The notes beneath the pieces were generated by a model, which worked only from the letters and a program-made list of their open reading frames with translations, was not told where the DNA came from and did no database searches. From an uncultured Methanomassiliicoccales archaeon (lineage in GTDB: Archaea; Thermoplasmatota; Thermoplasmata; Methanomassiliicoccales; Methanomethylophilaceae), in the NCBI GenBank assembly GCA_949298875.1, contig CASFYI010000091.1, positions 1 through 37,153 on the forward strand: a stretch of DNA of 37,153 bases, given 5' to 3'. Position numbers and translations under genes: made by a program. This document shows, piece after piece, positions 1 through 37,153 of this stretch; within the stretch, counting starts at the first letter, position 1, and every line of letters begins with the position of its first letter.

Positions 1-39
1 AAGCTCAACCGGGCCCTCGCGTCCATCATGACCGCCTGA
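1..39 (+). CDS. 3' end of an upstream gene (partial)
   Basis: The first 13 codons in frame 1 read KLNRALASIMTA and then TGA. Third positions are mostly G or C, as in the coding regions around it. Only the last 12 residues are visible, so no function can be given. It converges on the flavoprotein gene and overlaps its 3' end by 14 bp. Confidence 0.45.
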   Translation, partial: KLNRALASIMTA

Positions 40-652
40 TGAAGTCCGTGCGCATCGGGGCCTCGTACTCCGGACGGGGGACCCCGGCCCGGTCGGCTGT
101 CTCGATGCATCTCATGAGCCAGGCGATGTTAGCCGCCAGCGTCCTCATGGTCTGGAGACCCTCCTCGTCCTGCACCACGTCCTCGGCCCTCGAGCCGTGG
201 ACCTGGTTCCAGTACTGGGACGAGGCGACGGGCATGTTGCAGATCGTGAAGTACTTGTTCAGACGATCGAAGGTCGCCGTGGCGCCTCCCCTGCGGCAGG
301 ACACGACGGCGGCTCCGATCTTGCCGGCCATCCTCCCGGAGTAGGAGTAGAACAGACGGTCCGCGAAGGAGCAGATCTGCCCCGTCGCTCCGGCGTAGTA
401 GACGGGGGAGCCGAGGACTATCGCCCCGAACTCGTCCAGGCGGGAGCCGATGTCGTTGACGAGGTCGTCCGTCACGCACCTGCCGTTCTTCTTGCAGAAC
501 CTGCAGTCCCTGCATGCGGGGATGTCGTACGGGACCTGCACGATCTCCGATCCGATGCCGCCTTTCGCGAGCTCGTCCGAGATTTCCTTCAGTGCGGTGT
601 AGGTGCATCCGGCGGCGTGGGGACTGCCGTTGACCAGGAGGACCTTCTTCAT
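26..652 (-). CDS. Flavodoxin-fold FMN protein, iron-sulfur flavoprotein (Isf)-like
   Basis: A 208-residue flavodoxin-like NAD(P)H/FMN reductase. The N-terminus (MKKVLLVNGSP) is the usual beta strand plus phosphate-binding loop for FMN, and GSPVYYAG near residue 98 is the second FMN loop. Cysteines at 47, 50, 53 and 59 form a compact CX2CX2CX5C motif, the arrangement that binds a 4Fe-4S cluster in methanogen iron-sulfur flavoprotein; this suggests electron transfer, possibly in redox stress. Cluster binding is inferred, since some simple FMN reductases of this superfamily have similar cysteines. The start is supported by a TATA box 27 nt upstream (675-683), which would give a leaderless mRNA. 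It stands alone, between convergent neighbours. Confidence 0.82.
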   Translation of the reverse strand: MKKVLLVNGSPHAAGCTYTALKEISDELAKGGIGSEIVQVPYDIPACRDCRFCKKNGRCVTDDLVNDIGSRLDEFGAIVLGSPVYYAGATGQICSFADRLFYSYSGRMAGKIGAAVVSCRRGGATATFDRLNKYFTICNMPVASSQYWNQVHGSRAEDVVQDEEGLQTMRTLAANIAWLMRCIETADRAGVPRPEYEAPMRTDFIRRS

Positions 653-674
653 GCGGGTTCGATTTTTGGTCCCG

Positions 675-683
675 ATTATAAAA
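675..683 (-). promoter_or_regulatory. TATA box of the flavoprotein gene
   Basis: On the minus strand this reads TTTTATAAT, a good archaeal TATA box. Its centre is 27 nt upstream of the ATG at 652, so transcription should start at or next to the start codon. Confidence 0.65.
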
Positions 684-762
684 CATCGTCTGTTACGCGA
701 TGTTGGAGAATCCCTCTCGCATCGCATGTGCCAGACATCTGCGGATGAGGGGTTTCGAGGTG

Positions 763-782
763 CCCCGGCCCGGAGGCCGGGG
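763..782 (-). terminator. Hairpin downstream of gatE
   Basis: A perfect 8-bp stem (CCCCGGCC / GGCCGGGG) with a 4-nt loop starts 10 nt after the gatE stop. A short element on its far side (747-762) recurs next to another 3'-end hairpin at 23931-23967. There is no strong U-tract, so termination is inferred from position and stem strength. Confidence 0.55.
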
Positions 783-792
783 GAATGGTTTC

Positions 793-2661
793 TCACTGCT
801 CCAGCAGCTTCTTGATGGACTTGGTGAGAAGGTCGCTCGCCTGCTTCCCGTCGACCTTCCCGCGCAGGGCTCCCATGACGGGGCCCATCAGCGGACCGAC
901 GGAGGCCATGCCCCTCTCGCGGACGAAGGCCTCGCGCTCCCTGACGATGGAGTCGATGATGCCCTCCGCCTCCGAGGCGTCCATTGCACCGAGGCCGAGC
1001 TTGGAGATCGCGGCCTCCGGCTTGGTGCCGGAGCACATCTCCTTCAGGAGGGCCGGAAGGGCCTCCTTGGCGAAGCGCCCGTCCTTCAGGAGCGAGAACG
1101 CCTCGATCATGTCGCCCTCGGGGATGGCCAGCGGGTCGAGCCCGTCGTGCTCCAGCTCGCCGAAGGTGTTCAGCACCGTGGTCGCGGCGATGGCGGACAT
1201 GCCGTCGGCGGCGAGCATCTCGAAGAGCTCGTCCAGACCCTTCCTGACGATCTGCCTGGACTGCTGCTCGTTGACGCCGTAGTCCTTCACCAGGCGGGCC
1301 TCGATCTGCTCGGGGAACTCCGGCATGGACGCGCGGACGGCGGCCATGCGCTCCTCCGTGATGAGCGTGGGCGGCACATCCGTCTCGGGATACATCCTGG
1401 CGGCTCCGGGCAGGGGCCTGGAGTACTTGGTGGTCCCGTCCGGGAGCGGGTCGCGGGTCTCCTCCGGCACGCCGGAGAGTGCCTCGTTCGCCCTGGCGAC
1501 GGCGACCTCGAGGGCCTCCGTGGCCTTCTTCTCCTTGGCGGCGCAGATGACGAACGCGTCGAACTCGCCGGTCATGCCGAGACGCTCCCTCAGGGCGTCG
1601 ACATAGGGCTGCTCGATCCCGTAGTTCGGAAGCTCGTCGGAGTGGAAGATGCCCTTGACGCCGCGGGTGCGGGCGCGCTGGGCCATCTCGGACCCGAGCC
1701 TGAGGGTCTTGTTGTCCCCGTTCATGACGCCGGCGAAGCCCGGCAGGCGGACGGCGATGACCCTGCCCTTGTCCGAGAGAGCGCCCTTGATGACCTTGGA
1801 CTCGCAGTCTGCGAATATGTCCGTGACATCCTCGGTGACGAAGTCGACGGGCTCGGTGCCCCTCCCGTTGAGTATGTCCTTGACGCGGATCAGCATCCTC
1901 TGCCTGGCGACCTCGTTCCTCACGTAGTCGGGGATGAGCTTCAGATCCCCAACCCCCTTGAGCTCGATGCGGGCCCCTCCGGGGATGGAGATGTTCAGGT
2001 CCTGGCGGATGGTCCCGATGCCGCGCTTCACGCGCCTGGTGGCCCTCAGGAGGGTGCCGATGCGGTACGCGACCTCCTGGACCTCCTCCGGGGTGCGCAT
2101 GTCCGGACCGGTGGCGACCTCGATCAGCGGTATCCCCAGACGGTCCAGCCTGTAGAGGATCTCGTCGCCCTTGGTCTCGACCTTCCTCGCGGCGTCCTCC
2201 TCCAGGCAGACCGACAGGATGGAGATGTCCCTGTCCCCGGCCTTCACGTGCCCGTCGGTGGATATGAGGGCGGTCCTCTGGAACCCGGAGGTGTTGGACC
2301 CGTCGACGACGATCTTCCTCATGAAGTGGATCTCGTCGATGACGTTCGCTCCGAGCATCTCGGAGAATGTGAGCGCGATCTGCATCGCGTCGGGGTTCAC
2401 GCCGTGGGGCGGCTCCTCGTCCAGCTCCACGAGGCACGAGGTGCCCTCGCAGCACTGGTAGCGGTAGCCCATGTGCCTCTGGAACTGTGCCAGCGCGGCG
2501 CGATCGATCTCGCCCATCTCGCTGGTGGTGGGCCTGAGCTTCCTGAAGTAGGCGCCCTGGCCGTCGTCGCAGAGGTGGCTGTCGCAGTCGCAGAACAGCT
2601 TCTTGGTGTCGAGCTGCTGGTGGATCTCGATGCCGCACATCATCTCGTAGTCTTCACTCAT
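793..2661 (-). CDS. gatE: Glutamyl-tRNA(Gln) amidotransferase subunit E
   Basis: A 622-residue GatE. With GatD it converts Glu-tRNA(Gln) to Gln-tRNA(Gln), using ammonia released from an amide donor and ATP; archaea lacking GlnRS need this. The N-terminal GatB/GatE kinase domain begins MSEDYEMMCGIEIHQQLDTK, with the conserved GxEIHxQLxT signature. A GAD insertion domain like that of AspRS follows around residues 280-400, and the C-terminus carries the helical and YqeY-like tail that contacts tRNA. The usual length is about 620-630. The start at 2661 is chosen over an upstream in-frame codon because a GGAGGA ribosome site lies just before it and it overlaps the gatD stop by 8 nt, which points to translational coupling. 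Confidence 0.95.
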   Translation of the reverse strand: MSEDYEMMCGIEIHQQLDTKKLFCDCDSHLCDDGQGAYFRKLRPTTSEMGEIDRAALAQFQRHMGYRYQCCEGTSCLVELDEEPPHGVNPDAMQIALTFSEMLGANVIDEIHFMRKIVVDGSNTSGFQRTALISTDGHVKAGDRDISILSVCLEEDAARKVETKGDEILYRLDRLGIPLIEVATGPDMRTPEEVQEVAYRIGTLLRATRRVKRGIGTIRQDLNISIPGGARIELKGVGDLKLIPDYVRNEVARQRMLIRVKDILNGRGTEPVDFVTEDVTDIFADCESKVIKGALSDKGRVIAVRLPGFAGVMNGDNKTLRLGSEMAQRARTRGVKGIFHSDELPNYGIEQPYVDALRERLGMTGEFDAFVICAAKEKKATEALEVAVARANEALSGVPEETRDPLPDGTTKYSRPLPGAARMYPETDVPPTLITEERMAAVRASMPEFPEQIEARLVKDYGVNEQQSRQIVRKGLDELFEMLAADGMSAIAATTVLNTFGELEHDGLDPLAIPEGDMIEAFSLLKDGRFAKEALPALLKEMCSGTKPEAAISKLGLGAMDASEAEGIIDSIVREREAFVRERGMASVGPLMGPVMGALRGKVDGKQASDLLTKSIKKLLEQ

Positions 2662-3952
2662 CGATGGTCCTCCTGTCTGACATCTCATTGGCGAGCGGGG
2701 TCGCCATCATCTCCCTGGCCTCCTCCGGCGAGGAGGTGTTGGCCAGGACCCACATCAGCTTGACGTAGGCGGTCTCGGGGAGCATGTCCAGGACGGTGAC
2801 GACGCCCGCCTTGAGCATGTCCCTACCGGTGTTGTACACGTTGAGGTTCGTCCTGCCGTTGAGGCACTGGCTCGTCACGACGACGACGGTGCCGTTCTCG
2901 GTGGCCTTCCTGATGAGGGGTATCATGCCCTCGTTCACATGACCCAGGCCGGAGCCGGCGATGACGACGCCCTTGGACCTCATGAAGATGGGCTCGAAGA
3001 GCTCCGGGTCCATGCCGGGGTAGTACTGCAGAAGGACACAGGACCTCTCCATTGCGGTCCTGGCGACGGCCTTGCCGTCCCTGACGGCGGGCCCGTCGGT
3101 GCGGACCTCCATCCTGCCCGAGGCGTCCAGATGGGCGACGGGGAGCGCGTTGATGGAATGGAACGCGTCCCTGCGGGAGGTGTGCATCTTCCTCACGCGG
3201 GTGCCGAGGTGCACCGCGAAGGAGTCGTCGCCGGGGGTGTCGTGCATCACGACGTACACGCCGGCGCGGTCCGCCTTCGTGGCGAAGCGGGCGCAGGCCA
3301 TCAGGTTGCTGGACGCGTCCGAGGACGGACGGTCCGACGAGCGCTGCGCTCCCACCAGGATGACCGGCTTCGGGACGTCGCCGAGCATGAAGGAGAGCGC
3401 GGCGGCGGTGTAGCCCATGGTGTCTGTCCCGTGGGGGATGATGACCGCGTCGGCTCCGCCGTTGATCTCGTCGGCGACGGCCTGGGCGAGCTCCTGCCAG
3501 TGGGCGGGATCCATGTTCTCGGAGAAGATCGAGAAAAGAACACGGGCGTCGATGTTGGCGATCTCCCTGATCTCCGGGACGGCGTTGACCATGTCGGAGG
3601 TGGAGAGCGCGGGGTGGACGGCGCCGGTCCTGTAGTCGACGTAGGACGCGATGGTCCCTCCGGTGCCGATGAGGACGATCTTCGGGAGGCCCTTGCGGAA
3701 CTCCACGGGCTGCTCGGACCTGGTCCTCTGGACGGGCTGCTCGATGACCTCGACGGTGGTGGAATCGGTGATCGCGATGCCGACGTTGTAGCCGCTCTTG
3801 ACCTTGAGGATCAGCACGTCCGGCGCGCTGAACTCGTGGTGGGGCATCAGCGTCCCCTCGAAGGTCCTCCCCTCCTTGGAGACCCTCAGCCTGGTGCCCT
3901 CGGTGGCACCTATGGCGCTCAGGGTGCCGGAGAGCGATTCGGAATAGCTCAT
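2654..3952 (-). CDS. gatD: Glutamyl-tRNA(Gln) amidotransferase subunit D
   Basis: A 432-residue GatD, an L-asparaginase-like amidase that supplies ammonia to GatE for Gln-tRNA(Gln) formation. The first 75 residues or so form the GatD N-terminal beta-barrel. The asparaginase domain opens with KIVLIGTGGTIASY (nucleophilic Thr near residue 100), and IIPHGTDTMGYTAAAL carries the second catalytic Thr-Asp pair. A GTG start 18 nt upstream (3970) is possible. I prefer the ATG at 3952 because a weak TATA-like TCATAT lies about 25 nt before it and no ribosome site is well placed for either. It is first in the gatD-gatE operon and diverges from tpt1. Confidence 0.94.
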   Translation of the reverse strand: MSYSESLSGTLSAIGATEGTRLRVSKEGRTFEGTLMPHHEFSAPDVLILKVKSGYNVGIAITDSTTVEVIEQPVQRTRSEQPVEFRKGLPKIVLIGTGGTIASYVDYRTGAVHPALSTSDMVNAVPEIREIANIDARVLFSIFSENMDPAHWQELAQAVADEINGGADAVIIPHGTDTMGYTAAALSFMLGDVPKPVILVGAQRSSDRPSSDASSNLMACARFATKADRAGVYVVMHDTPGDDSFAVHLGTRVRKMHTSRRDAFHSINALPVAHLDASGRMEVRTDGPAVRDGKAVARTAMERSCVLLQYYPGMDPELFEPIFMRSKGVVIAGSGLGHVNEGMIPLIRKATENGTVVVVTSQCLNGRTNLNVYNTGRDMLKAGVVTVLDMLPETAYVKLMWVLANTSSPEEAREMMATPLANEMSDRRTIDE

Positions 3953-4062
3953 GGCCGAGAGTATCGGCACCTCCGATATGAGTTTTGGGCAGTGACTTCC
4001 GCTTAATCGTCGGGAGGATCCCCCTGCGATACCTTATGGCCGAGATTGGCATCCGTATACGG

Positions 4063-4929
4063 ATGACGAAGCGCCGCACGAACCCGGATGCCAGGGACAG
4101 CAGGCTGATGAGCAGGATACTGCGCCACTGCCCTGAGAGGTACGGGGTCGCCCTGGATCATGAAGGGTGGGCATCGGTGGAGGAGCTCGGCAGGGGCTCC
4201 GGGCTCCCGGTAGAGCGCATAATCCGCATCGCCGAGACCAACACCAGATACGAGCTGTCCCCTGACGGCAGGAGGATCAGAGCGCTCCACGGCCACAGCG
4301 TCGACGTCGGCTACGGGGAGCCCGTGTCACCCCCGGACGTGCTCTACCACGGCACCAGCAGGGAGAACCTGGAGGCGATCATGGCATCCGGCGCGATACT
4401 GCCGATGAGGCGCACCATGGTGCACCTGTCCGTCTCCCTGGAGAGGGCGGAGGAGGTCGGCAGGAGGCACGGAGAGCCCGTCGTCATATCCGTGGATGCG
4501 AGGAGGATGACGGAGGATGGTCTCGAGTTCTTCCTATCGGGGGACGGGGTGTATCTGACGGAGAGGGTGCCTACGGGGTACTTCCTGGATGCCACAGATA
4601 TGGAGAACCGATCGCAGGGTCCTCTCGATCCTGTGGACCTCCTCGTACTGCTCGAGGACCTCGCCGTCCTCGCGCATCTCGCCGCAGATGATGAAATCGG
4701 CGGCCTGCAGATGATCAGCCGCCCTCTTCCCGTAGGGGGTGATGGTGTAGTATCTCGTGACGTACTTCCCCGTCTCGAGGTAGGTGTCGGCCATGCCCAG
4801 CTCTACGAGCCTGCGACCAATCCTGGAGGCCGTGGAGTAGTTCGAGCCGAACCTGTAGAGCTCGCTCTCCTTGATGCGGCCCTTCTAACTCAGAAACATG
4901 ATGGCATCCGCTATGTACCGTTCCGATAG
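4063..4929 (+). CDS. tpt1: RNA 2'-phosphotransferase (Tpt1/KptA), with an extended 3' reading frame
   Basis: A KptA/Tpt1 enzyme, which transfers an internal RNA 2'-phosphate to NAD+; in eukaryotes it finishes tRNA splicing. The visible family signatures are LRHCPERYGVALDHEGW, the RIRALHGHS stretch, LYHGTSRENL, VHLSVS, and GVYLTERVPTGYF near residues 164-176. Family proteins normally end soon after that last motif. Here the frame stays open for about 110 more residues of low-complexity sequence that is antisense to the regulator gene on the minus strand, so the natural C-terminus has probably been lost. An in-frame ATG at 4036 is an alternative start. There is no strong TATA box; CCTTATGG around 4032 is a weak candidate. 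It diverges from gatD. Confidence 0.85.
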   Translation: MTKRRTNPDARDSRLMSRILRHCPERYGVALDHEGWASVEELGRGSGLPVERIIRIAETNTRYELSPDGRRIRALHGHSVDVGYGEPVSPPDVLYHGTSRENLEAIMASGAILPMRRTMVHLSVSLERAEEVGRRHGEPVVISVDARRMTEDGLEFFLSGDGVYLTERVPTGYFLDATDMENRSQGPLDPVDLLVLLEDLAVLAHLAADDEIGGLQMISRPLPVGGDGVVSRDVLPRLEVGVGHAQLYEPATNPGGRGVVRAEPVELALLDAALLTQKHDGIRYVPFR

Positions 4930-4953
4930 AGGAGATACATAGTCACGGGCCAC
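4534..4953 (-). CDS. Winged-helix regulator with an in-frame TAG (possible pyrrolysine) codon
   Basis: Read through one TAG at 4885-4887 (codon 23), this gives 139 residues with a winged-helix look: SERYIADAIMFLS, the TAG, KGRIKESELYRFGSNYSTAS, IGRRLVELGMADTYLE, then a beta wing (KYVTRYYTITPYGKRAAD) and a C-terminal helix. The frame and its GC-rich codon use run unbroken across the TAG. Without readthrough the only ATG left is at 4794, after the recognition helix. A TATA box (4992-5000) supports a start near the GTG at 4953. The gene also ends in TAG. Its last 60 or so bases run antisense into tpt1 with poorer codon use. Alternatives are a decaying pseudogene or a base error (GAG to TAG). Confidence 0.6.
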
Positions 4954-4991
4954 GACGATGTAAGTGTTAGATTGGTTTTATTCAGATTTTC

Positions 4992-5000
4992 ATTTATAAA
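4992..5000 (-). promoter_or_regulatory. TATA box of the winged-helix regulator
   Basis: TTTATAAAT on the minus strand, in a very A/T-rich intergenic stretch. Transcription would start near 4970, about 17 nt before the GTG at 4953. Confidence 0.5.
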
Positions 5001-5037
5001 CTAAGTCTACATTCAATTCTAAATAGGATATTCAATT

Positions 5038-5045
5038 CTTATAGT
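5038..5045 (+). promoter_or_regulatory. Candidate TATA box of the eight-gene cassette
   Basis: CTTATAGT lies about 32 nt before the ATG at 5074, in the A/T-rich divergent region shared with the winged-helix regulator. No other convincing promoter is visible downstream until the end of the cassette at 14531, so this is the likely promoter of the whole operon. Confidence 0.4.
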
Positions 5046-5073
5046 TTGTAATTGGATATGGTTCTTGATTCGA

Positions 5074-6498
5074 ATGGATGCGCGCCTCAAAGCCATCATG
5101 ACCATGACGGCGATTCTGATAATGTGCGGAGCATTCGTGATGATGAGCGAAGAGGCATGCGCCGAAGAGGGTGCGTCCTCGACCTTGGATTCCAATGCGA
5201 CCACCTATGCCTCTGAGCCGAATATCGACGGAAGAGTCGATTACGGAACATATTCGTCGAAATATGACGCCACTTCCAGCACACTCACGATAACCGTGAC
5301 GGCGAACAACGGTTACTATCTGCCTGACACGGTATCGAACACTTCTGGCAAATGGAATCCGAACTCAAGCAGAACATCGGGAACACTGGTCTTCACGGGT
5401 GTAAGCCCCGAACAAACAGTCAGTTTCAGGATAACATGCGACAGACCCGAGTTTTCGGTGAACGTCGACCACGGAACTTACTCCACATCGTATTCCGCCA
5501 GCAGCGATACATACACCATAACAATCCGCGCCAGCTCTGGATACGTTGTCCCCGAGAGCGTCACCGTGTCCTCCTACACATCCAGCTGGGACCCCAACGG
5601 CTCCAGGAGCTCTGGAACTCTGGTCATCTACAACGTTGAATACGACGACAGCGGCAGGGTCAACGTCGACTGCATCAAGGTTGTGCCCGTGACCGTGAGC
5701 GTCACCACTGGCAAGACGACGACCTCAGTCAGCCTCGGCAACGCCATCCCCGGCGAGACCTTCTACGGGAACCTCCCGAAAAAGACCGGTTACGACTACC
5801 CTTCGAGCATCTCGATCAAAGCGGGCAACTCCACCGTCAGCTCCAGCAGGTACAGCTACAACAGCAGCAGCGGATCCTTCAGCATCCAGTCGTCGGCGTT
5901 CTCCAGCAGCACGTCGTCGATAACGGTCACCGCCAACTACGAGGCCGAGAGATACAGTGTCTCTGCCGAGATCCAGCGCGGAGACGTATCATACTCCGGT
6001 TCGCCCGCTTACGAGCAGTCGTTCACCATCCAGATCGTCCCCGACGACGGGTACGCCTATCCGGACAGCGTCAGGGTCACCAACGGGACCGCATCCACCG
6101 GTTGGACCTACGACCCGGACACCGGGATCGTGACCATATCCAGCGTCAAGGGGGCCATCAAGATCACCGGGACATGCGACGCCGGAACCTTCTCGATCAT
6201 CTACCACGACGGGAACGAGACGCTCAACCTCAGCCCGAGCTGGTACACGTACAACATCAGATGCATCCTCCCCGAGGATGTGGAGAAACCCAGCTTCATC
6301 TTCGTGAAATGGGTCGATTCCGAAGGGAACGAGGTGACGGAGGTTCCCCTCGGCACATTCGGCGAGTTCCATGTCTATGCCAAGTTCGTCGACGACCTCA
6401 GCGACGTGAACGTCGGACTATTCAAGACGCTGTGCTACGTCGGCGCGGTCCTCTCGGCCGTGTGCATCGTGGCCCTCGCCTACGTCTCCAGGAAGTGA
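5074..6498 (+). CDS. Surface protein with beta-sandwich repeats and a C-terminal anchor
   Basis: A 474-residue secreted protein. Residues 1-30 form a signal peptide ending near EEACAEEG. Four related Ser/Thr/Tyr-rich beta repeats of about 75-90 residues follow. The first two share the pattern (V/N)DxGTYSxxYxAxSxTxTIT, then SGxxxPxxV, then a GTLV strand. An InlB/Flg_new-like segment comes next (FVKWVDSEGNEV...VYAKFVDD), then a C-terminal membrane helix of about 20 residues and SRK. The protein should face outside. The predicted start is ATG 5074, since the longer frame begins at TTG. It is the first gene of the cassette, with a gap of 5 nt to the next gene. I recognise no specific family; adhesin or signal sensor are both possible. 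Confidence 0.8.
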   Translation: MDARLKAIMTMTAILIMCGAFVMMSEEACAEEGASSTLDSNATTYASEPNIDGRVDYGTYSSKYDATSSTLTITVTANNGYYLPDTVSNTSGKWNPNSSRTSGTLVFTGVSPEQTVSFRITCDRPEFSVNVDHGTYSTSYSASSDTYTITIRASSGYVVPESVTVSSYTSSWDPNGSRSSGTLVIYNVEYDDSGRVNVDCIKVVPVTVSVTTGKTTTSVSLGNAIPGETFYGNLPKKTGYDYPSSISIKAGNSTVSSSRYSYNSSSGSFSIQSSAFSSSTSSITVTANYEAERYSVSAEIQRGDVSYSGSPAYEQSFTIQIVPDDGYAYPDSVRVTNGTASTGWTYDPDTGIVTISSVKGAIKITGTCDAGTFSIIYHDGNETLNLSPSWYTYNIRCILPEDVEKPSFIFVKWVDSEGNEVTEVPLGTFGEFHVYAKFVDDLSDVNVGLFKTLCYVGAVLSAVCIVALAYVSRK

Positions 6499-6503
6499 TA
6501 TGC

Positions 6504-7184
6504 ATGGATCCAAAGAAATGTGAGACGTTCCAATCGGCCTCCGGAGTCCTCATGCTCGGAGGGCTCCTGATACTAGCTATGGTCTACTTTGGCATCATGC
6601 AGACCGCCAAATTGGACACGAATGTTGCGGTCTGTGCCCTGCTTGCACTCGGAGGGCCCATCTTCGCATCCATAATCTGCAAAATCGCTCTCCGCAATGA
6701 CCAGTCCAGCGAGAACGACAGATATTACAAGATCTGGCGCATCGATACCCTGGTCTACCTCTACATGATGCTGATGGCCTGCATCAGCTTCTCGATGTTC
6801 ATCGACACAGGGTATGCGACATCATCAAGAGAGACATTCTGGCGGACGATAGCGATTGTCATCATACTGCTGATAATCTGGCTGCCGTTCCTCGTGATCA
6901 ACTGCATCTGCTTCCTCTTCGCGGTCCGTGAACACAACAGGACCTCCGCGGTCAGATCGAATGATTTCTACAAGGGCCTCCAGGTCATCCTTCTGCAGAT
7001 CGACGAGATGAACGGCGTCGTCGCTCCGAAAGAGAAGGGCGCTAAGACGAAATTCGGCAAGAAAGGCAGCAAGAAGGAGAACGACGGGACCCTGCCGATC
7101 GACGAAATGAACATCGGTGTCGCACCGCAGGAAGAGAAGCCCAAGAAGAAGTTCGGAAGGAAGGACAAGAAGGGAGGTGAGTGA
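6504..7184 (+). CDS. Four-helix membrane protein with a duplicated basic tail
   Basis: A 226-residue protein that I do not recognise. Four hydrophobic segments lie near residues 14-34, 40-62, 81-100 and 114-140. A cytoplasmic tail follows with two copies of one unit: residues 165-191 (IDEMNGVVAPKE, then a Lys-rich KFGKKGSKK end) and 198-223 (IDEMNIGVAPQE, then KKKFGRKDKK). The tail looks like a docking or phospho-acceptor segment. Its last unit shares an 18-bp DNA repeat with the start of the next gene, the kinase. The gene is 5 nt after the surface-protein gene and is followed by a GGAGGTGA ribosome site for the kinase. A role as membrane anchor for the cassette is inferred. Confidence 0.75.
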   Translation: MDPKKCETFQSASGVLMLGGLLILAMVYFGIMQTAKLDTNVAVCALLALGGPIFASIICKIALRNDQSSENDRYYKIWRIDTLVYLYMMLMACISFSMFIDTGYATSSRETFWRTIAIVIILLIIWLPFLVINCICFLFAVREHNRTSAVRSNDFYKGLQVILLQIDEMNGVVAPKEKGAKTKFGKKGSKKENDGTLPIDEMNIGVAPQEEKPKKKFGRKDKKGGE

Positions 7185-7242
7185 GATGGTCAGAATTAAG
7201 AAGGACACTTCGGAAGAATCGACCGAAGAGAAGCCCAAGAAG
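7131..7242 (+). repeat. 18-bp direct repeat joining two genes of the cassette
   Basis: GAAGAGAAGCCCAAGAAG occurs at 7131-7148, near the end of the four-helix membrane protein gene, and again at 7225-7242, near the start of the kinase gene. Both copies encode EEKPKK in frame, each followed by a Phe-containing basic stretch (KFGRK and GFSIKR). The shared tail motif is therefore a real sequence duplication across a gene border. Confidence 0.7.
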
Positions 7243-10200
7243 GGATTCAGCATAAAGAGGGTCGAGAAGAGCGACCATGTAGCCTCCAACAGGGCGAAGA
7301 ACCACGGGGAGACGACCGGAGCAACAGACCCTGATGACATGGCAAAGAAGAGGGGATTCAGCAGATCTGCGAACAGCCGTGACGATCAGCCCGAACATCA
7401 GACTGGTGGGACGGCCGAGAATGCCTCCGACGGCGGATTGTTCAGAGGAAAGAAGAACAGCGATGACACACCTCGTGTTGCCAAGAACACACAGAAATCT
7501 GTGATGGGACGTCAGAAGAAAGAGGTCAGCCAGGAGGACCTGACTAAGCGTAAGGTAGATGATATCTGCAGCAACATCAACAGGGTATTCAATAACGTCC
7601 AAGCTGGGATCATCTCCAACGAGGACTACATCAAAGTAGTCGAGTTCCTGCTGAAGTACGACCGTTTCGACACTGTGGTCATGGCTACGGAGCATGTCGG
7701 CTCCGGCAAATACTCCCTGAGGTCCAGACTCATCGCCCAGAAGACGGGGGAACTGCTCGCCGCCAACGACCTGAGGACCCTTTACGACCTCTACGGCCAT
7801 GAAGTACTCTCCGATTCCATCATCGACAACAGATGCGACCTCGGAGAATATCTGGACAGTTACATACAGCGCAACGCCAAGGCCATCGAAGCCGTCCCGA
7901 AGGCCGTCGATGATCTGAAGCGCGCATTCCCATCCGCATCCTACTATCCCAGGATGATAGACGAGAGCTCCGTGAGAGTGTCCGCGAACTACGCGAACGA
8001 GGACATCATCGGATGCGACAGCTTCGGCGACCTGGATGCCCAGTACAACAGATACAAGCAGAGACTGGAGATCATACTGGATTCTGATGTGTTCAAGCAG
8101 GCCTACACCAACAAGTTCAGGACCATCGTGTCTGACATCGATAGGATCGAGGACCTGAAACCCATCCTGCTGACCCTCGACACCAACATGAATCCGTTCC
8201 TGGAGCCGTCGGGTCAGATACTGGCGGACAGGATGGATGAGCTGACCCGCCATTACATGACGACCCCGAGGCGCATGGATGAGCTAAACGTCCAGTTCAA
8301 CCGCGCCAACACCGACGTCAGGGACAGGGTCTCGGAATCGTACTTCGAGAGTGTCGTCAAGATACTCTCCGATAGAACCCACAGCGTGGAGGAGCTGTCC
8401 GAGGACTACAGGGCCGTCAACTGGGGATACATGCACGTCGATGGCAGGGAGAGCATCGTCGTCGATGCCTACTGCAAGAATGTCATCGCCTGGCTCCTGC
8501 GCATGAATACGAGCAACATACCTGTCCTCAAATCCTCGGTGCCCAGAGATGACGGACGCGTCTCCAAACGTCTGGCCGAACTCCTGATCGGCCCTGTCGC
8601 AAGTGATGAGGTGCCATTCGACAGCCTCTACGCCTGGCTGGAGTACTTCCAGAACGTCACCGACAAGAGCAACGAGGTGAGCCTCGTCGATTCCAAGATC
8701 TGCCTCCAGATCGGAAAGGGACTGATCCAGAACAATCCGGAAGAGGCCCTGGCATACTTCGAGATGGCGGTCCACGAGGACCTGGGCGGACTGGAGGTCT
8801 ACGCCATCCTCATCAAGGCGCAGAAGAGCCTCGACGACGGCAACACCGGAATGGCGCTGAAGTACGCCCATGATGCGATCCTCAACAACCCGAGGATGAC
8901 CTGCGCCGGAAAGGCGTTCACAGCCTACGTATCCAACATCAGCACCCCTGGGGAGCTGTCGTTCTGCGAATCCGTGGATTCGTTCATCGAGGAGATGAAC
9001 AACCTAGACCAGATCATCAGCGCCACCGCACTGGACTACATAGCGATGACCTACTGCGCGGGCAACCTGTCTCGCGTGGACCTCGTGGAGAAGCTCGCCG
9101 ATCTGAAGACCGAGAAGAGCAAGTTCTTCGAGGCGTTCTGCGAGACGATCCGTGGAATAGAGCTCCTGCGCGGAGAGTCGTTCAGCGAGGCCCTGGACGC
9201 CTTCTCGGAATCCATGGACCTTGCCGGCGAAGACGAGCGCTTGACCTATCTCAACAGGATGGGTTACTCGGCGTGCCTATGGGCGACCAACTCCGAGATG
9301 ACCGCTGGAAAGCTGAAATCCATATGCGAGGAGACCCAGCGCATGTCCAGCGTCAGAATCGACACCTGGTTGTCCCTGTACATCTCCGGACTGGTGGATG
9401 ACCACCAGATCTCGTGGAACTATGCGGCGGACAAGTACATCAGGGCGATGGACTACGTCTTCGACAAGACGGAACTCAGGATCCTGGCATCCCGCATGTA
9501 CATCAAGATGAACGAGCCGACAGAAGCGAAGAGGATCCTCGAGGGCAACAACGACACCGTGTCGGAAATCATGCGCCTCGAGATCGACTTCCTCGTGGGA
9601 GCCACCGGAACGGCCACCCGTCCCAAGGGCAGCATCGAGAAGCTCTCCCTGGAGACCCCGTACCAGCGCGCCCTTGCGGACCGCCTGCTCGGTATGGCCG
9701 AGGACTACCACAACGTGTGGGGCAAGGCCGCCGACAAGTACGGCGAGGGTCTGAAGGAGCTGGCCGGCTCCAAGAGGCGCCGCGACGTCCTGATGAAGGC
9801 CGACCTGTACCGCAAGCGCGCCAAGGCCCAGTACAAGGTCTCCAGACAGAACCTCGCCAAGGTCAACGAGGACTACGAGGCGGCCATCGAACTCCTCCTC
9901 AACATGGACGACGGGACCAGCGAGTTCAAGCAGATAATGGAGGACATCGAGAAGGAGAAGGCGTCCGTCAACTCCTCGACAGAGGTCGTGGAGGAATCCC
10001 CGAGGGACATGTCCGTCAAGGCTCTGGACTTCGGAGGCATCGACCTCGTCATGAGGGGAGGTCCCATCGGGAAGGGAGGCACGTACAACGTGTACGCCGC
10101 CAGCTCGACCGACGGCAGGAGATATGCTGTCAGGCTCCTGAAGAGAATCGACCCCTATGTCACCGCGACCAACGCCCTCACCAAGTCCGAGGAGTCGAAG

Positions 10201-10839
10201 CTCCAGAACGAGGAGGACATCTGGAAGGAGCTGTCTGACTACTGCCCGGACAAGGTCGTCCAGCTGATAGGCTCCATCAAGATCCGCGATGTGCCAGCCC
10301 AGATCATGGAGTTCGCAGACAAGCAGTACAGCAGGATCGAGAGCTCCCTGTCGATCAGGGAGCGCCAGGAGGTCGTCATCCGCGTCCTGGACTGCCTGGC
10401 ATCGATCCACGAGGCGGGCTTCGTCCATAACGACATCAAGCCCGACAACATCATGCAGGTCGGAGGGGTCTGGAAGATCGCCGACTTCGACACCGCCTTC
10501 GAGGAGGGCGAATCCACGCACAACCCCGGCGGCACGTTCCAGTACGAGTCCCCCGAGCAGTTCGGCGGAGGAGAGATCACATCCAAGAGCGACATCTGGG
10601 CCGTGGGGGTCCTGCTCTGCCACTCGCTGTACATGAGGTATCCGTTCAGCGGAGCCGAGAGCGAGTACAAGAGCAACGTCATGAAGGGCGAGTTCGACAG
10701 GGGCGTCATCAGCCAGACGTACATCCCTCTGCTCGAGCGCGTGTTCTCACTCGACCCCGAGGTCCGCCCCACCGCCGCCGAGTTCGCGGAAGAGCTCAGA
10801 AACATCACAGGTTCCAGAAGAACGGAGGCAGACGAATGA
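7186..10839 (+). CDS. Helical-repeat protein with C-terminal Ser/Thr-kinase domain
   Basis: A 1217-residue protein. Residues 1-110 are basic, disordered and Ser/Thr-rich. Residues 120-930 are alpha-helical, with TPR-like stretches (for example EEALAYFEMAVHEDL and GMALKYAHDAILNNP). Residues 955-1210 form a Hanks-type kinase domain: glycine loop GPIGKGGTYNVY (959 on), HNDIKPDN with Asp1083, Lys1085 and Asn1088, metal Asp1100 in DFD (normally DFG), SPE, and DIWAVG. The usual ATP-anchoring beta-3 lysine is Arg983 (YAVRLLK), so activity may be weak, atypical or absent; Lys986 is close by. A GGAGGTGA ribosome site 5 nt before the ATG fixes the start. It overlaps the SPFH-like gene by ATGA. It may phosphorylate or scaffold cassette partners. 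Confidence 0.9.
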   Translation: MVRIKKDTSEESTEEKPKKGFSIKRVEKSDHVASNRAKNHGETTGATDPDDMAKKRGFSRSANSRDDQPEHQTGGTAENASDGGLFRGKKNSDDTPRVAKNTQKSVMGRQKKEVSQEDLTKRKVDDICSNINRVFNNVQAGIISNEDYIKVVEFLLKYDRFDTVVMATEHVGSGKYSLRSRLIAQKTGELLAANDLRTLYDLYGHEVLSDSIIDNRCDLGEYLDSYIQRNAKAIEAVPKAVDDLKRAFPSASYYPRMIDESSVRVSANYANEDIIGCDSFGDLDAQYNRYKQRLEIILDSDVFKQAYTNKFRTIVSDIDRIEDLKPILLTLDTNMNPFLEPSGQILADRMDELTRHYMTTPRRMDELNVQFNRANTDVRDRVSESYFESVVKILSDRTHSVEELSEDYRAVNWGYMHVDGRESIVVDAYCKNVIAWLLRMNTSNIPVLKSSVPRDDGRVSKRLAELLIGPVASDEVPFDSLYAWLEYFQNVTDKSNEVSLVDSKICLQIGKGLIQNNPEEALAYFEMAVHEDLGGLEVYAILIKAQKSLDDGNTGMALKYAHDAILNNPRMTCAGKAFTAYVSNISTPGELSFCESVDSFIEEMNNLDQIISATALDYIAMTYCAGNLSRVDLVEKLADLKTEKSKFFEAFCETIRGIELLRGESFSEALDAFSESMDLAGEDERLTYLNRMGYSACLWATNSEMTAGKLKSICEETQRMSSVRIDTWLSLYISGLVDDHQISWNYAADKYIRAMDYVFDKTELRILASRMYIKMNEPTEAKRILEGNNDTVSEIMRLEIDFLVGATGTATRPKGSIEKLSLETPYQRALADRLLGMAEDYHNVWGKAADKYGEGLKELAGSKRRRDVLMKADLYRKRAKAQYKVSRQNLAKVNEDYEAAIELLLNMDDGTSEFKQIMEDIEKEKASVNSSTEVVEESPRDMSVKALDFGGIDLVMRGGPIGKGGTYNVYAASSTDGRRYAVRLLKRIDPYVTATNALTKSEESKLQNEEDIWKELSDYCPDKVVQLIGSIKIRDVPAQIMEFADKQYSRIESSLSIRERQEVVIRVLDCLASIHEAGFVHNDIKPDNIMQVGGVWKIADFDTAFEEGESTHNPGGTFQYESPEQFGGGEITSKSDIWAVGVLLCHSLYMRYPFSGAESEYKSNVMKGEFDRGVISQTYIPLLERVFSLDPEVRPTAAEFAEELRNITGSRRTEADE

Positions 10840-12236
10840 TACCGATTAGCGGAAGGACCGATGTCCTGGTACAGTGGTTCTCCGACGATTTCATCAAGAA
10901 GAACGAGAAGGTGTTCGAGAAGATCACCGTCGGACCCGGCGAGGTCCTGATCATCATCAAGGACGGGAAACCCTCGGACACGTACCTCGAGTCCTCGGTC
11001 AAGCTGGCCGGGGACGGGTTCCTCGCCAAGTTCCGCGAGAAGCTGAAGGGCGTGAACAACCAGGTCCTCATGGCCGACCTCAGGCCCTTCGCCGCCAGGA
11101 TCGGCATCCACGGGTACACCAAGGACAGGACGGAGATCGAGGGGGCCATGAACCTCACCGTCCGCGTCTCCAAGGAGAACATGGTCCGCCTGTCCAGCCT
11201 CTACACCAGGGACCTTCTCTCCGACGAGAAGTGGAAGGACATGCGCGGCAAGGTCAAGGAGGTGACCCGCGAGGACATCGAGAACATCCTCCGCTACGAC
11301 ACCGAGCTGACCGTCGACTCGTCCGTCCTCACCCAGACCCTCTCCTCCGACATCAGGGACCACCAGGACGTCTTCAACGCCCGCGTCAGGAACGCCATCG
11401 ACTCGATGACCCCCGTCTGGGCCAACTGCGGCCTCGCCGTGGACGTCGTCAAGGTGGACATCGAGAAGAACGCCTACGAGGACGCGATGCGCTACCACGA
11501 CGAGCAGTCCAAGGCCCAAATGAAGATGGACGCCGACTTCGAGACCGCGGCCCACGAGCTGGGCCTCAAGATGGACTACGGCATCCTCTTCGTCAAGAAG
11601 GAAGCCGAGGAGGAGCTCGAGAAGGCGAAGGGCGAGTACGAGGTCCAGAACTTCTGGTTCACCAAGGAGATGGAGGACGAGCTGGCCAAGACCGACCACG
11701 AGATCGAGCTGCAGCGCCGCGACATCATCTCCAAGCTGGAGTTCGCCAAGGTCCAGGCCGACATCGATCACATCAACAGTGTCAGCGACGACGAGATCCG
11801 GCGCAGGAAGGCCGACACCGACGCCTACGTCGAGATGGCCCAGATCAAGAACAACGAGTACGTGAAGGACCAGGACGTCCGCAGGCAGATCGAGCTCATG
11901 CAGGCCCAGAGGGACATCGAGATCCAGAACGCCTACGAGGACGGCAGGAAGAACGGCAAGCAGCTCGCCGAGGACAGCGCCTTCGACATGGGATACAGCA
12001 AGGGATACGCCGACGGGCTCAAGGAGGCCATGAGGAACGGCCCCGGACAGACCGTCGTCATGCCCGGGTACGGGATGCCCCCCGCCTACGGCTACCCTCC
12101 GGCCCCTCCGTACCAGGGAGGATATGACGACCGTCGCCGGTACGACGACTATGACGACCGCAGGTACAGGGACGATGACAGGCGCTACCGCGACGACGAC
12201 CGTCGCCAGCCGAGGCGCGACGACGACAGGGAGTGA
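10836..12236 (+). CDS. SPFH/band-7-like coiled-coil protein
   Basis: A 466-residue protein. The N-terminal region (about 20-210) has the SPFH/band-7 layout: a VGPGEVLIIIKDGK strand pair, an IGIHGYTKDRTEIEGAMNL strand region, then a helix leading to LAVDVVKVDIEKN. A long charged coiled coil rich in Glu, Lys, Asp and Gln covers about 215-385, and AFDMGYSKGYADGLKEA follows. The tail is Pro/Gly/Tyr and then Arg/Asp/Tyr low complexity. Proteins of this type form oligomeric scaffolds at membranes. No N-terminal membrane helix is visible, so the 60-residue membrane peptide next door may tether it. It overlaps the kinase stop by ATGA and lies 5 nt before that peptide gene. Confidence 0.72.
   Translation: MIPISGRTDVLVQWFSDDFIKKNEKVFEKITVGPGEVLIIIKDGKPSDTYLESSVKLAGDGFLAKFREKLKGVNNQVLMADLRPFAARIGIHGYTKDRTEIEGAMNLTVRVSKENMVRLSSLYTRDLLSDEKWKDMRGKVKEVTREDIENILRYDTELTVDSSVLTQTLSSDIRDHQDVFNARVRNAIDSMTPVWANCGLAVDVVKVDIEKNAYEDAMRYHDEQSKAQMKMDADFETAAHELGLKMDYGILFVKKEAEEELEKAKGEYEVQNFWFTKEMEDELAKTDHEIELQRRDIISKLEFAKVQADIDHINSVSDDEIRRRKADTDAYVEMAQIKNNEYVKDQDVRRQIELMQAQRDIEIQNAYEDGRKNGKQLAEDSAFDMGYSKGYADGLKEAMRNGPGQTVVMPGYGMPPAYGYPPAPPYQGGYDDRRRYDDYDDRRYRDDDRRYRDDDRRQPRRDDDRE
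12121..12233 (+). repeat. Arg/Asp/Tyr low-complexity repeat in the SPFH-like protein
   Basis: The last 38 or so residues of the SPFH-like protein repeat short units such as YDDRR, RYRDDDR and RYRDDDRR, encoded by near-identical tandem DNA. The alternating charges and tyrosines resemble segments that drive weak multivalent contacts. Unit number could vary between strains by slippage. Confidence 0.7.
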
Positions 12237-12241
12237 GCAGC

Positions 12242-12424
12242 ATGGACACGATAGTCATAGCCGCCGGGATCTGCGTGGTCGCGGCGATAGCCGTGATCGC
12301 CGCCGCCCTCTACCTCAGGCGCCCCAAACAGGAGCCGGAGGACGAGGGCAGGAAGGTCACCGAGGACCATGTGATCGCCAAGATGGACACCATACTGAGG
12401 TATCAGAATGCCGACAGACCGTGA
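12242..12424 (+). CDS. 60-residue single-span membrane protein
   Basis: A short protein: one hydrophobic helix at residues 3-25 (IVIAAGICVVAAIAVIAAAL), stopped by YLRR, then a charged tail of about 32 residues (KQEPEDEGRKVTEDHV and on). The positive residues just after the helix predict a short outside N-terminus and a cytoplasmic tail. No family is recognised. Its 3' end overlaps the next gene by 17 bp and its start is 5 nt after the SPFH-like gene, so it belongs to the same transcript. It may anchor the SPFH-like scaffold or the kinase. Confidence 0.7.
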   Translation: MDTIVIAAGICVVAAIAVIAAALYLRRPKQEPEDEGRKVTEDHVIAKMDTILRYQNADRP

Positions 12425-13097
12425 GACCCGCGACACGCTCAGGGAGACCGACTCCTGCCTCGACAAGATCATCTCCACGATGTACGAGCACCCCTCCTAC
12501 TACGAGGGGGTCATCTCCACCATCCGCGAGGCGCGCAAGTTCGTCCGCGACAAGCCCGCCAAGGCCCTGGAGCTCACCAAGACCGCCCTGGCGGACTGCG
12601 AGGCCGAGGCGGCCGTCGCCATGGAGTACCACAGGATCGTGGACGGCATCGCCCCCGACGACCCCATCTTCAACGAGGACAAGGTCAGGTCCAGAATGGA
12701 CGAGTACCGCACCGACCTCCGCAAGGGGGACGTCAAGGGCGTCGTCAAGACCATCGAGCATCTGAGGAAGGCCATCGGCGGACGCGGCAGGCCGCCGGCA
12801 ATCCAGGTGCGTCTCGAATCGGACAGGATCAGCCGCGAGGACAAGACGGCCAGGCTCATCATCTCCAACGTCGACACCGCCGACGTCATCCTGAACTCGG
12901 TGTACGTGTCCGCCAACGTGTGGTCCGAGGATGTGCTGCTCACGGTGCCGGTCATCCGCGCTGGGAACTCCGCCGACGTGCCGATAACCATCGGCTCGGA
13001 GGCCCTGGAGTCCCCGGTGATCCATGTCCGCATAACGTACACGCGCGACCTGGTGCCGGTCAACCAGACCTACTCCTTCAAGATCTTCGTGGAATGA
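12408..13097 (+). CDS. Helical plus beta-sandwich protein of the kinase/PP2C cassette
   Basis: A 229-residue protein with no membrane segment. Residues 5-125 are helical, rich in Glu, Lys and Ala (KPAKALELTKTALADCEAEA, DVKGVVKTIEHLRKAI), like a small TPR-type bundle. Residues 130-229 form a beta-sandwich resembling CARDB or Ig-like domains (AIQVRLESDRI, ARLIISNVDTADVILNSVYV, VPITIGSEALESPVIHVRIT). No signal peptide is present, so it should be cytoplasmic, where such a domain could be an adaptor. The start ATG at 12408 lies inside the upstream gene, and the zinc-ribbon gene follows after 4 nt. No specific family is recognised. Confidence 0.75.
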   Translation: MPTDRETRDTLRETDSCLDKIISTMYEHPSYYEGVISTIREARKFVRDKPAKALELTKTALADCEAEAAVAMEYHRIVDGIAPDDPIFNEDKVRSRMDEYRTDLRKGDVKGVVKTIEHLRKAIGGRGRPPAIQVRLESDRISREDKTARLIISNVDTADVILNSVYVSANVWSEDVLLTVPVIRAGNSADVPITIGSEALESPVIHVRITYTRDLVPVNQTYSFKIFVE

Positions 13098-13101
13098 GAA
13101 C

Positions 13102-13839
13102 ATGGGCTGCTGGAAATGCTCCTGCGGACACTACGTCGACACGGAATATCGGAAGTGCATATTCTGCAACCGTCCGAAGCCGGGAACGGTGAAGCAGGGG
13201 GACATCGAATACACAGTCACGTTCCTCTACATGCAGAGGAACAAACCGTGCCTCAACTCGCTGGTGGCCAAGGGCCCGGTCAACATATCGACCGGCGCCG
13301 ACCACCAGCGCCTAAACGTGACGAACATCGTATCGTCGGGGGCCGCCACGGAGTTCCTCTCCTTCGACTGGGAGAACTCCATCCCCCACGGCAACCCCCT
13401 CCAGATATGGCCGGTCGCCGAGGGAGGGTTCGAGATCACCTGCCTCAGCCCCTCGTTCACGGCCAACGGCATGGAGATCGGATCGGGCAAGGTACGCGTC
13501 GAATCCGGATCGATCCTGATGCTCTCGTCAGCCATGGCGATCAAGGTGGAGGACTTCCGCGGGACCGCGTTCATCGAGGGGAGCCTCTCCCCCGTGGGAG
13601 CCAGGAACGGGAACCTGAAGGACTCGGACCTGTACTTCCCGCCGGGATCGGACATCGGATTCCTGAACGGGCTCAACTACCTCGCCCGCACCAGGTACGT
13701 CAACGGCGGGGCGGTGGAGTCCAAGCCCAAGGACGAGACCGACTGGGGGTACGTGAACAAGGCCATCCTGTCGATGTTCGGCATCAAGTTCAGGAACTAC
13801 AGGGAGACGATAGCCGCCCTGGAGGAGGGTAGGACATGA
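13102..13839 (+). CDS. Zinc-ribbon protein with an FHA-like beta segment
   Basis: A 245-residue cytoplasmic protein. The N-terminus has a zinc-ribbon pattern: Cys3, Cys6, Cys8, then Cys19 and Cys22 (CWKCSC...CIFC). Strand-rich sequence covers residues 35-160. The part reading SPSFTANGMEIGSGKVRVES, followed by GSILMLSSAMAIKV, resembles the second half of an FHA phosphothreonine-binding domain (NG-x-I, then a G-x-x-I-x-L turn). The classic FHA Arg and Ser cannot be placed with confidence, so FHA-like is an inference. It lies 4 nt after the beta-sandwich gene and overlaps the PP2C start by ATGA. Together with a kinase and PP2C, a phosphopeptide reader would make sense. Confidence 0.65.
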   Translation: MGCWKCSCGHYVDTEYRKCIFCNRPKPGTVKQGDIEYTVTFLYMQRNKPCLNSLVAKGPVNISTGADHQRLNVTNIVSSGAATEFLSFDWENSIPHGNPLQIWPVAEGGFEITCLSPSFTANGMEIGSGKVRVESGSILMLSSAMAIKVEDFRGTAFIEGSLSPVGARNGNLKDSDLYFPPGSDIGFLNGLNYLARTRYVNGGAVESKPKDETDWGYVNKAILSMFGIKFRNYRETIAALEEGRT

Positions 13840-14531
13840 TCGAGTTCTGTTCGCTGAAAGGGGTTCGCGAGACGAACCAGGATGCGCTGGCGGTCATCAC
13901 CGCCGCCGGAGGCACCATGGACGTCAGGATGATCCACCATGACGGCCGCGACGACTACACCGACAGCACCGACATGCCGGACGGCATGGAGATACTGCTC
14001 GTGGCGGACGGCATGGGCGGGCTCGAGAACGGGGACCAGGCCAGCTTCCTCACGCTGAACTTCTTCCTGGAGAGCGTCCAGTCCGGGTTCAGGGAGCGCA
14101 TCGACATGACCGACGAGATCCGGAGGATCGTGCAGAGGACCTCCGACGACGTCAGAGACAACTGCCCCGGATCCGGGTCCACCCTCGTCGGGATGCTCAC
14201 CCACGGACGGATGTCCTGGATCTTCAGCGTGGGCGACAGCAAGTGCATCGCCAAGACGAGTGCAGGCGCCGTCCGCTCCGAGAACCACTCCCTCGGCGAC
14301 GGCGGGATCATCACCGCCTACATCGGCATGGAGGGCGATGTCCCCGTGAACGTCGTCCCCGTGGTCGACTGCGGCAACGCCATCCTGTTCTCCGACGGCC
14401 TCAACCCCGTGTTCGAGGAGAGGGGGACGGACATCGCGGATTCGAACGAATCCGCCGAGTTCCTCTGCAGGCTGGCCGTCCAGAAGGGATCGACCGACAA
14501 CGTCACCTGCATCATACGCAGGGACATCTGA
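13836..14531 (+). CDS. PP2C-family Ser/Thr phosphatase
   Basis: A 231-residue PPM/PP2C phosphatase, which removes phosphate from Ser/Thr using two metal ions. All main motifs are visible: VRETNQD (Arg11, Asp16), LLVADGMGG (Asp58), GSTLVGML, a VGDSK strand, FSDGL (Asp187), and GSTDNVT (Asp221). The four metal aspartates are present, so it should be active. The length fits a minimal bacterial or archaeal PP2C without a regulatory domain. It is the last gene of the cassette, overlapping the zinc-ribbon gene by ATGA and followed by a hairpin. Its likely substrate is a protein phosphorylated by, or belonging to, the kinase in the same operon. Confidence 0.92.
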   Translation: MIEFCSLKGVRETNQDALAVITAAGGTMDVRMIHHDGRDDYTDSTDMPDGMEILLVADGMGGLENGDQASFLTLNFFLESVQSGFRERIDMTDEIRRIVQRTSDDVRDNCPGSGSTLVGMLTHGRMSWIFSVGDSKCIAKTSAGAVRSENHSLGDGGIITAYIGMEGDVPVNVVPVVDCGNAILFSDGLNPVFEERGTDIADSNESAEFLCRLAVQKGSTDNVTCIIRRDI

Positions 14532-14538
14532 TACAAAC

Positions 14539-14562
14539 GGGGCCTCCGTCGCGGACGGCCCC
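14539..14562. terminator. Hairpin between the convergent cassette and ATPase genes
   Basis: GGGGCC and GGCCCC form the base of a stem, extended by TCCG/CGGA with one bulged C and a 3-nt loop. It fits in the 33-bp gap between the PP2C stop and the ATPase stop and can serve both directions. Confidence 0.55.
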
Positions 14563-14564
14563 CT

Positions 14565-16025
14565 TCATTCCCCTTCGGAACCGGAGGTGCATCCCTCCGA
14601 CCATCTATGGATGTCGTCCATCGTGACGAGCTTGATCCTCATCCCCGGGTTGTCCTCCGCGAACTCGATGAGCTCGTCCGTGAACCCCGCCCTGGAGAAC
14701 AGCACGTAGCGCTTGTTCTGATACCCCTTCCTGGCCGACAGCCCGCAGTTGACCAGGTTCTCGTACTCCCTCATGCCGACCAGGCGGTGGGTGAACTTGC
14801 ACTCGCACAGCACCAGATCGACGTTGTGGTCGTTCTCCACCTCTGCTACGATATCTATGTCCGTGTCCTCGGTGACGACGCGTCCGTTCTCCCGGACCAC
14901 ATGGCCGTCTTCGATGACCGGCGACGCCCCCCACCATCTGCCGATCCATCTGCACCTCTCCGTGCCCAGGAGATACTGCCTGCAGACCTCCTCGAAGCGC
15001 CTGCCGAAGAACATGGCCATCCTGTTGCCGAGCACCCCGTACACGCCCTCCCCGCGGGAGAACCTGCCGTACGGCTCGCTGCGGAGTGCCACATCGTAGT
15101 AGAAATCCAGGAACCCGTCGGTGACCACGAACATCCGCTTCCTCTTCTTCCCGTAGCAGACCTCCTCGCGGATGACCCCCAGGAGCTCCAGGTTCTCGAT
15201 CGCCGCCAGACAGGTGGGGCGTGTCAGCCCCGTCCTCACTTCGATGTCGTTCGCATCGAAGACCCCCTCGCGTATCGACGCCAGGATCCTGTCGTAGGTC
15301 TCCTTCGGCTTCAGCTCCAGTGATACGAGGCTGTCCGCCTCCGACCTCAGCAGGGCCGGCTCCTTCAGGAAGCCGTCCGTGATCGCCTGCTCTACGGACA
15401 TACCCTCCATGTACTCGTGATACGCCGGGATCCCCGATCCGACGGCGAACATCCTCACCCTGTCCTCCTCGCTCAGCTCGCGATGGAAGGTGCATGCCTG
15501 CGGATACGGGAGGGGGTCGATCCTCATCTGCAGTATGAACCTCTTGTAGAGGGGCGAATCCCCGTCGTTCAGATGTCTCCCCATCGCCCGGATCGACGAC
15601 CCGCACACCACGAGCATCAGACGGAAGCGCTTCATGTCGTGATCTATGAACCTCTGGAACAGCGGGGCGGTGGAATCGTCCACCTCATCCAGCAGTGGGA
15701 ACTCGTCCAGCACCACGACGGTCTTGTCCCCGTTGCCCGCGGACCCCACCTCGCCCAGGAAACCCAGGAGATCCGGCACGCTGCGCAGGCTAACCTCCCG
15801 CCCGACATGCTTAGAGGCCTGTGCGGAAAGGACATCCCATGTCAGATCGGGATCCTTCCCGGGGACGGTCATGAAGAGCGACGGCTTGCCCTCGCAGAAC
15901 TGCTGGAGGAGCGAGGTCTTCCCCACACGCCTCCTCCCGTACACCGCACAGGTCGCGGATCCGTGCTTCCTGTAGAGCCGGTCGAGCTTCGAGAGCTCAT
16001 CCTCTCTGCCTATGAATCCGTCCAT
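14565..16025 (-). CDS. Archaeal AAA+ ATPase with C-terminal DUF234 nuclease-like domain
   Basis: A 486-residue protein of the archaeal ATPase_2 plus DUF234 type. Walker A is GRRRVGKTS (Lys36), Walker B is VVVLDEFP (Asp107), and CGSSIRAM is a sensor-like strand. A winged helix lies near 245-290 (DIEVRTGLTRPTCLAAIENL). The C-terminus has DTDIDIVAEVE followed by LVLCECKF, a D...E-x-K arrangement like PD-(D/E)xK nucleases. These proteins are common in archaea and poorly understood; roles in mobile elements or DNA handling have been proposed. The ATG at 16025 is 25 nt from a TATA box, so the mRNA is probably leaderless. A large palindrome overlaps that promoter. Confidence 0.88.
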   Translation of the reverse strand: MDGFIGREDELSKLDRLYRKHGSATCAVYGRRRVGKTSLLQQFCEGKPSLFMTVPGKDPDLTWDVLSAQASKHVGREVSLRSVPDLLGFLGEVGSAGNGDKTVVVLDEFPLLDEVDDSTAPLFQRFIDHDMKRFRLMLVVCGSSIRAMGRHLNDGDSPLYKRFILQMRIDPLPYPQACTFHRELSEEDRVRMFAVGSGIPAYHEYMEGMSVEQAITDGFLKEPALLRSEADSLVSLELKPKETYDRILASIREGVFDANDIEVRTGLTRPTCLAAIENLELLGVIREEVCYGKKRKRMFVVTDGFLDFYYDVALRSEPYGRFSRGEGVYGVLGNRMAMFFGRRFEEVCRQYLLGTERCRWIGRWWGASPVIEDGHVVRENGRVVTEDTDIDIVAEVENDHNVDLVLCECKFTHRLVGMREYENLVNCGLSARKGYQNKRYVLFSRAGFTDELIEFAEDNPGMRIKLVTMDDIHRWSEGCTSGSEGE

Positions 16026-16045
16026 GATTGCTAATGGTATTATTT

Positions 16046-16054
16046 GTATAAAAT
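16046..16054 (-). promoter_or_regulatory. TATA box of the DUF234 ATPase gene
   Basis: ATTTTATAC on the minus strand, centred 25 nt upstream of the ATG at 16025. The upstream half of the box is already inside the long palindrome that starts at 16051. Confidence 0.6.
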
Positions 16055-16106
16055 CTTAAAGTTCTATTTTATGAAAAATATTTCATAAACTTTCACTTTA
16101 AGATTT
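16051..16106. promoter_or_regulatory. 56-bp interrupted palindrome over the ATPase promoter
   Basis: Two nested inverted repeats share one centre (16078.5). The outer arms are AAATCTTAAAGT (16051-16062) and its exact complement (16095-16106). The inner arms are TTTATGAAA (16068-16076) and its complement (16081-16089), around a 4-nt loop. The element abuts the TATA box of the ATPase gene and contains the last stop codon (TAA, 16098-16100) of the broken HD gene. It could be a double operator for a dimeric repressor, a terminator, or both. Confidence 0.6.
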
Positions 16107-16568
16107 CCGCAGACACGATGTGCCGGATCGCTCGCCCTCGAGCACCCTCCTGGCCCTGGCGTACTTCTCCCTCCAGTGCAAGATCCTCTCCTCCGGGACG
16201 TCCGGGCATCCCGCGAAGCGCGTCTCGTCCGAGTTGTGGTCCATGTCCGCCCTCTTCACGGCCCTGGCCACGGGGTTCTCCCTCACGGCCCTCACTTAGT
16301 CGAGATAATCCACATCCCTCCCGTGGGTCAGCAGGCGGACGGCGTCGACCACCTCCCCGGGGAACTCCCTCTCCAGGTCCTCGAACGTCACATCCGTGTC
16401 CTCGACCACATCGTGCAGCAGCGCCATGCATGTCGTGATCTCGTCGGTCATCTGCTCCGCCACATGGAACGGATGGAACACATACGGCACGCCCGTCTCG
16501 TCGAACTGCCCGTGGTGGGCCTCGTAGGCGATGCGCATGGCCTTCCTGGTGAGCGGGGTGTAGATCAT
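16098..16568 (-). pseudogene. SpoT/Mesh1-like HD hydrolase, split by an in-frame TAA
   Basis: An HD-domain protein like the (p)ppGpp hydrolase part of RelA/SpoT and small Mesh1-type enzymes. Visible motifs are AHHGQ, YVFHP (His32), ALLHDVVEDT (His52-Asp53), and, after the break, ENPVARAVKRADMDHNSD. After LLTHGRDVDYLD a TAA stop (16296-16298) falls where related proteins have a Tyr, and the frame continues with GTG AGG GCC. One base change from TAC or TAT would produce this. The two halves (90 and 65 residues) could be made separately through restart at the adjacent GTG, but a recent nonsense mutation is simpler. Catalytic residues are divided between the halves. Confidence 0.7.
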
Positions 16569-16806
16569 GCCACGGGTATCGCGCGGATGGTATTTCCTGC
16601 CAACGTCAGAAACAGTTCAGAAATACCTGTAAAAGCTTGTTTCCAGAATTTGTATAAGACTCTGATTCCTACATCAAGAGGATATGTCCCTCGATTCAGA
16701 GAAAATAACTTGGAGAGATAGCGTCTAGACGTATTGCGACCGCTACCACCCTTGTGGTTTGTGTGATATTGTTTTTATCTGAGTGATGATATCCTTGTTC
16801 TGTTAA
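16569..16806. other. Intergenic region, A/T-rich, no gene seen
   Basis: Between the HD gene start and the end of the SIR2-like gene. I see no open frame with plausible coding character, no tRNA and no repeat array. A 14-15 bp sequence near 16638-16652 (TTGTTTCCAGAATT) resembles one at 16867-16881 in the 3' end of the SIR2-like gene. The region is visibly A/T-richer than the core genes. Confidence 0.4.
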
Positions 16807-16858
16807 GCGTGGGCTCTGCAACCTTGCACTGAGTGTGAGAGAGTACAGATGCTCACGC
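16807..16858 (-). terminator. Long imperfect hairpin across the SIR2-like stop codon
   Basis: GCGTGGGCTCTG (16807-16818) pairs with CAGATGCTCACGC (16846-16858) apart from one mismatch and one bulge, leaving a 27-nt loop. The stop codon of the C-terminal SIR2-like fragment (16853-16855) is in one arm. It could mark the 3' end of that transcript; no U-tract follows. Confidence 0.3.
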
Positions 16859-17695
16859 GCCCCCTTTGTTTTCCAGAATTCTAAACGTACGATAGTCGAT
16901 GTATGTTATAGCAGCCCTTAGTTCTGTTATGATTTTGGCATTTTCCCCATTCTTTTCAATCATATCGGAATATGCGTTCTGCAACCTGAATCTGTATGAA
17001 CACTCATCAATCAGGCCGATGGAATAGAAATACATCAACGCCTCACAGCGATGGAATGATTTTGGGCGATCGGCCAGAAAATCATCTATGTCTTCAGATG
17101 ACGTCACCTCAGAACATTCTTTGCTCATTTTCTCGACTTTGCAATCAAGCTTTTTGACCATCGCGTATGTGAAATCAGAAATGTTTTTAGGAAGATCGTT
17201 CATCGAGATTCCGAATTTCAGGATGTAATGGAATACTGGAATGTACTTGTCACCCGTACATATCCTACTGTCTGAAGCCCAGGTAATGAATGCTGTCTTT
17301 GACTCAAGCATTCCTGGGCGATCGTATAGGACATCCATCAGAACATCAGATATGTTGTATCCGATGATTCCCTTCATGAGGGATTTAAGAGAGTTCTCAG
17401 TAGAGAACAGTACAGCGAATTCCCCTGGTTTGGCTTTCTCCATCTCACTCTCGTTAATGAATACAAGCCTCTTAGACTGCGGATCTGCAGTAAGGACGAT
17501 ATCACGAATCATACTCCTGTACTTCTTTATCTCTGTTGGAGTGGCCATGGGGGTAAATCTGTCCAGATAGTTGTAGAGGACATCCAGGGATGGGACTGTT
17601 AGGCTCATGATCTCCACCCTCTTGCCTTCGTGTTCGACAACATTAGGATTCCATTTCGTCTTGCCCAATTTGGAATCAACATCGACCCTCACCAT
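16853..17695 (-). CDS. C-terminal fragment of the frameshifted SIR2-like gene
   Basis: A 280-residue frame beginning MVRVDVDSKLGKTKWNP. It is helical in its second half (EALMYFYSIGLIDECSYRFRLQ), and I recognise no catalytic motif. The same frame is open upstream of the ATG and reads DVVTSLKQTDLDKIRNH, which joins smoothly to the end of the SIR2 domain (SDDEINEIIQ) if one base is restored near 17746-17750. The most likely reading is therefore that this is the C-terminal sensor or effector half of one protein of about 575 residues. Separate translation is possible because the ATG overlaps the upstream stop (ATGGTGA). Codon use is A/T-rich, unlike the flanking core genes. Confidence 0.6.
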   Translation of the reverse strand: MVRVDVDSKLGKTKWNPNVVEHEGKRVEIMSLTVPSLDVLYNYLDRFTPMATPTEIKKYRSMIRDIVLTADPQSKRLVFINESEMEKAKPGEFAVLFSTENSLKSLMKGIIGYNISDVLMDVLYDRPGMLESKTAFITWASDSRICTGDKYIPVFHYILKFGISMNDLPKNISDFTYAMVKKLDCKVEKMSKECSEVTSSEDIDDFLADRPKSFHRCEALMYFYSIGLIDECSYRFRLQNAYSDMIEKNGENAKIITELRAAITYIDYRTFRILENKGGA

Positions 17696-18525
17696 GTGGT
17701 TCCTGATCTTGTCCAGATCTGTCTGTTTAAGTGAGGTGACGACATCTGGATGATTTCGTTAATCTCGTCATCGGACATCGAGTATCCAATGAACATGATG
17801 GGGTTGTTACACATCATCGATGTTATCCGGGACATGATGATCTTGGAGTTCGATTTCAGATTATCATAGTCCTCTGATGTTATCACGATTGTATCCGGTC
17901 TCTCCACTGTTCCGTGTATCTTCAGTATATCTCCGTACCCGTCCGAATCACTGAAGTAGTAATCGTCAGGGAACACAAGCACGGAGTATTCTGTGAAGAC
18001 CTCGTGCTCCAGAAATCCATCATAGTTTGTGGTTATTACGGCAGGTATCTTCCTTGACAGTTTCCTGAACATATCCAGTTCGGCGACCAATTCCGGTTTG
18101 TCTGTGATCCCTATACGTGAAACCAGATTACAGACGAGAACTTTGAACGGATCGAGCGTCTCCATCTGCACCCACTCCCCATCGGACAGCTCGGGGAAAT
18201 CCGAACGACTGAGTCTACCAGAAGAAATCTGGTCAATCATCGTTCTGCGAAGTACTGTCGCTAAAGCTGGATTCACATCACAACCTGGATTGTCACTTTC
18301 TATCTTCTTGCGCATACCATTTAGCTGAAAACGATCGATCCCAGTCTTCGCTGCGATACGCTCGAGAAGTTCGTTCCACCCAACAGTATTGCAATATCTT
18401 CTGGTGATTCCGGCCCCTATAAACAATATTGGTACCCGTTTCTCCTTCAGAAGTTTGTCCAAAGGAACGATGCGCTGTTCCAATGGATTATCACCCTTTC
18501 TGCGCGACGCTCTATTGGACGACAT
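17689..18525 (-). CDS. SIR2-like NAD-hydrolase domain protein (N-terminal part, frameshifted)
   Basis: The N-terminal 278 residues carry a SIR2-like Rossmann fold: VPILFIGAGITRRY (NAD-binding loop), WNELLERIA, AVITTNYDGFLE with the conserved TNYD, DILKIHGTVERPDTIVIT with the catalytic-type His, and IMFIGYSMSDDEINEII. SIR2_2-type domains of this kind act as NAD-depleting effectors in several anti-phage systems (Thoeris ThsA, DSR, SIR2-Argonaute). The frame leaves the family pattern after EIIQ and stops 20 residues later. The ATG at 18525 is preferred over a GTG at 18564. The gene diverges from the AlbA-type gene and is A/T-rich, which suggests transfer. Defence function is inferred. Confidence 0.78.
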   Translation of the reverse strand: MSSNRASRRKGDNPLEQRIVPLDKLLKEKRVPILFIGAGITRRYCNTVGWNELLERIAAKTGIDRFQLNGMRKKIESDNPGCDVNPALATVLRRTMIDQISSGRLSRSDFPELSDGEWVQMETLDPFKVLVCNLVSRIGITDKPELVAELDMFRKLSRKIPAVITTNYDGFLEHEVFTEYSVLVFPDDYYFSDSDGYGDILKIHGTVERPDTIVITSEDYDNLKSNSKIIMSRITSMMCNNPIMFIGYSMSDDEINEIIQMSSPHLNRQIWTRSGTTW

Positions 18526-18626
18526 GGTTGGAGGAATGCTATCGAGTAGATAATTCCATGGCACGGATTTCAGTAAATATTCGAATAAGTGCTAAAAGAC
18601 CGATGGAGATATGTTTTCGAAATCGG

Positions 18627-18657
18627 CATGAATATGAAAATGAATATGAATATGAAA
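18627..18657. repeat. Short AT-rich tandem repeat (ATATGA-type)
   Basis: About five imperfect copies of GAATAT/GAAAAT-type hexamers lie just upstream of the ATG at 18678. They sit in the divergent promoter region of the SIR2-like and AlbA-type genes. If translation of the latter began at 18603 they would encode EYENEYEYE. They may act as a slippage-prone promoter spacer or TATA region. Confidence 0.5.
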
Positions 18658-18677
18658 GTGTAACTGATATCCCAAAC

Positions 18678-20192
18678 ATGATTCTTGTGGATATCAATGA
18701 ATTAGTAGGTTGTACAATCATCGAGAGCGATCGCATCGAGTTCGAACGCGATTGGAACCGGGAGAAGGTCCTCCACACAATCTGCGCATTCGCCAACGAC
18801 TTCGACAACATCGGCGGGGGATACATCATAATCGGGATCGATGAGATCGACGGCTCTCCAGCCAACTGCATAGGTGTGAATCCGTCCAGAATCCCGGGGA
18901 TCGAACACGAGCTGACCGAACTGTGCAACAGCATCAGCCCCGGATACTCCCCGAACCTGTCCGTCGAGAAGTATCACGGGAAGGACATCCTCGTCCTATG
19001 GGTCCCGGGAGGCGAGAGACGCCCCTACAAGTGTCCCGTGACCCCGAGCAAGAAGAAATCCGACAACGTCGAGAGGGCGTACTACATCAGGGTACTCTCC
19101 AACACGGTCCGCGCCAACCGCGACGAGGAGATCACCCTCGTGAGAAGGGCCAGCAACACCCCGTTCGACGACATGGTAAACGAGACAGCATCCGTCAACG
19201 ACATCAGAAGGGGCCTCGTCACGGATTTCCTTAACCGCATCAACAGCAGGGTCGACTACGGCAGCATGGAGAACATCGACCTCTACCGCCTCCTGCGCAT
19301 CGTACGCGGTCCCAGCGAGAACCCTAGACCCGTAAATGTCGGACTGATGATGTTCAGCGACGACCCGGAGCGCTTCTTCAGGAACGCCCACATCGAGGTC
19401 GTCTACATGCCGGACCCGACGGGCGAGGACATGGAGGAGACCGTCTTCAGAGGGCCCCTCGACGACCAGATCAGGAATGCCCTCAGATACATCAGCGGGA
19501 TGTTCATCCGCGAGAAGGTCGTCAAGCTCCTTGATCAGGCAGAATCGCTCCGCTTCTTCAACTATCCGTACAAGGCGGTCGAGGAGACTCTGGTCAATGC
19601 CGTCTACCACAGGGACTACGAGATCCCCGAACCCATCAAGGTGATCGTCCGCCCCGACCGCATGGAGATCTTCAACCGTCCCGGACCGGACAAGAACATC
19701 TCCGACGAGCGCATAGAGGCGTTCGACCTCAGGAGCGACTGCTACCTCAACAACCGCCTCGGGGACTTCCTCAAGGAACTGAAGCTGACCGAGGGCAGGA
19801 GCACCGGGATCCCCCGCGTCCTGAAGAGCCTGGAGGACAACGGATCGGACCCGCCGGTCTACGAGACCGACGAGGACAGGAGATTCCTCAGGGTCATCAT
19901 CCCGATACACAGCGGATTCCTCCCCTCGGCCGAGAGCGGGAGCACCGTGCCCGGAGACGCGAAGAAGAACCGGACCTCCCAGGAGATCAAGTCCCTGATA
20001 CTGGAGTCCCTCAGGGACAACGGATGCCAGAGCGGCAGGGACCTCGCCGCATCGATCGGATACAGCTCGACGCACAACACTTTCCGCAGATGCGTGAGGG
20101 AGCTGATGGATGAGGGGAAGATTGAGTACAAGTACCCCGACAATCCGAGGGACAGGCGTCAGAAGATCTGCCTGCCGAGACAGAGGGTCTGA
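18678..20192 (+). CDS. AlbA_2/Schlafen-type DNA-binding, ATP-binding regulator-like protein
   Basis: A 504-residue protein of the divergent AAA-4 family. The AlbA_2 (Schlafen-related) domain is at about 10-140 (ESDRIEFERDW, GGGYIIIGIDE, then the YYIRV/NRDEE end). A HATPase_c_4-like domain is at about 230-390, with its hallmark YKAVEETLVNAVYHRDYEIP and RPDRMEIFNRPGP. A winged helix is at about 430-495 (CQSGRDLAASIGYSSTHNTFRRCV). Proteins of this layout are annotated as transcriptional regulators and occur in defence and mobile regions. ATG 18678 gives the normal family N-terminus; ATG 18603 is an alternative. The first 40 bp or so are A/T-rich like the SIR2 side, after which composition turns GC-rich. 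It is convergent with the HEPN-like gene, 14 bp apart. Confidence 0.85.
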   Translation: MILVDINELVGCTIIESDRIEFERDWNREKVLHTICAFANDFDNIGGGYIIIGIDEIDGSPANCIGVNPSRIPGIEHELTELCNSISPGYSPNLSVEKYHGKDILVLWVPGGERRPYKCPVTPSKKKSDNVERAYYIRVLSNTVRANRDEEITLVRRASNTPFDDMVNETASVNDIRRGLVTDFLNRINSRVDYGSMENIDLYRLLRIVRGPSENPRPVNVGLMMFSDDPERFFRNAHIEVVYMPDPTGEDMEETVFRGPLDDQIRNALRYISGMFIREKVVKLLDQAESLRFFNYPYKAVEETLVNAVYHRDYEIPEPIKVIVRPDRMEIFNRPGPDKNISDERIEAFDLRSDCYLNNRLGDFLKELKLTEGRSTGIPRVLKSLEDNGSDPPVYETDEDRRFLRVIIPIHSGFLPSAESGSTVPGDAKKNRTSQEIKSLILESLRDNGCQSGRDLAASIGYSSTHNTFRRCVRELMDEGKIEYKYPDNPRDRRQKICLPRQRV

Positions 20193-20206
20193 TCCGGACC
20201 TGCGCC

Positions 20207-20893
20207 TCACGCCTCCGCCAGCCTCTCCCTCGCCTCGGCGAACGGGTCGAACCTCACCAGCTCGAACCCGACCCTGCGGTTCACCGCACCGATCTCGCCC
20301 CTGCACTCCCTCAGGTCCGCGCTGGACGCCCTTGACAGCATGCCGAAGAACCTCGCGTAGAACACGTCCAGCATGCCGCGGTACGTCACCAGCAATCCCT
20401 CCAGATCCGCCGAACGGAGGTACTTCCGCTGGTCGGCGCTCCACATCTGGTCCGACCCGCACCTGCGGGTGAAGACCACCGCGCCCGTCCCCGGATCCAC
20501 CTCCAGGGGCATCATGTCCACGTGTACCACGTAATTCCTCAGGTTGACCATCAGGGACGCCTCGAAGCCGAGGGACGACCTCTTGAGGTCCCGGAACTCC
20601 GCATCGACGCCGCAGCGCTTGGCGCTGACCGCAGCCAGGTTCTTGCAGGCGTACATCCTCGAAAGGAAGTCTGAGAGCGTCTGGCACAGTTCCATCGCGG
20701 ACGATTCGAGGTCCCTGTAGCTGGATCTCCCGGACCGTCCCGGAGACCTCACGGATGAGACGAGGCCGATGAGCTCCGACAGCTTGGAGTCCATCATGCC
20801 GTAGCACATGGACATCCTGCGGATGACCTCGTAGGTTCTGAAGCTGCTCGATTCCCTGAGCCTCCTGAGCTCGACGGCGGGTTCCGAGGGCAT
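20207..20893 (-). CDS. Helical protein with a HEPN-type Rx4H motif
   Basis: A 228-residue all-helical protein without membrane segments. Residues 119-124 read RNYVVH within VNLRNYVVHVDMMPL, matching the R(N/D/H)x3-4H active-site motif of HEPN ribonucleases, placed as usual in a late helix of a four-helix bundle. The Asn after the Arg is also typical. HEPN proteins are frequent toxins or effectors in anti-phage and toxin-antitoxin systems; no small antitoxin partner (for example MNT) is visible next to it. A 7-bp inverted repeat lies upstream (20941-20967). I give this as a candidate only, since the fold assignment rests on one motif and helical content. Confidence 0.55.
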   Translation of the reverse strand: MPSEPAVELRRLRESSSFRTYEVIRRMSMCYGMMDSKLSELIGLVSSVRSPGRSGRSSYRDLESSAMELCQTLSDFLSRMYACKNLAAVSAKRCGVDAEFRDLKRSSLGFEASLMVNLRNYVVHVDMMPLEVDPGTGAVVFTRRCGSDQMWSADQRKYLRSADLEGLLVTYRGMLDVFYARFFGMLSRASSADLRECRGEIGAVNRRVGFELVRFDPFAEARERLAEA

Positions 20894-20940
20894 GCGGATG
20901 AATCGCCGGCGGCCGTTATGAGCGTTGGCGACGTAGAATC

Positions 20941-20967
20941 GGTATCCCGACGCAGAAAACGGATACC
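20941..20967. promoter_or_regulatory. Inverted repeat upstream of the HEPN-like gene
   Basis: GGTATCC (20941-20947) and GGATACC (20961-20967) form 7-bp arms around a 13-nt spacer, 48 bp before the ATG at 20893. The layout fits an operator; no regulator can be named. The rest of the 20894-21095 gap shows no gene. Confidence 0.35.
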
Positions 20968-21095
20968 CTAGCCATCCTCTAATCTCTGTGCATCAGCTCG
21001 TACAGCATGTGAATCCCTACATCGATGGCGTTTCGGATATTTCAATCGGGACTGTGCCAGACCCCGCGACCACGATGTTAACACAAATCAGCACT

Positions 21096-21108
21096 TTCGT
21101 AACACGAA
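21096..21108. promoter_or_regulatory. Small palindrome upstream of the hypB TATA box
   Basis: TTCGT-AAC-ACGAA lies immediately before the hypB TATA box, where a transcription factor would sit. It does not match the known NikR operator. A related TTAACAC stretch is found about 20 bp upstream. Confidence 0.35.
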
Positions 21109-21111
21109 GAC

Positions 21112-21118
21112 TATTTAA
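21112..21118 (+). promoter_or_regulatory. TATA box of the hypB-purD-truA operon
   Basis: TATTTAA, centred 28 nt before the ATG at 21143. This supports a leaderless mRNA and argues against the in-frame ATG at 21122, which is only 7 nt from the box. Confidence 0.6.
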
Positions 21119-21142
21119 CGTATGCAACGGGTTACCCGCCCC

Positions 21143-21793
21143 ATGCACATAGTCCAGCCCGGCACCGAGATCGATGTTCTGAAACAGAACAACAAGATCG
21201 CCCATGAGAACTACCGTCTGCTGAAGCAGCACAACATCAAGTCCATCGACTTCATGGGCTCCATAGGCGCCGGCAAGACCGCGCTCATCATCAAGCTCGC
21301 CGAGAAGCTCAGGGCCAAGGGCGTCCGCGTCTGCGCCATCGCCGGCGACGTCACCGGAGACGACGACTACACCAGGTTCGAGAAGTCCGGACTCGAGTCG
21401 GTGAACTGCAACACCGGCCACGAGTGCCACCTCGACGCCAACCTCATCAAGAAGACGCTGGCCGACATCAACCTGGACGACTACGACGTGCTCTTCATCG
21501 AGAACGTGGGCAACCTCGTCTGCCCCGCGGACTTCCCCCTCGGCACCGACCTGAGGGTCGTCGTCGTTTCGGTCACCGAGGGCGACGACATGGTCAGGAA
21601 GCACCACGACATCTTCATCCACTCCGACGTGGCCATCCTCAACAAGGTGGACATCGCCGACGCCGTTGACGTCGACCCGGAGGTCATCGCCAGGGACTAC
21701 AACAAGCTCACCGGCGGCGTCAAGAACATCCTCAAGTGCAGCGTGAAGAAGGACCAGGGCCTGGACGAGATCCTCGCCGCCCTCAAGCTCTGA
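21143..21793 (+). CDS. hypB: Hydrogenase nickel-insertion GTPase HypB
   Basis: A 216-residue HypB, the SIMIBI-class GTPase that, with HypA, delivers nickel to [NiFe]-hydrogenases. The P-loop is FMGSIGAGKTALI; switch regions include AGDVTGDDDYTRFE; the conserved metal-binding stretch NCNTGHECHLDA and ENVGNLVCPADFPLG provide the Cys and His ligands; NKVDIAD is the guanine-specificity motif. There is no His-rich N-terminal extension, as usual in archaea. The ATG at 21143 gives the family start MHIVQPG and fits the TATA box. It is followed after 9 nt by purD, with a GAGGTGG ribosome site. Nickel enzymes are essential to a hydrogen-using methanogen; hypA is not next to it. Confidence 0.95.
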   Translation: MHIVQPGTEIDVLKQNNKIAHENYRLLKQHNIKSIDFMGSIGAGKTALIIKLAEKLRAKGVRVCAIAGDVTGDDDYTRFEKSGLESVNCNTGHECHLDANLIKKTLADINLDDYDVLFIENVGNLVCPADFPLGTDLRVVVVSVTEGDDMVRKHHDIFIHSDVAILNKVDIADAVDVDPEVIARDYNKLTGGVKNILKCSVKKDQGLDEILAALKL

Positions 21794-21802
21794 GGTGGCG
21801 AT

Positions 21803-23125
21803 ATGAGAGTACTCACCGTCGGAGGCGGAGGAAGGGAGCACGCCGCCGTGGAGGCGTTCCACAGGGCCGGCTCCGAGCTGTACTGCGTCATGAAGAACGC
21901 CAACCCCGGCATCCTCGCCAGGGCCAAGGGCCATCTCCTGTGCGACGAGAAGGACGTCGCCAAGGTCGTGGAGTTCGCCAAGGCGAACGACATAGAACTC
22001 GCTTTCATCGGCCCCGAGGCCCCGCTCGGCGAGGGCATCGTCGATGCCCTCGAGGCAGCCGGCATCAGATGCGCCTCCCCCACGAAGGCCGCCGCCAGGA
22101 TAGAGACCTCCAAATCATTCATGAGGGAGCTCGTGGAGAGGCACGGCATCGACGGGAACCTCTCCTACGCCAGCTTCGACAACGCAGAGGATGCCGAGGC
22201 GTATCTGAAAGGAATAGACCACGAGATCGTCGTCAAGCCCGTCGGCCTCACCGGCGGCAAGGGCGTCAAGGTCCAGGGCGAGCACCTCCACGGCTTCGAC
22301 GAGACCATGGAGTACGTCAGGGAGATCTTCGACGGCAACATCGGCGGCGCCGGGGTCATCCTGGAGGAGAGGGCGGTGGGCGAGGAGTTCACCCAGATGG
22401 TCTTCTCCGACGGGAAGAACGTCGTCCCCATGCCTCTGGTCCAGGACCACAAGAGGGCCTACGAGGGCGATGTCGGCCCGAACACCGGCGGGATGGGCTC
22501 CTACACCGACGCGGACCATCTCCTCCCGTTCATCGGCGAGGACGACCGCAGGAAGGCCATCGCCATCGTCCAGTCCATCGTGGACGCCCTGGCCGAGGAG
22601 GGCTGCCCCTACCGCGGCGTGATGTACGGCCAGTTCATGCTCACCGTCAACGGCCCCAAGATCATCGAGATCAACGCCAGGTTCGGCGACCCGGAGGCCA
22701 TGAACGTCCTGACCGTCCTCGACTCCAACTTCGAGGACATCTGCTGGAGGATGGCCACCGGCACGCTGGACGCGGGCGCGGAGTTCTCCCCCAAGGCGAC
22801 CGTCTGCAAGTACGTCGTCCCGAAGGGATACGGAGTCAAGTCCGAGGCCGGACACGAGATCTCCGTCGACGAGGAGGCCATCCGCGGATGCGGAGCCGTG
22901 GCGTACTACGCGAACGTCGACATGAAGGACGGGAAGCTCGTCACCGGCACCTCCAGGTCCATAGGGGTGGTCGGAATCGGCGACTCCATCGAGGAGGCCG
23001 AGGCCAACTGCGAGAGGGCCCTCGCGCATGTGAGGTGCGACGCGGTGTTCGTCCGCCACGACATCGGCACCCGCGAGCTGGTCCAGCGCAGGGTCGACCA
23101 CATGAAGGCCCTCAGATCCGCATGA
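21803..23125 (+). CDS. purD: Phosphoribosylamine-glycine ligase (GAR synthetase)
   Basis: A 440-residue PurD, which joins glycine to phosphoribosylamine with ATP in the second step of purine synthesis. It starts with the Rossmann-like MRVLTVGGGGREHA; the ATP-grasp domain has EIVVKPVGLTGGKGV, the substrate motif GPNTGGMGSY near 229, and the metal-binding IIEINARFGDPE near 290. The C-terminal domain contains SIGVVGIGDSIEEAEANCE. Length and motifs are complete. It is the second gene of the hypB operon and overlaps truA by ATGA. Its pairing with hypB is not functional in any obvious way. Confidence 0.96.
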   Translation: MRVLTVGGGGREHAAVEAFHRAGSELYCVMKNANPGILARAKGHLLCDEKDVAKVVEFAKANDIELAFIGPEAPLGEGIVDALEAAGIRCASPTKAAARIETSKSFMRELVERHGIDGNLSYASFDNAEDAEAYLKGIDHEIVVKPVGLTGGKGVKVQGEHLHGFDETMEYVREIFDGNIGGAGVILEERAVGEEFTQMVFSDGKNVVPMPLVQDHKRAYEGDVGPNTGGMGSYTDADHLLPFIGEDDRRKAIAIVQSIVDALAEEGCPYRGVMYGQFMLTVNGPKIIEINARFGDPEAMNVLTVLDSNFEDICWRMATGTLDAGAEFSPKATVCKYVVPKGYGVKSEAGHEISVDEEAIRGCGAVAYYANVDMKDGKLVTGTSRSIGVVGIGDSIEEAEANCERALAHVRCDAVFVRHDIGTRELVQRRVDHMKALRSA

Positions 23126-24033
23126 CGGACATAGCCGTCAGGGTCGCCTACCGCGGCGAGGGGTTCTACGGGTCGCAGATGCAGCCCGGGCTCCCCACCG
23201 TGGAGGGGACCCTGCTGGCGAACATCGTCCGCGTGACCGAGATGGAACCTGAGGACATCTGCCTCAGGCTCGCCAGCCGCACGGACAAGGGGGTCAGCGC
23301 CACTGGCAACGTCGCATCCTTCGAGAGCGGCGGAGCCGACCCCGTCAACCTTCTCAAGGCGCTCAACTCGGTGCACGGCGGCGTGCTGTGCACCGCCTAC
23401 ACGAAGGTGGACGACGGATTCACGCCGCGCCACGCGGACCGCAGGACCTACGAGTACGTCGCCAAGGCCCGCGGACTCGATGCGGACGTGGCGAACGAGT
23501 GTCTCTCCATGTTCCGCGGGAGGAGGGACTTCTCCGGCTTCTGCAAGGCCGAGGGGAAGGATCCGGTCATCGATCTCACGAGGGCGGACGCCGTCGTGGA
23601 CGGCGACGTCCTGATAATGACCTTCGAGGCGGACCACTTCCTCTGGAACATGGTCCGCAGGATATCCGCCGCGGTCCTCCGCGCTGCATCCGGCAGGATG
23701 CCCGTGTCCAGGATAGAGGAAGCCCTCGCCGGCGGTTGGTCCAACTTCGGGATAGCCCCGGCCGAGGGACTGACCCTCACCGACGTGTTCTACGATGGGT
23801 TGGACTTCACCCCGTCCCCCGACCCGGCCCTCGCATACAGGAAGGCGGACGGGCTGTACTCGGCGAGGCTCGCCGAGAGGTTCTACGGGAAGCTCCGAAG
23901 GGAGCCCCGATCTCAAAGGAATCCAGAAGTAAGGGGTTTCGAAGTGGTTTCGGCGGGTCTCCCCGCCTGGCGCATCAGCGCCTGGACTTGGGCTTGCCGT
24001 AGTTCTTCACGGGCTTCCTGTAGACCCAGATGA
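23122..24033 (+). CDS. truA: tRNA pseudouridine synthase A
   Basis: TruA, which makes pseudouridine at tRNA positions 38-40. The catalytic motif ASRTDKGVSA has Asp55; other family blocks are RRTYEYVAKA, GRRDFSGFCKAE, and FLWNMVRRISAAVLRAASGRM. The frame encodes 303 residues; the recognisable enzyme ends near LAERFYGKLRRE, about residue 264. The last 40 residues look non-native: they run through the hairpin at 23952-23967 and are antisense to the end of the convergent gene (59-bp overlap). Either the native stop was lost or the tail is tolerated. It starts inside the purD stop (ATGA). Confidence 0.93.
   Translation: MTDIAVRVAYRGEGFYGSQMQPGLPTVEGTLLANIVRVTEMEPEDICLRLASRTDKGVSATGNVASFESGGADPVNLLKALNSVHGGVLCTAYTKVDDGFTPRHADRRTYEYVAKARGLDADVANECLSMFRGRRDFSGFCKAEGKDPVIDLTRADAVVDGDVLIMTFEADHFLWNMVRRISAAVLRAASGRMPVSRIEEALAGGWSNFGIAPAEGLTLTDVFYDGLDFTPSPDPALAYRKADGLYSARLAERFYGKLRREPRSQRNPEVRGFEVVSAGLPAWRISAWTWACRSSSRASCRPR
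23952..23967 (-). terminator. Hairpin after the anchored secreted protein gene
   Basis: GGCGGG-TCTC-CCCGCC, a 6-bp stem with a 4-nt loop, 8 nt past the stop codon on the minus strand. In the other direction it lies inside the extended truA reading frame. A 15-16 nt element right beside it (23931-23947) matches the one near the gatE hairpin. Confidence 0.5.
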
Positions 24034-24802
24034 TGACCAGGGCCAGCAGGATGATCACGATCACGAGGAGCGCGACCCACATGGTGTAGCTGCTGTCTCC
24101 GATGTAGAAGGTGTACTCCTCACCGAGACCGCTGATGGTGACCATGTTGCCGTCGTCGGCCGGCTGCAGGGAGAAGGTGTAGGCACCCTCCCCGGCGTCG
24201 ATGACCCAGTCGTAGGTGACGGTGGTGGAGCCCTCCTTCGCGAGGTTGAAGGTGGTGTAGCTGTCCTCGATCCTCTCGCCGTTGACGTAGAAGTACACGC
24301 CGTACCCGGTGAGGTCCTGCCCGGACTCGTTGGTCAGGGTGACGCTCAGGGTGATGGGCTCGACGACCTTGATGTCGAAGGTGTCCTCCTTGGCCAGGTC
24401 CTCGGCGGGGATGTCGACGGTCTCCCCCTCGTCGTCGGTGTAGGATGCCTCCACGTCGTAGGTGACGATCAGCTTGTAGCTGCCGGCGGTGTCCGGGGCG
24501 TCGACGGTGAGGGTGGCGGAGCCACCGTTGTCGAGGTCCCCGGAGCTGGGGCTGACGCCGTTGCTGATGGTCTCGCCGGACGAGTCCACGAGCTTCGCAT
24601 CGTAGGAGATGGCCATGGAGAGGTCCTGGTACGAGTCGTAGTCGTGGTTGGTGTAGGTGATCGTGTACTCCGCGTCGTCCCCGGTGCCGATGACCGGGTC
24701 GCCGTCCACGTTGGAGTAGACGGCGTCGGTCTCGGCGATGGGCACGAGGCAGGCGGCGAGGATCGCCGCGAGGGCGATCACAGCGATTGTCTTGATGTTC
24801 AT
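23975..24802 (-). CDS. Secreted beta-sandwich protein with C-terminal membrane anchor
   Basis: A 275-residue protein, not recognised as a defined family. Residues 1-27 are a signal peptide (TIAVIALAAILAACLVPIAE). Two beta-sandwich regions follow, similar to CARDB-type domains: about 30-125 (DAEYTITYTNHDYDSYQDLS...TAGSYKLIVTYDV) and 135-230 (ITLSVTLTNESGQDLTGYGV...GAYTFSLQP). A membrane helix at about 242-264 (VALLVIVIILLALVIIWV) ends in a basic tail, so most of the protein is outside. Its ATG overlaps the stop of the STT3-like gene (ATGA), so the two are made together and probably act together at the cell surface. Many Asn-X-Ser/Thr sites are not obvious. Confidence 0.78.
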   Translation of the reverse strand: MNIKTIAVIALAAILAACLVPIAETDAVYSNVDGDPVIGTGDDAEYTITYTNHDYDSYQDLSMAISYDAKLVDSSGETISNGVSPSSGDLDNGGSATLTVDAPDTAGSYKLIVTYDVEASYTDDEGETVDIPAEDLAKEDTFDIKVVEPITLSVTLTNESGQDLTGYGVYFYVNGERIEDSYTTFNLAKEGSTTVTYDWVIDAGEGAYTFSLQPADDGNMVTISGLGEEYTFYIGDSSYTMWVALLVIVIILLALVIIWVYRKPVKNYGKPKSRR

Positions 24803-27800
24803 CTGCGTGCAAACACCCCCCTCTTGCTGGCGAGCCAGAAGGCAGCGATTATCATGAGGATGATCACAGCGACGAGGAACCAGACTCCCGAGGGGATTCC
24901 GGACCTCTCGTCGATCGCGTCCCCTCCGCTGACACCGGAGTCGTCCACGGTGACGGAGATCTCCTGAGGCTCGAGGGCCTTGGTGCTGCTCGCGTCTCCG
25001 GAGATGGTGACGGTGATTCCCTGCACGGGCGAGGAGGCGACCTTGCCGTCCTCGTCGGGGTCGGCGCCCATCTGCATGAGCGCGACGTAATAGGTGACGG
25101 TCTGGAGTCCGTAGATGGTGACCTCGGCGCCGGCCTCGGCGACGAGGGTTCCGTCGGCGTCCATGACGGTGGCGTACCATCCGGTGGGGGCGGTGAAGCC
25201 GATCTGGACGTTCTTGGCGTAGACGTCCTTGTTGACGAAGGTCACGGCGTACATGTACTGGGATGCGGAGATCCTGTCGTTGGCCGCTCCCTCATCCCCT
25301 GCGTAGAGGATGTCCATGCCCTCGCTGCCGGTGGCAGGGGCGGAGTTCTCGGTGATGGCCTCGGTGACCGTGTTCGTTCCGTTGATGTCGGAGACGATCA
25401 GGTCCACGCCGTCCAGACCGGGCGCGACGGTGGCCGCGTCGTAGTATCCGGTGGCGGTGGACTGCTTGGACTCTCCGGCGGGGACGGTCACGGTGACCCC
25501 CTTGTCGAGGGACCAGGCGGTTCCCGCGGAGACGGCATAGGTCATGTCCGTCTTGCCGTTGTTGGTGACGGTGAACTGGACGGTGGCCCTTCCGTCGACG
25601 AACTCGGCGCTGTCGATGGCGACCTCGAAGGCGGGCTCGTCCTCCTCCTCGGAGTCGTCTGCGGGAGCGTCGGAGCTCAGGACTGAGATGTTCCTGATGC
25701 ATCCGTCCCTCATGTTGATGAGGTCCTCGGTGGCGGTGAACCAGTGCTCGACGGAGGCGACGGTGGCGCTGACCTCGACGGTCGCGGTGACGTCGTTCAT
25801 GTCGGCCGGGAGCCTGAGGGTGAAGGCGCCGTCGGTGACGTCGAACTGCCTCTTGACATCCCCGGACTCGACGGTGATGGTTCCGTCGGCGTTGATTCCG
25901 ACGTATCCGGTGACCTCCATGACGCTCTGGGTGGCCTTCATGTCGAGGGTCACGGCCTCGCGGGAGTCGCCGGTGAGGTCGACGTATCCGTAGGCGATCT
26001 TGACGTCGCTGGCGTCGGAGCGGTTGGTGGAGGTGATGTAGTACTCGTATCCGGTCTCGAGGTAGTATCCTCCGTCGAAGGCGTGGTAGGATCCCTCGGT
26101 CTCGATCGAGATGGCATCGGACTCGTTCTTCTGGATGTTGGCGGTGACGACCTCGACGACGTCCAGTCCGACGAACTCGGTCTGGCCGGGGTAGAGGTAA
26201 ACGGTTCCGCTGAAGTAGTATCCGGTGGCTCCGTCGATGGTGATCTCGTACTCGCCGGGGCAGAGATCCTTGGCGACTCCTGCCTCCATCGTGATGGGCT
26301 CGTCTCCCTCGTAGAAGTCGAGCTCGGCGTCGTAGTCCAGGGTGACGGACTGCTGCTTGACGACGTTCTCCTGGTCCTTGTCGGTGTATCCGACGTACTG
26401 GATGGTCACCGTACCGGCGCTCGTGTTGGACGAGCCGGCGGACACGGACCTGACCATATCGCTGCAGGCGAAGTACTTGTTGCCCTCGCTGTAGGTTCCG
26501 TCGGCGTTGTTGAAGCTGACGGTGGACTCGATGCCGTCGGGGATGTAGTAGTACGCGACACCGCTGGTGTTGGTCATGGAGACGACCTGGTACTCCTTCT
26601 CCTGGTAGGTGTAGGTGATCATTCCCTTGACGAAGGGCAGGTTGACGTTGCCGTCCCCGGTGGCGGAGTCGTACCTGAGGGTGGAGCTGACCCTCCTTCC
26701 GTCGACGGTGGCGAGGTCGCCGAGCTCGGTGCTGGTGCCACTGACGTTGGCGGATCCGAGGTAGACCCTGTCGCCGCTGTTGTAGGCGTTGACGTTGTAG
26801 CTGCCGGTGGGCATGAGGGCGGTGAACGCGCCGTCCTTGTCGGTGGTCGCCTTGACGGTGAATCCGCTCTCGTCGTAGAACATGACGGTTCCGGACTCGC
26901 CGTCCTCCCCGTCCTTGAGCGTTCCGGTGACCTTGGAGTACTGTCCGCTCTGGAGAGCGACGGAGTCTCCTCCGGTGTAGACCGCGTAGTAGACGGTGGT
27001 TCCGCTGACTCCGTAGATGCTGTAGGTCATGTCCTCCGTACCGATGCTGTAGGGCACGTCGAAGGTGCCGTTCTCCACATCGGAGACCGTGCTGAACTCG
27101 CCGGCGTAGACGGCGAGGGCGACGCCCTCGGGGGCGTTGTCGATGCTGACGGTCCTGGACTCGTAGGCGGTCATGGTGACGCTCCTGTTGGAGCTGCTGG
27201 CGTTCTGGACGTTGGAGGTCATGGAGACCAGCCCGTTGCCCAGGGAGACGGTGTACTTGCCGGGGATCACGTTGATCTCGGCCTTTCCGTCCTCGCCGAT
27301 GGCGGTGCTGAACTGAGCGCCGGTGACGGTGTTTGTGGCGATGACCACGGGGGCCTCCTCGTAGGAGGTTCCGTCGATCACGTTGTCGTAGACGTCCTCG
27401 ACCGTCGCGGTGATCTTCTTGGTGGCGGGGGCGATGACGATTCCGGTGGTGTCGCCGGGGTGGATCGTGACGGATCCGGACCCGAGGGAGGTTCCGTCGG
27501 CCCCATAGAGGATGTAGCTGTATGTTCCGGGCAGGACGTTCTCGATCCTGACCTCACCGTTGGTGATCGGGACCTCGACGTCCTCGGGCTCCGCACCTCC
27601 GCTGAGGGTGAGCATCATGTCCTCGGCATCGTAGATCTCGCCGTTGACCTGGACCTCGCCGGTGGCGACGGCGTCCGGGATCTCGGTGACCTGCTGGACG
27701 GCGGAGGATGTGAAGGAGTCGACGAGCACGTCGCCGATGCTGATGTCCACGCGGTAGTCGCCGCTGGGGACGAGCGCGCTGTAGGCGCCGTCGCGGACGG

Positions 27801-30417
27801 CGGTCTCGGAGTAGAGCACGTAGTCGCCGTAGACATCGCTGTACTGGTAGACGGAGACGGTGGCTCCGGAGACGGCCTCGCCGGAGGACTGCTGGACCTG
27901 TCCGGTAAGGACGGTCGTGTCCTCGGAGACGCCGGTGTACTCGAGCATGACATAGCAGGCGAGGTAGTTGATCGTTCCACCCTCGTTCTCCTGCTTCTCC
28001 ATGGCCTCCCAGCCGTCCATGTACTCCCAGCCGTCGGTGGTGCCGGTGGCATTGTCCTCGGCGTTGTACATGACGAGCCAGTTAGCGACGGAGAATCCGG
28101 CGAGCCCGTATCCGGGGATCGCCTTGACGGTTCCGTCGCTGTAGGCGAGCGCGGAGAGGTAGCTGTTGGAGCTGCTGAATCCGGCGTCGGCGGCGGAGGG
28201 TCCGATCATGGCCTTCCAGAGGAAGGTGTCGTACATGGCGGAGGTGTACACGGTGCTTCCGTAGTACGTGTTGTAGGAGTAGAACTGGGTCGCGGCTCCG
28301 TAGCCGTCGACGTTGTATCCGGCGAAGTAGCCGATGGTGGAGAAGCTGTCGCCGTCGCCGTAGGAGAGCGGGAGCATGGATCCGTCCAGGAGGACGTAGC
28401 CGATGCGGTCGCCGCTGGCGTCGCAGACGGCCTCGTAAGCGTCGCAGATCGCCTTCTCGTCCATTCCGGAGAGGATGACGTTCATGCTGGCGAGGTACAC
28501 GGCGTTCTCGTCGGTGATGTCGGACCTGACGCTTCCGTAGGTCTCGGGGTCGGCCTCGATGTCGGCCTTGGCGGATGCGGGATCGGCCACGTAGGCCCTG
28601 ATGGCGTCGTAGACGGCGGCGTCCATGCATGCGGAGAAGTCCATGCCGTCGTTGGACATGATGATGCGGAGCATCATCGCGGCGACCGCTCCGGCGGATC
28701 CGTCGGCGAGGTAGACGTGCGAGGACGCGGTCGTGCCGTTGCCGAGGGCGTCGTTGACATTCTCGAAGCCTCCCTGGGAGACAGAGTCGTAGACGTTGTC
28801 GATCCAGGAGACGAGGGCGCCGTCCTTGGGAGCGTCCTCCCAGGAGTCCCAGATGTCCCCGACGGGGTAGGAGTCTCCGGTGGCGATGGTGAAGTTGGTG
28901 TTGCCGGTGTAGAAGTGGTCGCCCTCGGTGTTGGAGGGGGATCCAGCATCGACCGCGAAGCTGACGTTCGGGACGATGACCAGGCAGACCACGACGATGA
29001 CGGATGCGAAGGGGAGGGGCTTGATGAGCTTCCTGAAGCAGCCGGGGAATCCGGCGGCCCTGATGTTGGAGGCCCAGTCCCTGAGCTTGGCGGCCCTGAG
29101 GACCTTGACGATGACGGCTCCGGCGCCGACGCCGAAGACGCAGGCGACCACGGCGGCGTTGTCGTAGCTGGTCCAGGTCGCGAAGAACATCACGAACAGC
29201 CAGACGACCATGAGGAGCTGGGTAGCGGAGTGGTCCCTCCTGAGGTAGACGTAGCTCTCGTAGAGGGCCAGGCAGATCGGGAGCCACATGGTCAGCCAGC
29301 CGTAGTAGGCGGCGACGTTGGACATGGACACGCGGTCGCTGACCAGCTGGTCCATGGTGCCCGCGTAGGGCGAGTTCCCGAAGATGAAGTCGTCGAACAT
29401 CTCGGGCGCGGCGACCGCGAGGGCGACGCAGAGCACGAGGAACACGACGACGAGTGCGGGGATGGTGGCGACCCAGGGCTTGGACCTGAGCGCCATGAAC
29501 ACGAGCGTGAACACGACGGAGACGACGGCGACGAACAGCGATCCGGAGTAGACCGTGTCCATCAGGCCGGCGGGGACGTAGTACGCGGCGGGGATGAGGG
29601 CGCCGACGAGGATCGCGACGCAGTACCCGAGCGTGATGCCCGTGAAGTCCTTGCCCCTGATGCGGGAGGCCACGGCCTGGAGGACCATGGCGACCGCGAG
29701 CATGACGATCACGATGCGGAACCCGTTCCAGGTCAGCGCGGACAGCATCACGAAGACGCCGGCGATGAGACCGTAGAGCAGGACGCCCTTCTTGGCGGAA
29801 GCATCGGCGTCGGCGGCCTTGACCATCCTGATGAGGAAGTACACGGCGAAGGCCACCAGGAAGGCGGCCAGTGCGTACTCGTTACCGCTGGAGAACACGG
29901 AGGTGCTAATCGGGAGGGCCATGAAGGCCAGGACGAGCGCCGCTACGACACCTATCGTCTTGTCGAACAGCTCCTTGCCGATCATGTACACGGGGATGCA
30001 GAGGAGTGCCCCGAAGATGGGGTTCAGCACCGCCAGTGCGAACGATGCGGCCTCGGTGGTTCCCATGGAGCCCTGGAAGATCGAGGCGACGCCGGCCGCC
30101 AGGAAGTCCATGAGCGGGGGGACGTACAGGGAACCGCCGACGGGGTAGTTGACGGACATGTCCGTCATCGACCATGAGCCGGCGAGGATGCTTTCAATCA
30201 CATGCAGGTGATACTGTGCACTCGAACCCCCGGACAGGGCATAGTTCCCATCCGCGGAGACGCCGTAGGCCATCACGAAACGCAGCAGGAACGCCACGAC
30301 GACGATGACCGCCAGTGCGAGTACACACCAGTGGCATCTAAGCCACCCGTTGCCGCTTCTATCGCGGTCGGCCCCCTTCTCAGCGGGGGCGGCTGACTCT
30401 TTTCCGAATTTGCGCAT
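24799..30417 (-). CDS. STT3/AglB-like membrane protein with ~1000-residue extracellular repeat region
   Basis: A 1872-residue protein. Residues 30-500 hold about a dozen membrane helices in the STT3 oligosaccharyltransferase layout, with a conserved-looking first loop (AQYHLHVIESILAG, NYPVGGSLYVPPLMDF). Two catalytic landmarks are altered. The Asp before the YYH segment is Ser66 (SSAQYH), and WWDYG appears as WIDNV (538-542). Residues 500-860 are globular. Residues 860-1800 are tandem carboxypeptidase-regulatory/Ig-like beta units (GQVQQSSGEAVSGATVSVY, TGTLKDGEDGESGTVMFY). A final helix (FLVAVIILMIIAAFWLA) and RR end it. Ordinary AglB is about 900 residues. It could be a divergent glycosyltransferase or a non-catalytic surface protein built on that fold. 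A TATA box and GGAG precede the ATG. Confidence 0.82.
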   Translation of the reverse strand: MRKFGKESAAPAEKGADRDRSGNGWLRCHWCVLALAVIVVVAFLLRFVMAYGVSADGNYALSGGSSAQYHLHVIESILAGSWSMTDMSVNYPVGGSLYVPPLMDFLAAGVASIFQGSMGTTEAASFALAVLNPIFGALLCIPVYMIGKELFDKTIGVVAALVLAFMALPISTSVFSSGNEYALAAFLVAFAVYFLIRMVKAADADASAKKGVLLYGLIAGVFVMLSALTWNGFRIVIVMLAVAMVLQAVASRIRGKDFTGITLGYCVAILVGALIPAAYYVPAGLMDTVYSGSLFVAVVSVVFTLVFMALRSKPWVATIPALVVVFLVLCVALAVAAPEMFDDFIFGNSPYAGTMDQLVSDRVSMSNVAAYYGWLTMWLPICLALYESYVYLRRDHSATQLLMVVWLFVMFFATWTSYDNAAVVACVFGVGAGAVIVKVLRAAKLRDWASNIRAAGFPGCFRKLIKPLPFASVIVVVCLVIVPNVSFAVDAGSPSNTEGDHFYTGNTNFTIATGDSYPVGDIWDSWEDAPKDGALVSWIDNVYDSVSQGGFENVNDALGNGTTASSHVYLADGSAGAVAAMMLRIIMSNDGMDFSACMDAAVYDAIRAYVADPASAKADIEADPETYGSVRSDITDENAVYLASMNVILSGMDEKAICDAYEAVCDASGDRIGYVLLDGSMLPLSYGDGDSFSTIGYFAGYNVDGYGAATQFYSYNTYYGSTVYTSAMYDTFLWKAMIGPSAADAGFSSSNSYLSALAYSDGTVKAIPGYGLAGFSVANWLVMYNAEDNATGTTDGWEYMDGWEAMEKQENEGGTINYLACYVMLEYTGVSEDTTVLTGQVQQSSGEAVSGATVSVYQYSDVYGDYVLYSETAVRDGAYSALVPSGDYRVDISIGDVLVDSFTSSAVQQVTEIPDAVATGEVQVNGEIYDAEDMMLTLSGGAEPEDVEVPITNGEVRIENVLPGTYSYILYGADGTSLGSGSVTIHPGDTTGIVIAPATKKITATVEDVYDNVIDGTSYEEAPVVIATNTVTGAQFSTAIGEDGKAEINVIPGKYTVSLGNGLVSMTSNVQNASSSNRSVTMTAYESRTVSIDNAPEGVALAVYAGEFSTVSDVENGTFDVPYSIGTEDMTYSIYGVSGTTVYYAVYTGGDSVALQSGQYSKVTGTLKDGEDGESGTVMFYDESGFTVKATTDKDGAFTALMPTGSYNVNAYNSGDRVYLGSANVSGTSTELGDLATVDGRRVSSTLRYDSATGDGNVNLPFVKGMITYTYQEKEYQVVSMTNTSGVAYYYIPDGIESTVSFNNADGTYSEGNKYFACSDMVRSVSAGSSNTSAGTVTIQYVGYTDKDQENVVKQQSVTLDYDAELDFYEGDEPITMEAGVAKDLCPGEYEITIDGATGYYFSGTVYLYPGQTEFVGLDVVEVVTANIQKNESDAISIETEGSYHAFDGGYYLETGYEYYITSTNRSDASDVKIAYGYVDLTGDSREAVTLDMKATQSVMEVTGYVGINADGTITVESGDVKRQFDVTDGAFTLRLPADMNDVTATVEVSATVASVEHWFTATEDLINMRDGCIRNISVLSSDAPADDSEEEDEPAFEVAIDSAEFVDGRATVQFTVTNNGKTDMTYAVSAGTAWSLDKGVTVTVPAGESKQSTATGYYDAATVAPGLDGVDLIVSDINGTNTVTEAITENSAPATGSEGMDILYAGDEGAANDRISASQYMYAVTFVNKDVYAKNVQIGFTAPTGWYATVMDADGTLVAEAGAEVTIYGLQTVTYYVALMQMGADPDEDGKVASSPVQGITVTISGDASSTKALEPQEISVTVDDSGVSGGDAIDERSGIPSGVWFLVAVIILMIIAAFWLASKRGVFARR

Positions 30418-30464
30418 TCTAATAAGTCTCCGTCTCTTTAGAATGGGCGTTCATACAGGAACCT

Positions 30465-30474
30465 CTATAAAAAG
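30465..30474 (-). promoter_or_regulatory. TATA box of the STT3-like operon
   Basis: CTTTTTATAG on the minus strand, placing the transcript start near 30442 and leaving a leader of about 25 nt with a GGAG ribosome site 12 nt before the ATG. This is one of the few genes here that does not look leaderless. Confidence 0.55.
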
Positions 30475-30505
30475 GGCACCCTGGGTCATTTTATTATAAT
30501 AAGAA

Positions 30506-30534
30506 CGCGCGCGCACCCACACACGGTACGCGCG
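30506..30534 (-). terminator. Hairpin and T-rich run after pyrF
   Basis: CGCGCG arms at the two ends of this alternating C/G-rich stretch can pair around a 15-nt loop. On the minus strand they are followed by TTCTTATTATAAT, a U-rich run in the RNA. The element starts 18 nt past the pyrF stop. Confidence 0.45.
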
Positions 30535-30552
30535 ATTGTGTTTGACGGACCG

Positions 30553-31200
30553 TCAGAGGACGGTGCGTACGTCCTCGGCGAAGGCCTGCGCGGCCCCGCG
30601 GGGATCCTCCGCGCCGTATATCGAGCGGCCAACGATGGCGTAGTCGGCTCCGGCCGCGATGGCGTCCGAGGCCTTCCCGCCCTGTGCGCCGACGCCGGGC
30701 GAGAGGATCTTCCTGTCCGGACCCGCGACCGCGCGGATCGCCCTGATCCTGTCGGGCCTGGTGGCCGGGGCGATGAAGCCGTCGGCCCCGCACTCGACGC
30801 CCATCCTCGCCATCTCCTCCGCGTGCTTCGCGGTAAAACACAGCGCCCCGGGGTGGCTCATCTCGGTGACGGCGTAGATCTCAGCATCGCCGGACGCCTC
30901 CACGGCCGCCCTGAGGGAATCGTCGCCGGTGAACGCGTGGACGATGACCGCCGATGCGCCCCTGGAGACCGCGTTCTCGACGATGAGGCGGACGGTGTTC
31001 GGGATATCCGCGACCTTGAAGTCGCATATGACGTCGGTGAGGTCGGCCAGCCTGGTGATCATCTGCGGGCCCTCGGAGAGCACCAGGGGCCAGTTGATCT
31101 TGACGGCGTCCACGACGTCCGCCACGGCCTCGGCCACCGCCATGGCCTTGTCGCCGTCTGTCTCATCCAGTGCCAGCACCAGTCTGCTCTCGCGCCTCAT
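30553..31200 (-). CDS. pyrF: Orotidine 5'-phosphate decarboxylase
   Basis: A 215-residue OMP decarboxylase, the last step of UMP synthesis. RLVLALDETD opens the TIM barrel; INWPLVLSEG carries the early Lys; DVICDFKVADIPNT is the catalytic DxKxxDI motif; SPGVGAQGG and YAIVGRSIYGAEDP bind the phosphate. Length is normal for archaea. Three starts are in frame. I choose ATG 31200 because a TATA box is centred 27 nt upstream; ATG 31206 is close and has a GGAGGT sequence 4 nt before it. The gene diverges from the radical SAM gene across a 53-bp spacer and is monocistronic. Confidence 0.95.
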   Translation of the reverse strand: MRRESRLVLALDETDGDKAMAVAEAVADVVDAVKINWPLVLSEGPQMITRLADLTDVICDFKVADIPNTVRLIVENAVSRGASAVIVHAFTGDDSLRAAVEASGDAEIYAVTEMSHPGALCFTAKHAEEMARMGVECGADGFIAPATRPDRIRAIRAVAGPDRKILSPGVGAQGGKASDAIAAGADYAIVGRSIYGAEDPRGAAQAFAEDVRTVL

Positions 31201-31222
31201 GAGCATCCGGACCTCCCGAAGC

Positions 31223-31230
31223 AATATAAG
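31223..31230. promoter_or_regulatory. Shared symmetric TATA box between pyrF and the radical SAM gene
   Basis: AATATAAG reads as CTTATATT on the other strand. Its centre is 27 nt from the pyrF ATG (31200) and 27 nt from the radical SAM ATG (31254). One box could therefore drive both leaderless genes. Confidence 0.55.
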
Positions 31231-31253
31231 GGCATCGAGACGTGGCAGTCGTC

Positions 31254-32318
31254 ATGCTCAGGAGGATGGAGTGCGGATCCGCGCGCTGCGGCAAGGTGTC
31301 CGAGGGATGCGTCAGATGCATCGAGGGGTCCAAGATGGTCCTGCTCGTGACGGGGAGGTGCGGCTGGAACTGCTACTACTGCCCCGTGTCCCTGGAGAAG
31401 AAGGGGCTCGACGTCATCTACGCCAACGAGGGGCGCGTGTCCACGGACGAGGAGGTCATCGCCGAGGCCGAGGCCATGGACGCCCGCGGCACCGGAATCA
31501 CCGGCGGGGACCCGCTCGCGGTGATGGACAGGACGCTCCACTTCATACGCCTCCTGAAGGACCACTTCGGTCCGGACCACCACATCCATCTGTACACAGC
31601 GACCATGGACCCGGACAAATCGAGGGCCTTGGAGGAGGCGGGCCTCGACGAGCTGCGCATCCATCCGCCGGAGGACATGTGGACCCACATGGCCGACACC
31701 CGCCTGGCGGAGGTCGTCTCCGCGGTCCGCATCCCCGTGGGGATCGAGGTCCCCGCGCTCCCCCGCAGGGAGACGGAGCTCCGCACGATGATCGAATATG
31801 CCAGATCGGTCGGGGTGGCCTTCGTCAACCTCAACGAGCTCGAGTTCTCCGAGAGCAACTGGGACATGATGGACGCCTACGGATACGCCGTCAGGGACGA
31901 CGTCTCCTCGGCCGTCGCCGGCTCCGAGGAGACCGCCATGGCCGTCATGAGGAAGGTCAGGGGGATCGACATCCATTTCTGCTCCTCGTCCTTCAAGGAC
32001 GGGATCCAGCTCCGCAGGAGGCTCATACGCAGGGCGCTCAACACCTGCCCCAAGTACCAGCAGGTCACCGAGGACGGTACCATAGTCCGCGGATTCGTCA
32101 AGGGCGACCCCTCCGAGGTGACTGCGAGGCTCGCCGAGCTCGGCGTCCCGGACGATCTGATGTGCGCCGGGCAGGACCGCGTCGAGGTCGCGCCATGGGT
32201 GCTCGAGGACGTCTGCGGAGAGCTCGGATTCAAGGCTTGGCTGTCCGAGCAGTACCCGACGGCCGACGGCCTCGAGGTCGAGAGGACCCCTCTGAACCGA
32301 AAGAGCCAGATGATGTGA
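31254..32318 (+). CDS. Radical SAM protein, COG2108 type
   Basis: A 354-residue radical SAM enzyme related to pyruvate-formate-lyase activating enzymes (COG2108), common in methanogens and of unknown substrate. Cys36, Cys40 and Cys43 (CGWNCYYC) bind the 4Fe-4S cluster that cleaves S-adenosylmethionine. GTGITGGDPL is the SAM-binding glycine motif. An N-terminal cysteine group (Cys7, 12, 19, 22) may bind a second metal site, as in this family. DHHIHLYTATMD and VGIEVPALP are barrel strands. A C-terminal segment of about 100 residues lies beyond the barrel. Start 31254 is favoured by the TATA box; the longer frame begins with GTG at 31242. Confidence 0.88.
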   Translation: MLRRMECGSARCGKVSEGCVRCIEGSKMVLLVTGRCGWNCYYCPVSLEKKGLDVIYANEGRVSTDEEVIAEAEAMDARGTGITGGDPLAVMDRTLHFIRLLKDHFGPDHHIHLYTATMDPDKSRALEEAGLDELRIHPPEDMWTHMADTRLAEVVSAVRIPVGIEVPALPRRETELRTMIEYARSVGVAFVNLNELEFSESNWDMMDAYGYAVRDDVSSAVAGSEETAMAVMRKVRGIDIHFCSSSFKDGIQLRRRLIRRALNTCPKYQQVTEDGTIVRGFVKGDPSEVTARLAELGVPDDLMCAGQDRVEVAPWVLEDVCGELGFKAWLSEQYPTADGLEVERTPLNRKSQMM

Positions 32319-32326
32319 GAATGGCA

Positions 32327-32355
32327 CCCCGCACCCTCCAATTGGGGGTGCGGGG
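32327..32355. terminator. Strong hairpin between convergent radical SAM and nusA genes
   Basis: CCCCGCACCC (32327-32336) and its exact complement (32346-32355) form a 10-bp stem with a 9-nt loop. It starts 8 nt after the radical SAM stop and probably works in both directions. Confidence 0.65.
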
Positions 32356-32373
32356 GCGATGGAAATCGTTTGG

Positions 32374-32389
32374 CGTCCCGCAAGGGACG
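32374..32389 (-). terminator. Short hairpin directly after nusA
   Basis: CGTCCC-GCAA-GGGACG, a 6-bp stem with a tetraloop, beginning one base past the nusA stop. With the larger hairpin 18 nt further on, it makes a tandem 3' structure ending the RNA polymerase operon. Confidence 0.5.
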
Positions 32390-32390
32390 A

Positions 32391-32819
32391 TCACTCGACG
32401 CTGAGGCTCTGGATGTCGTGATGCCTGTTCACGATGTCCCTGGCCAGGCGCAGGTTCTTGCCCGCCTTGCCGATCGCGCGACCCTTCAGCTTGGGGTCGA
32501 CGGTCACCGTGGCATGGGTGATGTTCCCGCGCTGCTCAATCACGACCTTCTGGGGGCCGTAGATGTGGAAGACGTTCATCACGAACTGCTCCGGGTCCTC
32601 GGAGTACTCGACGACCTGGATGTTCTTCCCGGTCAGCTCCTTGAGCTTGATGACATGCTCGCCCTTCTTCCCGACCGCGATGTTGGCCTTGCCCTTCTCG
32701 ACGATGAACACGAGCTTGTCCTCGGTGTCCATGCAGTCGATGGCGCTGGTCTTGGTCACGGTCTCGAAGAGGGAGATGTACCTCAGCGTGTCCTCTGTAA
32801 GCACGATGTCGGCGGGCAT
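32391..32819 (-). CDS. nusA: Archaeal NusA-like transcription factor
   Basis: A 142-residue archaeal NusA, which holds only the two KH RNA-binding domains of bacterial NusA. The first KH motif is VFIVEKGKANIAVGKKGEHV and the second is LKGRAIGKAGKNLRLARDIV, each with the GxxG loop. It is thought to act in transcription termination or antitermination. The ATG at 32819 gives the normal family start; a GTG at 32828 would overlap the L30e stop. It is last in the rpoA1-rpoA2-rpl30e-nusA operon. Two hairpins follow, so the usual neighbours rps12 and rps7 are not in this transcript. Confidence 0.92.
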   Translation of the reverse strand: MPADIVLTEDTLRYISLFETVTKTSAIDCMDTEDKLVFIVEKGKANIAVGKKGEHVIKLKELTGKNIQVVEYSEDPEQFVMNVFHIYGPQKVVIEQRGNITHATVTVDPKLKGRAIGKAGKNLRLARDIVNRHHDIQSLSVE

Positions 32820-32824
32820 TCTGA

Positions 32825-33112
32825 TCACAGCGTAAGGATGTTGGAGCTGCCCTTGTCGATGACGACCAGAGCGGAGACGGAGAACGGCTTTCCGCAGAGG
32901 GCGCCGAGCTCCATGTTGTTTCCGTCGAACACGTGGACCTTCACACCGATGTCGCCGGTGAGCTCCTTGCAGGGGCAGTTCCTGGCCAGGACGACCATCT
33001 GGGCGTTCCCGTTCTTGACGGCCTTGAGGGTCTGGTCGACCCCGAACTCCACCTTTCCGGTGGTGATGGCGGATTTCAGCGCCCTGCTAATATCGATCTT
33101 CTCGTCACTCAT
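32825..33112 (-). CDS. rpl30e: Ribosomal protein L30e
   Basis: A 95-residue protein of the L7Ae/L30e kink-turn-binding family. It has [21 protein letters not shown], the [12 protein letters not shown] stretch and [20 protein letters not shown]. In archaea this gene normally sits between rpoA2 and nusA, as it does here. The start overlaps the rpoA2 stop (ATGA). The order favours L30e over L7Ae. Confidence 0.93.
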
Positions 33113-34554
33113 ATCTTGTCATCCCCGTTCTTCTTCTTGGGTGTGTAAATCAGGTTTACAGCGCCGGTACCGAGGGTGACCGGCTGTCCGACGATGATGT
33201 TCTCGGTGACTCCCTCCAGGGGGTCGGTCTCGCCCACCATCGCGGCGTGCAGCAGATGCGCTGCGGTGATCTCGAAGGCCGCCCTTGCGAGCACGGAGGA
33301 CTTCTTTCCGGAGACTCCGTGCCTTCCGATGGCCTTCACGTATCCGTCGTTCGTCATGAGGTCGGCGACCAGCATGATGTGCCTTATGTCGACATCCAGA
33401 CCGGCCTCCCCGAGGGTTCCCATGGCCTCGTGGATGATCGAGTTCCTGGCGGCCTCGATACCCAGGACGTCGGCGACCTCCAGGATGCTGTTCGTCATGA
33501 CGTTGTCCGCGTCGACGCCCTCCACCTTGAGCACCTCCTTGAGGTTGCTGCCCTCGGTGATGATCTTCCAGGTGCCCTCCGTCTTGGACAGGATGGCCCT
33601 GGTGATGCCGTCGATCCCCTTGATCTTGGCATTCTTGATGGCGTCGAACATCAGCTGGAGCTTCTTGTAGGACGGCTCGTCCGAGGTCACGACGATCTCG
33701 AACCCGTCCTTCTGGACCATGCCCTTCACGGCCTTCACCTTGCCGAGCCTCTCGACGATGTCGTCCTCGGTGATGCCCTTGGCCTCCATCTTGCGGGGCT
33801 CGGGCACGATGATGAGCCTCATGTTGGTGATGTCGGTCTCCACGCGGGCGACGTCCAGCAGGGTCGTGATCTCGATGTTGGAGGCCACGAACTTGGCGAC
33901 CATCTCATCCTCCGCGGCGGTGCCGATGAGGGGGATGTTCATGGACGGCGTGGAGGGTATGCGCCTGGCGTCGACGATCTCGATAAGCCTGGGCAGACCC
34001 TGGGTGACGTTCACGTTCGCGACTCCCGCGTAGTGGAAGGTACGCATGTTCATCTGCGTACCGGGCTCTCCGATGGAGTGCGCGGCCATGACTCCCGCCG
34101 ACTCGTTCTGGTCCATCTTGTGCCTGACGTACATCTCGTTGGCGCGTCTGAGCAGCGCCTCGCACTTGTCGTCGGGCAGGTCGGCGTTCTTGATGCGGGC
34201 GGCGATGTCGACGACGACCTTCAGCGGAAGCTCGATGCCGAGCCTGTCCCTCATCTCCTTGAGCCTGGTCTCGCCCTCGTTGAGGACGTACTCCTTGACG
34301 ACCTCCTCCATGGGGGCGACGGGCTCGATCTCCTCGACCTCCTTCTTCGCCTTGGACGGCGCGGAGGCCTTCCTCTTGCCGATCTTGGCGAGGACGGAAG
34401 CCGCCTCCTCCTCCATCAGCCCGAGGTTGACGAGCTCCGCCTCGCCGGCGTTGGCGATGGCGGTGAGCGAGGTGTACTTGGTGAGCAGCAGCGCGGTGGT
34501 CTCCTCGGAGATCCCCCTGCTGGTCAGAGCCTTGATGGTGTCCTTCCTTGCCAT
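33109..34554 (-). CDS. rpoA2: RNA polymerase subunit A'' with an N-terminal helix-hairpin-helix extension
   Basis: A 481-residue C-terminal part of the largest RNA polymerase subunit. Clear family blocks are [19 protein letters not shown], the trigger-loop region [21 protein letters not shown], and the C-terminal [16 protein letters not shown]. Archaeal A'' is commonly 380-400 residues. Here about 85 extra N-terminal residues include a helix-hairpin-helix-like stretch ([39 protein letters not shown]) and a Lys/Ala/Glu linker. Only 1 nt separates it from the rpoA1 stop, and it overlaps rpl30e by ATGA. The start ATG at 34554 keeps the extension, and no better internal start is seen at the canonical position. 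Confidence 0.94.
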
Positions 34555-34555
34555 A

Positions 34556-37153
34556 TCACTCGCCTCCTCCCTCGTAGTCGAAGTCCATGTCGTCCTCGGA
34601 CTCCTCGGACTCCTCCTCGATGTACTCCATCTCGTCCTTCTCCAGGGATCCGTAGTCTCCTCCGACATCCTTGGTGTCGAGGTGGAGCAGACCCTCGTAG
34701 TCGTCTCCGAGGACCTCGGAGAACAGGTCGTCGAGGTCGATCGCCTTTCCGCGCACGGCCTTGGACGGGTCGACCCCGTCCTCTCCGTAGTAGAACTGGA
34801 CGATCGTGCCGGCGGTGTTCCTGACGGTTCCGTCGGCGGTGAGCTTCAGGTCCTCCAGCGCGGAGACGAGACGCCTCTGCATGTATCCGGACCTGGACGT
34901 ACGGACGGCGGTATCGACCAGTCCCTCCCTGCCTCCCATGGCGTGGAAGAAGAACTCGGTCGGGGACAGTCCGGACTTGTAGGAGTTGGAGCAGAATCCC
35001 CTGGCGTAGGCGCCGAGGTCCCCCCTCTCGAAGTGGGGCAGGGTCCTGTTCCAGTATCCTCTGGACAGCCTCTCTCCACGGACGGCCTGCTGACCGACGC
35101 AACCGGCCATCTGGGACAGGTTGAGCATCGATCCGCGGGCTCCGGCCTTGGCCATGATGACCGCGGGGTTGGACATTCCCAGGTGCTTACCGGCGATCTT
35201 ACCGGCTCCGTCACGGGCGTCTCCCAGGACCTTCATGACGCTGACCTCCAGGGTCTCCCTGAGGGACCTGCCGGGCATCTGCTCGAGGGTGCCGTCGCGG
35301 TACGAGTCGACCAGCTCGGTCACTTTGTCGATGCAGTCCTGGGTGTTGTTGGCGATCTGCAGCGCCGCCTCCTCGGGGATGTCCTCGTCTCCGATTCCGG
35401 TGCTGAACCCGTGGTTCATGATGGATCCGAGGGCGAGCCTCGTGACCTGGTTGATGAACTGGGCGGCGCGGTCGGCGCCGTAGCCCCTGGCGATGCGGTC
35501 CAGGATCTTTCCCTTGCTGTTCCCGATTCCCTTGACGTCGATGGTTCCGCAGAGCAGCTTCCCGTCCCTGATCTTGACGTACGCGTCGAACTCGCACTGG
35601 TCCTTCTTGCAGACGGAGCAGTTCTGGCAGATGTTCGCCTTGAAGGTGGTGTTGAAGTCGTCCGGGAGGACGGTGGAGAACAGCTGCTTCCCGGTCCAGT
35701 AGTGCTCGCCGGTCTTCTCGTCGATGAACGGCTCGGGCATCTGGATGTCCCCGAGCTTGAACATGATATTGGAGGCCTCGGCGGCGCCGAACCTGGGGTT
35801 GTTGTGCGTGAGGAAGTACGCACCGGTGATGTGGTCGTGGATGGCACCGATGATGGGTCCTCCGTACCTGGGCGAGAGGATGTTCTCCTGGACCAGCATG
35901 AGGATGCGCGCCTCGGCGCGGGCCTCGTCGGACTGGAGCACGTGGAGGTTCATCTCGTCGCCGTCGAAGTCGGCATTGTACGGCGGGCAGTCGCACAGGT
36001 TGAACCTGAAGGTGCGTCCGGGCATGATCCTGACGCGGTGTCCCATGATGGACATCCTGTGCAGCGAGGGCTGCCTGTTGAACAGGACGATGTCGCCGTC
36101 CACGAGCTGCCTCTCGACCACGTAGTCGACCTCGATGCCCTCGGCCACGTCGGCCGCGTTCTTCTCAGTGACCCTGATCCTCCTGCCGTCGGAACGGATG
36201 ACGTAGTTGACGCCGGGGACGTAGGGGTTGTCCGGGAGCGGTCCGGGGCCGCGGGCCACGAACTCGCGCATCCTGTCGATGTTGTGGGCGTTGACGTGCA
36301 CCGGCACGGTCAGCTCCCTGGCGGCGATGACCGGCACTCCGACCTCGTTAATCGAGAGCAGCGGGTCGGGCGAGATGACGGTACGGGCGCTGAAGTTGAC
36401 ACGCTTACCGGACAGGTTGGACCTGAAGCGTCCCTCCTTACCCTTGAGCCTCTGGGCCAGCGTCTTGAGCGGACGGCCGGACCTATGCCTCGCGGGCGGG
36501 ATGCCGGAGGTCTGGTTGTCGAAGTAGGTGGTGACGTGATACTGGAGCAGCTCCCACAGGTCCTCGACGATCAGCTGCGGCGCACCGGCGTCGCGGTTCT
36601 CCCTGAGCCTCTGGTTGATCCTCAGGACGTCGACCAGCTTGTGGGTCAGGTCGTCCTCGGACCTGTCTCCGGAGTCGAGGGTGATGGAGGGCCTCACGGT
36701 GACCGGCGGGACCGCCAGGGCTGTGAGGACCATCCACTCGGGCCTGCAGGTCTCGGGGTCGATGCCCAGGGCCCTGAGGTCGTCGTCGGGGATGCGCTCG
36801 AGCCTCTCGCGGACCTCCTTGGCGGTCAGCTTGTGGTTGTCGTTGACCTCCCTGAAGGTGGTGGGCTTGTCGAGCTTGATCTTGATCTGCTCGGCGCCGC
36901 AGTAGGGGCAGATGCCCTTGCCGGACGCGTCCTTGGCGGTCTCCTTGGAGTAGTTCTTGAACTCGACGGTGTCCCCGCCGAACTCCTCCATCCTCTCCAT
37001 GCTGTCCATGCGGGCCCTGATCTGCTCCTCGGAGAGCATCAGCCTGCCGCATTTGCAGCAGGTCGACTCCAGGAGCATCTTGATGTCCTTGATGAACCCG
37101 ACGTGGATGACGGGCATGGCGAGGTCGATGTGTCCGAAGTGTCCGGGACACTC
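34556..37153 (-). CDS. rpoA1: RNA polymerase subunit A' (partial, N-terminus outside the window)
   Basis: The visible 865 residues of the N-terminal part of the largest RNA polymerase subunit. The sequence enters at the zinc-site segment [16 protein letters not shown]. Further zinc cysteines follow (CCKCGRL, CPYCG), and the catalytic magnesium loop [10 protein letters not shown] is intact. The bridge-helix region near [20 protein letters not shown] is conserved. The C-terminus ends in an acidic tail ([19 protein letters not shown]). The open frame continues past the window edge, so perhaps 60 N-terminal residues are missing. It is the first visible gene of the RNA polymerase operon; rpoB would be expected upstream. 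Confidence 0.96.

What the first reader, a model, noticed from the sequence alone, without database searches (positions are those of the whole stretch)
5074..14531. Undescribed-looking kinase / PP2C / FHA-like / SPFH membrane cassette
Eight genes on one strand with gaps of at most 5 nt or ATGA-type overlaps encode a surface beta-repeat protein, a four-helix membrane protein, a helical-repeat Ser/Thr-kinase protein, an SPFH-like scaffold, a one-helix peptide, an adaptor-like beta-sandwich, a zinc-ribbon/FHA-like protein and a PP2C phosphatase. A phosphatase, a kinase, a possible phosphopeptide reader and a scaffold between surface and cytoplasmic proteins form a logical signalling unit. It recalls the bacterial TerY-P triad and T6SS PpkA/PppA/Fha control modules, but has no vWA, TerD or secretion gene here. 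I know of no described archaeal system with this set.
Basis: partly seen in the sequence, partly recalled or inferred. Interest (0 to 1): 0.78.

Follow-up and report, generated by a model that had tools for sequence, protein, structure and literature searches.

The report
Archaeal SPFH-kinase-phosphatase membrane signalling operon
Eight adjacent genes in a gut methane-producing archaeon look like one membrane-anchored phospho-signalling machine (surface protein, kinase-like protein, phosphatase, FHA-like protein and SPFH scaffold); its scaffold, one-helix peptide and adaptor recur together in other loci of the genus, one of which also carries a defence-type nuclease.

Summary
In detail: eight same-strand genes at 5074-14531, with gaps of at most 5 nt or 4-17 nt overlaps. 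The whole set recurs in the same order in two relatives (G099, G101), with every gene under purifying selection.

Confirmed by tools: PP2C (all catalytic Asp kept), a kinase domain, and an SPFH scaffold (fold search: prohibitin, stomatin, flotillin). Supported, low-confidence model: g7 is a RanBP2-type zinc finger plus FHA fold, the layout of the Sulfolobus regulator ArnA. New cautions: the kinase has Arg for the beta-3 Lys and DFD for DFG; g7 lacks the canonical FHA Arg and Asn. So 'writer' and 'reader' are atypical.

New finding: the ordered trio SPFH - one-helix peptide - helical/Ig adaptor recurs in divergent loci. One (G085:C44) is an operon with two kinases and a PDC-S37/Hhe-like helicase-nuclease. 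In another (G085:C69) the kinase is fused through a membrane helix to surface repeats. A remote relative (G345) puts SPFH beside a TerY-P triad and a double-FHA protein.

Parts are known from TerY-P, the Arn network and archaeal ESCRT loci, but vWA, TerD, ESCRT-III/Vps4 and secretion genes are missing here. Best reading: a surface-to-cytoplasm phospho-scaffold, possibly defence-related. New variant of a known kind.

The parts
4930..5073 (+). AT-rich 144-bp upstream gap after the Tpt1/KptA gene; likely the operon's promoter region
   Evidence: sequence; not tested as a promoter (the promoter tool covers only bacterial sigma-70 sites)
5074..6498 (+). g1: 474-aa surface protein, signal peptide (7-25), InlB/Listeria-Bacteroides-type beta repeats, C-terminal helix (453-471)
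   Evidence: hydropathy; Flg_new E 0.1 here, 1.4e-3 in the G101 orthologue; 82-83% identical in G099
6504..7184 (+). g2: 226-aa protein with four hydrophobic segments and a basic cytoplasmic tail
   Evidence: orthologues only in G099 (78%) and G101 (39%), otherwise one weak hit in 147 genomes
7186..10839 (+). g3: 1217 aa; basic disordered N-terminus, about 900-aa helical solenoid, C-terminal Hanks-type kinase domain with atypical motifs (beta-3 Lys to Arg, HND, DFD)
   Evidence: Pkinase 1.1e-29; motif table; N-terminal part confined to three genomes plus one weak hit
10836..12236 (+). g4: SPFH-domain scaffold with long coiled coil and DR-rich tail; no membrane helix
   Evidence: model mf473db084476, PDB hits prohibitin, stomatin, flotillin, HflK/C, vault, best E 2.6e-8; hydropathy
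12242..12424 (+). g5: 60-aa single-pass microprotein
   Evidence: hydropathy; peptide of the same layout in the same slot in G101, G085:C44, G096:C151
12408..13097 (+). g6: adaptor, N-terminal helices plus C-terminal Ig-like beta domain (no known family)
   Evidence: alignments A4/A11; profile hits in 7 of 147 genomes; no Pfam family
13102..13839 (+). g7: RanBP2-type zinc finger plus FHA-like fold (ArnA-like layout); SIPH kept, canonical Arg and Asn absent
13836..14531 (+). g8: PP2C phosphatase, metal-ligand Asp residues intact
   Evidence: PP2C_2 8e-8, NCBIfam Stp1 8.9e-18, alignment A5

Best explanation
A membrane-tethered phospho-signalling scaffold. Shown: the eight genes are an operon-like unit conserved as a block; SPFH fold; intact PP2C motifs; kinase domain; recurrent ordered core SPFH - one-helix peptide - adaptor; a relative (G085:C69) in which a kinase is fused through a membrane helix to surface beta repeats beside PP2C and SPFH. 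Inferred: SPFH subunits (g4) oligomerise under the membrane, held there by g5 and/or g2. The surface repeat protein g1 with g2 senses the outside (ligand, contact, envelope damage or a virus) and changes the state of the helical-repeat kinase-like protein g3 on the scaffold. The adaptor g6 and ZnF-FHA protein g7 link scaffold to targets, g7 through protein contacts that may not need phosphate. PP2C g8 resets the phosphorylation state. Because g3 has a degenerate catalytic Lys, it may act as a slow kinase or a nucleotide-sensing pseudokinase scaffold.
For: Block conservation and purifying selection. Conservation gradient against G099: cytoplasmic g7/g6/g8/g4 dN/dS 0.03-0.13, surface and membrane g1/g2 0.28-0.39, as expected of variable sensor and fixed core. 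Fusion argument: kinase-TM-InlB/Big surface repeats next to PP2C and SPFH in G085:C69. SPFH has PP2C beside it in 5 of 6 loci and a kinase in 5 of 6, although PP2C occurs in only 17 of 147 genomes. Ordered SPFH-1TM-adaptor trio in G000, G099, G101, G085:C44 and, with a weak SPFH call, G096:C151. SPFH fold. FHA fold hits.
Against: Kinase beta-3 Lys replaced by Arg and DFG by DFD in both type I sequences aligned; g7 lacks canonical FHA Arg/Asn and has no Pfam FHA hit. G096:C151 has the trio and a surface protein but no kinase or PP2C nearby, so phosphorylation is not obligatory. No effector or transcription factor is in the operon, so the output is unknown. No biochemical data.
Confidence: 0.5

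Rival explanations
1. An antiviral or conflict system: the surface/SPFH/adaptor front end detects infection or membrane damage and the kinase-phosphatase pair controls a lethal or restrictive output, the effector being separate or not yet recognised in the window version.
For: G085:C44 operon: kinase, SPFH, 1TM, adaptor, CARDB/TGase-like protein, DUF4011-SF1 helicase-MTES_1575 nuclease (PADLOC PDC-S37 1.6e-154, Hhe 6.7e-84), kinase, all co-directional. g6 relative beside a DO-GTPase in G134. Patchy presence: 5 of 147 genomes. Vicinity has DUF234 ATPase and SIR2_2 genes. TerY-P-like modules can act in defence (PMC11090510).
Against: No effector domain in the eight window genes; PADLOC finds only generic kinase matches there. 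The window version is strongly conserved between two sister genomes, with no toxin-like protein.
Confidence: 0.25
2. An ESCRT-free relative of archaeal ESCRT membrane-sorting loci: SPFH plus Ig adaptor plus STK/STP/FHA organise membrane protein sorting or vesicle formation, phosphorylation selecting the cargo.
For: Same parts list (SPFH-coiled-coil, ZnR, Ig appendage-like proteins, STK, STP, FHA) reported in Meth_adaptin, Main and Halo_FHA ESCRT loci (PMC11188069); divergent SPFH relatives here keep a C-terminal zinc ribbon.
Against: No ESCRT-III (Snf7) or Vps4 domain in the cassette; homology of g6 to adaptin appendage was not shown.
Confidence: 0.12
3. A decaying TerY-P/Arn-type module: the vWA partner was lost and the kinase and FHA protein are losing catalytic and binding residues, leaving a mainly structural surface complex.
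For: Degenerate kinase and FHA motifs; in-frame TAG in the G099 SPFH gene; lone PP2C genes beside icd in G076, G100, G101:C10 look like remnants of related loci.
Against: All genes under purifying selection, g7 the strongest (dN/dS 0.033); PP2C intact; the TAG may be read as pyrrolysine since PylS is encoded.
Confidence: 0.1

Closest known systems
Sulfolobus archaellum regulatory network (ArnA-ArnB-ArnC/D-PP2A)
   Same: Archaeal kinase/phosphatase network; ArnA is RanBP2-type zinc finger plus FHA (PMC6509490), the layout inferred for g7, and the ArnA FHA structure 5a8i is among the fold hits
   Different: ArnB vWA partner absent; phosphatase is PP2A rather than PP2C (PMC7472852); no SPFH or surface protein in the Arn papers consulted; g7 lacks canonical pThr residues
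TerY-P triad (vWA + PP2C + kinase-ZnR)
   Same: PP2C in one operon with a kinase; a remote locus (G345) joins a TerY-P-like triad with SPFH-ZnR and ZnR-double-FHA genes
   Different: No vWA and no kinase-fused zinc ribbon or OB fold in the window; window kinase does not group with the vWA-associated kinases of the family (tree)
Archaeal ESCRT-associated loci (Main, Halo_FHA, Meth_adaptin; PMC11188069)
   Same: STK, STP, FHA, SPFH-coiled-coil and Ig-like adaptor proteins in membrane-linked gene clusters
   Different: ESCRT-III and Vps4 absent from the cassette; no ProX; single soluble SPFH without zinc ribbon in the window version
B. subtilis YdjI / PspA-SPFH envelope-stress network
   Same: YdjI, a Band-7/flotillin-family protein, links partners to membrane proteins (PMC9239133)
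   Different: No PspA family protein here; has kinase and PP2C
PASTA-type receptor kinases (PknB/PstP) and FHA partners
   Same: Surface sensor, kinase, PP2C, FHA logic; G085:C69 kinase is itself a receptor-like kinase-TM-surface repeat protein
   Different: In the window sensor and kinase are separate proteins; no PASTA; atypical kinase motifs
T6SS PpkA/PppA/Fha
   Same: kinase, PP2C, FHA trio (from general knowledge)
   Different: no secretion gene in the cassette

Membership tests
SPFH / Band-7 superfamily (g4) | SPFH fold followed by long helices | tested here: met
   PDB fold hits nearly all SPFH proteins, best E 2.6e-8; Pfam Band_7 0.012 here, 1.5e-4 in the G085 relative
PP2C (g8) | catalytic Asp motifs NQD, DGMGG, SDG, DN | tested here: met
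   invariant in A5; Stp1 model 8.9e-18
Active Hanks-type kinase (g3) | kinase domain profile | tested here: met
   Pkinase 1.1e-29
Active Hanks-type kinase (g3) | beta-3 Lys and DFG | tested here: not met
   Arg and DFD in window and G101; HxD Asp, alpha-C Glu and catalytic Asn kept
FHA domain (g7) | FHA beta-sandwich fold | tested here: inconclusive
   almost all of the top 30 fold hits are FHA, but best E 3e-3 and model pLDDT 46 (core 55-68); no Pfam hit
FHA domain (g7) | pThr-contact residues GR, SxxH, N | tested here: not met
   only SIPH (93-96) present; no GR; the single NG lies at the second, non-contact position by spacing to two true FHA domains (manual reading)
Arn network (ArnA) | RanBP2-type zinc finger before the FHA domain | tested here: inconclusive
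   Cys spacing and weak match to Nup153 RanBP2 fingers E 0.1-0.3
Arn network | vWA partner ArnB | tested here: not met
   no vWA among the eight genes
TerY-P triad | TerY-like vWA gene | tested here: not met
   no vWA in the cassette
TerY-P triad | kinase with C-terminal zinc ribbon or OB fold | tested here: not met
   kinase domain ends the protein
Archaeal ESCRT system | ESCRT-III and Vps4 in the locus | tested here: not met
   none in the eight genes or the flanking genes scanned; rest of genome not searched for them
Archaeal ESCRT system | Ig-like adaptin-appendage adaptor | tested here: inconclusive
T6SS PpkA/PppA/Fha | secretion apparatus genes | tested here: not met
Named anti-phage system (PADLOC) | full model match | tested here: not met
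   only kinase-domain matches to MAD6, PD-T4-6 and similar in the window genes

The most novel reading that the evidence does not exclude
SPFH - single-pass microprotein - helical/Ig adaptor is an undescribed archaeal membrane-sensing core that is plugged into different outputs: kinase/PP2C/FHA signalling in the window, a PDC-S37-like helicase-nuclease in G085:C44, a surface protein alone in G096:C151. It would be an archaeal membrane-surveillance front end for immunity or envelope stress.
Probability: 0.3. Interest if true: 0.8.

Novelty: new variant of a known kind. Interest (0 to 1): 0.58.

Why it matters
Hanks-type kinases and PP2C are uncommon in this order (PP2C in 17 of 147 genomes). 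A compact operon joining surface protein, scaffold, kinase-like protein, phosphatase and an ArnA-like protein makes archaeal transmembrane phospho-signalling testable as one genetic unit, in a gut and rumen methanogen family. The recurrent trio links three literatures (TerY-P, Arn, archaeal ESCRT/SPFH) and one defence-type locus, and gives a new marker (g6) for finding such systems.

Tried and rejected
Weak g7 matches in six genomes: the one examined is a DNA polymerase, a chance local match. Weak C-terminal g4 profile hits outside the genus were not examined and not counted. hhalign of g7 with the G345 FHA domains found nothing (both profiles too thin), so the FHA call rests on the fold search. 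The 437-aa protein of G085:C69 is unrelated to the g3 N-terminus. g1 and the G085 surface repeats are not detectably homologous by BLASTP (0.085), only similar repeat types. Virus and plasmid searches with SPFH or g7 queries were empty; the genome-contig scan returned only the known relatives. The G018 kinase is a long multi-domain signalling protein, unrelated. Two scripts failed because locus files hold several records.
Full report
Observation. The eight ORFs exist at the stated coordinates, all on the + strand, with gaps of +5, +1, -4, +5, -17, +4 and -4 nt. The window is contig C91 of a 1.34-Mb, 80%-complete genome. Its nearest named relatives are MAGs labelled Candidatus Methanomethylophilaceae. 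Left of the cassette lie a Tpt1/KptA gene and a gene that reads as gatD; right lies a convergent DUF234-type ATPase.

Is it a unit? Yes. The same eight genes in the same order occur in G099 (L009) and G101 (L010). The G101 copy has a different right flank (genes that read as QueG-like and thymidine-phosphorylase-like), so the block is not tied to one site. Codon analysis against G099 gives dN/dS of 0.28 (g1), 0.39 (g2), 0.17 (g3), 0.13 (g4), 0.08 (g6), 0.03 (g7) and 0.12 (g8); g5 is identical. Outward-facing parts vary; the cytoplasmic core is held.

Part by part. g4: AlphaFold model pLDDT 60 (most of the SPFH part 70-83); its PDB neighbours are human prohibitin, stomatin, flotillin, HflK/C and vault protein, E from 2.6e-8. 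It has no membrane helix, so it needs a tether; g5 and g2 are the obvious candidates (inference). g8: PP2C with all metal Asp motifs. g3: kinase domain E 1.1e-29, but the beta-3 Lys is Arg and DFG is DFD in window and G101, while alpha-C Glu, HxD Asp and the catalytic Asn remain. From general knowledge, Arg at that Lys is seen in KSR-type pseudokinases, so activity must be shown, not assumed. g7: Cys pattern of a RanBP2 finger (weak Nup153 matches), then a beta-rich region whose fold-search list is almost entirely FHA domains, including ArnA 5a8i, OdhI, GarA, KAPP and Dun1. The model is poor (pLDDT 46) and the E-values modest (3e-3), but such agreement is hard to get by chance. Against two true FHA domains (G345), g7 keeps SxxH but lacks the GR and the contact Asn. 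g1: InlB/Listeria-Bacteroides-type repeats, clearer in the G101 orthologue.

Related loci. A profile of g4 finds further versions in the genus. G085:C69 (L011): kinase-TM-InlB/Big surface repeats in one 1555-aa protein, an unknown 437-aa protein, PP2C on the other strand, SPFH with C-terminal zinc ribbon, then a CARDB/TGase-like protein. G096 (L039 end and L012): PP2C, SPFH-ZnR, a g6-like adaptor and a CARDB/TGase-like protein; the two contigs share a 54-nt overlap, but the end of C140 then diverges into kinase sequence, so the join is probable, not proven. G085:C44 (L040), found through its kinases: seven co-directional genes, kinase - SPFH - one-helix peptide - adaptor - CARDB/TGase-like - DUF4011/SF1 helicase/MTES_1575 nuclease - kinase; the helicase matches PADLOC PDC-S37 (1.6e-154) and Hhe (6.7e-84). 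Its SPFH was recognised by reading and alignment, not by the g4 profile. A g6 profile finds G096:C151 (L082): a weak SPFH-like protein (hhalign E 0.034), a 65-aa one-helix peptide and a g6-like adaptor, then a surface protein, without kinase or PP2C. It also finds g6-like domains in another family of the order; the one examined sits beside a DO-GTPase (G134). SPFH - one-helix peptide - adaptor is therefore the recurrent core; kinase and PP2C usually accompany it.

Wider. Among 350 genomes of the class, the SPFH profile finds one more, G345: DnaK, ZnR-double-FHA, surface PKD protein, SPFH with two zinc ribbons, cyclase/DUF835 protein, vWA, PP2C, kinase. This joins SPFH and FHA genes to a TerY-P-like triad. 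A different vWA/PP2C/kinase/TGase-like system, with a DO-GTPase in one case, also exists in the genus; its kinases form a separate, well-supported clade, and the window and G085/G096 kinases form two others whose mutual relation is unresolved.

Statistics. In 147 genomes of the order, PP2C occurs in 17 and this SPFH family in 5 (6 loci); 5 of 6 SPFH loci have PP2C beside them and 5 of 6 a kinase. With one or two PP2C genes per 1.7 Mb, adjacency by chance would be about 1% per locus (my estimate).

What is known. TerY-P is vWA, PP2C and STK-ZnR, linked to stress and restriction systems (PMC11090510). The Arn network has an FHA/RanBP2-ZnF protein, a vWA protein, kinases and PP2A (PMC6509490, PMC7472852). 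Archaeal ESCRT loci are reported with STK/STP, FHA, SPFH-coiled-coil-ZnR and Ig-like appendage proteins (PMC11188069). The toolbox is therefore known; this combination, without vWA or ESCRT, is not among the systems in the papers I could search.

Mechanism and odds. Best: surface-to-cytoplasm phospho-scaffold (0.5). Rivals: defence front end (0.25), ESCRT-free membrane sorting (0.12), decaying module (0.1). The output is not encoded in the operon and remains the main unknown.

Noticed in passing
L009:11088-11090 (G099 SPFH gene): In-frame TAG where the window has a Trp codon, in an otherwise open SPFH gene; a PylS gene is present in G000, G099 and G101, so this could be a pyrrolysine codon rather than a broken gene.
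   Followed up: partly
L040:2622-13332 (G085:C44): Seven-gene operon joining two Sel1-repeat-like kinases (ends resembling leucine-rich surface repeats), SPFH, one-helix peptide, adaptor, CARDB/TGase-like protein and a PDC-S37/Hhe-like helicase-nuclease: a candidate defence system.
   Followed up: partly
L064:436-15699 (G345:C78): TerY-P-like triad with nucleotide cyclase/DUF835 protein, SPFH with double zinc ribbon, ZnR-double-FHA protein and DnaK.
   Followed up: partly
L039:3513-9650 and L046:4832-11072: A separate vWA / PP2C-fusion / kinase / transglutaminase-like system in the same genus (with a DO-GTPase2 gene in L039), without SPFH.
   Followed up: partly
L042:7191-8042, L043:6124-6924, L045:848-1630: Lone PP2C genes beside isocitrate dehydrogenase in G076, G101 and G100, related to the SPFH-linked PP2C found near icd in G096; possible remnants or the ancestral neighbour.
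   Followed up: partly
L039:15180-15337: End of G096 contig C140 joins the SPFH N-terminus to kinase alpha-C sequence that continues in contig C80: assembly chimera or a real deletion variant.
   Followed up: partly
window g2 C-terminal tail and g3 N-terminus (about 7020-7480): Basic disordered tails of g2 and g3 share short FGKK/FGxK-like motifs in window and G101; possible common docking or phosphorylation sites (sequence only).
   Followed up: no
window 17689-18564: SIR2_2-domain gene near the DUF234 ATPase right of the cassette.
   Followed up: no
window 24799-30417: 1872-aa protein with an N-terminal STT3 oligosaccharyltransferase match and carboxypeptidase-regulatory-like repeats, an unusual fusion.
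   Followed up: no
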